In this document: positions 1 through 64,000 of the stretch, in pieces | Layout: each line of letters opens with the position of its first letter | Position numbering within the stretch: the first letter of the stretch is position 1 | Assembly: GCA_030765065.1 (NCBI GenBank) | Contig: CM060978.1 | Coordinates: 111,271,692-111,335,691, forward strand | Length of the DNA stretch: 64,000 nt | DNA from: Deroplatys truncata | Taxonomy: Eukaryota > Arthropoda > Insecta > Mantodea > Mantidae | Reading direction: 5' to 3' | Notes under the pieces: generated by a model | The model's database searches: none | Told to the model about the DNA's origin: nothing | What the model saw: the letters and a program-made list of their open reading frames with translations, nothing else | Made by a program: the position numbers and the translations under genes

Positions 1-147
1 TTTAGACTTAAGATGGCACTTTGGATCGTGACATTAATTATCCAATCCGGTATTTACCTTGGCGACTGAGGAAAACCACGGATTTGGACCCGGGACATCC
101 CGAATGCGGGCCACAGACTTTACCGCCTGAGCCATCCCGCTCGGTTA
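1..147 (-). repeat. tRNA-derived SINE fragment
   Basis: Read on the minus strand, a tRNA-like head begins near 147. A box-A-like segment (TGGCTCAGGCGG, complement of 123-134) is followed by a degraded box B around 79-92. The same layout recurs near 35.4 kb, which supports a SINE rather than a tRNA gene. There is no full cloverleaf, and the 3' part runs off the window start. Confidence 0.65.
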
Positions 148-441
148 ACTGTAAAAGATGGGCAACAACTTACTACACAAAAATATATATCTAGTTAAAT
201 CACATAATGTATGCCAAATAAACCTCTTTATGGCATTAATTCCGAGATATTCTTTATTTTTGCTCGTATTGTCAAACATTACTTGTTAATACTTTTTCAA
301 CTGCAAAATTGCTATTCTCCCCCCCCCCTCGTGGTCTGCAAAGAAATGAATTTCAAAGTCTTCATAAAATGGCCCGTTCTTAAAAGATTTCACTAGATAT
401 CGTTTAAGCTTACTGTATTCCCTTATTCCGTTTGTAGCTAC

Positions 442-1112
442 CTACGAGGCGCGTTTTTAAAGTAAATACCATTTCAATATTTTGCCGCTGCAGCGCTACA
501 GACGCGGTTTTGAGCATGCGCGATCACTTCGTCCATTCATTAGGAAGCCCGATGAAGTTGTGAGCGAACGTCACTTTGTTTGTTTGGGGTTTTTTTTCCT
601 GTTATTACTCGTAGAGCGTTTCGAAATGTTCAAAAAAATCGAACGACCCGCCGACTGTGAAGTCAGATCAGTGGTTCGTTTTTGAATGTGAGAAATATTG
701 CGCCAGCAAACATTCATCCCTAATTGTGCGAGGTTTATGGGGAAACAATAATGGGTGACAATGCCCGGCCACACACATCCAAACAAACTCAAAATCTGGT
801 CGCATTATTTGGTTGGGAACAATTCGACCACCTTCCATACAGTCCGGATTTGGCACAAAGCAATTCTTATCTACTTTCTCATCTGAAGAATTTCGTTGGT
901 GGAAAACATTTCAGCGATGATGATGTTGTGAAACAAGAAGTGCAGACCAGGCTTTCATCCAGGCGGCTTCATTCTTTGACGAAGGCATACAAAAACTGGT
1001 TTCCCGTTACGACAAGCGCCTGAATAACAGCAGTGACTGTGTAGAGAAGTAGTGCAAGGTTTAAGGTAAAGAACGATAATAAAGTACTTGGAAAAATTTT
1101 CTGTTATTTTTT
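442..1112 (+). pseudogene. internally deleted mariner-type transposase remnant
   Basis: A mariner-like left end (TACGAGGCGCGTTTTTAAAG from 443) is followed by an N-terminal reading frame from the ATG at 626. It has the typical mariner pattern ending in CEVYGE (about 727-744). The frame then jumps directly to the catalytic-domain motif DNARPHTS and PYSPDLA, so the central part of the transposase, including the first catalytic Asp, is missing. A frameshift near 680 and a stop near 722 also break it. The coding remnant ends at 1021. The right inverted terminus is not seen, because an L/R repeat begins at about 1113. It is a dead, MITE-like deletion derivative of the Tc1/mariner superfamily. Confidence 0.85.
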
Positions 1113-1968
1113 AAAAAATCTGATATGTTACACTCACATGACTTTCTCTACTCTTGTAGAAAATATTTTTACAAACGCTTATTCTCCATATGCTTCATGT
1201 TAATCGAGATATCGAGATGTTGATCTTATTGCTAATTTTCTTGTAGATGCAAGGGGAATTGGTAGGCATTAAGCGATAGTCAAATATTTTAAGAGCTGGT
1301 TGCTATGTGGAGTATTCCATTCACCTTGCATTACCAGGACACAAAAAAAAATGAATAACGAATTCCCATTTCAGAAAAATTATAAGTATTGGAAAACTTA
1401 AGGGAATAACAGACAATATCTCTAAAATGGTGCACTCAACAACAGAAAAATGTATATGATATAAATTGTGTATTTTAACGCGATCTACATTTTTTGTATA
1501 GTAAAATTTTGTCTATCTCTTATGGTTTACCAGTTATACAAAAGTCGTTCACAATGAAGAATGCTTTTGGAGACATTCTCAGAAAATTCGAGATATACAA
1601 TTCATTTGCCATAAAAATGTCTTAAACATATGGTATTTTATTCAAAATCGTTGGAGCCATTTTTCAGAAAATTAATATTTTCGCAAAATGTTCCATGTAA
1701 AGGGTAATCTGGGGTGGGGGGATTTTCTTGAAAACCTTCGTGTCGCATCTCTGGAAGATACTGAACCTAAAGACCAAGTTTAGTGTTTATCCGACTGTTC
1801 GTTTCTGAGTTATGCTGTTCACAGACACACACACACACGTTTCCAAAAATGCTTTATATACATTCAGTGCACCTCAAAACATGTATTTCTTGTGAAATCT
1901 CGGTATCGAATTTTTGGGTGGAATGCAATACTTCCCCTACTTATTATACGTAGTAGAGAAAGTAAAAA
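1113..1968 (+). repeat. L/R interspersed repeat, full-length copy
   Basis: This is the first of many copies of an unnamed ~860-bp repeat. Landmarks are a start like TCTGATRTGTTACACTCACA, an internal A-run followed by TGAATAACGAATTCCC, a CA microsatellite after GCTGTTCACAGACACA, and an end like ACGTAGTAGAGAAAGTAAAA. The motif ACTTTCTCTACT occurs near the start, and its complement AGTAGAGAAAGT lies at the end, giving short inverted termini. The open frames seen in several copies are not conserved as proteins, so it is treated as non-coding and non-autonomous. Confidence 0.85.
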
Positions 1969-3057
1969 TTATCGGCACTTTCTTTAAAAATACGCCTGGT
2001 ACATGGGAATATGCAATTAAACATTTCTGCAAATGTTTATCTCAGTAACAAGTTTATAAACTGTTGATAAACTCCAGTTTATGTCGAGTAACATGAAGTA
2101 GAATAGGCTGTTGTACGAATAATTTGTTGAAGAATGGCTGGAGTAAGCCATGTGAATGTAATACAATAGATTTTATATTTTTAAGATCAGTTTACTTTCT
2201 TTCTTCTGATGTGCTCTTCCTTTGCTTCTCTTTCTGTTCTCGCCATTAGGTCTTTATCTTGAGTTTTCTTTTTTCTTTCTTTACTTTGAAATTGCAATTT
2301 TTTGTATTTGTTTCCCTTGGAGAAACATTCTTTTTGCTTTCATTTCATTTATTCTTGCTCTTCGTTTCCTTTAATGCTCAGCGACTTTCTACTGTTTTTC
2401 ATGCGCTCTAGTAGGGCCCCATAGTAAATCGTTATGAGCACACAGGTCTTTTGAATTCGATACGTATAATGCAGCTCTCGCTTCTACTCCCTTTTTATTT
2501 CCACAGGTTGATTGCATATTTTATTACCGAAGCTAATTTTCAACACCGAAGTTAAACTGTTTTCCTCGTCTGTGATTTCTGTATAACCCGGTCACTCCAT
2601 TAACATATTAATTTCTTTTGTTCTGATCTATTGTTCTACACGCAGCACTCAAATGTTCCGTTTTATGATCAATATCTTCCCTAACGATGAACATGCCCGG
2701 CTCTTTTGTTTCGCTCACGCAAGTTTTCTTTGTATTTCCACGCTTTGTCTTGCATTAACCATAAAAACGAACACTGAGGGAAGGAATGTCTTGAAGGCCG
2801 ACTGAAAATAATGACTACTATCTTCTTGTAGTCCTTTCTGCAAACACGTAACAAGAATGCCTTTATGACCATCAGCACTGTAAGCACCATCCTCATCCTC
2901 CTCGGTTGTCACTCCCTACATTTATTTTGCCTCTCAATTTCTTCCTTTCTATACTTATTGGCATATTAAGTTATTTTACTTAGTACATTTTGTTTTCTTT
3001 TGTTTTTTTCACCCATGTTACATAATTCATTATTGTTCCCCATTCTTGTAATCTTGT
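1969..3057. other. no recognised feature
   Basis: AT-rich sequence with T-rich and pyrimidine tracts around 2200-2400. The short open frames on the minus strand near 2681-2912 overlap each other in different frames and show no recognisable domain. Nothing else is supported. Confidence 0.5.
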
Positions 3058-3250
3058 ATTTTCACTTTCTCTGCTACCTTTCTACAGTAAGCAGAGGAAG
3101 TATTGTATTCCACTTAATATTTGAGATATTAATATGTCAAATTAAATGTCTATCTTGAGTTTTCTCTGACGAGCCCGTGGTGTTCTCTTCATACTGATTG
3201 AATTTTGCACACTTTTGCATAATTGGGAAATCCTAGAAGGTAGACAAAGA
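3058..3250 (-). repeat. L/R repeat fragment
   Basis: The right terminus of the L/R repeat in reverse orientation (CACTTTCTCTGCTACC, then AGCAGAGGAAGTATTG and TATTCCAC) is joined by a deletion to the internal part around the AACTGGTAAACC region equivalent. It is diverged and incomplete. Confidence 0.55.
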
Positions 3251-4849
3251 TTACGTACTGTTGGAGAAATTTAGAGCTCAGTAAAATATATAAGTTGTGT
3301 AATATTAATGCATCTCTAGTGTTAGCAGCTTTTGAAGTATTCTGTGTTGCTGTTTAAGCGTTCTCAAGTACGTAATCTGATGGGCATACTTGAAACTTTA
3401 CGATTATTTTTCTTTTCTTTCCACCAATCCTGTTTCCAAATGTTTTATGTAACTAAGGACTTATTATTTAATTTTAATCCATTCTTAAGTCAAAAGTATA
3501 TCGTGATTAACCTACCATGAATGGAAGAATACATTTTAATTAAATATCATTATACATTACGGAATAATTTGTCATGGGTGGAGAAAGTCGTACGTGTGTT
3601 AACGGTAGACTTCTTTTTATAGTTTTTCACTGTTGTGAAGCACCTGGTTGCGTACCCCTCTCCGTGGTGTAATGGACAGCGCATCTACCTATTTACCCAC
3701 AATTTTAACTCGTTTATAAGATTATTTTATACTGTTTTCCATGACTCTCAAATGACCAATGCGAGCACGTCTCGGCTCATCAATCGCAACTTTTTTGTAA
3801 AGCTGCTCAAATTACCGTAAACTATCTATCAATAATTAAATAATAATCTATTAGCGACGCTATATTTACCCTTTGGCTTGTAAGGAGGAACCACTAAATA
3901 TATTTTTAAAATTTTACATAACCGATTTTACCAAAGAGAGATGATTCGAAAACAATTTGCCTGTGTTTCTGTAACCGTTTTAATGGAAATTGGAGAGAGA
4001 TTAAAGGTATCTCCTAAAACGGCACGACCTTTTAATGATTATTTCCCAAAAGATACTAACTTCAGAATAGCAAAACAATAAACTCGTCAATATTTTGCCA
4101 CACGCATGTAGGCATGCTGTGAATGACCCAATAATTCATCAGCATAATTAAGTTTGGTATTTTTGACTGACTGGTTGACTCAACCCGGTCAGAGAGTACA
4201 CGGCCAAACCAAGAATCCATCCAAATACAGGAATGACAACCGCTTACTCGGTAAGTCTAGCAACTTGTATATCGGTAGGTGCGTAAGTGTGAACCTAAGT
4301 GACAACGAGAAGAAAGTTGCTCGTTCCAATTTATGTTACTATTGTATTCAATTTTTGTATTACACGGTGCACACCGGAAATCATTTCTCTACTTCGGAAG
4401 TTACATAAGTAATACGTGCAGAATTTAACACTTATGTAACAACCAAAGAAATAATACGTATTTATGAAGGAAAGCTGCTTATAATTATAAAAACAAAGTA
4501 GGTATAGCAAAAGTATAAACATTGTTAAAGTATGTAGCCATAGTAGTCAGTATGGTCCTAGTGTACCCTTTTTAAAGGCAGTAAATCATTTTACATTCTC
4601 TACTACGTACCTATACTCGAACAGGTACTTATATACCTCTGTAAGTAGTATTAGTAAATATTAATGACAATTGCCAGACATATTTGATGCCTGCTCTAGA
4701 ATTAATGAAGTTATTTAAATGTATGTATATTAAGAACTGACAGTAAATGCTATGCATTACAAATCAAATAGAACAAAATGATCAGACGAACAAAGGTAAA
4801 ATCCTAGTGAATGTTAAAATGACTGTTCTTGCCTATACGTATGTTAACC
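3251..4849. other. mostly featureless, truncated tRNA-like head at 3650-3695
   Basis: The only recognisable element is TCCGTGGTGTAATGGACAGC near 3660, which resembles the 5' half of a tRNA (box A) and probably marks a truncated SINE. No box B follows. The remaining sequence has only short, unconserved open frames, including weak ones near 4154-4408. Confidence 0.4.
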
Positions 4850-5165
4850 TTATAACAGTAAGGAGGTATTCAACTCTGTACAAAATTACACTTGTTTTGC
4901 TTCATTTTGTATATAATATGCCTTTATTTTATTTTAAATGTGCTGTATACTATGTAATATTCATGCATATATGTAACTTTATTGTACATTTCCTTGACAT
5001 GCATATAGTATGTGTCTATTTTATTTCAAATGTTCCATATTCTGTGTAATATTTATGCTTATATGAAATTTTTGTACATTTCCTTGACATGTTCTATGTT
5101 CACAAGCCTTTACGGCTGCTAGTGAACTCACAGAATACAATCTAATCTAATCTAATCTAATCTAT
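4850..5165 (+). repeat. possible 3' end of a LINE with (TCTAA)n tail
   Basis: The stretch ending CACAAGCCTTTACGGCTGCT...CACAGAATACAA runs directly into about five TCTAA pentamers (5140-5163). A short unique 3' UTR followed by a pentanucleotide tail is typical of arthropod non-LTR retrotransposons. A tandem-like duplication of ATTTCCTTGACATG about 90 bp apart (near 4990 and 5079) is also present. No reverse transcriptase frame is visible, so assignment rests on the tail alone. Confidence 0.4.
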
Positions 5166-6183
5166 AGTGGACAATTTTCTTGCATTCCATCAACAAATTT
5201 GATACCGAGATTTAACGGAAATACATGTTTTGAGGCCCCCTGAATCTAATAAAGCATTTTTGGAAACACGTCCGTGTGTGTGTGTGCGCCTGTGTGTCTG
5301 CGAATACTATAACTGAAAAAAGAAAAAATTTGATAAATACCAAAGTTTGTATTTAGGTACAGTTTCTTCCAAAGATTCTACACGAAAATTTTCAAGAAAA
5401 TCCCCACCGCAAACTAACCTTTACAATGGAACATTTTCCGAAGCTTTTTATTTTCTAAAAAGTAGCTCTAAGGTTTTGATGAAAATACCACATATGAAAG
5501 ATATTTACATGACAAATAAAATGTATATCTTGAATTTTCGGGAATAGCCTTCATTCGGAAGGAATTTTGTACAACTGGTATAACTGGTAAACGTTAAGCG
5601 ATAGACGAAAACACACTACACAGAAAAATGTTGATCTCTTTAAACCACACGATTTATTTCAAATAAGTTTTTTTGTGGCATAAGCCGTTTCTGGGATATC
5701 CGTTATTAATGGTTCGAATTGTTCGTTTCATGGCCATTCTTTTAAAGTCCTTTCAACATTCAGTTGTTTCTCGCGATTGCATGGAAAAAGTGTGGAATTT
5801 TATGGCGTCCAGTTCTTAAATATTTGACTGATGCTGTTCCCTAACGAAATATATAATGTAGCTATTTCTGCAAAGGTCTAGTTGGAATAAAACGTAATAG
5901 ATAGACAAATAAGTTTGAGTAAGAATAATTTGCACACGTAGTAATGAACGATAGAGGGTCGAGAAAGTCATGTGGATGTATCATCAGATTTCTTTCATTA
6001 AATATATAACACATTTACGATTTTGATTAAAATACCATACATTAAATATATTCATGTGACAATTAAAAACCATATCTTGAATTTTTAGTGAGGAGACTGT
6101 AAAATCCTCATCATTCGGAAGGAATTTTGTGTAATCTTGTATAACTGGTATACATCAAACGATAGATGAAAATATACTATTCA
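5166..6183 (-). repeat. L/R repeat, diverged subfamily, one full and one partial copy
   Basis: A reverse-orientation copy spans 5166-5998, beginning with the TTTGATACCGAGATTT and CATGTTTTGAGGCCCCCTGA landmarks and ending in GAGAAAGTCATGTGGATG. It is followed by an internal fragment of the same subfamily (about 6010-6183). The subfamily shares the order of landmarks with the main family but differs at many positions, for example GTTTCTCGCGATTGCATGG in the L part. Confidence 0.75.
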
Positions 6184-8364
6184 AAAAATCTGATGTGTTA
6201 CACTCACATGACTTTCCCTACTCTTGTACAAACTATTTTTACAAACGCTTATTCTCCATCTACTTCATGTTAATCGAGATAAACATTTGCAGACTCTATC
6301 TTATTGCTAAGTTTCTTGTAGATGTAAGGGGAATATATATTTACAAGGGCAATATAGAAATACAGTAGCCTTTAAGCACATACATATCTCTTAATAGCTG
6401 GTTGATAGGTGCAGCACCATTCCCTTTCCCACAGATTAATACTCTTTGCATCTCCAAGACAAAAAAATGAATAACGAATTCCCTTTTGAGAAAATAAGTA
6501 TTGAAAAATTTAAGGGAATAAGAAGTAATATCTCAAAAATGGTTCACTCAACAAAAAAAATGTATACAACTTAAATTGTGTATTTTAACGCGATCTACAT
6601 TTTTTGTGTAGTAAAATTTTGTCTATCTCTTATGGTTTACCAGTTATGCAAAAGTCGTTCACAATGAAGAATACTTTTGGAGACATTCCCAGGAAATTCA
6701 AGATATACATTTTATTTGTCATAAAAATATCTTAAACATATGATATTTAAATCAAAATCGTTAGAGCCATTTTTGAGAAAATTAAAATTTTCGAAAAATC
6801 TTCCATGTAAAGGGTAATCTATGGTGGGGGGATTCTCTTGAAAACCTTCGTGTCGCATCCTTGGAAGATCTGAACCTAAATACCAAGTTTGGTGTTTATC
6901 CGACGGTTCGTTTCTGAGTTATGCTGTTCACAGACAGACACACACAGACACACAGACAGACACACAGACATGTTTCCAAAAATGCTTTTTTTGGATTCAG
7001 GGGGTCTCAAAACATGTATTTCCGGTGAAATCTCGGTATCGAATTTTGGGTGGTATACAATACTTCCCCTACTTACTATACGTATTAGAGAAAGTAAAAA
7101 TGAATAACGAATTCCCATTTGAGAAAATAAGTATTGAAAAATTTAAGGGAATAACAAGCAATATCTCGAAAACGGTTCACTCAACAACAAAAATGTATAT
7201 GACATAAATTGTGTATTTTAACGCGATCTACATTTTTTGTGTAGTAAAATTGTGTCTATCTCTTATGGTTTACCAGTTATGCAAAAGTCGTTCACAATGA
7301 AGAATACTTTTGGAGACATTCCCAGAAAATTCGAGATATACATTTCATATATCATGATAATATCTTAAACATATATTTTAATCAAAATCGTTAGCCATTT
7401 TTGAGAAGACTAAACTTTTCGAAAAATCTTCCATGTAAATGGTAATCTGGGGTGGGGGGATTTTCTTGAAAACCTTTGTGTCGCATCTCTGGAAGATACT
7501 GTACATAAATACCAAGTTTGGTGCTTATCCGACTTTTCGTTTCTGAGTTATGCTGTTCACAGACACACACACACACACACGGACATGTTTCCAAAAATGC
7601 TTTTTTTGGATTCAGGGGGTCTCAAAACATGTATTTCCGGTGAAATTTCGGTATTGAGCTTTTGGGTGGAATACAATACTTCCCCTACTTACTATACGTA
7701 GTAGAGAAAGTAAAAAATGAATAACGAATTTGAGAAAAAGTGTAAGTATTGGTAAATTTAAGGGAATAACAAGCAATATCTCGAAAACGGTTCACTCAAC
7801 AACAAAAATGTATATGACATAAATTGTGTATTTTAACGCGATCTACATTTTTTGTGTAGTAAAATTGTGTCTATCTCTTATGGTTTACCAGTTATGCAAA
7901 AGTCGTTCACAATGAAGAATACTTTTGGAGACATTCCCAGAAAATTCGAGATATACATTTCATTTCTCATGATAATATCTTAAACATATGATATTTTAAT
8001 CATAATCGTTAGAGCCATTTCTGAGAAAATTAAAAGTTTCGAAAAATCTTCCATGTAAAGGGTAATCTGGGGTAGGGGGATTTTCTTGAAAACCTTCGTG
8101 TGACATCTCTGGAAGATACTGAACCTAAATACCAAGTTTAATGTTTATCAGACTGTTTGTTTCTGAGTTATGCTGTTCACAGACAGACACACAGACACAC
8201 ACACAGACAGACGTACAGACCTACACAAAAACACGTTTCCAAAAATACTTTTTTTGGATTCAGGGGGTCTCAAAACATGTATTTCCGGTGAAATTTCGGT
8301 ATCGTGTTTTTGGGTGGAATACAATACTTCCCCTACTTACTATACGTAGTAGAGAAAGTAAAAA
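6184..8364 (+). repeat. L/R repeat multimer, L-R-R-R
   Basis: One L module (6184-6467) is followed by three R modules in tandem (6468-7100, 7101-7717, 7718-8364). Each R module starts with TGAATAACGAATT and ends with AGAGAAAGTAAAAA. Both joints fall exactly at the A-run, as if exchange occurred between the A-run inside the element and the A-run at its end. Each R module carries its own CA or CAGA microsatellite of different length. Confidence 0.85.
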
Positions 8365-8700
8365 TGTAGATCTCTTTAAAACTCAGAATTTATTTAAAAT
8401 TACTTTTTTGTGGCATAAGCCATTTATGAGATATCCGTTATTAATGGTCCGAATTGCTCAATACTTTGTCATTCTTTTAAAGCCCTGTCGAGTTTCTTGC
8501 GATTGCATGGAATTTTAAGGCAGCGTATAGCGCCGTTACCTTTGTATCTACAATGAAATGTGCAATGTAGTTATTTCTTCAAAGGTCTATCTCGGTTAAA
8601 GAAAAGTTGATAGAAAAAAATTTTCCGATGTGTTACATTCACGTGACTTTCTCTACGCTCTAATTATTCTTACGGAAGCTTATTTTACACGATGACTGTG
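8365..8700 (-). repeat. L/R repeat fragments
   Basis: 8365-8612 matches the diverged minus-strand subfamily (compare 5640-5890). It is followed by a forward L-module start, GATGTGTTACATTCACGTGA, at about 8630-8700, which is truncated. Confidence 0.65.
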
Positions 8701-9834
8701 CAACTAACATTATAATGTGTTTGTCAACGATAAACACTGACAGTTCGTGGTGTGTGGTGAAACAATAGTACCAAGTGTTGCGACGTCAACGCATTACAGC
8801 TCAGTTCCTCCAAGTGCACTCAATATTTGGACAGACACCTTAGAGTCCATAAAGACGTGAACATCGCAAGCACGAGCTGTCGGCGGCACTGTTTGGGTAA
8901 CATTAACCATCGCAGAGAAGCACATGCAACTGCATAGTAGGTGGGAAAAACCCCATTTTAGCAGAGAGGAAAACCAATTCCCAGAGGAGAATGACGGTGA
9001 CATTCCTGGTTTTTAGGGCTGTCAAATGCCGTACCATTCCAACACTTGATAATCATCTTTTCGGGGCTTTAAGAATATAATTTTACCAAGTTTTAACACC
9101 TGGAAACATTGTCCAATGGTGGGTACGGGTACATTCTAAAAACTATTCTAGAGAGGTCTAGAGAGAGACTGTCGGACACACGGTGTGAGTGTACACAGCT
9201 CAAAGGACTATAGGGAGAGGATGGACCTTTCTACCAGGCTGTAAGTTATACAATTATGTCGGTTGCAAATAAAATGTACTTAATATAGTAGGAACGTTCC
9301 TCGTGATTACATGCTAAAGGTGAAATACTGATTTTGCAAGCCTGGATTGCCATCTGATTGTAAGCGCCTTCTTTCTGTAGTTTAGCGCAACTGTAGCTTT
9401 CGATAAGAAAATATAGATCATACCACAAGTGATAAGGAAGTATAAGTATCCAAAATACATTGTCTTTGAAGTTAATTAATTAGTATTCCCATACTAGTAC
9501 AGTGAATTAATTCTTTATACATGTGCACTACCCTACTTTAATAGACAGGTTACACGAGAACATACGAAATGTGTAATGAGTGACCGCTTCGAATGTGTTT
9601 TGCCCTTATTGTGGCAGCTATCTAATATTAGCTTGGATGCTTTGTTAAGTAGCCTTTCTGATTTAGCAGAATCACTTAAGCAGTGGCGCAACAGAATTTG
9701 GTCCTGGCAGGGGTTCAGCATTTTTGGGTGCATTTGCTCCTGCGGAGAACCTATAAGCATAGCTTCGTTCGTCCGTTAGAACGAAACAACTCACGAACCG
9801 CCCCATGTACGGAGGCATATAGGAGTGTGAATAA
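8701..9834. other. no gene; one transposon-like terminus at 9681
   Basis: The sequence at 9681, CAGTGGCGCAACAGAATTTG, resembles the CAGTGGCG terminus common to several animal DNA transposons, but no matching inverted end was found nearby. The 67-codon frame at 9576-9779 has even amino acid composition but no domain I recognise. The rest shows nothing. Confidence 0.35.
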
Positions 9835-10190
9835 AAGTTAACGATGTTTTTTAAATTTGGTTGAAATCGGTACAAAATCAAAGGTAGTTTATATACTGAG
9901 CCTCCTCCAAAAAGTTAATTATATTTAGGCGAACCGCTGCAACCACAGTTTTGAAATCTTATAGTCTGTATACAAGTTTGAGAAAGATACATTTCGAAGT
10001 TTATAGAAATCGGAGAAAAAATTAGAGGTAATTTATGCAGTCTCCTAAATTTTTACAATTTTAGGAATTCCCTTGCAGACGCGGGGTTGAAATGTTATGT
10101 TATACAAGTGCTTGAAGAGAATTTCTTGATTCATTTGAAATCGGTTTAAATCGGTACAAAACTAAAGGTAGCTTATATACCTAGAGAACC
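9835..10190. repeat. degenerate ~150-bp tandem repeat
   Basis: Three diverged units share a phrase like GAAATCGGTACAAAA followed by GGTAGTTTATATAC (about 9860, 10005 and 10140). They lie about 150 bp apart. There is no coding potential. Confidence 0.5.
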
Positions 10191-10230
10191 TCTTATAAAG
10201 GAAGACTTTTTGGATTATTTTCCAAATCAT

Positions 10231-10264
10231 TAATAATAATAATAATAATAATAATAGTAATAAT
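10231..10264. repeat. (AAT)n microsatellite
   Basis: About eleven AAT trinucleotides with one interruption. Confidence 0.9.
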
Positions 10265-11456
10265 TAACAAAATAATAACAGATGTTACATTGCTGCCGCG
10301 TTATTTTTGCCCCAAAATGAACGCCTCTGAAGGTTAACACTAAGCATACATTTCCGACAAGTATAGTAATATTACTACAATTATCATCAACTTCGAGGTT
10401 AGCAGCTCTGGTGGTAGGAGTCGAAAGTTGGAATACTTTATGACTATTTCACAACTGATACGCTGGTGTGATGGGAGAAAGCCACCAGGACACCTACACC
10501 CAAAAACATTAGCGGCAGGGAGCTCAATAACTGAAACTGGCATTTGGGCAAAGGTATTGGTTATCTCGTACGCTTCTTTTAGAGCGGCGGTTTTCTATCA
10601 TTAGGAAACAGCAAAAGTCAGTTGCTCCCGAACTTTAATGTGATAGTCTTTGTTATAGTTTGATCGCGATTGCACTCTTTTAGTCTATATATTCGTAATT
10701 TTTTCCTCTGGGTCTCTGGGGAGGGGTTTACCCCATGTGGTAAGGCTGGCTTTCAGGATTCCGACGTTTCTTCAAGCTAGTGAGCCTGTACTTATTAATT
10801 AAAATGAAACGAGATAAATAATTAAATACATAAGAAAAGCATTGCAGTAGACTATTATTGTGCATTAGAGATAACTGTTATTTACTCAGTCCTGTCGTTA
10901 TACAACAAACAGGACAGGAACTGGCGTCCTGAAAGGGAACTGCTCTGTGAATAAGAAAATGCAGCAGTTAAGCAATAAAGAGTGGGATATAAATTGGCGT
11001 GATTTCCTCCAGCACACGTGAAGCACGAGATGGGGCACCCCATGAACACGCGCGTTGAGACTGACGTCGCTTCATTTACGCACCGGAATCAATAAACCTG
11101 CATCAGGGATACCCAACATCGATGCCACACCATGCCCTTTTTTAATGGGTGTTCTGCATTTTGTTATCGCTTTTTACTCAAAATGATGACAAATCGCCCC
11201 CCGAGTATGTATTGTGAGAGTGATTTTGTGACTTTTAACTCAGATAATAGTTGTAAATTCAGTTCGTTTTCTCCTACACACAACAATAATATATTAAAAA
11301 GAACGTGTTACAGAAGTCCAATGCGATGATGCACCATAGATCTACAATGAGGAGCAGTACTTTACGAGTATTGGTGGCTTCAAACATTAAATATATTTAT
11401 AACATGTTATTAGTAATAACGAAGCTAAAATACTTCCGTTCCGTGGAAAGATTGAG
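10265..11456. other. no recognised feature
   Basis: Short open frames only, for example 10340-10543 on the minus strand and 11132-11329 on the plus strand. None shows a domain or a repeat relationship inside the window. Confidence 0.45.
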
Positions 11457-11516
11457 TTTTACTTTCTTTGCCACATACGTATGGTAAGCGGCTGAACTAT
11501 TGCACTCCACCCAATA
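11457..11516 (-). repeat. L/R repeat end, left of Tc1 insertion
   Basis: The reverse-orientation right terminus (TTTTACTTTCTTTGCCACAT, then TATTGCACTCCACCCAATA) stops exactly at the TA where the Tc1-like element begins. The rest of this copy resumes at 12908. Confidence 0.7.
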
Positions 11517-12907
11517 GACACTGACGTCTGTGAAAATTGCGACACCAAGAAAGAATTATCGAATAACTCCAAACTTGGTGGAAGTCTAGAAGCGTGTGCA
11601 AGCAATAAGTGATTAGGTTTACAGAGAGATGGGGTAGACGTAGGCCGAGCAGAGCCCTCTCGTGTCGGTCCGACAAGGTCAGTGTTGCGCCCAATGTAGT
11701 CAGTGCAGAGCTGTCAAACAAGGTGGAAACAATAAAGTGAGTGCCAGTATGCCTCTCGACGTCAAAGGGAGCCATATCGCCATGTGAGCGAGTTCGAACG
11801 GGATCTCTGGGAAGCGAGTTTGTCATACCCTGACATTTCGACTCGTACAGGGCATGCTGCTACGACAGTGATGCGTGTGTGGAAGCAGTGGATAGGTGAA
11901 GGTCGTACACATCGAAGAGCGGTTATTGGAACACGGAACATGACCACAGCACAGGATGACCGTCATCTTGTCCGCATAACGAACCATACAGCTTCATCCA
12001 CAGTGTTGGCTTTACGCTGGAGCACTGCACCAGGTGTGAACTTGTTTGCACCAACGGTTCGTCGCCGTCTGCTGAAGGTTGGACTGGTTGCATGCATGCC
12101 ATTACGTCGGCTTCAATTGTCAAGAAACCACAAGCTCCTCCGACTGCAATGGGCACGTGAACACCGTCAATGGGGTGCTGAGCGGCAAAATGTAGTCTTT
12201 TCGGACGAATCCCGCTTCAACCTGTCCTACAGTGACGGCCGCATACGTGTCCGGCGGTACGTAGTGAGCGTAACCTGGAGGGCTGCATTGTTGAGCGGCA
12301 TAGCGGAGAAACACCAGGTGTGATGGTTTGGGTCGCCATTGGTTACAACAACCGATCTCGCCTCCTACGAATTGACGGCACTTTGAACTGCAACCGGTAC
12401 CTAACGGTGGTTGCAGAGCGTGAGGTACTCCCCCTACTTCAGGCATCTCCACAGGCCACATTTCAACAGGACAATGCCCGGCCACATATTGCGAGGAATG
12501 TACAAGCCTTCTTCGAAGAGCGACGGGTACCATTGCTTCCCTGGTCTGCACGTTCGCCTGACACGTCGCCCATCGAACATGTCTGGGATATGGTTGGTCG
12601 GCACCTGGTGCGTCACGGTCTTCCAGTAACCAGTGTCACGGATTTGTGGACTCGAATACAAACTGCGTGGCGGGAAATCCCTCAGGAAGTTATTCAGAAC
12701 GTTTTTTATTCAATGCCATGGCGTACAGCAGCTCTAATTGCAACGCATGAAGACTGTACGAAATACTGAATATTAGGGCTCAAAGGTCATGTATAGATTT
12801 AAAAAGTTTATCATTTATTACTTGTCATGAACATAACCTGTGGTATTAAATTCATTGAATTCACGCGTTTCCTTCTTGGTGTTGCAATTGTCACAAACGG
12901 CAGTGTA
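11517..12907 (+). mobile_element. Tc1-like transposon, nearly complete
   Basis: The element is about 1391 bp long and flanked by TA at 11515-11516 and 12908-12909. Terminal inverted repeats of about 37 bp begin CACTGACGTCTGTG at the left. The right end is the complement of CACTGCCGTTTGTG followed by the shared ACACCAAGAA. It encodes one transposase (11749-12766), now frameshifted. Insertion into an older L/R repeat copy (halves at 11457-11516 and 12908-13020) fixes both ends independently of the inverted repeats. Confidence 0.92.
11749..12766 (+). pseudogene. Tc1-type DD34E transposase, two frameshifts
   Basis: Cut-and-paste transposase of the Tc1 family. The start at 11749 (ATGCCTCTCGAC) fits the family N-terminus, and a frameshift near 11783 shifts into the 11784-12322 frame. 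This frame carries the paired helix-turn-helix region and the first catalytic Asp in FSDESRF (GAC at 12204). A second frameshift between about 12260 and 12310 moves into the 12320-12766 frame, with the second Asp in QQDNARPH (GAC at 12470) and the Glu in SPIEHVWD (GAA at 12575). The last two are 34 residues apart, the DD34E spacing. All three catalytic residues survive, so inactivation comes from the indels alone, and the element is probably fairly young. The product would act in the nucleus on its own terminal repeats. Confidence 0.93.
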
Positions 12908-13020
12908 TATACTATGAAGTTTCACCGGAACATATTCTTTGAGGTCCCCTACACCCAAAAAGATGTGTTTGCGTGTGTGTGAGCAGCATAACTCAAAACG
13001 AAATGCCTGTACCTCACTTT
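12908..13020 (-). repeat. L/R repeat, right of Tc1 insertion
   Basis: It continues the copy interrupted at 11516: GAAGTTTCACCGGAACATAT, TTGAGGTCCCCTA, and a GTGTGTG run followed by AGCAGCATAACTC, all in reverse-repeat order. Confidence 0.7.
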
Positions 13021-13269
13021 TGTACCTCGTCCAATGCTTAGGTACTTATGATTAGAGTGGAGCTGCTGCGTCCAAGATTCATCGGCAACAGGTGCTCCAG
13101 AATAAGTTCTCTGACTATATCAAATGCCTCCTGGTACGAACGCAAAACTCGCTCACAACAGGAACTTGGATCCGCACAATCCCTCGTATCGGGCTCATTC
13201 ATTTTTCATTGCAATTTTAATTAAGAGTCACAAGCTTAGGTGCTGAAAAAACTTTTATTATGTCTTAAC

Positions 13270-13430
13270 TTTTATTGCCACCCCAGGAGAACAGTTTCCG
13301 GAACTTCACATGGCATGCGAGTTGCATACAGCGGAAAGGAAAGGTTGAGGGCGATGGAAAGAGAGAACGAAGGAATGATAGTGAGGAAGAAAGCGAGAGA
13401 TGGAGGTGTAGGAGAGTGAGAAGCGGGATT

Positions 13431-13468
<38 letters not shown>

Positions 13469-13730
13469 AAAGTACCTTAGCATTTAACGCAATGCAAGCT
13501 GCGGGTTTATTGCTGGTTTTCAAAGCATGAGAAATAAGTTGCACAAAGTTGTGAGAGAGCCATAGGGGATGCAGAGAAGAGAGTGAGAGTAAGAGAAACG
13601 AGAGCGAGAGGAGGGGATAGTGAGGGGAAAGAGAGGAGAGAAACAATAGAATTTCCACATTTAACGCAATCACGCAAGCAGAATTCTGTGTCGGCTAGTA
13701 TTAATTACAGTTCTGCATTCTTTCTTTTGT
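13270..13730. repeat. purine-rich dispersed repeat with (GA)n
   Basis: The stretch is rich in GA on the plus strand, with a pure (GA)n run at 13435-13466. A recurring phrase, CATTTAACGCAAT...GCAAGC, occurs twice (about 13480 and 13660). A related copy lies at 37215-37720 with the shared phrase AAGCTGCGGGTTTATT. Homology extends to about 14030 around a separate insertion at 13774-13935. Long open frames here are an artefact of the biased composition. Confidence 0.7.
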
Positions 13731-13773
13731 TTATTTATTTATGGACACTCTTTAACTACTCGTACTGTGCTTT

Positions 13774-13935
13774 TTAACGTCCGATTCTATATTGGGCGTG
13801 AAACATCGGTAATTTTGCTCAGAGGCCTCTTTATCAGACTTGAGGTTCTTTTACGTGCCGTAAATCTACAACACGGGACCACCGGCTTTACTTCCCTTCC
13901 GAAGGAAGCCGTGCTAAGGATTTTTACGCCCGAAA
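13774..13935 (+). repeat. conserved-looking repeat module inserted in the purine repeat
   Basis: The segment includes TTTTACGTGCCGTAAATCTA, ACGGGACCACCGGCTTTACT and CTTCCGAAGGAAGC. From memory this resembles a module widespread in arthropod genomes, but I cannot name its family. It is absent from the paralogous purine-rich copy at 37.2-37.7 kb, which marks it as an insertion. A minus-strand box-B-like GGTTCGATTCCCG at about 14140 could be part of the same element. Confidence 0.45.
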
Positions 13936-14029
13936 AAGCAAATTAGCAGGAGCATTTAGTTAAACTCTCAAATAGTGTTACAGTGGATTAGTTATATATA
14001 ATCCATCAGCGTACTCAATTTGATGGTAA

Positions 14030-14744
14030 TGATGAATCTTAGGATTACTTATTGGTGTGGAAGAGTGCCTTTGTATATCAATAAATCTGCCGACACGAGA
14101 TTGCTGCATTTACATAGACTTGGATTCCATCGTTCTGGGCGGGAATCGAACCCTGTTACACCCCTACCTTAATTATTCAGGGTACCTATCATCGGCATTC
14201 TGCGCGCCAAGAGCAGTGCAACCCTTCAGCAATTAAAACTGCAAAGCATCTTTTCCCCCCAACACCACTTGTGTTGTTGCACAACGCTTTAACAAAAGTT
14301 TGAACATGTGAGCGCCATTGTTGCTGCACAAGGGGAGCTGCATGTGCATATCTGCTGTGGAGTAATGGTTGCAACGTCAGCAAACACACGGCACTGGCTT
14401 CGATACCTTATCCCTTACGTACATACGTAGCTACTCATTTAAGGAATGGGAGGCGTATCCTGGAAAGGTTCTGAAATTAGAAAAAGGAAATGTCTTAAGA
14501 TCTTTTTAAATATCCAATGAAATCCTTACCACATTGTGGTATGCTGCAATTTTACAGGGATCGTAAAATGTTCTTTATACGTTCAACTTGTAATGATATT
14601 TTGACTTAGACACGAATAAGAAAGCATGTGCCAGCCTACCTTTCAAACTTATGAAAAATAAAATAAAGTACTGATTGTTGAAACAACTAAACAACCTCTC
14701 CCTACCTTCTTTATCTATCTCCCTCTCTTTCCACCAAAGAACAC
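14030..14744. other. no gene; one box-B-like site
   Basis: The complement of 14139-14157 reads GGGTTCGATTCCCGCCCAG, a good Pol III box B, but no matching box A or cloverleaf was found. No supported coding frame. Confidence 0.4.
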
Positions 14745-15005
14745 CTACACGGGTAACTGAGATCGTTAAGGCATAGAATCATGAACAGGAGGTCTGATGT
14801 TCAAATACCCAAGACCGTCCTCCCTGAATGAGGGTTTTTTTTTTCTAAATTTTCCTCAGTCTTCGTATCTGACAAGTGCCTGGGAGGTACCCTAAACTCA
14901 GGCCTGAAACGTTTCCTTCCCAAATTTGCTTTCCCAATAATGATTTCATTTCATGCATCACCAGTGTCACCGCTATGTATGCACTATAATATGCAGTAGG
15001 AGCAG
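14745..15005 (+). repeat. tRNA-derived SINE, diverged
   Basis: A degraded tRNA head (CGGGTAACTGAGATCGTTAA, then box-B-like GTTCAAATACC near 14798) is followed by a body with GAATGAGGGTTTTT and CATTTCATGCATCACC. This parallels the body composition of the SINE at 36630. Ends are not certain. Confidence 0.55.
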
Positions 15006-15205
15006 GAGTTAGACACTATCCAAAATTCTACCAAGCACAGCAATTAATAAGAACAGTTCCATAAAACCCAGCGCTTACCTGCTTAGTACTGGAGAAAGAA
15101 AAGGAGAGGAGAAAAATACACAAATCAATAAGCTTTCTGACTAAGAGCAGGTTTTGAAAATTGAACCAACTCCATTTTTCCCTTTTCCGCTCTCTTCTGC
15201 GTCTT

Positions 15206-15350
15206 TGCATGGGAACCATCTATTTATCTATCATCCGGTTTCTTGTGCATTGAGCCTTCTGCATCGAACCGTATTCGCCATTGATTCTCCTCTACTATCC
15301 CAGCCATTTTGAGTTCCTCTACCAAATCAGTTTCAATATTTCGACTTGGA
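15206..15350 (-). pseudogene. short coding remnant, retroelement-like
   Basis: The minus strand between about 15350 and 15215 reads as an uninterrupted frame containing DLVEELKMAGIVEE followed by RIRFDAEGSMHKKPDD and then a stop. Upstream the frame closes within about 20 codons. The composition is clearly protein-like, and the position before a stop recalls the C-terminal tail of insect LINE ORF2 proteins. I do not recognise the family, however, and no reverse transcriptase motif lies nearby. Confidence 0.25.
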
Positions 15351-17493
15351 CCCTGTTTCTAAAACAGGCTCATTAATTACTGTGTTGATTTCACACACAC
15401 CCTTCTTATCCACATCCAAATTTTTCCTCACTTAGCCGCAAACCCTCAGTTTTCCCACTATACAATGTCATTCTGCATACAAAACACGCTACTTACCTCC
15501 ACCACAGGTTTTGTGGAATATGTTTCTTCTTTTATTAAAGCCTTTCTTTGTCATTACTGTTATCTGATTCACTTCATGGCAATCCCGAGTGTCTAAAGCT
15601 TCCACTTTCTTCATCACTTCATTTGGAACAATTAAAGTATCTTCATTGCCCTTCTTCTAGTAACTATATATTTATTCCGCAATCCTTGCCGTTGTAATTT
15701 ACTTCCATTAGTATTGTTGCTTACAATCGTCGCACAAATATTTAGGAAAGTGAGTGGTGGGGGCAGGCCGTCACCATCACTGGCTGGTTTCTGATATTGT
15801 CAGGTAACTAGGCACCTATGAAAAGCATTAAATTATTAAACTGCTTTTTTGTTTATTTTATTTTTTGTTTTTTCAAATATGTATAAATTTAGATTTAGTA
15901 CACCACTAACGTAGTAATTATTCCTCACCTGTAGAATGCACAACTTATCGTACCTAATCTGTATTCGTTATCTGAATCTCTTTCCTTGTCGGTTTCACAC
16001 GTTCCATAATTCAGTATTATTTCTCATTTTTTGTGCTTGTTTTATATACATCTGTGAATCTATTATTATATAAACGTTTTCTATGACACCCGGTATCAAA
16101 TAATGCAGTTCAACAACCTTTTTATCTCCCTAGAGCTTTCCAGATTATACTTTCCGTTTAACTTGAGCACAAAACCGTTCTCAGAGCTTTAGACAACACT
16201 GGCATATCGTTAGTGACAAAACCTTGTATCCATGTTCTAAAGCTGTCTACCTCGACAGTTGTTTCTTTGTTTCGTTTATTTCCGACTACGTGATGGACCG
16301 TACATTTCGTTTAGTGTGTGTTCAGGAATTAAATATTGCTTTTTCTTCATATACTTTTGGATAGCTGCTGAACTGGATGTTCATGTTTACCTACTTCGTA
16401 ATAAAACTCACGACTCGCTTGCAATGTTGCCAACCAAAAAGCCAGGGTTTCACTTTGAAGCTATTGGGAGAGAGAAAGGGGAGAAAGTCATCATTACGTA
16501 CTAAGAATTACACACAAAACATGGAAAGCTTTTCAGTAAGTTACAGATGATATTCATCCAGTTTTTTATTTATTCCGACATTTTTAGGCCTATATCAAAC
16601 GGGTATAGTTTGATATTATATACCAAAATATACTTGTGATTATGTATGATGAGTGATCATACATAATGATTATAAAATGGTAATAAAATGTATCAAACAT
16701 AAACATGAAAAGTAGCCTATTTGCATACAAATACATATATAAATTGAAGAAGTTATGGGATTTCATTCATCATATAGTCCACGTTTTCGTTTTTAGAGAA
16801 ATGATACAGTGTTTATCAGATTATTTTTGGGTATTCTTTTCTGTATTTATCGAACTTCACTCACAACAAATCAGTGTTTCAAATTTTAGACTTCCATTTC
16901 CTTTTTCCAGCTTTATCTTCAGTCATCACATGGGCAGTATACAACTTTGGATTCCTCTAATTTAAGACCAGTTTCTTTTGTGCTTAATTTCGCAAAATAT
17001 GGAAAATATTCTCATCAGAAAAAGCTTTCATTTCACTTACTGCACATCCAACTTCAATGTTGCTTTCACACTTAGTAGCTTATCCTTTTTGCTCCAGAAA
17101 CGTACATTGACAGGTTATATAGGTCCATCATTACATTATATACCAACATGTTAGATTTGCATACCTGAGACAGTCATGCAAATTCAGAAAGGCGAAATTC
17201 TGTCAGCGCTTAGTAATCCAGTATGGTTAAGGTTTTAAGAATAATAGTTATGCTTTTGGTCAAAAGATAGGAACTAAGATTTTTTGGAGCAGAAAAATGA
17301 TATAACTACCAAAACTCCTCCACCCTTCCTACGTTTTTTTTTACTATGTATGTTTTTCTTCAACACTATCAAATTGTGCTACGCATGGCAACACCACTTG
17401 CTACTACGCAGGTACAAATCTTTTCTGGCACGCAGCTGCCTGATTATACTCCACTGTTGCCCCATCACTTTCTTAAACATTTCTGCCACTACT
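15351..17493. other. no recognised feature
   Basis: AT-rich sequence with several open frames of 60-87 codons (16259-16504, 16705-16965, 17284-17547), hydrophobic and without recognisable domains. A run of imperfect ATACATAAT-type repeats lies near 16640-16680. The 17284 frame runs into the satellite and is not a gene. Confidence 0.4.
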
Positions 17494-18604
17494 ATAGGAT
17501 ATGTTATTCAACGGAGGGGCACATCTCGCACACTGCGACCTACTTAGATCTATTGTGACGACCAACCCAGGAGGAAGGGAGGAAGTGAAGGAACCACAGG
17601 AGGCTACATTATAGGTATAGGTTATTCAACGGAGGGGCACACCTCGCACACTGCGACCTACATAGATCTATTGTGACGACCAACCCAGGAGGAAGGGAGG
17701 AAGTGAAGGAACCACAGGAGGCTACATTCTAGGTATAGGTTATTCAACGGAGGGGCGCGCCTCGCACACTGCGACCTACATAGATCTATTGTGGCTACCA
17801 CCCCAGGAGGAAGGGATGAAGTGAAGGAACCACAGGAGGCTACAGTATAGGTATAGGTTATTCAACAGAGGGGGACCCCTCGCACACTGCGACCTACATA
17901 GATCTATTGTGGCTACAACCCCAGGAGGAAGGGAGGAAGTGAAGGAACCACAGGAGGCTACAGTATAGGTATAGGTTATTCAACGGAGGGGCACACCTCG
18001 CACACTGCGACCTACATAGATCTATTGTGGCTACCACCCCAGGAGGAAGGGAGGAAGTGAAGGAACCACAGGAGGCTACAGTATAGGTATAGGTTATTCA
18101 ACAGAGGGGCACACCTCGCACACTGCGACCTACATAAATCTATTGTGGCTACCACCCCAGGAGGAAGGGATGAAGTGAAGGAACTACAGGAGGCTACAGT
18201 ATAGGTATAGGTTATTCAACAGAGGGGGACACCTAGCACACTGCGACCTACATAGATCTATTGTGACGACCACCCCAGGAGGAAGGGAGGAAGTGAAGGA
18301 ACCACAGGAGGCTAGAGTATAGGTATAGGTTATTCAACGGAGGGGCACATCTCGCACACTGCGACCTACTTAGATCTATTGTGACGACCAACCCAGGAGG
18401 AAGGGAGGAAGTGAAGGAACCACAGGAGGCTACAGTATAGGTATAGGTTATTCAACAGAGGGGGACACCTAGCACACTGCGACCTACATAGATCTATTGT
18501 GACGACCACCCCAGGAGGAAGGGAGGAAGTGAAGGAACCACAGGAGGCTAGAGTATAGGTATAGGTTATTCAACGGAGGGGCACATCTCGCACACTGCGA
18601 CCTA
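17494..18604 (+). repeat. 118-bp satellite array, left part
   Basis: About 9.4 head-to-tail units with period 118 bp (GTTATTCAAC starts at 17503, 17621, 17739, 17857 and so on). Each unit contains GACCTACATAGATCTATTGT and AGGAAGTGAAGGAACCACAG. Variants differ by a few bases (AACGGAGGGGCACA or AACAGAGGGGGACA; GACGACCAACC or GGCTACCACCC). The array stops at 18604, where the giant palindrome begins, and resumes in the same orientation at 33779. Confidence 0.95.
18599..18604 (+). other. left target-site duplication GACCTA
   Basis: The satellite phrase CTGCGACCTA ends here, and the next base starts the element (AGTAGATATAAC). The same six bases follow the right end of the element. Confidence 0.9.
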
Positions 18605-18644
18605 AGTAGATATAACATACCGACTCCAGCACACAGAGAGATGC

Positions 18645-18880
18645 CGACAAGCGATAAAGTTCTTTGTTCTACGCCGACAAGCCCCGCCCCCTCCCTTTGT
18701 GTGCTCACATGCCGCCAGGTCTCGTGTCGTTAGACCCCGCCCCCTCTCGCTTTGTGTGCTCACCTAATACCGACAGTATCTGTGCTAACAGGTTCTACCC
18801 CCTCCCCCATGCGTTCTACTGTGGCGTCATGACTTGATGGAATTGTTTTCTCGAGTCCTGCCGCCCCTCGGCAAATTAAT
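18645..18880 (+). repeat. GC-rich subterminal block, left arm
   Basis: Two direct repeats carry CCCCGCCCCCTC followed by CTTTGTGTGCTCAC (about 18685 and 18737), with a weaker third (CCCCCTCCCCC near 18790). GCCGACAAG occurs twice at the outer edge. Such C-rich subterminal repeats could bind a transposition protein or act as GC-box promoter sites. This is inference from position only. Confidence 0.6.
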
Positions 18881-19337
18881 TAGGTAATGTTCGTCAAACA
18901 TTTTTTTTTATGATTACTAAGGTCTGCAGATTGCATCCTCGAGCAATTAAGTTTTTTTGATTAATGAATTGTTGACTGGAGCTTGAGTATAAGTAGTCTG
19001 CTCACGGGAACAGTCTGTCATGTAATGAAACACTGCAGCCTTCTTGTATCTGGGGAAATCGCTTGTCCATTAGCTGAACATGTTAGACGCTTTCAACACA
19101 TTAATAGGCTTTTAAGTTTACATTCCGGATCTGTTTACATACATTAGCGATCAACGACATACTTCCGTCTGGAGGTAACGGTGACACACATTAGCTGACC
19201 CGTTAGACGCTTTCACCCCATTAGCGAACAATGTCAGTAATTGTTTTCCTAAGTGCTCTGCCCAACACTCAACACTTTAGATTTTAGCGATGGAAATGAT
19301 ATAAAAAGCAGCAGCTTCTCCAACGAGTTCCAAGTTG

Positions 19338-21222
19338 ACCAGGATGCCCGGGTTCGAATTACAAATTCAGCTTCTAATAACTCAGAGACTAATTACGATA
19401 AAGACATCAAATAAAGTTTATTACATTAATGTCATTAGATAGTTTCTTGTGAATGTATATTTGGGTACATGGTGTCCAGGGTTCGAATACCGATAAAATG
19501 TAATTTAATTATAAATTTAATAACTCCTAAACTAATTAAGATAAAGACGCCAAATAAACTTTATTGCCTTTATTTTATTAGGTAGTATCTTGTGGATGTG
19601 TAATTAGATACCTGACGTTCTGGGTTCGAGCCTAATGTTTAAATCGTCATTATCTCAGAAACTAAGAGAGGTAGAGGAATTGACCAAAGCATGATTGATA
19701 GCTCCTATGATGGGTAATTAATACTGTATATAATTTTCAATCAGTTGTCCTTACTTCGAATCCCGATCTTTCAATCACTTACTTATTTTTTCTCTATACT
19801 CTAGAATATGTCACTTAGATTGATGCTGTAACTGCATACACAACCTTTAAACATATCAAACTAATATTGTAAATAATTTTGTTTCTGGTGTCCAGGGTTC
19901 GAATACCGATAAAATGTAATTTAATTATAAATTTAATAACTTCTAAACTAATTAAGATAAAGACGCCAAATAAACTTTATTGTCTTTATATTATTAGGTA
20001 CTATCTTGTGGATGTGTAATTAGATACCTGACGTTCTGGGTTCGATCCTAATTTTAAATCGTCATTATCTCAGAAACTCAGAGAGGTAGACGAGTGAACC
20101 AAAGCATGATTGATAGCTCCTATAAGGGGTAATTAATACTGTATATAATTTTCAATCAGTTGTCCTTACTTCGAATCCCGATCTTTCAATCACATACTTA
20201 TTTTTCTCTATACTCTAGAATATATCACTTAGATTGATGCTGTAACTGTATACAGCACCTTTAAACATATCAAACTAATATTGTAAATAATTTTGTTTCT
20301 GGTGTCCAGGGTTCGAATACCGATAAAATGTAGTTTAATTATAAATTTAATAACTTCTAAACTAATTAAGATAAAGACGCCAAATAAACTTTATTGCCTT
20401 TTATGTTATTAGGTATTATCTTGTGGATGTGTAATTAGATACCTGACGTTCTGGGTTCGAGCCTAATTTTAAATCGTCATTATCTCAGAAACTAAGAGAG
20501 GTAGACGAGTGAACCAAAGCATGATTGATAGCTCCTATGATGGGCAATTAATACTGTATATAATTTTCAATCAGTTATCCTTACTTCGAATCCCGATCTT
20601 TCAATCACTTACTTATTTTTTCTCTATACTCTAGAATATATCACTTAGATTGATGCTGTAAATGTATACAGTACCTTTAAACATATCAAACTAATATTGT
20701 AAATAATTTTGTTTCTGGTGTCCAGGGATCGAATACCGATAAAATGTAATTTAATTATAAATTTAATAACTCCTAAACTAATTAAGATAAAGACGCCAAA
20801 TAAACTTTATTGCGTTTATGTTACTAGGTAGTATCTTGTGGATGTGTAATTAGATACCTGACGTTCTGGGTTCGAGCCTAATGTTTAAATCGTCATTATC
20901 TCAGAAACTAAGAGAGGTAGAGGAATTGACCAAAGCATGATTGATAGCTCCTATGAGGGGCAATTAATACTGTATATAATTTTCAATCAGCTGTCCTTAC
21001 TTCGAATCCCGATCTTTCAATCACTTACTTATTTTTCTCTATACTCTAGAATATATCACTTAGATTGATGCTGTAAATGCATACAGCACCCTTAAACATA
21101 TCAAACTAATATTGTAAATAATATTGGTTCTGGTGTCCAGGGTTCGAATACCGATAAAATGTAATTTAATTATAAATTTAATAACTCCTAAACTAATTAA
21201 GATAAAGACACCAAATAAACTT
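19338..21222 (+). repeat. 415-bp higher-order tandem repeat, left arm
   Basis: GGTGTCCAGGGTTCGAATAC begins units at 19471, 19887, 20301, 20717 and 21132, a period of 414-416 bp, giving four full units plus partial ones at both ends. Each unit holds three related sub-blocks about 138 bp apart, each headed by a TTCGAA/TTCGAG phrase (for example GGGTTCGAGCC about 150 bp in, ACTTCGAATCCC about 284 bp in). The 415-bp unit is therefore an old trimer. The outermost piece (19338-19470) is a single diverged sub-block. Confidence 0.92.
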
Positions 21223-21224
21223 TT

Positions 21225-21860
21225 ATAGGGGAAAGGATGCTCTCCTGAAACATTAGGTCTCTAGATAGAAGTATTTATAGGGGAGAGATAGGGAATACCA
21301 GGGCTGATGCTAGGCTAGTCAGATGCTAAAGGAGGGAGGGATATGCTTTATACGAGAGAGATAGGGAACACAAGGAAAGATGCTATACTAAACAGGACTT
21401 GAAGGGTAGAATATGAGCGATATAGCAAACCGAGGAGAGGTATTAGGATAGGAGTTTTGAATGATGGAGTAGGCGTTTATATGCGAGAGATAGGGAATAC
21501 GAGGTTCGATGCTAGGCTAGACGGTGTTGAATGAGGGAATGCATCTTATATGAGAGAGGTAGGGGAATATGAGGAGAAGTGCTAGGCTAGTCGGGAAGGT
21601 CTGAATGAGAGAGTATACGTCTATATGGGAAAATATAGGGAAAACGAAGGTAGGTGCTAGGTTGAGAGAGTCTTCAAGGAGGAAAATGCATTTATATGAG
21701 AGCGTTAGGGCATACGAGGAGAGGTGCTAGTCTAGACATGGTTTGAGGATTAGAGTATACGTTTATATGGGAGAAATATGGAAAACGGGAGAGATACAAG
21801 GATAGACAGAGATTGAATGAGGAGGAATGTAGGTTTATACTGTAATATAGAGAGTAATTC
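21225..21860 (+). repeat. ~70-bp degenerate tandem repeat, left arm
   Basis: Eight to nine diverged units with the pattern TTATATGGGAGAGATAGGGAA, then ACGAGGAGAGGTGCTAGGCT, then a TTGAATGAGGGA-like segment. The first unit is preceded by one copy of the AAAGGATGCTCTC motif at about 21235. Confidence 0.8.
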
Positions 21861-22427
21861 GATTATAAAACTTTTCTCATCCAGCCTTACAACACTTTTA
21901 TATACTTATTTTCTAAACCTTACAAACTTTATATTTGTTAAACAGTAGTGCGCGAGACGGAGAGGGACAAACAGTATATCGGTTTACAGTGAAGTATACA
22001 TCCTAACCTATTCCCACCTTGTTTGTTCTGGATCTTCTCATTGTCTATCATCTAACGTAAACACGTAACAAGACGTAACACAGGAAATCATACATATGGC
22101 ACATTAAAAAAATAAAGGTATATATAATGAAACATAAACAAGTAGACAGAGGGTCGTCGATACATAGAAAACCAGGAGTTGTATGTACTGAGACCATAGA
22201 TTAGTATAGGCAAACAACAAAGAAGTGAATTTATAGTGTAAATAGCCAAATATTTTCAAATATTATTATAGTCTAAAAGTATATAACTTAATTATGTATC
22301 GAGTATTGAGAAATAAACGTTATTCATTATTCACTAATCTCAGATCACTGCAATTGTATTGAATCAATTCACAATTGCTAATGCCATTCAACATTCATTC
22401 GTCTCTGATACATAAACAAATTGCAAA
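21861..22427. other. single-copy segment of left arm
   Basis: Single-copy within the arm (mirror 29543-30109). It contains AT-rich sequence with AAATAAACGTTATTCATTAT near 22311. It precedes the decayed Myb/SANT frame and so could have held its promoter. No clear TATA/Inr pair was identified. Confidence 0.4.
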
Positions 22428-22676
22428 ATGGAGAAGGACGAAAGTAATAAAAAGACTCAGGCAGCAAATTTTAAGAAAGAAGAGAAAGATATATGACCGA
22501 CATTGTTTTGGAACACAAATTAGTCTTGAAAATAAAATGACTGATAGCTCTGCTAAGCGTAAGGAAGAGACATGGAAATAAATTGCAAATGAATACAATT
22601 CTAGGTTGGAAAAGAAGATAAACAACATTCATGTAAACCAATTTTTAAAAATCAGTTTAACTGAATACATGTAAAA
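22428..22676 (+). pseudogene. decayed Myb/SANT-like (zeste-type) DNA-binding frame, left arm
   Basis: From the ATG at 22428 the frame reads a charged start, then NFKKEEKDI and a stop (about 22494). The next frame gives TDIVLEHK. A third frame gives LENKMTDSSAKRKEETWK, a stop, and then IANEYNSR. In that order these are the hallmarks of the Myb/SANT-like domain of insect FSBP/zeste-type proteins, which often accompany DNA transposons as a second ORF. At least two frameshifts and one stop disable it. The same breaks occur in the right arm, so it decayed before the arms became copies, or the arms have since been homogenised. The apparent 68-codon ORF starting upstream mixes frames and is not the ancestral protein. 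Confidence 0.6.
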
Positions 22677-22770
22677 AAACATATCACTTTACAAAAAGTA
22701 ATGCAGACAACATTTATTTTTTATAAACATTATCCTATTACATTACTTTACAAAAAACCATACATATTTC

Positions 22771-22980
22771 CTAAAGGCAAAGGTGATAGTCTAGACATTC
22801 TAAACACTCAGTTATATAATCATATACATCACACAGAAAGAGACCTGCATTATCAGTAAAAAAACTAAACATCTCAACAATGTCTGAATGATGTATTTTA
22901 TAAGTACAAGTTTTTTGATATTTCAAAGTTCCTGTTAACCATAGCAGTAATTGATTAACACAATTTCTCGATCCTGTCAT
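22771..22980 (-). CDS. small downstream ORF overlapping the zinc-finger stop, left arm
   Basis: A 69-codon frame whose ATG overlaps the zinc-finger stop as ATGA (22977-22980). It is rich in Cys, Tyr and aromatic residues and has no recognised domain. It could be translated by termination-reinitiation or may simply be 3' UTR. The mirror copy at 28990-29199 differs by one residue (Glu to Val near codon 58). I consider it weak evidence of coding. Confidence 0.25.
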   Translation of the reverse strand: MTGSRNCVNQLLLWLTGTLKYQKTCTYKIHHSDIVEMFSFFTDNAGLFLCDVYDYITECLECLDYHLCL

Positions 22981-23444
22981 GCTATAACTTTAGATGCTTT
23001 CAGCTTACTTATAATTTCCTCAATCTCTTGTGTGTGACTATTATTACCAGCATCCCTCGACGCAATTAGTAACCTCAATATATTTACTAGTCTATTCGGA
23101 TTTTCAAGCGTTGATATCACTGAATCATCATCATCTGAAGATTTCATATTCTTGCAACTTCCGATGTATCCAGATTTTTCACCAACAGTAGTCTCCAGTG
23201 AAGGACAGAGGCTTGATCCGGTATAACATTCCCCTCTATACATCTTCGGATCTTCAAGTGCAGGTGAGAGAGTCGATTCAGTATAACATGTTGCTCTATG
23301 AAACTTAAATCTTGACAAAGAACGATTCTTAAAAATCCGCCCGCATACACAGCATCTAATAACGCGTTTTCCTCCATGTGTAATGTATGAAAAATCGTGT
23401 TTCTCATTCGTCAGTTGCACAGATTTTCCCGGGCAGTAGTTCAT
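22977..23444 (-). CDS. C2HC zinc-finger protein, left arm copy
   Basis: An intact 155-codon frame, identical in protein sequence to the right-arm copy at 28526-28993. Cys31, Cys34, His49 and Cys53 form C-x2-C-x14-H-x3-C with the context CGRIF, matching the ZC2HC1-type (zf-C2HC_2) finger, likely a nucleic-acid or protein-binding module. Residues 54-90 contain an imperfect duplication (CYTESTLSPALED and CYTGSSLCPSLET). The C-terminus (about 115-155) is a leucine/isoleucine-rich, probably helical segment. There is no signal peptide. Upstream of the ATG is a T-rich run ending in TTTTAG, which could be a splice acceptor, so a further 5' exon is possible. The function in the element is unknown; terminal-repeat binding is a guess. 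Confidence 0.7.
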   Translation of the reverse strand: MNYCPGKSVQLTNEKHDFSYITHGGKRVIRCCVCGRIFKNRSLSRFKFHRATCYTESTLSPALEDPKMYRGECYTGSSLCPSLETTVGEKSGYIGSCKNMKSSDDDDSVISTLENPNRLVNILRLLIASRDAGNNSHTQEIEEIISKLKASKVIA

Positions 23445-23583
23445 GCTAAAACTAAAAGAAATTAAATGAATACGTGAATGCTAACGCTCGAAGGAATTAA
23501 AAGCGAATGAATGAATTCATAACACGCACCTATGTATATATCCAGGATGAGGACGACGGAGGGAATTGCGATCAATGCATAGC

Positions 23584-23860
23584 AGGGAGAAAGGATACTC
23601 TCTTGAAACATTAGTCATCTAGACAACTATTGTTCACGGAGCCTGTAGACGTCAGGTTGAAGGGGACAGACCTCAGGTTCAAATCTTTAAGGGCACGGAC
23701 CCAGCCTTTTGCCTGTCATGTATACTAAACCATCCTAACAGCGTAACATTACGTTACAACGACACGTAACCAGAACATGGCGAGTGCGAGCATGGAAAAA
23801 AGGATGCTCTCTGGGAACATTACTGGAAAAGGATGCTCTCTGGAAACACTAGTCATCCAC
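23584..23860 (+). repeat. dispersed ~35-bp AAAGGATGCTCTC motif, left arm
   Basis: Copies begin at about 23591, 23797 and 23827, with a fourth at 21228. The core is AAAGGATRCTCTC followed by GAAACATTAGTCATCTAGAC in the fullest copies. Spacing is irregular, so it is not a tandem array. Confidence 0.7.
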
Positions 23861-23989
23861 ACAACGGGTTGTCCCTAACATTTCCAGATTTCGGGTCGTT
23901 CAACATCGTGACGCGCCCCTGTCATATACATTTCGACGAAATTTTACCTCCTGAATTAAAGTTTGGTGATCTGTATAGACCTGTACAAC

Positions 23990-25008
23990 ATGCATTACGC
24001 TATGTAACAGACTCATCACGTTATGTAACAACATGATCACGCTATGTAACAACATGATCACGCTATGTAACAACATGATCACGCTATGTAACAACCTGAG
24101 CACGTTATGTAACAACATGACTACGCTATGTAACAAAACGATCACGCTATGTAACAACTGATCACGCTATGTAACAACCTGAGCACGCTATGTAACAACA
24201 TGACCACGCTATGTAACAAAACGATCACGCTATGTAACAACTGATCACGCTATGTAACAACCTGAGCACGCTATGTAACAACCTGAGCACGCTATGTAAC
24301 AATACGATCATGCTATGTAACAACCTGATCACGCTATGTAACAACCTGATTACGCTATGTAACAATTGATCACGCTATGTAACAACATGATCACGCCATG
24401 TAACAACCTGAGCACGCTATGTAACAACATGATCATGCTATGTAACAACATGAACACGCTATGTAACAATACGATCACGCTATGTAACAATCTGATTACC
24501 TTGTAACAACGGATCACGCTATGTAACAACATGATCACGCTATGTAACAACCTGAGCACGCTATGTAACATCATGATCACGCTATGTAACAACCTGATCA
24601 CGCTATGTAACAACATGCTCACGCTATGTAACAACTGAACACGCTATGTAACAACATGATCACGCTATGTAACAACCTGAGCACGCTATGTAACAACATG
24701 ATCACGCTATGTAACAACATGTTCACGCTATGTAACAACACGATCACGCTATGTAACAACACGATCACGCTATGTAACAACATGGACACGCTATGTAACA
24801 ACATGAACACGCTATGTAACAATACGATCAAGCTATGTAACAACCTGAGCACGATATGTAACAACATGATCACGCTATGTAACAACATGAACACTCTATG
24901 TAACAACCTGAGCATCCTATGTAACAACATGATCACGCTATGTAACAACCTAATCACGCTATGTAACATGATCACGCTATGTAACAACATGATCACGCTA
25001 TGTAAATA
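23990..25008 (+). repeat. 20/21-bp minisatellite, left arm
   Basis: About 48 units of the form TGATCACGCTATGTAACAA plus two variable bases. Variants change TGATCA to TGAGCA or TGAACA, or alter the bases between AACAA and TGATC; some units are 20 or 18 bp. Because most units are 21 bp and lack stops, long repetitive open frames appear on both strands. They are by-products of the period, not genes. Confidence 0.95.
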
Positions 25009-25162
25009 GGGTGGACCATTTAAGTTGAGGCTATACAATATATCCAAAACTAAGCGTTGTAGAAAGAAATGTCTTTAATAAACTTGATTCATATTATGGC
25101 GAAAGTAAATGCTGCTAGTCGTATTTCGTTTGGAGGACGTAGTGAGGGTCATTTCAGGGTCT

Positions 25163-25200
25163 TTTTAAATGGGACCCTAATTGTAGGTTCCCATTTAAAA
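25163..25200. other. central hairpin of the palindrome
   Basis: TTTTAAATGGGA (25163-25174) pairs perfectly with TCCCATTTAAAA (25189-25200) around a 14-base loop. Outside it the arms stay complementary, but within about 40 bp of the centre they differ by small indels, unlike the near-identical sequence farther out. Confidence 0.9.
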
Positions 25201-25364
25201 GAATAAATTGACCCAAAATGACCCTCATAACGGCCTCCAAACGAAACACGACTAGCAGCATTTACTTTCGCCATAATATGAATCAAGTTTATTAAAGACA
25301 TTTCTTTCTACAACGCTTAGTTTTGGATATATTGTATAGCCTCAACTTAAATGGTCCACCCTAT

Positions 25365-27980
25365 TTACATAGCGTGATCATGTTGTTACATAGCGTGATC
25401 ATGTTACATAGCGTGATTAGGTTGTTACATAGCGTGATCATGTTGTTACATAGCATGCTCAGGTTGTTACATAGAGTGTTCATGTTGTTACATAGCGTGA
25501 TCATGTTGTTACATATCGTGCTCAGGTTGTTACATAGCTTGATCGTATTGTTACATAGCGTGTTCATGTTGTTACATAGCGTGTCCATGTTGTTACATAG
25601 CGTGATCGTGTTACATAGCGTGATCGTGTTGTTACATAGCGTGAACATGTTGTTACATAGCGTGATCATGTTGTTACATAGCGTGCTCAGGTTGTTACAT
25701 AGCGTGATCATGTTATTACATAGCGTGATCAGTTGTTACATAGCGTGAGCATGTTGTTACATAGCGTGATCAGGTTGTTACATAGCGTGATCATGATGTT
25801 ACATAGCGTGCTCAGGTTGTTACATAGCGTGATCATGTTGTTACATAGCGTGATCCGTTGTTACATAGTAATCAGATTGTTACATAGCGTGATCGTATTG
25901 TTACATAGCGTGTTCATGTTGTTACATAGCGTGATCATGTTGTTACATAGCGTGCTCAGTTTGTTACATGGCGTGATCATGTTGTTACATAGCGTGATCA
26001 GTTGTTACATAGCGTAATCAGGTTGTTACATAGCGTGATCAGGTTGTTACATAGCATGATCGTATTGTTACATAGCGTGCTCAGGTTGTTACATAGCGTG
26101 CTCAGGTTGTTACATAGCGTGATCAGTTGTTACATAGCGTGATCGTTTTGTTACATAGCGTGGTCATGTTGTTACATAGCGTGCTCAGGTTGTTACATAG
26201 CGTGATCAGTTGTTACATAGCGTGATCGTTTTGTTACATAGCGTAGTCATGTTGTTACATAACGTGCTCAGGTTGTTACATAGCGTGATCATGTTGTTAC
26301 ATAGCGTGATCAGTTGTTACATAGCGTAATCAGATTGTTACATAGCGTGATCGTATTGTTACATAGCGTGTTCATGTTGTTACATAGCGTGAACATGTTG
26401 TTACATAGCGTGCTCAGGTTGTTACATAGCTTGATCGTTTTGTTGCATGGCGTGATCATGTTGTTACATAGCGTGAACATGTTGTTACATAGCGTGCTCA
26501 GGTTGTTACATAGCTTAATCGTTTTGTTACATAGCGTGATCATGTTGTTACATAGCTTGATCGTTTTGTTACATAGCATGATCATGTTGTTACATAGTGT
26601 GGTCATGTTGTTACATAGCGTGATCATGTTGTTACATAGCGTGAACATGTTGTTACATAGCGTGAACATGTTGTTACATAGCGTGATCATGTTGTTACAT
26701 AGCTTGAGCATGTTGTTACATAGCGTGATCAGTTGTTACATAGCGTGATCAGGTTGTTACATAGCGTGCTCAGGTTGTTACATAGCGTGATCAGTTGTTA
26801 CATAGCTTGATCAGGTTGTTACATAGCGTGATCGTGTTGTTACATAGCTTGATCGTTTTGTTACATAGCGTGATCATGTTGTTACATAGTGTGGTCATGT
26901 TGTTACATAGCGTGATCATGTTGTTACATAGCGTGAACATGTTGTTACATAGCGTGATCATGTTGTTACATAGCGTGAACATGTTGTTACATAGCTTGAG
27001 CATGTTGTTACATAGCGTGATCAGTTGTTACATGGCGTGATCATGTTGTTACATAGCGTACTCAGGTTGTTACATAGCGTGATCATGTTGTTACATAGCT
27101 TGATCAGGTTGTTACATAGCGTGATCAGTTGTTACATAGATTGAGCATGATGTTACATAGCGTGATCAGTTGTTACATGGCGTGATCATGTTGTTACATA
27201 GCGTACTCAGGTTGTTACATAGCGTGATCATGTTGTTACATAGCGTGCTCAGGTTGTTACATAGCGTGATCATGTTGTTACATAGCGTGATCAGTTGTTA
27301 CATAGCTTGATCAGGTTGTTACATAGCGTGATCAGTTGTTACATTGCGTGATCGTGTTGTACATAGCGTGATCGTGTTGCTACATAGCGTGATCGTTTTG
27401 TTACATAGCGTGGTCATGTTGTTACATAGCGTGAACATGTTGTTACATAGCGTGATCATGTTGTTACATAGCGTGATCATGTTGTTACATAGCGTGATCA
27501 TGTTGTTACATAGCGTGATCAGTTGTTACATAACGTGATCAGATTGTTACATAGCGTGCTCAGGTTGTTACATAGCGTGATCATGTTGTTACATAGCGTG
27601 ATCAGTTGTTACATAGCTTGAGCATGTTGTTACATAGCGTGATCAGTTGTTACATGGCGTGATCATGTTGTTACATAGCGTACTCAGTTTGTTACATAGC
27701 CTGATCATGTTGTTACATAGCGTGCTCAGGTTGTTACATAGCATGATCATGTTGTTACATAGCGTGATCAGTTGTTACATAGCTTGATCGTTTTGTTACA
27801 TAGCGTGGTCATGTTGTTACATAGCGTGATCATGTTGTTACATAGCGTGATCATGTTGTTACATAGCGTGATCATGTTGTTACATGGCGTGATCATGTTG
27901 TTACATAGCGTGATCATGTTGTTACATAGCGTGATCATGTTGTTACATAACGTGATGAGTCTGTTACATAGCGTAATGCA
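25365..27980 (-). repeat. 20/21-bp minisatellite, right arm (expanded)
   Basis: Reverse complement of the left array but about 2.6 kb, roughly 123 units. The order of variants near the centre matches the left arm, including the shortened unit ATCATGTTACATAGCG at about 25397. The TAGTCATG and ACGTGCTCAGG variants near 26245-26275 match the left-arm variants near 24097-24125. Beyond that point the right array has about 75 extra units. Confidence 0.95.
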
Positions 27981-28109
27981 TGTTGTACAGGTCTATACAG
28001 ATCACCAAACTTTAATTCAGGAGGTAAAATTTCGTCGAAATGTATATGACAGGGGCGCGTCACGATGTTGAACGACCCGAAATCTGGAAATGTTAGGACA
28101 ACCCGTTGT

Positions 28110-28386
28110 GTGGATGACTAGTGTTTCCAGAGAGCATCCTTTTCCAGTAATGTTCCCAGAGAGCATCCTTTTTTCCATGCTCGCACTCGCCATGTTCTGG
28201 TTACGTGTCGTTGTAACGTAATGTTACGCTGTTAGGATGGTTTAGTATACATGACAGGCAAAAGGCTGGGTCCGTGCCCTTAAAGATTTGAACCTGAGGT
28301 CTGTCCCATTCAACCTGACGTCTACAGGCTCCGTGAACAATAGTTGTCTAGATGACTAATGGTTCAAGAGAGTATCCTTTCTCCCT
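28110..28386 (-). repeat. dispersed AAAGGATGCTCTC motif, right arm
   Basis: Mirror of 23584-23860, with the motif complement GAGAGCATCCTTT at about 28132 and 28161 and GAGAGTATCCTTT at about 28369. At least two single-base differences from the left arm are visible (for example GGTTCAAG instead of GTTTCAAG). Confidence 0.7.
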
Positions 28387-28525
28387 GCTATGCATTGATC
28401 GCAATTCCCTCCGTCGTCCTCATCCTGGATATATACATAGGTGCGTGTTATGAATTCATTCATTCGCTTTTAATTCCTTCGAGCGTTAGCATTCACGTAT
28501 TCATTTAATTTCTTTTAGTTTTAGC

Positions 28526-28993
28526 ATGAACTACTGCCCGGGAAAATCTGTGCAACTGACGAATGAGAAACACGATTTTTCATACATTACACATGGAGGA
28601 AAACGCGTTATTAGATGCTGTGTATGCGGGCGGATTTTTAAGAATCGTTCTTTGTCAAGATTTAAGTTTCATAGAGCAACATGTTATACTGAATCGACTC
28701 TCTCACCTGCACTTGAAGATCCGAAGATGTATAGAGGGGAATGTTATACCGGATCAAGCCTCTGTCCTTCACTGGAGACTACTGTTGGTGAAAAATCTGG
28801 ATACATCGGAAGTTGCAAGAATATGAAATCTTCAGATGATGATGATTCAGTGATATCAACGCTTGAAAATCCGAATAGACTAGTAAATATATTGAGGTTA
28901 CTAATTGCGTCGAGGGATGCTGGTAATAATAGTCACACACAAGAGATTGAGGAAATTATAAGTAAGCTGAAAGCATCTAAAGTTATAGCATGA
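28526..28993 (+). CDS. C2HC zinc-finger protein, right arm copy
   Basis: 155 codons, ATG at 28526 and TGA at 28991. It is the same protein as the left copy: finger Cys31, Cys34, His49, Cys53 with the CGRIF context, an internal CYT duplication, an acidic DDDDS stretch near residue 105 and a hydrophobic helical C-terminus. It reads outward from the palindrome centre. A T-rich stretch ending TTTTAGTTTTAG just before the start (28510-28524) resembles a splice acceptor. An AATAAA at about 29252 lies 260 bp downstream and could serve as the poly(A) signal, which would put the small ORF 28990-29199 in the same transcript. No protein difference between arms despite point changes in the flanks hints at constraint or gene conversion, but the sample is small. 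Confidence 0.7.
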   Translation: MNYCPGKSVQLTNEKHDFSYITHGGKRVIRCCVCGRIFKNRSLSRFKFHRATCYTESTLSPALEDPKMYRGECYTGSSLCPSLETTVGEKSGYIGSCKNMKSSDDDDSVISTLENPNRLVNILRLLIASRDAGNNSHTQEIEEIISKLKASKVIA

Positions 28994-29199
28994 CAGGATC
29001 GAGAAATTGTGTTAATCAATTACTGCTATGGTTAACAGGAACTTTGAAATATCAAAAAACTTGTACTTATAAAATACATCATTCAGACATTGTTGAGATG
29101 TTTAGTTTTTTTACTGATAATGCAGGTCTCTTTCTGTGTGATGTATATGATTATATAACTGTGTGTTTAGAATGTCTAGACTATCACCTTTGCCTTTAG
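28990..29199 (+). CDS. small downstream ORF overlapping the zinc-finger stop, right arm
   Basis: A 69-codon frame overlapping the zinc-finger stop by ATGA. Same caveats as the left-arm copy: no domain, one residue difference, possibly 3' UTR. Confidence 0.25.
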   Translation: MTGSRNCVNQLLLWLTGTLKYQKTCTYKIHHSDIVEMFSFFTDNAGLFLCDVYDYITVCLECLDYHLCL

Positions 29200-29293
29200 G
29201 AAATATGTATGGTTTTTTGTAAAGTAATGTAATAGGATAATGTTTATAAAAAATAAATGTTGTCTGCATTACTTTTTGTAAAGTGATATGTTT

Positions 29294-29542
29294 TTTTACA
29301 TGTATTCAGTTAAACTGATTTTTAAAAATTGGTTTACATGAATGTTGTTTATCTTCTTTTCCAACCTAGAATTGTATTCATTTGCAATTTATTTCCATGT
29401 CTCTTCCTTACGCTTAGCAGAGCTATCAGTCATTTTATTTTCAAGACTAATTTGTGTTCCAAAACAATGTCGGTCATATATCTTTCTCTTCTTTCTTAAA
29501 ATTTGCTGCCTGAGTCTTTTTATTACTTTCGTCCTTCTCCAT
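29294..29542 (-). pseudogene. decayed Myb/SANT-like frame, right arm
   Basis: Mirror of 22428-22676. The ATG is the complement of 29540-29542, and the same frame breaks and in-frame stop recur. It lies convergent with the zinc-finger gene, so the two 3' ends face each other in each arm. Confidence 0.6.
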
Positions 29543-30109
29543 TTTGCAATTTGTTTATGTATCAGAGACGAATGAATGTTGAATGGCATTAGCAATTGTG
29601 AATTGATTCAATACAATTGCAGTGATCTGAGATTAGTGAATAATGAATAACGTTTATTTCTCAATACTCGATACATAATTAAGATATATACTTTTAGACT
29701 ATAATAATATTTGAAAATATTTGGCTATTTACACTATAAATTCACTTCTTTGTTGTTTGCCTATACTAATCTATGGTCTCAGTACATACAACTCCTGGTT
29801 TTCTATGTATCGACGACCCTCTGTCTACTTGTTTATGTTTCATTATATATACCTTTATTTTTTTAATGTGCCATATGTATGATTTCCTGTGTTACGTCTT
29901 GTTACGTGTTTACGTTAGATGATAGACAATGAGAAGATCCAGAACAAACAAGGTGGGAATAGGTTAGGATGTATACTTCACTGTAAACCGATATACTGTT
30001 TGTCCCTCTCCGTCTCGCGCACTACTGTTTAACAAATATAAAGTTTGTAAGGTTTAGAAAATAAGTATATAAAAGTGTTGTAAGGCTGGATGAGAAAAGT
30101 TTTATAATC
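29543..30109. other. single-copy segment of right arm
   Basis: Mirror of 21861-22427. A few single-base differences (for example TTAAGATATATAC versus the left TATATAACTTAA). No gene seen. Confidence 0.4.
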
Positions 30110-30745
30110 GAATTACTCTCTATATTACAGTATAAACCTACATTCCTCCTCATTCAATCTCTGTCTATCCTTGTATCTCTCCCGTTTTCCATATTTCTCC
30201 CATATAAACGTATACTCTAATCCTCAAACCATGTCTAGACTAGCACCTCTCCTCGTATGCCCTAACGCTCTCATATAAATGCATTTTCCTCCTTGAAGAC
30301 TCTCTCAACCTAGCACCTACCTTCGTTTTCCCTATATTTTCCCATATAGACGTATACTCTCTCATTCAGACCTTCCCGACTAGCCTAGCACTTCTCCTCA
30401 TATTCCCCTACCTCTCTCATATAAGATGCATTCCCTCATTCAACACCGTCTAGCCTAGCATCGAACCTCGTATTCCCTATCTCTCGCATATAAACGCCTA
30501 CTCCATCATTCAAAACTCCTATCCTAATACCTCTCCTCGGTTTGCTATATCGCTCATATTCTACCCTTCAAGTCCTGTTTAGTATAGCATCTTTCCTTGT
30601 GTTCCCTATCTCTCTCGTATAAAGCATATCCCTCCCTCCTTTAGCATCTGACTAGCCTAGCATCAGCCCTGGTATTCCCTATCTCTCCCCTATAAATACT
30701 TCTATCTAGAGACCTAATGTTTCAGGAGAGCATCCTTTCCCCTAT
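30110..30745 (-). repeat. ~70-bp degenerate tandem repeat, right arm
   Basis: Mirror of 21225-21860, eight to nine units, ending at the AAAGGATGCTCTC motif complement near 30725-30740. Confidence 0.8.
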
Positions 30746-33045
30746 AAAAGTTTATTTGGTGTCTTTATCTTAATTAGTTTAGGAGTTATTAAATTTATAA
30801 TTAAATTACATTTTATCGGTATTCGAACCCTGGACACCAGAACCAATATTATTTACAATATTAGTTTGATATGTTTAAGGGTGCTGTATGCATTTACAGC
30901 ATCAATCTAAGTGATATATTCTAGAGTATAGAGAAAAATAAGTAAGTGATTGAAAGATCGGGATTCGAAGTAAGGACAGCTGATTGAAAATTATACACAG
31001 TATTAATTGCCCCTCATAGGAGCTATCAATCATGCTTTGGTCAATTCCTCTACCTCTCTTAGTTTCTGAGATAATGACGATTTAAACATTAGGCTCGAAC
31101 CCAGAACGTCAGGTATCTAATTACACATCCACAAGATACTACCTAGTAACATAAACGCAATAAAGTTTATTTGGCGTCTTTATCTTAATTAGTTTAGGAG
31201 TTATTAAATTTATAATTAAATTACATTTTATCGGTATTCGATCCCTGGACACCAGAAACAAAATTATTTACAATATTAGTTTGATATGTTTAAAGGTGCT
31301 GTATACATTTACAGCATCAATCTAAGTGATATATTCTAGAGTATAGAGAAAAAATAAGTAAGTGATTGAAAGATCGGAATTCGAAGTAAGGATAACTGAT
31401 TGAAAATTATATACAGTATTAATTGCCCATCATAGGAGCTATCAATCATGCTTTGGTTCACTCGTCTACCTCTCTTAGTTTCTGAGATAATGACGATTTA
31501 AAATTAGGCTCGAACCCAGAACGTCAGGTATCTAATTACACATCCACAAGATAATACCTAATAACATAAAGGCAATAAAGTTTATTTGGCGTCTTTATCT
31601 TAATTAGTTTAGAAGTTATTAAATTTATAATTAAACTACATTTTATCGGTATTCGAACCCTGGACACCAGAAACAAAATTATTTACAATATTAGTTTGAT
31701 ATGTTTAAAGGTGCTGTATGCAGTTACAGCATCAATCTAAGTCATATATTCTAGAGTATAGAGAAAAATAAGTAAGTGATTGAAAGATCGGGATTCGAAG
31801 TAAGGACAACTGATTGAAAATTATATACAGTATTAATTACCCCTCATAGGAGCTATCAATCATGCTTTGGTTCACTCGTCTACCTCTCTTAGTTTCTGAG
31901 ATAATGACGATTTAAAATTAGGCTCGAACCCAGAACGTCAGGTATCTAATTACACATCCACAAGATAATACCTAATAACATAAAAGGCAATAAAGTTTAT
32001 TTGGCGTCTTTATCTTAATTAGTTTAGAAGTTATTAAATTTACAATTAAACTACATTTTATCGGTATTCGAACCCTGGACACCAGAAAAAAAATTATTTA
32101 CAATATTAGTTTGATATGTTTAAAGGTGCTGTATACAGTTACAGCATCAATCTAAGTGATATATTCTAGAGTATAGAGAAAAATAAGTATGTGATTGAAA
32201 GATCGGGATTCGAAGTAAGGACAACTGATTGAAAATTATATACAGTATTAATTACCCCTTATAGGAGCTATCAATCATGCTTTGGTTCACTCGTCTACCT
32301 CTCTGAGTTTCTGAGATAATGACGATTTAAAATTAGGCTCGAACCCAGAACGTCAGGTATCTAATTACACATCCACAAGATAGTACCTAATAATATAAAG
32401 ACAATAAAGTTTATTTGGCGTCTTTATCTTAATTAGTTTAGAAGTTATTAAATTTATAATTAAATTACATTTTATCGGTATTCGAACCCTGGACACCAGA
32501 AACAAAATTATTTACAATATTAGTTTGATATGTTTAAAGGTTGTGTATGCAGTTACAGCATCAATCTAAGTGACATATTCTAGAGTATAGAGAAAAAATA
32601 AGTAAGTGATTGAAAGATCGGGATTCGAAGTAAGGACAACTGATTGAAAATTATATACAGTATTAATTACCCATCATAGGAGCTATCAATCATGCTTTGG
32701 TCAATTCCTCTACCTCTCTTAGTTTCTGAGATAATGACGATTTAAACATTAGGCTCGAACCCAGAACGTCAGGTATCTAATTACACATCCACAAGATACT
32801 ACCTAATAAAATAAAGGCAATAAAGTTTATTTGGCGTCTTTATCTTAATTAGTTTAGGAGTTATTAAATTTATAATTAAATTACATTTTATCGGTATTCG
32901 AACCCTGGACACCATGTACCCAAATATACATTCACAAGAAACTATCTAATGACATTAATGTAATAAACTTTATTTGATGTCTTTATCGTAATTAGTCTCT
33001 GAGTTATTAGAAGCTGAATTTGTAATTCGAACCCGGGCATCCTGG
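30746..33045 (-). repeat. 415-bp higher-order tandem repeat, right arm
   Basis: The complement of GGTGTCCAGGGTTCGAATAC occurs six times (near 30820, 31240, 31655, 32070, 32488 and 32895), one more than in the left arm. The added unit accounts for about 415 bp of the arm-length difference. The single outer sub-block is also present (about 32915-33045). Confidence 0.92.
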
Positions 33046-33504
33046 TCAACTTGGAACTCGTTGGAGAAGCTGCTGCTTTTTATATCATTTCCATCGCTAA
33101 AATCTAAAGTGTTGAGTGTTGGGCAGAGCACTTAGGAAAACAATTACTGACATTGTTCGCTAATGGGGTGAAAGCGTCTAACGGGTCAGCTAATGTGTGT
33201 CACCGTTACCTCCAGACGGAAGTATGTCGTTGATCGCTAATGTATGTAAACAGATCCGGAATGTAAACTTAAAAGCCTATTAATGTGTTGAAAGCGTCTA
33301 ACATGTTCAGCTAATGGACAAGCGATTTCCCCAGATACAAGAAGGCTGCAGTGTTTCATTACATGACAGACTGTTCCCGTGAGCAGACTACTTATACTCA
33401 AGCTCCAGTCAACAATTCATTAATCAAAAAAACTTAATTGCTCGAGGATGCAATCTGCAGACCTTAGTAATCATAAAAAAAAATGTTTGACGAACATTAC
33501 CTAA

Positions 33505-33740
33505 TTAATTTGCCGAGGGGCGGCAGGACTCGAGAAAACAATTCCATCAAGTCATGACGCCACAGTAGAACGCATGGGGGAGGGGGTAGAACCTGTTAGC
33601 ACAGATACTGTCGGTATTAGGTGAGCACACAAAGCGAGAGGGGGCGGGGTCTAACGACACGAGACCTGGCGGCATGTGAGCACACAAAGGGAGGGGGCGG
33701 GGCTTGTCGGCGTAGAACAAAGAACTTTATCGCTTGTCGG
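33505..33740 (-). repeat. GC-rich subterminal block, right arm
   Basis: Reverse complement of 18645-18880, practically identical, with GAGGGGGCGGGGTCTAACGA and GAGGGGGCGGGGCTTGTCGG as the two direct repeats. Confidence 0.6.
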
Positions 33741-33778
33741 CATCTCATGTGGGCTCAAGTCGCCATTATATCTCTACT

Positions 33779-33784
33779 GACCTA
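33779..33784 (+). other. right target-site duplication GACCTA
   Basis: It follows CTCTACT, the right end of the palindrome, and continues into the satellite unit as GACCTACTTAGATCTATTG. Confidence 0.9.
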
Positions 33785-35140
33785 CTTAGATCTATTGTGA
33801 CGACCAACCCAGGAGGAAGGGAGGAAGTGAAGGAACCACAGGAGGCTACAGTATAGGTATAGGTTATTCAACGGAGGGGCACATCTCGCACACTGCGACC
33901 TACATGGATCTATTGTGACGACCAACCCAGGAGGAAGGGAGGAAGTGAAGGAACCACAGGAGGCTACAGTATAGGTATAGGTTATTCAACGGAGGGGCAC
34001 ATCTCGCACACTGCGACCTACATGGATCTATTGTGACGACCAACCCAGGAGGAAGGGAGGAAGTGAAGGAACCACAGGAGGCTACAGTATAGGTATAGGT
34101 TATTCAACGGAGGGGCACACCTCGCACACTGCGACCTACATAGATCTATTGTGGCTACCACCCCAGGAGGAAGGGAGGAAGTGAAGGAACCACAGGAGGC
34201 TACATTATAGGTATAGGTTATTCAACGGAGGGGCACATCTCGCACACTGCGACCTACATAGATCTATTGTGGCTACCACCCCAGGAGGAAGGGATGAAGT
34301 GAAGGCACCACAGGAGGCTACAGTATAGGTATAGGTTATTCAACGGAGGGGCACACTTCGCACACTGCGACCTACATAGATCTATTGTGACGACCAACCC
34401 AGGAGGAAGGGAGGAAGTGAAGGAACCACAGGAGGCTACATTATAGGTATAGGTTATTCAACGGAGGGGCGCGCCTCGCACACTGCGACCTACATAGATC
34501 TATTGTGACTACCACCCCAGGAGGAAGGGATGAAGTGAAGGAACCACAGGAGGCTACAGTATAGGTATAGGTTATTCAACGGAGGGGCACACCTCGCACA
34601 CTGCGACCTACATAGATCTATTGTGGCTACCACCTCAGGAGGAAGGGAGGAAGTGAAGGAACCACAGGAGGCTACAGTATAGGTATAGGTTATTCAACGG
34701 AGGGGGACACCTCGCACACTGCGACCTACATAGATCTATTGTGACGACCAACCCAGGAGGAAGGGAGGAAGTGAAGGAACCACAGGAGGCTACAGTATAG
34801 GTATAGGTTATTCAACGGAGGGGCACACCTCGCACACTGCGACCTACATAGATCTATTGTGACGACCAACCCAGGAGGAAGGGAGGAAGTGAAGGAACCA
34901 CAGGAGGCTACAGTATAGGTATAGGTTATTCAACGGAGGGGCACACCTCGCACACTGCGACCTACATAGATCTATTGTGACGACCAACCCAGGAGGAAGG
35001 GAGGAAGTGAAGGAACCACAGGAGGCTACATTATAGGTATAGGTTATTCAACGGAGGGGCACACCTCGCACACTGCGACCTACGTAGATCTATTGTGGCT
35101 ACCACCCCAGGAGGAAAGGATGAAGTGAAAGAACCACAGG
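33779..35140 (+). repeat. 118-bp satellite array, right part
   Basis: About 11.5 units in the same orientation as the left part, so the palindrome was inserted into a continuous array. It ends at 35140, where the unit breaks into unrelated sequence. Confidence 0.95.
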
Positions 35141-35144
35141 AGGG

Positions 35145-35517
35145 ACGCCCGGAAGTCTGTAACAGTTCCTGGCTCGAAGATCTGTCCCACTGGTGGAGCT
35201 GCCGTACCCGTCTACCAAGGAGCTCTCGTGTTCACGGGGAGCTCTCTTTCCTTTACGCAAGCATCCGTGTCATTTGTCCGACACTACCATACGGAACGAA
35301 ACCTAGAAGTATATCTGTAAGATGGGAAGGAAACGGGATGAAAGGGAAATGATGGAAAGGAAATCGTGATAGGAAAGAAACAGTTACAGCATTTTCCTAC
35401 CTAGGGAAAACCACGAAAAACCCAAGGCCAGAGTGGGCGGCCGACGGTATTCGAACCCGGAACCTCCCGAATGCGAACCGCACACGTTATCGCAGGGCCA
35501 TTTCGCTTGGTCTGCGG
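35145..35517 (-). repeat. tRNA-derived SINE
   Basis: The minus-strand head ends near 35517. Box-A-like AAATGGCCCTGCGATA is followed by a strong box B, GGTTCGAATACC (complement of about 35447-35458). It then has CCTTGGGTTTTTCGTGGTTT and a TTTCCTTTCC-rich body near 35340-35390, similar to the SINE at 36630. The distal limit is uncertain, and no duplication was found. Confidence 0.65.
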
Positions 35518-36617
35518 CTACTGTAGTAAGTATAGTTTTTTATCTTCTGCTCTGTGTCATTATTATCAGTAAATCTTACGCAAACTATTTTTCTTCCACT
35601 TATTTCTACTTCCTTATTCCGGAAACTAAAGTAAAACATAAAAACTACGAATGTTTAGTGATGTACAGTATATAGTTAAGCAGCTGGTTTATTTGCAGAC
35701 GTAGAATATGGCCGTAGCGTTAAAAGCCATCTGGTTAAACTCACTTTGAGGGCTCCCTAGCGATGCCATGTGTATATACAAGAGTGATGGTGCAGATGTA
35801 AGTGATGTTTTGTTCTCACGTTTCGTTCGTGTTCTGCAACAGATGACATAACATGCAGGATAATGCTTGTAGAGCAAGGCCAAGGTCTTGATCTCGGTAA
35901 GCACGTTTCTCTACGTGTGTATATATATGGACGGTAGCACGAAATCGTGACCGGAAAAATGGCACACGGAGAGCAAATTCGCCAACTGCTGCAGGCACTT
36001 GCTCCGCCAGATCCACTGCACTGATAACCCTGGCGGTTCAGCATTGTTCGGCTCTTTCCTATTCCAGTTAAAGAATTAAACAAACAATTCCACGTGCCTT
36101 CAAGCGCCGGATGAGCTACGGTTCTAACAGCGGCGGTATTCAAATTAATTTTCTTGCGTTGCTGCCCTCGCTGTTCATGTTCTCCCTCCCCCTAAATCAG
36201 CGGTTGTATGCATACACTGGTTCCACTTTCACTTTCTTCTTCATAGGGATCCTACGATCATTCATTATCTGTGCGAAGCCTCAAGCCAATGAAAAATTCT
36301 CTCGTGTTCTATTATTTTGCTTTTTCATTTGATTGTTCGGAAAACGGTTCGATTATTTGGTAAAACCACCCACCTCCTCCCAAATTATAATAAATGAGCA
36401 ACCGGAAATGTTCGATTCTGGATAAACAGCTGATACTTAAGTATACAATGAAACAGTGTCATAAGCGTATTACACACGTGTTACATTTTCACGACAGAAT
36501 GGCCGAACCGATTGTAATAAAACCTGGTATTAATGTACCTCGGGTACCACTTAGAACACAACCTATGTAGGATCTGAATGGGAGCGGGGTCTAATGGGGA
36601 GTAAAATACAAACTCTT
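35518..36617. other. no recognised gene
   Basis: Overlapping minus-strand frames at 35757-36143 and 35816-36016 have protein-like composition but no motif I can place; they may be a decayed transposon. The rest is AT-rich and featureless. Confidence 0.35.
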
Positions 36618-36629
36618 GATTATTTAGTG

Positions 36630-37012
36630 GGCGGCGCCGTGGCCGAGTGGTTAGACCGCTCGCCTCTCACCGAGGCGGCTCGGGTTCAATCCCAGGGACC
36701 CGCATGTAGGATTTGTGGTGGACAAAGCGGCGTCTGGGCGGGTTTTCTCCGGGTTCTCCGGTTTCCCCCGCCATTCATTCCACCAGCTGCTCCATCATCA
36801 CCTTTCCTTTCATCCATTTCACCATCATTTCGTTTCATCCACTTCCTTCCTCCCATACCAGGCATCGGGCTGATCACCCATCCCGGATATTCTATCTGAT
36901 CCATGAGTGTCTGCTCCTCGACGGGCCTCTGACCCCAGGCACCCGCCTGTAAGTCCTGGGGGGGTGTAAATCCTAAATAAGAGGAGGTTAAAGAGAGAAA
37001 GAAGAAGACGAA
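36630..37012 (+). mobile_element. young tRNA-derived SINE with 12-bp duplication
   Basis: The 383-bp element is flanked by the perfect direct repeat GATTATTTAGTG (36618-36629 and 37013-37024). The head has box A GTGGCCGAGTGGTTAGACCG and box B GGTTCAATCCC, like a tRNA-Ser/Leu with a long variable arm. The body has GGCGTCTGGGCGGGTTTTCT and a TTCATCCATTTCACC region. The tail is GAAGAAGACGAA, probably copied from its partner LINE. The intact duplication implies recent insertion. The frames across it are not genes. Confidence 0.9.
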
Positions 37013-37214
37013 GATTATTTAGTGTCTAGAAAACTCCTGAATAGCAAAATTTTGTAAGCATAAGCTTTCCAACAATCTTTGTTATTTACAAAACTTCGAT
37101 AGAATGAATATTTAAAACAAATTTTCGTGTATAGGCATTTCCAATCGCATCAAGTGCATGTAAGCAAGTCACGCGTTTGTGTACTGATAAATCTGTTATT
37201 AGTTTAATTTTTGT

Positions 37215-37720
37215 TATCACCTTAGGAAAGCAGTTCCTAGTATATCATATGACACGTCAGTTCCAATGAAAGAGAAGTTTGGAAGAGTTGAAGAGAGTGA
37301 AAGAGAAAAGGATCCGAGGGTTTAAAGGGAGAGATGGAGTTGCAAGGAAACTGAGAAATTTGTGATCAGAGACAGACAAAATTATCTTCGCATTTAAACA
37401 ATACGCAAGCTGCGGGTTTATTATTGATTTTCGTAGCAACACATGATATAAATTACACATAGTTGTTAGAAGGGAGTGAGGGGGAAAAGAGGGGGAGAGA
37501 GAGACAGAGAGGTATAAAGAGAGAGAGACGGGAAAGCGGCAGAGAGAGGGAGAGAAATACACAGAAGAATCTCCTTCACATTTAATGAAATTAGGCGAGC
37601 AGAACTCTGTATTAACTACAGCCGATAATTATTTCTGTGGAGCAAATTAACGTAGCATTTGGTTAAATACTCAAGTAATGTTACTGCGGATTGTATAGAA
37701 TTTGTCAGTGTACTGAATTT
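37215..37720. repeat. purine-rich dispersed repeat, second copy
   Basis: Related to 13270-14030: shared CAAGCTGCGGGTTTATT, GAGCAGAACTCTGTATTAAC, and downstream GTTAAATACTCAAGTAATGT. It lacks the module inserted at 13774-13935 in the other copy. Confidence 0.7.
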
Positions 37721-37961
37721 TTAAAATAGGAGAGTATAAACATTAAATTTTACAAATTTAGTTTGCAGTTAAAGAATAATCAGGATAATTATAATCTGAT
37801 GGGTATTCGGTTATCGCCAAGGAGAACCTTCAACGTCAATTAAGCCGATGGGTGCCCGCGTGTTGTAAAACTAAAACGAAGCTTATTGACTCAGCTTGTA
37901 TCATATATTCCTAAACATGGGTTCAATCAAAGGAGTTTCTCTGGGTCGACACGTAAGTAAT

Positions 37962-38676
37962 CTTTACTTTCTCTACTACTTGCCTATACTATGTAGAGGT
38001 AGTATTGCATTCCATCCAACAATACGATAGCGAAATTTCACAGGACATACGCGCTTTGAAGCTCTCTGAATAAAAAAAAAAGGAAGAAGTACTTTAAAAA
38101 AAACGTGAATTTAAGTTCACAATATTTCATGGTTGCGACGCAAAGATTTTAAAGAAAATCCTCTACACCAAACTACCCTTTGTATGGAAAACATTTGATT
38201 ATGTTTGAATTTCACAAAAATGGCTATAAGGATTTTGATTAAAATACCATCGATTTGAGATATTTGCATGACAAATAAAATGTACAGCTTAGGTTTTTCT
38301 GCGAATAGCCCCTGGAATCATCTTCATTCTGAGTGAATTGAGTGTGTCTTGTAAGTTAAAGATAAACATAAATTACTGCACAAAAAAATGTACCGCTTGT
38401 TAAAACACACAATTTATGTTAAATAAATTGTTGTGGAATTAACCATTTCCAAGATATTCCTTATTATTGGTTTCAACTGTAAAATACTTTGTGCTTTAAC
38501 AAACAGCTAAGTCGCTATTCGTTTTTTTCTTTTCTTTTCACGTTCTCTATCACATACATGGTAGGTAGAGAAGGTTTTGCCTTCCATCCAAAAATTCAAC
38601 AACGAGATTTCACCAGAGATACATGTTTTGAGGCCCCCTGAATACAAATAAAGCATTTTAGAAACATGTCCGTGTA

Positions 38677-38746
<70 letters not shown>

Positions 38747-39697
38747 TTGTCTGAGTGTCTGTGAACTGAAAAACGAAAAGTGGAATAAACACCAAATTTG
38801 GTATTTGAATTCAGTATCATCCAAGCATTCGACACAAGAGTTTCAAGAAAATATTCCATCCCAACTACCCTTTACATGGAACATTTTTCGAACATTTTAA
38901 TTTTAAAAAAATGGCCATAACTCTATCTATATTAAAGATATTTATATGACAAATAAAATGTAGATGTTGAATTTTCAGGGAATTACTTTTGGAAGTCCTC
39001 TTCATTCAGAAGGAATTTTGTATAACCTTTTATAACTGGTAAACGTTGAGCGATAGACTAAAACGTACTACACAAAAATGCAGATCTCTTTAAAACACAC
39101 AATTTATTTTGAAGACTTTTTTGTGGCATAAGCCATTTCCGAGGTATGCGTTATTAGTCGTTCTAATTGTTCGCTACTTGGCCATTCCTTTAAAGTCCTG
39201 TCGACATTCAGTTGTTTGTCGCGATGGCTTGGGTACAGTATGGGATTTTAAGGCCAGCATATAGCGTCCAGTTTCTAAACATTTGACTATCACTGTTCCC
39301 TTTGTGCCTATAACGAAATGTATAATGTAGCTATTTCTGTAAAGATTTATTTCGATTAAAATGTAGAAAAGGCAAAAATAAGCTTTGGTAAGCGTAGTTT
39401 GTATAAACACCATTAAACATAGAGGGCAGAGAAAGTCATGTGAATTTATCCATCATATTTTTTCCTGTCGTGGTCATGCAAAGAGAACGGAATTTCAAAG
39501 CCATCTATAGTGACTATCGCTTAAGAGACAGCCCACTAGTACCCTCTAGCTTAAGGCCAGGGTATTCCATTTGTACCTACAACGAAATGTATAATAAAAT
39601 CATTTCTACAAGTGAGTATCTCGATTAAGCTTTTGTAAGAATTTGTTGCAGAAGAATGGATACAGAAAGTCATTTGAATCTAACGCATCAGATGTTT
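37962..39697 (-). repeat. L/R repeat cluster, reverse orientation
   Basis: Three pieces: an incomplete copy at 37962-38515, a full copy at about 38545-39465 ending GAGAAAGTCATGTGAATTTA, and an L-module piece at about 39466-39697 ending AGAAAGTCATTTGAATCTAA. The middle copy carries a long (TG)n(AG)n microsatellite. Confidence 0.75.
38678..38744 (+). repeat. (TG)n(AG)n compound microsatellite
   Basis: TG repeats to about 38712, then AG repeats to 38744, at the position where the L/R repeat normally has a short CA run. Confidence 0.95.
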
Positions 39698-40097
39698 AAT
39701 TTGCTGAAATAAGAAAAATTATAAAAAATTTCGGCCAAAGTCAGGCAAATTTAGACACTGTCACCACCAATGAAACCTTGCTGCATTACGAGAAGTAATG
39801 TTCTATTAAATAAATAGAACTATAACATTATTTTATCTAATATTAGAGGTAAAATGGCATACTGTAATACAGACTGCTGAAGTTCAATACTTCGGACTGA
39901 TATTCAACCTCTAAAGCAGTATTTCCAAAGAGGAAGTACTAAATAACTGATTCTAAGTGCATTCATTAATTCTCCCCCCCCCACCTCCACTCATGCAGCC
40001 CTCATAGGTGTGCTATAAATATACTGATTTACTTTAGGGGCCTGTACACAAGCACGTAAGGACTATCCATACCTACTGTATAAAAAGAAAAATATTC
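39698..40097. other. no recognised feature
   Basis: Unique AT-rich sequence with a C-run near 39975; nothing supported. Confidence 0.5.
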
Positions 40098-42290
40098 TGG
40101 TGTGGTTTTCGCATGACCTTCTCTATTCACTCCTCTACAAACTTTCTTTCAAATCTTATTATTCTAGCTATTTCTAGATTCTAATTGAGGTAACTTTCAG
40201 TTCACATTTACACTTTTCATTGCAGGATACAGTAAATAAAGCGATGTCAGATTTTTGCATGTTGCTAAGTGATAGCTTTGAAATTCGTGTTTTTCGCGTG
40301 ATCACGAGAAAAAAATCTGAGTGTTACATTCAATTGATTACCTACTATCGTTTATTTTTGTATAACTTCCTTAAACTATTCTTATTTCTCTATCCACTCA
40401 ATATTAATCGTGATAAATCTTTGCAGAAATAGTTTCATCACACATTTCGTTATAGGTACAGGATAGACGACAGCCAGATGTTTAAAAGCGGACCGCTGCA
40501 TACTGGTCTAGAAATTCCATACTTTTTCCATGACATGGCGAGAATCAACTGAATAGCAATAGTACTTTAAAAATCTGATATGTTACACTCACATGATTTT
40601 CTCAGCTCTTGTATAAACTATTTTTACAAAAGCTTATTCTCCATATGCTTCATGTTAATCGAGATATCGAGATGTTAATCTTATTGCTAATTTACTTGTA
40701 GATGCAAGGGGAATTGCTAGGCTTGAAGCGATAGTCAAATATTTTAAGAGGTGCTTGCTATGTGGAGTGTTCCATTTTATTTGCATTACCAGGACAAAAA
40801 AATGAATAACGAATTTGAGAAAAAGTATCACTATTGGAAAATTTAAGGGAATAACATGCCATATCTCGAAAATGCTTCACTCAACAACAAAAAATGTATA
40901 TAACATAAATTGTGTAGTTTAATGCGATCTACATTTTTTGTGTTGTAAAATTTTGTCTGTCTCTTATAGTTTACCAGTTATGCAAAAGTCGTTCACAATG
41001 AAGAATACTTTTGGAGACATTCCCAGAAAATTCGAGGTATACATTTCATTTGTCGTGAAAATATCTTAAACATATGATATTCTAATCAAAATCGTTAGAG
41101 CCATTTTTGAGAAAATTACAATTTTCGAAAAATGTTCCATGTAAAGGGTAGTCTGGGGTGGGGGGATTTTCTTAAAAACCTTCGTGTCGTATCTCTGGAA
41201 GATACTGAACCTAAATACCAAGTTTGGTGTTTATCCGACTGTTCGTTTATGAGTTATGCTGTTCACAGGCACACACACGGACATGTTTCCAAAAATGCTT
41301 TTTTTTGATTCAGGGGTCTCAAAACATATATTTTCGGTGAAATCTCGGTATCGAATTTTTGGGTGGAATACAATACTTCCACTACTTACTATACGTAGTA
41401 GAGAAAGTAAAAATGACGAAGTATTAACAAATTCAAACCAATAATAACAGATATCGTGAAATGGCTAATGACACAAAAACGTTATTTTAAAAACTTATAA
41501 GTTTAAAAGAGGTCTAGATTCTTTGTGTAATACGTTTTAGTCTCTCTCTTATGGTTTACCAGTTACACAAAGTTAGTCACAATTTCTTCCGACTGAAGAG
41601 GCCTTCACAGGCTATTCTCAGAAAATTCAAGATAAGTATACATTTTATATCCTGAATATACGGTATTTTAATGAAAGTCACTAGAGCTCTTTTTGAGAAA
41701 ATGGATTTCGAAATATCAAACCAATAATAAGGAATATCTCGCATACGGTTACCTGAAAAAAATGATGTAAATAATAAAAAATAGTTTAACAGTAATTATG
41801 TGCTTAAACGATATGTAGATCTAGTTATATAGTTAAGACTTTCTCTATTTCTTGCCGTTTACTAATTATATACAAAACCATTCGGAAATGAAGAGGGCCG
41901 CAGAGACTATTTTCCAAAACATTCAACATATGCATTTAATTTGTCATGCAAATAACCTAAACATGATATTTTAATCAAAATCGTTAGAAACGTTTTGAGA
42001 AAACCTGAAGTTACGAACATTTTTCAATATAAACGGTAGTTTGGTGAGGGGGGAGTTTATTGCAAATCTTCGTGTCGCATCCTTGGAAGTTGCTGTTCAC
42101 AGACAGGCACACACACACACACACATGTTTTTATTTTGTTTTTTGTTTTGTTGCTTTTTTTTCTTTCTTCTTTTTTTAATTCAGGGATTCTCAAAAACTG
42201 TATTTCCTGTAAAATTTCGATATCGAATTTTGGGTGGAATGCAACACTTTCTCTATTTACTGTAGGTAAGTAGAAGAGAAAGTAAAAATT
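40098..42290 (+). repeat. L/R repeat cluster, L, L-R-R'-R''
   Basis: Truncated L starts at about 40105-40200 and 40308-40565 precede a full L-R copy (40566-41413). Two further diverged R modules follow, the first starting after AGTAAAAA at 41414 and the second near 41714. The last ends GAAGAGAAAGTAAAAATTG at about 42290. The joints again fall at A-runs. Confidence 0.75.
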
Positions 42291-43205
42291 GAAACCAAAT
42301 CTGACATGAAGATTATATTGACTTGGCGAATATATCCTAACAAGAAAGCTGCTGCTTCTATTAAGTCATTTGTTTCTTCTATTCACTGTGCTACTCTTTT
42401 GATTTTTTCCCCTCGGGTAATGTTCTTTCTCTACTTTTTTTTTCTTTCTTTCTACCTAATTCCCCTTTTCCATCCTGTGTTTATCTTCCTTGTTTTCCGG
42501 TTTCCCCTCGCTGTCAGTATAGCTGCTGGTATTATATAATTACAAGGAAGCGCATCAACAAGAACCATTTCTGTATTACAGCCACAAGAATGTGAACTGG
42601 TTTCACAAGACAGTTCCTCTGCCAGAACTACATCCAGTTTTTTCTCGAAAACAGGTTCCCCATTCAGGTAAATCGAATGCTGGGCATAAGCCATTATGGA
42701 ACTGTCGAAAATAACAACAAAAAGTGTTTGTGCACTCTCTGGTAATCGCGTCTTGGAGGTCTAGATCTCGACGGTAAGCTTCAGTACGGTGTCGTGTCAT
42801 ATGGCAGTTCTCTGCATCAACTCTGCAGTGTTGCGGGATTTTGATGAGAATTGGAGAGAAAATCTTCTGAACAGCGACGAGTGGCTTTTCCTTGAGGGAC
42901 AGACTAGATCGATGTTTGCTCTTTTTAATTTTTACTGGCTTTCTATGAAAGCGGTAGGGAGAAAACACAGATTATACCAATAAATAAAGGAGTTAAACAA
43001 GGGTGTTCATCATCACCCACGCTTATTAATATAAAGCATGTATCAAAAGTCAACGGCAGAACTTCAAGAATGAATCCCTCGTATAGAGAGAAGAATAAAA
43101 GTTTATAACCTCATGAGCCCGGAAATGCATAATTATACCTTATTCAAACTATTAGGTGCAGGGTTCGCTGTGCGTCTGTAACGGCAGCTGGAACACTCAT
43201 CTGAA
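42291..43205. other. no recognised gene
   Basis: Overlapping minus-strand frames at 42452-42694 and 42603-42968 have mixed composition and no motif. T-rich tracts lie near 42420-42470. No support for a gene. Confidence 0.35.
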
Positions 43206-43211
43206 ACGATA

Positions 43212-43545
43212 ATGTACACCAACGAAGAGCTTGCGAGCGTCCATTATATGTATGGTTTGGTGGATCACAATGCATTGTAGGCGCGTCGTTTCTATCAGCA
43301 ACGCTACCCATGTGCCGGACCGAAAAAACATTTGAGGAAACCCATGGCCGCCTCTGTAAACATGGGAGTTTCGCAAGTCCACTAGGCAACGGAGGACGAC
43401 CAAGGTCATCCCTAAGGAGAAGGAAGAAGCTATACTGAACGCTGTGGATACCAGGCCTGGAACCAGCACTAGACAGTAGAAGGCAGGCTTGCAGAGGTAT
43501 ATGCCGCACACGACGATCTGGAGGCTGTGTGGCAGTAATTTGTAT
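43212..43545 (+). pseudogene. DUF4817-type transposase, N-terminal fragment
   Basis: From the ATG at 43212 the frame begins MYTNEELASVHYMYGLVDHN, the typical DUF4817 opening found in arthropod Tc1/mariner-like transposases. After an in-frame stop it continues with RFYQQRYP, FEETHGRLCKHGSF and GNGGRPRSS. A frameshift then leads to EEEAILNAVDTRPGTSTR and TTIWRL, the second helix-turn-helix. Stops and frameshifts make it a pseudogene. The family continues after two insertions, at 44585-44649 and 46374-46580. The central catalytic part is missing. Confidence 0.8.
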
Positions 43546-43898
43546 CACAATAATGTAAATGCCAGAGTGATTGTAGTGTAAATAAGCATTATTGTATGAC
43601 ATTGATTTGAGATGTTTGTTAATTATAAGCATTGTTAGGAAATAAGTTTACACGGTCTCACTGAAACTGACAATAAGAGCGGGCAACAATGAGCGAGGGG
43701 GTGAGTTGTTTATCAATTAGAAGAGGCAAGCAAATGACGTCAGATTGGCGCGCTTTTCTTATAAATGGCGGGAATTTCTTCCCTAGAGCATATGTATTCG
43801 TAATTTTGATTGGATATAAAAATAGACGCTAATGTTGGCGCGTTTTATTAACCAATAGCAGCTCGGTTATAATCTTTAGGCATATTGGGGTGTGGGAG

Positions 43899-43907
43899 TA
43901 TAAAAAG
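43899..43907 (+). promoter_or_regulatory. TATA box of the LTR
   Basis: TATAAAAAG, about 30 bp upstream of CAGTTCAAC. Confidence 0.55.
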
Positions 43908-43935
43908 CTAAAGCCAGAGGCAAGTATTGTCCAGT

Positions 43936-44050
43936 TCAACAAAATCATCCACGCGTTACACGTCGCTGAGTCCAACAGAATCATTCAGAAGTTAAACGTC
44001 GCTTAGTTCGTCAGAATCGTTCGCGGGTTACACGTCGCACAGTTCTACAA
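43936..44050 (+). repeat. 36-bp tandem repeats in LTR leader
   Basis: Three and a half units of about 36 bp, each with a CAACAAAATC-like start and GTTACACGTCGC core, lie just downstream of the predicted start site. Confidence 0.75.
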
Positions 44051-44237
44051 AATCTCTCGCGTCGTAAAGTTGAAGTACGCGAATTAATAATGTGCAGTAA
44101 ATAAGTTATTATAGTAACAGAAAATATAATAGTTTCAGTCTGGCGTGTATCAAGAGTCAATATGTGAACTTAATTAATTGTGACGGTAATAAAAGTGTAA
44201 AAACAAATTCTTTTATCAGTGTTATCTTTGAGTAACA

Positions 44238-44584
44238 ACTTCTTTCCGTTTACACACCCTGTTCAAGAGATGTGCTCGACCGAGAAACAATAGCTAGCCG
44301 GAGGACAATGAACCCAACATTTAAAGTAGTAAAACAATAACAGGCGCTCAGAAATAAGATAACACGAAGTGACCGCGACAAATTGGATCCCATACGTGGT
44401 GCAGATAAACATGAAGCATCTTCCAACTGCTAACAAATATACTACTTCAGCTGTTACGAGAAAATGTGTTGTTTCCGTATCATCTGCAGCCTTGTCCCCG
44501 GCGGATTATCCTGCAAAAGCAACGTTCTGCCAGCAGGCACCTGAATACATATTTTCCTAAGCGCTAGAAAGGTAGAAGTGAACC
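44238..44584. other. no recognised feature
   Basis: Sequence between the LTR and the next transposase piece. It may be remains of the missing middle of the DUF4817 transposase, but no motif is readable. Confidence 0.35.
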
Positions 44585-44649
44585 GATTACTTGGCCACCA
44601 CTCTCTCCTGATTTGGTGGCCCATGAAATTTTACCTGCGAGGACACATA
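44585..44649 (+). pseudogene. DUF4817-type transposase, catalytic C-terminal fragment
   Basis: WPPLSPDL is followed, after a one-base shift, by KFYLRGHI. This corresponds to the family's SPDL...FFLWGHI segment around the last catalytic residue. The frame is cut at 44650 by a DNA element and resumes at 46374. Confidence 0.7.
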
Positions 44650-45858
44650 GGGTGGTATTCATAGTCGATTTTGGTCCGAACCAACTTGCTGCTTCCGGTG
44701 GATTTACAGCGGACCATCGATTTTCTTATTCACAGACCGGGACTTGCATTGGTCCGGGGTTCAAACGCCTTGGTCCGGATCAAATTTTGGTCTACCTCAG
44801 AGGGATAGATCAAAGGCAGATCATATTTACAAAATGGATGACTTTGGAGTGATGGGCATGGCTGCTGTGAGTAGAATTCGGAAATGAGACAGTGCAGTAA
44901 AACTATCTACCAAAATTAGGCATAATTGGAAAGTATGACGACCTAAATTTTAAAACAAATACAGTTTTAGTAAAGCAAAAGTTAGAAGGCTTATAAAACT
45001 GGTTCATCTTAACCTATATGACAGAGACGTAACCCAGGCTTGAGTATCTCAATTGATACGCAAATACTAATAGCACTTCTGTATTATGCAAGAGGAGGGT
45101 ACCATGAAAACACTACTAACCTTAATATGGTGTCAGTAAGCCGCATTATACCTAATGTCTCATGTGCCATTGCTAGACTTCCCTTCCTTAAACCGGGATT
45201 ACGATGCACTTTTGTAACATGACGGGATGTAATGCGAAGTTAAGAAATCCTGCTACAGTAAATGTTAATTAGGATGCACTTAACGTAACGGGAATGAATC
45301 TTGATTGTTCTTTTATTACTTCATGCTACCGCTTCACGCCGATTGCTATGCGACATTAAATTTCCTGTAACCGGAGGGAAAAGTTCGACACTGCCAAATT
45401 CTTAAGTTAAGTCGTGTTAAATTAAGCCACGTTAAAACAATCCTAAATAGCTCCATTTAATACATTGTGTAAAACCTTCACGTTACGTCGCGTTGAGTTA
45501 AGTCACTTAGGTTAAGTTTAAAGTAATTCAGGCTTTGCTTATGTTTTCCCGGCGAGGAGAGGCGGATTACAACTCCCGGAAGTTTACGATATATCAGGAT
45601 TTCCTCAGGTAACTTTCCGTATAATTACTACCACACTATATTTAATTATTTTGTTAAGATCCAGGATGAGATACATTTTAATAACAGCAAATGTTACTTG
45701 TTATTTAAATTCGGTTTCATTCTGTAATTTTAGGGTTAAAAGTTAATATTCCAGCAAGGTAAATTCTTGTTGAAATGATTAACAATGCCATGAAACTGTG
45801 TATCTAGTGAATAAGAACGTTTCCAAAAAGGGAGGGGTGGCAATAGGTTAGAACTATG

Positions 45859-45934
<76 letters not shown>

Positions 45935-46373
45935 CTCCCTCCATACTGCCTCCTTTTTTCCTTTTTTTTGGCGTTTGCATTTCTCGAAACCGATTTGTTT
46001 TCAATAATATCCACCATTTTTTGTATTAAGGAAAACAGGCATTTTCGTCCTCCACCGTTTTAGTGCAAGTTTTTTGGTTATCTCCATTTTTTGCTGCGGG
46101 TGAGGAATGAGCACTGAACCGATGAAAAAACAGCTGTGTAACGACAATAGAAAGTTATAAACTAGGGAGCAACAGTGGTTAGTTTTCTGCTCTGTGGAAG
46201 TCGCGCATTCGCAGAACTACCTTAATTCGTCGTATAACATTTTCTCCTTGTCACGGCCTTTCTTGTCCCAGACTTTTTATTGTTTATGAATGTCAAAAAC
46301 TTGGTCGCCCTTTGGTCCGGACCAAATGAGTCGGGAGATAGTCCAGACCAACGTGAAATTTATGAATACGGCC
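44650..46373. mobile_element. 1.7-kb DNA transposon candidate with GGGNNGTATTCATA ends
   Basis: The left end GGGTGGTATTCATA and the complement of the right end (GGCCGTATTCATAAATTTCA) match, followed on both sides by TTGGTCYG phrases. Insertion is confirmed because the DUF4817 reading frame stops at 44649 (GHI) and resumes at 46374 (VYSTPVAEMR). The GGGCCGTATTCATA type of end is reminiscent of PIF/Harbinger-type elements. No transposase was found, so it would be non-autonomous. No clear duplication. Confidence 0.65.
45863..45930 (+). repeat. (CT)n(TA)n compound microsatellite
   Basis: CT repeats to about 45894 followed by TA repeats to 45930, inside the DNA element. Confidence 0.95.
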
Positions 46374-46580
46374 CGTGTATTCGACTCCTGTCGCTGAGAT
46401 GCGAACTCTCCATGCGCGCATTGTATCAGGCTGTCAGACAGTACACCGGTCGTGTTTGCTCATATGCATAACTCGATGAGACGACGGTCGGAGATATGTA
46501 TTCAGGCAGGAGAAGGTTATTTGGAACATTTCCTCCGAGACATGATCAGTGTTCAAGCTGCCGTTACAAACTTACAATGA
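46374..46580 (+). pseudogene. DUF4817-type transposase, C-terminal end
   Basis: The frame reads VYSTPVAEMRTLHARIVSGC. After breaks it reads RRSEICIQAGEGYLEHFL and terminates near 46575. The GG-x-EHLL-like ending is the usual C-terminus of this transposase family. It is the continuation of 44585-44649. Confidence 0.7.
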
Positions 46581-47448
46581 ACAGTGATGGTTATTACACG
46601 GGGTTTGGTGAGTGGGTTTGGTGTCGCTGTGATCGTGTTTACGTGTAGCGGCTGGTAAGCTTTCACTCACAACGCGTATTTCCTCCAATGGCCACGGATA
46701 AATAAACGCAAAGCTATCCGTCCCAAGTAGTACATGTATACTTTAGTTATAGAACTCCAAAAACAACAAACTGCACTACACTAACGGAGGTTTAGAAAGT
46801 CACTTTTAAGGTAAAGCTAGTGAACCAGGCACTGAAACCAGACCATTTATCACCTACAGGTAGCCTGTAAAGTTTCCACTGGGCCATAAAGCCAGCCAAA
46901 GTGAGGATTCTGGTTGCAAGAGGAGGGGGAAAGAGGAAGAAGGAGCCAAAAGCTAATGACAGTGTAGTGCTGATATATGTGAGAACAGCTAACTCGATTG
47001 CCCATTGCGGAAAATTTGAACGCCACCAACACACACACATATATGTGGTTAAGAGCGGGGATGCCCTTGGCCATACCACCATGATGAGGCAGGTGCTTTA
47101 GCTGTTGCCCCGGGGACCCACATCTTGTATCCCCCTCCTTAATTATCTTTTTGTACTTACATACCCACCACAAGGTTACGCAATCCCATTGTTAACTTTA
47201 ATGCCGGCCTGCTACAAGAAATTCTAAACCCGCTGAGTCAAGGACGACTTCCAAATAACTGTCGTCAAGCAATAAACATTTCTGATCATAATTACTTAGA
47301 GCAGCCGTTTTCACATCGTTGCAGCATCAGTAGCACCATCTTTGTGTATGTATGTGACGCAAGCGATGTTTTCCGGTTTTTACAATGATACAATAGCATA
47401 CCTTGTTGATATTAAAAGATTTCATGGAGATATTCAACTCTTAGCGTT

Positions 47449-47451
<3 letters not shown>
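46581..47451. other. no recognised gene
   Basis: Open frames occur on both strands at 46792-47173, overlapping and without motifs; a purine run near 46920-46950. Nothing else supported. Confidence 0.4.
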
Positions 47452-47506
<55 letters not shown>

Positions 47507-47570
47507 AAAAAGTAATGCGTTCGATAACATAGATTTCATCGAGTCCCGAGACAGAGAATAACCACAAAGC

Positions 47571-47617
<47 letters not shown>
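47452..47617. repeat. facing (CT)n and (AG)n microsatellites
   Basis: (CT)n at 47452-47502 and (AG)n at 47573-47617 are reverse complements separated by about 70 bp, so a long snap-back hairpin is possible. The long minus-strand frame across them is repeat-generated. Confidence 0.9.
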
Positions 47618-47619
<2 letters not shown>

Positions 47620-47654
47620 GCCTGGAAAAAACCGAAGTCCAGTTGTGTAAATAC

Positions 47655-48602
47655 TAGGGATGGGACCTCGATATCTTCGATACCTCGATACTCTCGATAC
47701 TCGGTAGCATCGAGCATGTCTAATACTTTGAGATTAACCTTCGATACCTTTTTGATACTTTTAAATTTTTAAGTTTTGCTTTTATTGAAAGTTACTGCGT
47801 TTAACTATATGCTAGATAAGGGATGCTTAAAGGAGTAGGGACTTCACGTTATTGCCGCGCATCTGTTCCCAAAGTGTTCCGGACTTATAGTCCTTGATAG
47901 ATCTTGACTCTGTTTCCTGTGAGTAAATCAATGCAACATTCCATACACTCTTGTGTCTAAATGAACACGGGCTAAATAATGGGGAAGGGGTAGAGATACT
48001 ATGTAACATGCAGCGTTAACCGAGTTGTGAATGACGCACTGATTCAGTTTCTGCTTGGTGACTCGCTCTCACTCATTACATTTACCTACTGCGGTGACCA
48101 GAATCTGTGAATCCAGAAGAAACAAATCGGAAAGAGATAATACAGCGCATGGAAATATTTGTTATTTCCTTCCATCTGTTTATGTTCACACAAGTCAAAC
48201 TCAGGTCACAAGCGTAGGTTTACAGGTATACTGTTCGAACTAATTTTCATAATATGGAAAGAAAATCTTTTAAAAGAAAGTTTCCAGCACAAAATATAGT
48301 TACATAAAAAGAAGCAAAGAAATGATTATTATTAGCCGTGACTAACAATAGGAGATATATAACCTGTGACATTATCAAGATAAAAAATTGCTGCCAACTG
48401 GAAAATGTCAAACAGGAACAATTTCGAATTAGCACTAAATACAAAGTTGGTTACATGCATTAATGGACAGAAAACTACTAAGAACATAGCTCAGTGACCA
48501 AACTCTCGCCTCTACAGTTTTTTTTATAAAGTGAGTATCGAGTATCGGTGCCCAAAAGCCAGTATCCGTATCGAGCATCCAGATGGCATCATCCCATCAC
48601 TA
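47655..48602. mobile_element. non-autonomous hAT-type element, 948 bp
   Basis: It is flanked by the perfect 8-bp duplication GTAAATAC (47647-47654 and 48603-48610). Termini TAGGGATGGGA (left) and TAGTGATGGGA (complement of right) are the usual hAT form. Subterminal TCGATAC motifs are repeated at the left (47668-47760), with inverted counterparts GTATCGAG near 48534-48575; these are likely transposase-binding sites. No transposase is encoded; the short frames inside are unconserved. Confidence 0.9.
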
Positions 48603-48639
48603 GTAAATACCAAATTTAAGGGGACTAGAACAAATTTAA

Positions 48640-49455
48640 AGGGAAAAAATCTAATGTGTTGCACTCGCACGACTTTTCTCTACTTTTATACAAACTGTTT
48701 TTACAAACGCTTGTTCTCCATCTACATTATGTTAATCGAGATAAACATTGCAGAAATGCATTGCTAATTTCTTGTAGGTGCAAGAAAAATATGGTAGGCT
48801 TTAAGCGATAGTCAAATCTTTTAAGAGCTGGAGCATTCTCTTGTTTGCATGTACAGGACATAAACAAATGAATAACGAATTCCCATTTGAGAAAAAGTAT
48901 AAGTATTGGAAAATTCAAACAAATAACAAGGAATATCTAGGAAATGGTTCACTCCACAAAAAAAATATATGACATAAATTGTGTGTTTTAATGAGATATA
49001 CATTTTTTGTGTAGTAACATTTCGTCCATCTTTTACGCTTTACCAGTTACGCGAAAGTCATTCAGAATGTGGAGGACTTTTGGGGACATTACCAGAAAAT
49101 TTAAGATATACACTTCATTTGCCATGAAAATATCGTAAACATATGATATCTTAATCAAAATCGTTAGAGCCGTTTTTATAAAGTAAATGCTGCATGTAAA
49201 GGGTAGTCTAGGTTGTAGAGATTTTCTTGAAAATCTTTGTGCCGCATCCTTGAAAGATACTAAACTCAAATACCAACTCAATATCCGACTTTTCATTTTT
49301 GAGTTACGCTGTTCACAGAAAAACATACGAACATATTTCCAAAAATCCTTTATTTGGATTCAGGGCACCTCAAGACATACATTTCCGGCGAAATCCCGGT
49401 ATGGAATTTTTTTGGGTGGAATGCAATACTTCCCCTACTTACTATGCGTAGTGTG
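48640..49455 (+). repeat. L/R repeat, full-length copy
   Basis: It starts AATCTAATGTGTTGCACTCG and ends TTACTATGCGTAGTGTG. The internal A-run and TGAATAACGAATTCCC are at about 48868. It has no long CA run. Confidence 0.75.
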
Positions 49456-50333
49456 TATATAAATTATTCTTACTAAAGCCTATTTTTTGATTTACTACAT
49501 TTAATCCAAATAAACCTTTGCAGAAGTAGCTACATTACACATTTTGTTATAGATACAAAGAGAACAGCGATAGTCAAATGTTTAAGAACTGGACGCTATA
49601 TGCTGGCCTTAAAACGCCATACTGTTTCCATGCAATCGCGAGAAAAAGCTCAAAATCAATGGGACTTTAAAAGAATAAGTATTGAACAAATCGAACCTTT
49701 AATAACGGATATCTCAGACACGGCTTATGCCACAAAAAACTTATTGTAAGTAAATTGTGTGTTGTAAAGGGATGTACATTTTTGTGAGATACGTTTTGTT
49801 GGAATTAATTTTTTTCCAAACAAGCCGTGTGCTGGACAAGGTTGGAAAGGTAGAATCAGACGACATTTTATGGCGTTGAATTTTTTAGTCGTCTGATTAT
49901 ACCTTTTCAGCTACGTTTTCGTCTATCGCTTAACGTTTACCATTTATACAGGACTATCCAAAATTCCTTCCAAATGAAGAGCACTTCCTAGCTATTCCCA
50001 GAAAATTAAAGATATGCATGTTATCTGTCATGTAAATATCTTTCATATTTTCCATCAACATTGTCAAGAACATTTTTTAGAAAATCAAAATTTTCGAATA
50101 ACCTTCCATACAAAGGATAATTGGGGTGGGGAGAATTTTCTTGAAAAGTATGGTATTTATTCGACTTTTCGTTTATGAGTTATGCCGTTTACAGACACAG
50201 TGACATATTTCCAAAAATACTTTATTTGGATTCAGGCGGCCTCAAAAGATGTATTTTCGTTGAAATCTGAGTATTGAATTTTTGGGTGGAATGCAATACT
50301 TACCCTACTTACTATACGTAGTAAAGAAAAAAT
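49456..50333 (+). repeat. L/R repeat, diverged subfamily with 114-bp insertion
   Basis: It lacks the first part of L and begins at TATTCTTACTAAAGCC. It matches the minus-strand subfamily at 5166-5998 and ends ACGTAGTAAAGAAAAAAT. It is interrupted at 49798-49911 by a short foldback insertion. Confidence 0.7.
49798..49911. mobile_element. 114-bp foldback insertion with 8-bp duplication
   Basis: It is flanked by the direct repeat TACGTTTT (49790-49797 and 49912-49919). The L/R subfamily elsewhere has one copy of this site, giving an empty-site comparison. Inside, 49844-49864 pairs with 49888-49908 (19 of 21 positions) around a 23-base loop, a hairpin of pre-miRNA size. Confidence 0.75.
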
Positions 50334-50467
50334 AAAAAGGAATAGCAAGCCAAGAATTGAAACATGTTTCTTCAGTTTTCATAACAGTTGTCAACTATAA
50401 CGCTTAGACATTGAAAAAGTGTTTAACATTGCAGGTCCTATCTAATCTTATCTATCTGAAGGTATAT

Positions 50468-50515
<48 letters not shown>

Positions 50516-50605
50516 TGTGTTGCCGCTCCTACATTCTTAAATCGATTTCGACCAAATTTGGCACGCATATTCTTTTGATCAGGAGTAAACGTACTGTGGG
50601 AAAAG
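50334..50605. repeat. (GT)n(GC)n microsatellite and repeat-like segment
   Basis: The GT run at about 50472-50502 passes into GC and then ACGTGTGT. The following ATCGATTTCGACCAAATTTG phrase is of a kind common in insect interspersed repeats. A (TA)n run abuts the next L/R copy at about 50608. Confidence 0.6.
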
Positions 50606-51436
50606 TATATATATATACTCTTGCACAAACTATTTTTACAAACGCTTATTCTCCATATGCTTCATGTTAATCGAGATATCGAGATGTTAATCTTATTGCT
50701 AATTTTCTTGTAGATGCAAGGGGAATTGGTAGGCTTTAATCGATAGTCAAATATTTTAAGAACTGGTTGCTATGTGGAGTATTCCATTCTCTTTGCATTA
50801 CCAGGACAAAAAAGTGAATAACTAATTCCCATTTGAGAAAAAGTATAAGTATTGGAAATTTTAAGGGAATAACAAGCAATATCTCGAAAACGGTTTACTC
50901 AACAACAAGAATGTATATGATATAAATTATGTATTTTAACGCGATCTCCATTTTTTTGTGTAGTAAAATTTTGTCTATCTCTTATGGTCTACCAGTTATG
51001 CAAAAGTCGTTCAGAATGAAGAATACTTTTGGTGACATTCCCAGAAAATTCGAGTATACAATTCATTGGCCATAAAAATGTTTTAAACTTATGGTATTTT
51101 ATTCAAAATCGCTAGAGCCATTTTTGAGAAAATTAAAATTTTCGAAAAATGTTCCATGTAAAGGGTAATCTGGGGTGGGAGGATTTTCTTGAAAACCTTC
51201 GTGTCGCATGTCTGGAAGATAATGAACCTAAATACCAAGTTTGGTGTTTATCCGACTGTTCGTTTATGAGTTATGCTGTTCACAGACAGACACACACATG
51301 GACATGTTTCCAAAATTGCTTTATATGCATTCAGTGCACCTCAAAACATATATTTCCTGTGAAATCTCGGTATCGAATTTTTGAGTGGAATGCAATACTT
51401 CCCCTACTTGCTAAACGTAGTAGAGAAAGTAAAAAA
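50606..51436 (+). repeat. L/R repeat copy
   Basis: It starts inside L at CTCTTGCACAAACTATTTTT and ends AAACGTAGTAGAGAAAGTAA. The CA run is short. It is close to the copy at 1113-1968 (shared TATGCATTCAGTGCACCTCA variant). Confidence 0.8.
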
Positions 51437-52640
51437 CACCCCCAACGTAGAAGAGGATGGCAAATATTCGGCGGGAGGACATTTTGAGGATTCTCAACAC
51501 GAATGGATGTGTTTACTCGATACGCTAAATAAAGAGATAAATGTTTTCCCTTTGTTATTTTATGGGAGTACTGCAAAAATCCACCCTAACGAGAGATGGG
51601 GTTGAAAATTATATAAAGGACTGCCACCACGTAACGCGAGACCACTTCGACGTTACAATCGTTTCACTTTTTCTGTTAAAAGTAACGCTGTTATTGTTAC
51701 TTATAGATGATTGATTGCTGATAATAGTTGGATAAGAAGAGGAGCTAAGTACCTACGTACTAGTCAAGGAGTGATAGACTAATTTGAAGGCGCCGCTAAA
51801 TGACTAAGTCCAATCAAATAAACGAAATGTTTGTTTGAGGGCTATTCAAACTCGGTGGCAACAAGCAACTCTGATGACTTTCCTTGAACCGGCTATTGTG
51901 TGCAGCTGTAATAGTCAAACTGTGAGGGAGCATTCTCCCCTAACAGACCCTTTGGTGACCTCCTGAGCAAGCAAACGCACTCAATTTTCTCCCAGAAGCT
52001 CGTTAACTTTTATGACTGCTTACTCTTGATTTTGAAATGAGGAGTATAATTGGTTTTTGGGGGAGATATACCCCGAAAAACAAAATACCACAAATTTCTA
52101 CTAACTAGCACGTAACACATCTAGCTTAACAAGGGCCACACACTCCAAAATTGTTCGGTGGAGGAATCCTCCATTTCGGTACGCATGGGAGATATGACAC
52201 ATACATTCTTCAAGACACGGGTAAAAATGCTGTGGTGATTCTATCACACAAATCTACCCGTAATGTAGTAGAGACTGGAAAGTGTTCGGCCAGAGGCAAT
52301 TTTGAGTTTTTTCAGTACGAATGGGCCTGCTTTCTCAATGCCTAAGTGAAACAACAATATAATTCATGTTTCTCTCAATTCTTTTAGGCATTATACAACA
52401 AAAGCTCCCAACGGGAGACAGGGTGAAACATTTTCGGCGGAGGAAAGGGCGTTGTGGATATTCAGCACGAATGGGCATTTTCCTCAACAATAAAAGAAAT
52501 GTTGCACTTTTCATTGTTTTGGGGAGGTAATACGAAAAGCTACCCCAATGAGGGTAGGGTTGAGCAATGTTGAACGGAAGGCAATTTGGAGGATTTTCAG
52601 TACGAATGGGACATTTGGCACATTGAAGGTGAGTAGTCAA
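51437..52640 (+). repeat. degenerate ~140-bp tandem repeat
   Basis: At least four diverged units (about 51450, 52270, 52430, 52560) share TTCGGCGGAGG or similar, then GAGGATTTTCAGCACGAATGG, then a later CAACGAGAGANGGGGTTGA-like phrase. The first unit lies 0.7 kb from the others. Sequence between about 51610 and 52140 shows nothing recognisable. Confidence 0.6.
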
Positions 52641-54661
52641 ATCAAAACATTTGAATGCCAGCAATATTATAATTGCTACAATTTATTTAACTGTAAATAA
52701 ACAGATATTTCCAAAATTGAAGTTTTACCGAAATCGTCTGCCAGTGTTAAAGGATCATAGGGTATATGAAACAGATGAAAAAGTTATATACCCGTTTAGA
52801 CATCTCGCTCAGTAGTAAAATAACGGCATCAAAAGCCAAAGTTCCATGGAGCGAGCCCTGACCATGGGTCTGATTCAACTCCCTAGCTTAAAAATCAGGT
52901 CCTTCCGTGTACACAAGATGTCCCTTGGCAGCTAGTATTTTGCTTGGAAAAACTGTCCTTAAGCGCCTTTATTATTACAGAGACAATTCTAGTACAGTTA
53001 ATCAAAATATCAGTTTAACACGTGGACGATGCCAAAAAATAATAAATGCTGCACATGCGCTTCCGTCTCCATAAAGTTACAGGATCGCTATTCGTGCGAC
53101 TCTTCCTGAATTAAAAAAAGCTGTGCAGGTTGAACTCATTCAATTAAAAACGTTTTTATCTACGAGCTATTCAAATGGAGGACCAAAATCAATCACGTTA
53201 GGTTATTCTTTTATATCAACGATCCTACAGAAACTTGTAAACTGCTTTGAGAAGCAAGTGGTGACTTCACAACCCACTGTAGCACTATTCTTATGGCCTA
53301 AACGTTTTCGTTGAGGTCATATGCTCTGTAAGACAAACAAGAGCGGTAAGCGCGAGATGGTTTATGGTGTAGGAATATCACATAATACTTCAGCTGATTG
53401 TGTTCTTGTTGGCGTAATTTCTTGTTGTTTAAGATCGCCAGAATCCACTATACCTTTTGTAGTCTCGCGTTTTACCCAAGGTAACGCAAAACCACATTTC
53501 GACGAGCTGGTGCTAAATTAACCGAATAATACACGAAACCCTCAGACCTGAATGTGTAGAAAACGCATAAGCTTACCAGATTAATTCACTAGGAATTATC
53601 TACTGAGACTTTGGCATTCGTCCGTTTGACACAGCTGTGCGAGTAGGCCTTGAGAGCATAGCTCCCGCTGCATGCTCCTCAAGCTTTGTGCATCATTTCA
53701 TTCAGCCTGCAGCTATTGCATACGCCTGACAGGGCTAATTTCACAGAATTTTAAAACAAGTTATATTTTGTATAGGTACATGAATGCTAACGAATAAAAA
53801 CTTTTTTTAAAAACTGAAATGTACAAATCTGAGAATTCAGTTGTACAGTAAGAGAGTATGTTATGAAAAACCTACCTTCCCCATGTGTGTAAAGGCTCGT
53901 CAATGTTATACACGATGGCCTAATTTTACCAGCGTGTTCTTTGTGATTAACATTTTAATATCACTATGTAGATACTCGGGTCTCATTTAATCATATCCAT
54001 CAAAAAGTGTTAAATTCAGGCTAGGCCATTTTAATTTTCTACTGGCATGTCTGTCACAAATCAACTGTTATTTCAAAATAACGAGAAGATAGAGGGATTG
54101 CTGTATCCATCTAAAAAATTGATATGGAGATTTCACTGGTGTTCTCCTCGTGTCTGTTAACAGCCTCTCTCAAAATCGTAAAATTGGTATTTAAGTTCAG
54201 CATCTTCCAAGGAGATTTTCAACAAAATCTCCCCACTCCAAACTTCACTTTACATAGAAACATTTTCGTTAGTTTTCATTTTCTCAAAAATGGCTTTAGA
54301 GCTATTGAACGCAATACCATATCATTGCATTTTGCTCTCATATTTGAGCAAACGTTTAATCTTTATGCCATCTCTATTATAAAATAAAAATAAGTATAGT
54401 TGGTTTATCTAAATTTGGAGGATATATTCTAGACGAAACGTGAAGGGGAAGAAAGAGTATATTTACTCAGGAGAGCAGAAGCTAGACTAATTTGGAGAAC
54501 AGACCCTCAAATATTAGAGGAACCGAAGCAAAATGTCAGATTAGAAATTGATTGTTTTAAAGATAAACTGGTGCATGTGATTGATTTTTTTTTCTAAAGG
54601 ATGTTAGACATGTTGGATACAATGATCAACTTGTATTTATGTTGGCTATTTAGGTAATAAT
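52641..54661. other. no gene; one L/R fragment at 54172-54335
   Basis: A minus-strand piece of the R module at about 54172-54335 includes TTGGTATTTAAGTTCAGCAT and CTCAAAAATGGCTTTAGAGC. Other frames (53123-53314, 53321-53521) have no recognisable domain. Confidence 0.45.
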
Positions 54662-56136
54662 AAAAAAAATCTGATGTGTTACACTCACATGACTTTCTCT
54701 ACTCTTGTACAAACTATTTTTACAAACGCTTATTCTCCATATGCTTCATGTTAATCGAGATATCGAGATGTCAATCTTATTGATTATTTTCATGTAGATG
54801 CAAGGGAAATATGGTAGGTTTTAAGCGATAGTCAAATATTTTAACGCTGGTTGCTATGTGGCGCATTGCATTCTCTTTGCATGTCCAGGATATAAAAAAG
54901 ATCTGATGTGTTACACTCACATGACTTTCTCTACTCTTGTACAAACTATTTTTACAAACGCTTATTCTCCATATGCTTCATGTTAATCGAGATATCGAGA
55001 TGCCAATCTTATTGGTAATTTTCATGTAGATGCAAGGGAGTTATGGTAGGTTTTAAGCGATAGTCAAATATTTTAACGCTGGTTGCTATGTGGCGCATTC
55101 TATTCTCTTTGCATGTCCAGGACATAAAAAAATGAACAAAGAATTTGAGAAAAAGTATAAAGTATTGCAAAATTTAAGGGAATAACAAGCAATATCTCGA
55201 AAACGGTTCACTCAACAACAAAAATGTATATGACATAAATTGTGTATTTTAACGCGATCTACATCTTTTGTGTAGTAAAATTTTGTCTATCTCTTATGGT
55301 TTACCAGTTTACCAAAAGTCGTTCACAATGAAGAATACTTTTGGAGACATTCCCAGAAAATTCAAGATATACATTTTATTTGTCATAAAAATATCTTAAA
55401 CATATCATATTTTAATCAAAATCGTTTGAGCCATTTTTGAGAAAATTAAAATTTTCGAAAAATGTTCCGTGTAAAGGGTACTCTGGGGTGGGGGGATTTT
55501 GGTGAAAACCTTTATGTCGCATCTCTGGAAGATATAGAACCTAAATACCAAGTTTGGTGTTTATCCGACTGTTCGTTTCTGAGTTATGCTGTTCACAGAC
55601 ACAGACACACAGGCACACACACACACAGACACACACGGATATGTTTCCAAAAATGCTTTTTTTGGATTCAGGGAGTTTCAAAACATGTATTTCCGTTGAA
55701 ATCTCGGTATCGAATTTTTGGGTGGAATACAATACTTCCCCTACTTACTATACGTAGTAGAGAAAGTAAAAATGAACAACGAATTTGAGAAAAAGTATAA
55801 AGTATTGGAAAATTTAAGGGAATAACAAGCAATATCTCGAAAACGGTTCACTCAACAAAAGAAATGTAAAATTTTGTCTATCTCTTATGGTTTCCCAGCT
55901 AGGCAAAAGTCGTTCACAATGAAGAATAGTTTTGGAGACATTCCCAGAAAATTCGAGATATACATTTCATTTCTCATGACAATATCTTAAACATATGATA
56001 TTTTAATCAAAATCGTTAGAGCCATTTTTGAGAAAATTAAAATTTTCGAAAAATGTTCCATGTAAAGGGTAGTCTGGGGTGGCGGGATATTCTTGAAAAC
56101 CTTCTTGTCGCATCTCTGGAAGATACTGAACCTAAA
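54662..56136 (+). repeat. L/R repeat multimer, L-L-R-R, left of a DDE element
   Basis: An L module (54662-54897) is followed by a full L-R copy (54898-55772) and a further R (from 55773) with joints at A-runs. The last R is cut at CCTAAA/TA at 56136 by the 1956-bp element and resumes at 58097. Confidence 0.85.
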
Positions 56137-56138
56137 TA

Positions 56139-58094
56139 TAACTGGCGCAAAACTTCTGGAATCGTGACCTTGATTGCCATCCCAGCTGCCGAGCCTAGGA
56201 ATGGTTTGGTGTTTAGCTTAATCAACGAAAGCGATATAATACCTTTGCTTACTCACAGTGCGTATCACATAGTCTGCATAGAAAGTGTCTGCATCCTGTA
56301 ATTTCAAAGAGATCAGTACGTAAACAGTGCTTATTTTATATTTGTGATATTTATAACCATGGCTCCTACGTTTTCAAAGTTAAATGGTAAGGTATTACGT
56401 ATTCAAAGCAGGGAAATAATTCCAAATGTCCTCGACTTCATGAAGCAAGAAGCAGAGATGAAGGAAGTAAATATATGTTTACCCGAGTTCTACAAAAGCC
56501 TTAAGAGAATAAAAGAAAGGAGTAGCTAAAGCAACTGTTGTTTCACTGAGTTCCGTTTCCAGAGTTCTCTAAGATAAGAAAAACTATATAGATGAAAGAG
56601 TACCATTTGACACACCTATGAAGAAACAAAGTCCCTAAACCTATTACAAAAATAGACGATTTCGACAAATGCGTCATTCGGTGCACGATTCACAATTTCT
56701 ATGTGGAAGAAAAAACTGTGCCAACAATAAGCAGATTGCTCATCAATATGAAAGATGTCATAAATGTTCAAGGTGGTACTACAAGTCTCAAATCCTGGCT
56801 ATGGCACTGAATTTTGCAGTCTGATACTAACTTTCCAAATGACTATAATTTTATATGTACTTATATCAGCATAAATTTTAAAGATGCTGCTACAAATCTC
56901 AGAAAAATTATAAAAGATTTAGGGTTTAAGTGGAAGAAAACGAAACCAAATAGAGTTCTAATAGAAAAGCACGACATACGATCTTAGCTGGAAGAGTACC
57001 TTACTCAGAGGTACAAATTAGAGGGTCAAACTATAGTGTATGAAGATGAGTCGTACATACACAGCAGTCATACATCTAAAAGTTGAAATGACGATAGCGA
57101 ATTAGGTTTTCAGGCACCTGTTGCCAAAGGGCAAATACTTATTATCGTTCATGCTGTTCGTTCCAAATGCCCTTCTTTTACAAGTCGCAACAAAGAACAG
57201 GAGATTTTCATCAAGAAATGAATACAGAAAATTACATGAAGTGGATCAACACCATGTTGATACCTAATATGCCTGCTGGGTTTATTCTGGTTATCGAGAA
57301 TGCTTCACAATGTGCTAACACTCAAATTGACAAACAATCTACCTCAAATTCCTTGAAAGAAGAAATAAAAACCTGGTTGCTTAGGCATAATATAACTTTT
57401 GATGAAAGCATGAGTAAAACAAATATAACTTATTTAAAGCCAACAAATCCCTTCAGAAGTCATAACTCATAATACTTGGCCAGATATTAATACAACATCG
57501 CCATAATGTACTTAGACTGCCACCGTATCACCCAGATCTAAACCCAATCGAATTAATCTGGGCTGATGTCAAAAACTGGGTGGCCTGCAGAAATATCACT
57601 TTTAAACTAAAAGATGTGGAGCAGTTATGTCGCCAGCGATTTGCAGAAATTGGAAGGCCAGAATGGGAAAATGTATATCGACATGTTGAATAAATTGAGA
57701 ATCATTATTTCAAAAAATACGGAATTGCAGAAAATCAGTTAGAAAAAATTCTCATCCAGCATAATGGTGCAGAAAGTAGCGACAGCAGTGATGGTGGCAA
57801 TGATGTGAGTGATTCCGCAGAAGAGTAAAGGCTGTCAGTGTGGAAGAACTGGAGGCAGATGGTTGACAGTGTTTTTATATTAAGGGCATTTTACAGCGGT
57901 GGATTTAAATATACTGTATATAACTATAAGTTTATCGTGTAGTGCAGTGCATAACCGGTGTGCGGATATTTGACAATGACTGTCCCACGCACTCCTGCAG
58001 CATGCAGACGACCGGGCACCTCCTGATCTGGTATGTAACTCGCTTCAAAGCTGTCATTAAGATTTTCACGTGTCTAGAACTGTTGCGCCAGTTA
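56139..58094 (+). mobile_element. IS630/Tc1/mariner-superfamily element, 1956 bp
   Basis: The ends TAACTGGCGCAA and its complement TTGCGCCAGTTA are flanked by TA (56137-56138 and 58095-58096). It is inserted in an L/R repeat, whose consensus CTAAATACC provides the empty site. It encodes one broken transposase on the plus strand (56359-57828). Confidence 0.9.
56359..57828 (+). pseudogene. DDE transposase with wide D-to-E spacing, broken
   Basis: ATG at 56359 (context AACCATGG) starts MAPTFSKLNGKVLRIQSREI, a helix-turn-helix region. DDFDKCVI-like and VLIEKHDI segments follow in shifted frames. The first catalytic Asp is in YEDESYIHSSH (GAT at 57045). The second position is Glu in VIENAS (GAG at 57296) where the family has Asp, a likely inactivating change. 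The third is in PDLNPIEL (GAA at 57550). The interval between the second and third is about 84 codons, far above the 34-37 of Tc1 or mariner and close to the DD82E (Sailor-type) group known from the literature. The C-terminus is Ser/Asp-rich (SSDSSDGG) and ends at 57828. Several frameshifts and stops confirm decay. Confidence 0.82.
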
Positions 58095-58096
58095 TA

Positions 58097-58303
58097 CCAA
58101 CATTGGTGTTTATCCGACTGTTCGTTTCTGAGTTATGCTGTTCACAGACACACACACAGACACACACACGGACATGTTTCCAAAAATGCTTTTTTTGGAT
58201 TCAGGGAGTCTCAAAACATGTATTTCCGGTGAAATCTCGGTATCGAATTTTTGGGTGGAATACAATACTGCCCCTACTTACTATACGTAGTAGAGAAAGT
58301 AAT
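58097..58303 (+). repeat. R module end, right of the DDE element
   Basis: It completes the R module cut at 56136: CCAACATTGGTGTTTATCCG, a CA run, and the TACGTAGTAGAGAAAGTAA end. Confidence 0.8.
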
Positions 58304-59394
58304 TATCTAAGTGATGCTAAAAAGGCGAAGGAATACAAAAGAAATCAAATATTATGGTTTCTGATATGGTGAAACCATAGCTTCATTCTGTCAGTTTGGT
58401 GAATTCATTCAGAGAAGAAAACGAAAATTTTTGAATTTAAAATGCTTTGTAACCAATGTATTATTGAAGATAAGTGAAGCATAGCTTATAGCATTAAGTA
58501 AATTTACAAAGCAGCTATAAATAAATTTTATTGTGCAGTTCTGAGAAGTTACTTTTAAAACGAAAGTGACATTTTTATAGCGGATTGGTCCTGATGCATG
58601 AACTAAATAGTCGTTGTAAGCGTATTTGCAACTATAGGAGTTACGCGAATATTACCTTGATTTGCCAGGAGTTACTGCAGTAAGTGCCGACCGGCCACTT
58701 GACGTGAAACGGACGAAAATACCAAAAACCATCCAGAGATTTTTCGACTGGAGCAGTAGTAAAGCAGGCTACATAACTGCAACAGTACTTCTTGGTCTCC
58801 ACTCACTTGTAACAAAACCAGAAGCGTAGCTAAGCTCTATGTTAGAAGTCCTTTAGGTCCACATGCCCACTGTAATGAAGTAGCAACATGCACCATGAGT
58901 AAGACCTACACAAGGGATACTTCAGAGGTAAATCAACTCGCATTCAACTTATTCCTTCTGAGAACTATATTTATTCTTCTCATAATGATCTGGAAAGACC
59001 TTGTAGCCAGAAAGGGAAGCTGCTGAGATCATCGTAAACTACGCTCGACCGTTTATTTATTTCCAGCCTGGTGCTTAAATTAATGTCCGGCCCACTTTTT
59101 ATATCTGCGCAGAGAAAACGAGAAGGGGGAAAAAGTGAAGAGAAAAAACACCACATGTTTACTTTCATGATGCACCATTCCCAGCCAGTAGTGTAAATTT
59201 GAACACATCTGCAGGCTAAACTGCCGCTGCTTCCTTCAGGGCCTAGATACTAGGAGGGTGACCACCTCCATTGTGTAAATAAGGGACAAGAGTGCCAAAA
59301 AGTATGGTTATGTCAAAGTTTGGAGAGATACAGCACAGCGTGAAATTTACTTCTAATTTTGTTTTCTCAAATAAACACAGAACTAATATTACAC
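58304..59394. other. no recognised feature
   Basis: Unique sequence with only short open frames; nothing supported. Confidence 0.45.
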
Positions 59395-61190
59395 CTTTTA
59401 CTCTCTCTACTACAAATCTACAGTAAGCAGAGACAGCATTTCATTCCAGACAAAAATTCGGTATCGAGATTTGTTTGGAATGCATGCTTTGAGCTCCCCT
59501 GAAACAAAAAAAGGTATTTTCAGAAAAAGGTTTAGGATGCTAGTGTGTCCATTGTCTGTGAACAGCATAACTAAAAAAATATGACAATTCAGTTAAATAC
59601 CAAACTTGGTATTTAAGTTCAGCATCCTCCAATAATATGATGCTAAAATATTCAAGAAATCCCGCCACCATAAACTATCCCTTACATGGAAAATTTTACT
59701 TTCTTTACTACGTACAGCAAAGGAAGTATTGCATTCGAACAAAACAAACTCTATACCGAGATTTCACCAGAAATACATGTTTTGAGGTGCCCTGAATCCA
59801 AGTAAAGCATTTTGGAAACATGTTCGTGTGTGTGCGTCTGTCTGTCATCTGTGAACAGCATAACTCAAAAACGAAAAGTCGAATAAATACCAAACTTAGT
59901 ATTTGAGTTCAGTATCTTCCAAGGATGCGACCAGCATTTCCAAGAAAATCCCCCACCCCAACTACCCTTTATATGGAACACTTTTCGAAAACTTTTATTT
60001 TCTGAGAAATGACTACGATTTTAATTAAAATATTATATATTATATTATAATATTAAGATATTTTTATGGCAAATGAAATATATATCTTGAATTTTCTGGA
60101 AATGTCCCCGAAAGTCCTCTTCATTCTGAACGAGTTTCGCATTAACTGGTAAACCGTAAGAGGTAGACAAACCTTTACTTCACAAAAAATGTAGATCTCA
60201 TTAAAACACATAATTTATGTCAAACATTTTTGTTTGTCCAGTTAACCATTTCCGAGATATTCCTTGTCATTTGTTTGAATTTTCCAATACTAATACTTTT
60301 TCTCAAACGGAAATTCCTCATTCGGTTTTTTTTCTTTTCTTTCTTCCTGGATATGCAAAGAGAATGCAATGCTCCACATAGCAACCAGCTCTTAAAAGAT
60401 TTGACTAAAGTGGATGGAGAATAAGCGTTTGTAAAAATAGTTTGTACAAGAGCAGAGAAAGTCATGTGAGTGTAACACATCAGAGTTTTTGTTATATTTC
60501 ATTTTTTCAAAAATGACTAACGATTGTGATTAAATTAGCTTGTGTTTAAGATATTTTATGACATTGAAATGTACAGGTGTCCATAAATTATCTTTACAAC
60601 TTATGACTTTAATAACTTTAAAATTATACTAGATCATAGCAAATGGTTTTCAAGATGTGACAAGATAACTCAAAGTTTTGATTCCTCATTCATACACATC
60701 AATGTGTGCACCCTTAGTGGCACGGATAACGTCTAGTCGGTATTCCATTTCTCTCATTCAGAGCTGTTAATTCTGCTGTATAATTGGTAAACCCTAAGAG
60801 ACACAAGGTCTTACCACACAAAAATGTAGATCTGGTTAAGGCGCAGAATAGTTCAAATGCATTTATTATGGCGTTAATCACCTTCGAGATGTTCTTTGTT
60901 ATTGGTTTGAACTTTCACATACATATACATTTTTTTCAAATGATTAAGTCGCTATTTTTCTTTCTTTTTTCTTTTTCTCGTGGTCATGCATCACGGAGCG
61001 CGGAATTTCAGAGTCATAACAAGTGCACCGATTTTTAAAAATATGACTATAGCTTTAGCTTCCTTATTCTTCCTACTACTACGACATGTGTAAATATATA
61101 ACGAAAATTTGTTTCTATTAACAAGAAGAACACAGAAGAATAAGCCTATGTAAGAATAGTTAGGAAATCCGGGAATGCAACATAACAAAT
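59395..61190 (-). repeat. L/R repeat cluster, reverse orientation
   Basis: A partial R copy (59395-59694) is followed by a full copy (59695-60486, ending GAGAAAGTCATGTGAGTGTA) and a third diverged copy (60487-61190) interrupted by a transposon fragment at about 60583-60752. Confidence 0.75.
60583..60752 (-). pseudogene. 3' fragment of a Tc1/mariner-like element
   Basis: The minus strand reads EMEYRLDVIRATKGAHIDVY then a stop (about 60742-60685), a typical C-terminus of a Tc1/mariner-superfamily transposase. The terminus AGGTGTCCATAAATTATC lies at 60583. Only this end is present, so the insertion was truncated or later deleted. Confidence 0.55.
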
Positions 61191-62052
61191 TTGTAAAATT
61201 AGGAAACAGTAAAGAGAACTTTTTGTAATAAAATTACTTATTTGTGGTCCCGCAAACATTTTGAATGTCAATACATTGCTGATTTACAAAAACTAAAACT
61301 GATTTACTTGTAACATTGTTGATTTACTTCTGAAACATATGTAATTTTGTCTGTAAAAATATATCTATGCTTCCTGTACATGCCAAAAGGTCTTTCTTTT
61401 GGAGTGTGTCCGGTGTCATTTTTTTCTTTTTAATACGACTTCAATGGAATGATGCCTGCACTGCCACAACCACTTTCTGCACATAAAGTTATAATTCACT
61501 ATAGCCAGTCGGAGTGAAGGAAATGGCAGCAGTGACTGCCAATGTACTCATCTGTTGCTGTGTAACAGGTTGAATTACAGTAGATAAACGTGATAACAAG
61601 ATAAATTACTCACAAATGTTGCACCTTAATTAAACAAACAACCGATGTAATACAATCATTTGACTTTCTTTATCTACGATTGCTTATTTTTATATTTCTT
61701 TTATGAACTATTCGTGCGAAAGCTTAGTTTTTGCTATCTACATTGCTTTCATACTGTGGCCATCCACTGTGGCTGGCGCGCCGGCTGCTACAGCTCGGAC
61801 TCCCGCCGAAAGTTATAATATCCGCGGATTCTCCGCACATTCTCATAGTTACAGTTACAATTATAATAAACACATACTTATCATAAGAGATGTCCTTCTC
61901 TGCCCGCACATTTCTGGCATCCTCTCAGAAAATTTTCATTTTCAGTCGAGAGTTCAATATCCGAAACTGAGTGAATTTCTCGTCTGATGTTTTCTTTTAG
62001 TTTTTCCAGTGTATGGTGATTGTTGCATGCACTTTACTTTTCAGTGATGATC
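61191..62052. other. no confirmed gene
   Basis: The frame at 61703-61987 (94 codons) starts with a hydrophobic stretch resembling a signal peptide, followed by a Tyr/Ser/His-rich segment. It has no homologue I recognise and no splice or promoter evidence. Treated as unproven. Confidence 0.3.
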
Positions 62053-62510
62053 AGAGTCGCGGATAATTTCTGTAATTCGATTTTGCAAATTGTCAATGAT
62101 AGAGTAATTGACCCACGCTTAATATTCTGTGACGAAGCATGGTTCCCTTTACATGTTTATGATCCATCGTAAAGTAACAGATACTGAGGCACAGAGAAAT
62201 CCGATTTTACACACAAAATTCCCTTGCATAACGCGAAAAGTGGTGTGCGGTATGCAGTAAATGAATACACAATAATAGGACCTATATTTTCTGAACAAGC
62301 AATACATGCAGAGAGGTACAGGAATGACATACATAATTGTTTCAAGTTAGTCTGGGTTTTTCCAATAAGACACTGCTACCGCGCATACAGCTGACGGACG
62401 AGTCATTAAATTTCATTTCTGAAATTTTTGAAGATAGAATAATTAATAAAGGAATATGGCCCTCAAGATCCCCCGATTTAACTATATGCGATTTTCATGT
62501 ATAGTTGAAC
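62053..62510 (+). pseudogene. DUF4817-type transposase, catalytic-domain fragment
   Basis: The frame reads RVADNFCNSILQIVNDR then IFCDEAWFPLHVY, the first catalytic Asp region of this family. After frameshifts come IGPIFSEQAIHAERYRNDI and, following a deletion of the second catalytic segment, GIWPSRSPDL-like and CDF motifs in shifted frames near 62450-62505. It is truncated by an L/R repeat at about 62517. Same family as the split pseudogene at 43212-46580. Confidence 0.75.
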
Positions 62511-62516
62511 TTGGAA

Positions 62517-63362
62517 AAAAAATCTAATGTGTTACATTCACATGACTTTCTCTACCCTCCTTCACTTATTAGTGGGTAGGTATACAAACTATTTTTACTA
62601 AAGCTTGTTTTACTGTTTACTTTTTTAATCCAAATAAACTTTTGCAGAAATAGCTACATAACACATTTCGTTATAGATACAAAGAGAACAGCGATAGTTA
62701 AATGTTTAAGAACCGAACGTTATACGCTGCCTTAAAATTCCATACTGTTCCATGCAATCGCAAGAAACAACTGAATGCTGAAAGCACATTAAAGAATGAC
62801 CAAGTAATGAAAATTTGAACCATTAATAATGGTTTATGCCACAAAAACGTTACTTGAAATAAATTGTGCGTTTTAAAAAGATCTACACTTCTTGTGCAGT
62901 ACGTTTTCGTCTATCGCTTAATGTTGACAACTTGTACAAGATTATGCAAAATTCCTTCCAAATGAAGAGGACTTGAAAGGCTATGCTCAGAAAATTTAAG
63001 ATATACATTTTATTTTTCATTTAAATAATCATTAATATAAGGCATTTTAATCAAAATCGTTTGAGCCATTTTTTAAAAAAAATGTAACATTTCGAAAAAT
63101 GTTCTATGTAAAGGGTAGTTTGTAGTGGGGGATTTGTTTGAAAATCTTATTGTCACATCTTTAGAAGGTACTGAAACTAAATACCAAGTTTGGTGTTTAT
63201 CCGACTTTTCGTTTTTAAGTTATGCTGTTCACAGATATACACACACACACAGACACACACAAGGACTTGTTTCTAAAACCGCCTTTGGGGGGGGGGGTTC
63301 AGGGGACCTCGAAATATGTATTTCCGGTGAAAACTTGGAATCGAATTTTTGGGTGGAATACA
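62517..63362 (+). repeat. L/R repeat copy
   Basis: It starts AATCTAATGTGTTACATTCA and ends near TTTTTGGGTGGAATACACCA, lacking the usual ACGTAGTAGAGAAAGTAA. It mixes features of both subfamilies. A G12 run at 63287-63298 replaces the usual GGATTCAGGG context and should be treated with caution. Confidence 0.75.
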
Positions 63363-64000
63363 CCACTTCCTGCACTATACCAAAATCAAATTCCAGACTC
63401 GTAATTATTTATTTACGCAATATCACGTGCAACTTTTATCCTTCTACATGAACCATATTTTGCGTAATTGTCTACATGCATTAATTAATTTCACATGTAA
63501 CTATCTCATGCGTTTACTCATTTTAGACCTCATGGCCGAACTATCGTCGCATTGGAAAATGCGCTACAAGGAGTTTCAGAGAGGGAGAGTGTCTCTCTGG
63601 GTGTCCTAAATATTTGCGTTACATGGCAAGGAATCTAGTTGATATTTCCATAGTCAGATGAAGGATAGTGTAACGCTATCTTAATGAGAGATACAATATT
63701 GCGTAAAAGCGTTTAATTAACTAGGAAGAGTTCCCTAAAGGTGAATCACTCTATTCACTAGTTTTGTATCACCTAGTGAGCCAACAGCTACTTTATGTAG
63801 CTACTCTGACTCAGCGTTAGTTCTTGAACCGTTATTATAATAAGTAACTATTACAAATGAACGTTATATTAAGTGAACAGCTCTAGACCCCCTGTCCCTC
63901 CAGAAACACTTGATATCTCCCAGCGTTATTTAACATCCTAATTAATTCAATTTAATAGTGTAGGAATGTATTTTTAAAATATTGCAATAAACGTATTCTG
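63363..64000. other. no recognised feature
   Basis: AT-rich sequence with no supported gene or repeat; AATAAA-like sites near the end are not linked to a gene. Confidence 0.45.

Follow-up and report, generated by a model that had tools for sequence, protein, structure and literature searches.

The mode of replication of Maverick/Polinton elements is inferred mainly from their gene content. Adenovirus and other viruses with protein-primed replication have defective genomes of a symmetric kind, large palindromes with a replication origin at both ends, and virophages and other helper-dependent satellites make use of the functions of a helper. Vertebrate Mavericks measure 16.9 ± 1.7 kb and have a doubled end motif, (AGT)2, according to PMC8097293. 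The foldback elements Galileo and Tetris are known for inverted repeats of great length that contain tandem arrays and leave a small centre (PMC4168063, PMC4079207); one Galileo copy, 9,021 bp long and without a transposase segment, has repeats of 4,246 and 4,680 bp (PMC4168063). Galileo and Tetris are assigned to the P superfamily and, tentatively, to Mutator.

Here we present a palindromic element from a window of 64,000 nucleotides, the whole stretch of DNA analysed, together with its relatives in the same genome. Like Mavericks, these palindromes have a 6-bp target-site duplication (TSD), AG...CT ends (AGTAGA...TCTACT), a terminal repeat in common with resident Polintons and a size near 17 kb; AGTAGA differs at one base from the doubled motif given for vertebrates in PMC8097293, an imperfect match. 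Unlike Mavericks, they have an inverted repeat that spans nearly the whole element, and those scanned yielded no gene for integrase, polymerase, capsid or ATPase. The window element is of the foldback type in its long inverted repeats, internal tandem repeats and small centre, but its ends and TSD are those of Polintons; foldback is here a matter of structure, not of descent. Compared with Galileo and Tetris as far as described in the two sources, the arms are longer and the palindromic copies number dozens. No earlier report of palindromic non-autonomous Polintons was found in openly licensed PMC papers. The genome also harbours Maverick/Polintons, and the element is probably a non-autonomous satellite of one of these, with a foldback structure.

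Structure of the element

The preliminary description of this locus had reported a near-perfect palindrome with arms of 6.6 and 8.6 kb and a 14-base loop, inserted as a unit with a 6-bp GACCTA duplication into a continuous satellite array, all of which is borne out. The features are as follows, with the strand where one applies and the basis in brackets where recorded.

18599-18604, left target-site duplication GACCTA (sequence)
18605-33778, palindromic element (arm alignment, flanks)
18605-19231, plus strand, terminal region on the left, with an end of type A (about 627 bp that are 98-99% identical to the terminal repeat in four Polintons of this type)
33152-33778, minus strand, right terminal region, outermost ~45 nt of type B, remainder mirroring the left arm (alignment)
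19470-21223, plus strand, 415-bp tandem array of the left arm, 4.2 copies (tandem-repeat analysis)
30747-32914, minus strand, 415-bp tandem array of the right arm, 5.2 copies (tandem-repeat analysis)
22977-23444, minus strand, 155-aa open reading frame (ORF) of the left arm, Cys/His-rich N-terminal part and Polinton-derived C-terminal tail
28526-28993, plus strand, right-arm copy of the 155-aa ORF
23985-25005, minus strand, 21-bp array of the left arm, about 48 copies
25365-27986, plus strand, 21-bp array of the right arm, about 126 copies
25175-25188, 14-nt loop at the palindrome centre, within an asymmetric stem common to other copies
33779-33784, right target-site duplication GACCTA (sequence)
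17493-18604, plus strand, 118-bp satellite array on the left flank (the tandem repeat as called ends at 18611, slightly inside the element)
33779-35143, plus strand, 118-bp satellite array on the right flank

The arms (18605-25174, 6,570 bp, and 25189-33778, 8,590 bp) are reverse complements joined at the loop CCCTAATTGTAGGT. Apart from the centre, the tandem arrays and ~50 nt at the outer ends, they mismatch at 4 of 3,680 aligned bases, and kilobases of near-exact reverse complement rule out a chance origin. The difference in length comes from a single unit of the 415-bp array and some 1.6 kb of the 21-bp array, and the arm alignment shows the central ~60 nt to be asymmetric. Over the outermost ~45 nt the ends are unlike because they belong to two different end types, A on the left and B on the right; the first 300 alignment columns contain 9 mismatches and one gap. 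The GACCTA duplication is exact, and joining the flanks without the element gives an intact phase of the 118-bp satellite, with 4 mismatches in 180 positions against the tandem consensus, which supports insertion of the palindrome as a unit into the array. Scans of the 64-kb window for tRNAs and for Rfam families at gathering score found none.

Relatives in the genome and the presumed helper

Termini with up to two mismatches to the left and right ends of the window element number 303 and 325, respectively, in the 4.29-Gb genome. Exact-terminus pairs 13-19 kb apart (n=53, here the exact set) comprise 42 palindromes and 11 Maverick/Polintons, so palindromes of this kind, described earlier as rare among natural mobile elements of this scale, are not rare in this genome. 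The 6-bp TSD is exact in 23 of the 25 palindromes and in all four Polintons that were read. Palindromes range from 13.1 to 19.1 kb in the exact set, looser than the 16.6-17.1 kb of the Polintons, and size matching between the two makes a weak argument for packaging.

The Polintons with window-like termini and 6-bp TSDs encode an integrase, a capsid protein, an ATPase and a 1325-aa frame which we take from its motifs to be PolB; no polymerase family was recovered for this frame from Pfam, PDB or PHROG. A sister element gave matches to a DJR capsid (1e-109) and an A32 ATPase (7.8e-7). Triatoma infestans (52%) is the only named species among the 120 integrase relatives listed, a faint hint of an arthropod host. 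Palindromes and Polintons have in common a terminal repeat of about 627 bp at 98-99% identity (four type-A Polintons). The kinship with Maverick/Polinton that had been suggested, with reference to 6-bp duplications and AG...CT ends, is thereby supported, and the searches proposed at that time, for further copies with these termini and 6-bp duplications and for an autonomous partner, have both succeeded. Neither integrase and PolB frames nor capsid and ATPase genes were found among the frames of at least 150 aa in seven palindromes scanned (the window element and six others). The palindrome is a non-autonomous derivative and not an autonomous Polinton, and it very probably depends on a Maverick/Polinton helper.

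The asymmetric centre is the same in eight of nine window-type copies checked, the ninth (L019/20) carrying a deletion, which indicates that the palindrome is inherited. A one-off dimer at the window locus is rejected on this ground, and the earlier proposal that a dimer had formed and then integrated there is not supported. In the exact set, each of the other 41 palindromes matches the window arm at one interior place at least, mostly in sequence absent from the Polinton.

End types A and B each occur in both Polintons and palindromes. On the arm tree there were at least 3 A/B changes, and the end labels are clustered (5 changes against a shuffled mean of 9.9), so end exchange is infrequent. 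The window copy, the only one of the 53 exact pairs with two different end types, probably had one end swapped for the other type shortly before insertion.

Co-evolution of the arms

The two arms evolve together: those within a copy are more alike than those of different copies. For two window-type sets of 8 and 9 copies, whose compared stretches overlap, 6 and 0 of 100,000 shuffles were as close; for the L023-type (4 copies) the number was 4,161 of 100,000. Pairing is not universal, as strictly reciprocal nearest arms were observed in 4/8 and 6/9 copies of the window-type sets and in 4/4 of the L023-type. Among window-type palindromes, both arms could be placed in 42 (L027/28 and 41 from the exact set); in 26 of these the two arms have the same copy state of the 415-bp array, against a shuffled mean of 10.7 and 0 of 100,000 shuffles; this count replaces one on a smaller set (18 of 26 equal). 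In the remaining 16, the window copy included, the arms are roughly 1 to 4 whole units apart.

Replication and alternative explanations

The helper's protein-primed polymerase would start at the ends of the element, and its integrase would insert the replicated product. A displaced palindrome strand is self-complementary and may fold into one long hairpin, within which repair or copying would hold the arms alike. That such a hairpin step is what keeps the arms alike is our preferred but unproven reading, on which our judgement is evenly poised.

A possible but less likely account takes the element for the same satellite and has its arms homogenised by chromosomal gene conversion between them, as in other large inverted repeats, without a hairpin intermediate. 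It would suit L017/18, where the host flanks are mirrored for about 700 bp on both sides and the TSD is absent, as expected of arm-templated copying past the element end and suggestive of chromosomal copying between arms; the outer ~45 nt in which the ends of the window element are unlike, and its asymmetric centre, are also the places that chromosomal conversion would reach least. However, the two ends are of the same type in 52 of the 53 exact pairs, though the extreme ends adjoin unrelated DNA and should convert poorly, and the ends of Polintons match too, despite an inverted repeat of only 587-758 bp (four copies).

An ordinary cut-and-paste foldback element whose repeats were enlarged by recombination, with Polinton ends acquired by coincidence or capture, has the precedent of Galileo and Tetris for its architecture but is improbable: the 98-99% identical 627-bp terminal repeat, the common coding tail and the 6-bp TSDs all link the palindromes to Polinton, whereas the TSDs published for Tetris (PMC4079207) are 8-10 bp, a length of the P/Mutator superfamily that is not found here.

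No more credible is a separate origin of every palindrome, each as a new snap-back dimer made from a helper end in the manner of defective viral genomes. The structure does recall the symmetric defective genomes of protein-primed viruses, but these palindromes form a lineage that is stably inherited and has an ORF of its own, and both the common asymmetric centre (eight of nine copies checked) and the interior matches to the window arm, mostly in sequence that the Polinton lacks, speak against repeated fresh origin. An assembly or library fold-back artefact is the least probable account, for although long-read data can yield mirror structures and the flanks of L017/18 are mirrored, it is rejected as a general explanation by the TSDs and by arms that differ in substitutions and whole repeat units.

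That the arms evolve together suggests an intermediate that pairs with itself, and the many copies offer material for the study of long-palindrome upkeep in an animal genome. The excess of palindromes over the presumed helper (42 to 11, exact set) suggests that the ends and the terminal repeat are the sequences sufficient in cis, and the foldback structure is extended to the Polinton class.

The 155-aa open reading frame

The single long non-repeat frame of the palindromes is the 155-aa ORF, present once per arm. Its product gave no Pfam family above cut-off and no PHROG; tblastn against phages gave five matches, all at E 0.3.

In their inferred use of helper functions the palindromes resemble virophages and other helper-dependent satellites, but no capsid gene was found in those scanned, and their presumed helper, a Maverick, belongs to an animal genome. 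We consider it rather doubtful that they are to an animal Maverick what satellites are to a helper virus, with a self-complementary genome of about helper length, copying by way of a full-length hairpin, putative carriage in helper particles and one small protein whose conserved helper-derived tail would dock on or interfere with helper functions. Among 5.8 billion proteins, one weak relative of the 155-aa protein was found (P0001, E 1.2e-3), which aligned through this C-terminal tail. For the C-terminal 42 aa of the ORF, dN is 0.021 and dS is 0.161.

Structure of the palindromic element

The insert of 15,174 bp (window 18605-33778) consists of two mutually reverse-complementary arms. Once both tandem arrays, the outer termini and the centre are set aside, the arms show 4 mismatches in 3,680 aligned bases; their arrays are also unequal, by one unit in the 415-bp array and by about 1.6 kb in the 21-bp array. 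GACCTA is present twice, once per flank, and joining the flanks restores the phase of the 118-bp satellite with 4 mismatches in 180. Each arm contains one 155-aa frame, counted from the first Met:

23444-22977, minus strand, 155-aa ORF of the left arm
25175-25188, palindrome loop, 14 nt
28526-28993, plus strand, 155-aa ORF of the right arm

The 415-bp unit (window 19470-21223, 30747-32914) contains a GGTTCGAATACC stretch and may include a SINE piece, because this stretch looks like a tRNA B box. Arrays of 21-bp units with a common TTACATAGCG occur in both palindrome types, window-type and L023-type (window 23985-25005, 25365-27986; loci L023, L072, L073). Two helical turns amount to 21 bp, and the periodicity could be compatible with a putative repeated binding site.

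Genome-wide family

Other copies with the termini of the window element, for which the preliminary description proposed a search, are present in the 4.29-Gb genome: at up to two mismatches the 22-nt left-end pattern gave 303 matches (159 + 144; reversed control, 0) and the 25-nt right-end pattern 325 (172 + 153; control, 0). The right end is unlike the left over the outer ~45 nt, defining types A (left-end-like) and B (right-end-like). Exact end matches (41 A, 88 B) form 16 AA, 36 BB and 1 AB pairs, with 23 ends unpaired; the two ends agree in 52 of the 53 pairs, the sole AB pair being the window element.

We class these pairs as 42 palindromes (11 AA, 30 BB, 1 AB) and 11 Polintons (5 AA, 6 BB); since an exact match selects for young copies, the figures are not a count for the whole genome. 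Classing used 200 bp on each side for 29 BB pairs and one AA pair, and two pairs were read on a single side (palindrome C83:16382, Polinton C10:166309901). One of the pairs classed on 200 bp, C12:185815121, has its left match (89%) within the 21-bp array. In palindrome L019/20 the centre and some of one arm are gone. Six further pairs, taken from one-mismatch places and read on both sides, are the palindromes L023/24, L025/26, L027/28, H and J and the Polinton I; C16:269443514, read on one side, matches the L023 type.

The exact 6-bp target-site duplication (TSD) recurs in 23 of 25 palindromes with both flanks read and in four of four Polintons. This largely bears out the preliminary description, in which the palindrome inserted as a unit with such a duplication, the departures being L015/16, where one of the six bases differs, and L017/18, whose flanks are mirrored. 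The TSD of J is the weakest of the 23, because GGTACC is self-palindromic and lies within mirrored flanks. The GGTACC copy at G000:C14:210344647-210362948 (L096, L097) lies precisely midway in another inverted repeat, whose two halves agree nearly throughout the 2 kb read per side and are identical over the first 551 bases.

Resident Polintons

A common frame set recurs in the four Polinton copies fetched at length (L009/10, L011/12, L013/14, L021/22). Domain scans of L009 and L012 matched an rve integrase (1.5e-9), a double-jelly-roll capsid domain (1e-109) and a poxvirus A32 ATPase (7.8e-7); phospholipase A2-like (9.3e-13) and adenovirus protein X (3e-7) matches fall within one protein. For the integrase, 486 relatives reach E 1e-10 or better. 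A 1325-aa frame is intact in two copies and interrupted in the remaining two. Searches of Pfam, PDB and PHROG with this frame returned no polymerase family; the only hits were two unnamed PHROGs and weak matches of zinc-finger and endonuclease VII type. We take the frame to be a protein-primed PolB because of the motifs DINNLYG, NNAVYG and YMDTDS, presumably its signature. The autonomous partner with the same termini suggested earlier is thus present as regards integrase, and its polymerase is assigned by motif.

Over its outer 627 bp, the window arm is 98-99% identical to the terminal repeat of the four type-A Polintons. Inside that arm, 130 bp match at 87% the end of the Polinton gene directly before integrase; they encode the tail at the C-terminus of the 155-aa protein. 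The L023-type arm, which is more divergent, has kept longer pieces of Polinton sequence (88-91%) and an end that matches at 82%. Seven palindromes scanned, including the window element, contain no frames of at least 150 aa beyond the 155-aa ORF and those of the 21-bp array.

Of 19 arm pieces, 18 keep the frame of the 155-aa protein open between the Cys/His motif and its final residue; in the remaining one the fetched sequence stops short, as it does within the N-terminus of several. In a comparison of the two palindrome types, one copy each, the 42-aa tail (dN 0.021, dS 0.161; 6 nucleotide changes) looks constrained, whereas the first 113 aa (dN 0.084, dS 0.084; 27 changes) do not.

Evolution of arms and centre

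The arms within one copy evolve together. Eight window-type copies differ over 1.1 kb by a mean of 2.75 bases within a copy versus 12.4 between copies (6 of 100,000 shuffled pairings equally close), nine over 0.7 kb by 1.6 versus 8.4 (0 of 100,000), and the L023 type, with only four copies, by 2.25 versus 19.6 (4,161 of 100,000). Strictly reciprocal nearest arms number 4/8, 6/9 and 4/4, respectively. Outside these sets are K19 (one arm missing), F for the longer stretch (one arm missing there), G (stretch not covered) and type-B copies. Of 42 window-type palindromes, 26 have arms of equal 415-bp copy state (0 of 100,000 shuffles; shuffled mean 10.7), and this holds with C12:185815121 removed; in the other 16 the arms are unequal by about 1 to 4 units. 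Copies D and B each carry in both ORFs an amino-acid change absent from the other copies compared.

Eight window-type copies (window, L031-L033, L068-L071) have a common asymmetric centre, 96-100% identical over 135-140 bp and found in either orientation; the ninth, the deletion carrier L019/20, has no match to it, and the L023-type middle is a one-directional 21-bp array. The window palindrome therefore arose elsewhere than at its present position, and the dimer first envisaged, newly made and then integrated here, is not supported.

The economical reading of these sequences is that a helper polymerase and integrase would move the palindromes by working on the ends common to Polintons and palindromes. 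A displaced palindrome strand could fold back along its entire length into a hairpin, and repair or copying within it would give arms that agree in their changes and in their numbers of repeats; the centre, being unpaired, would stay asymmetric. We give about an even chance to such a step keeping the arms alike. Conversion in the chromosome accounts for most of the same facts, and palindrome L017/18 (G000:C7:268744556-268761474; L017, L018, L029, L030), with about 700 bp of host flank mirrored almost without differences and no 6-bp TSD, resembles an instance of it.

Galileo and Tetris, foldback elements, have the same layout but are assigned to other superfamilies, P and, tentatively, Mutator (PMC4168063, PMC4079207); the Maverick features used here are those described in PMC8097293. 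A search of openly licensed PMC papers found no palindromic non-autonomous Polinton.

End exchange

Types A and B each occur in palindromes and in Polintons, and ends are exchanged between types. On an arm tree of 15 palindromes (25 rows), well-supported branches require at least three changes for AA and likewise for BB, although the labels cluster, with 5 changes overall against a shuffled mean of 9.9. The arms of the window element fall among mostly A-type copies, yet it has one B end, which plausibly records an exchange not yet followed by homogenization of the ends.

Other features of the window

A Tc1/mariner-type transposase is split between two frames at 11736-12769 (HTH_Tnp_Tc3_2, 1.3e-11; DDE_3, 2.2e-5, below cut-off). 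An interspersed repeat is present in several copies, mostly 77-92% identical:

1113-1970, interspersed repeat
6440-8366, interspersed repeat
40566-41416, interspersed repeat
48644-49452, interspersed repeat
50616-51436, interspersed repeat
54660-56138, interspersed repeat
59694-60498, interspersed repeat
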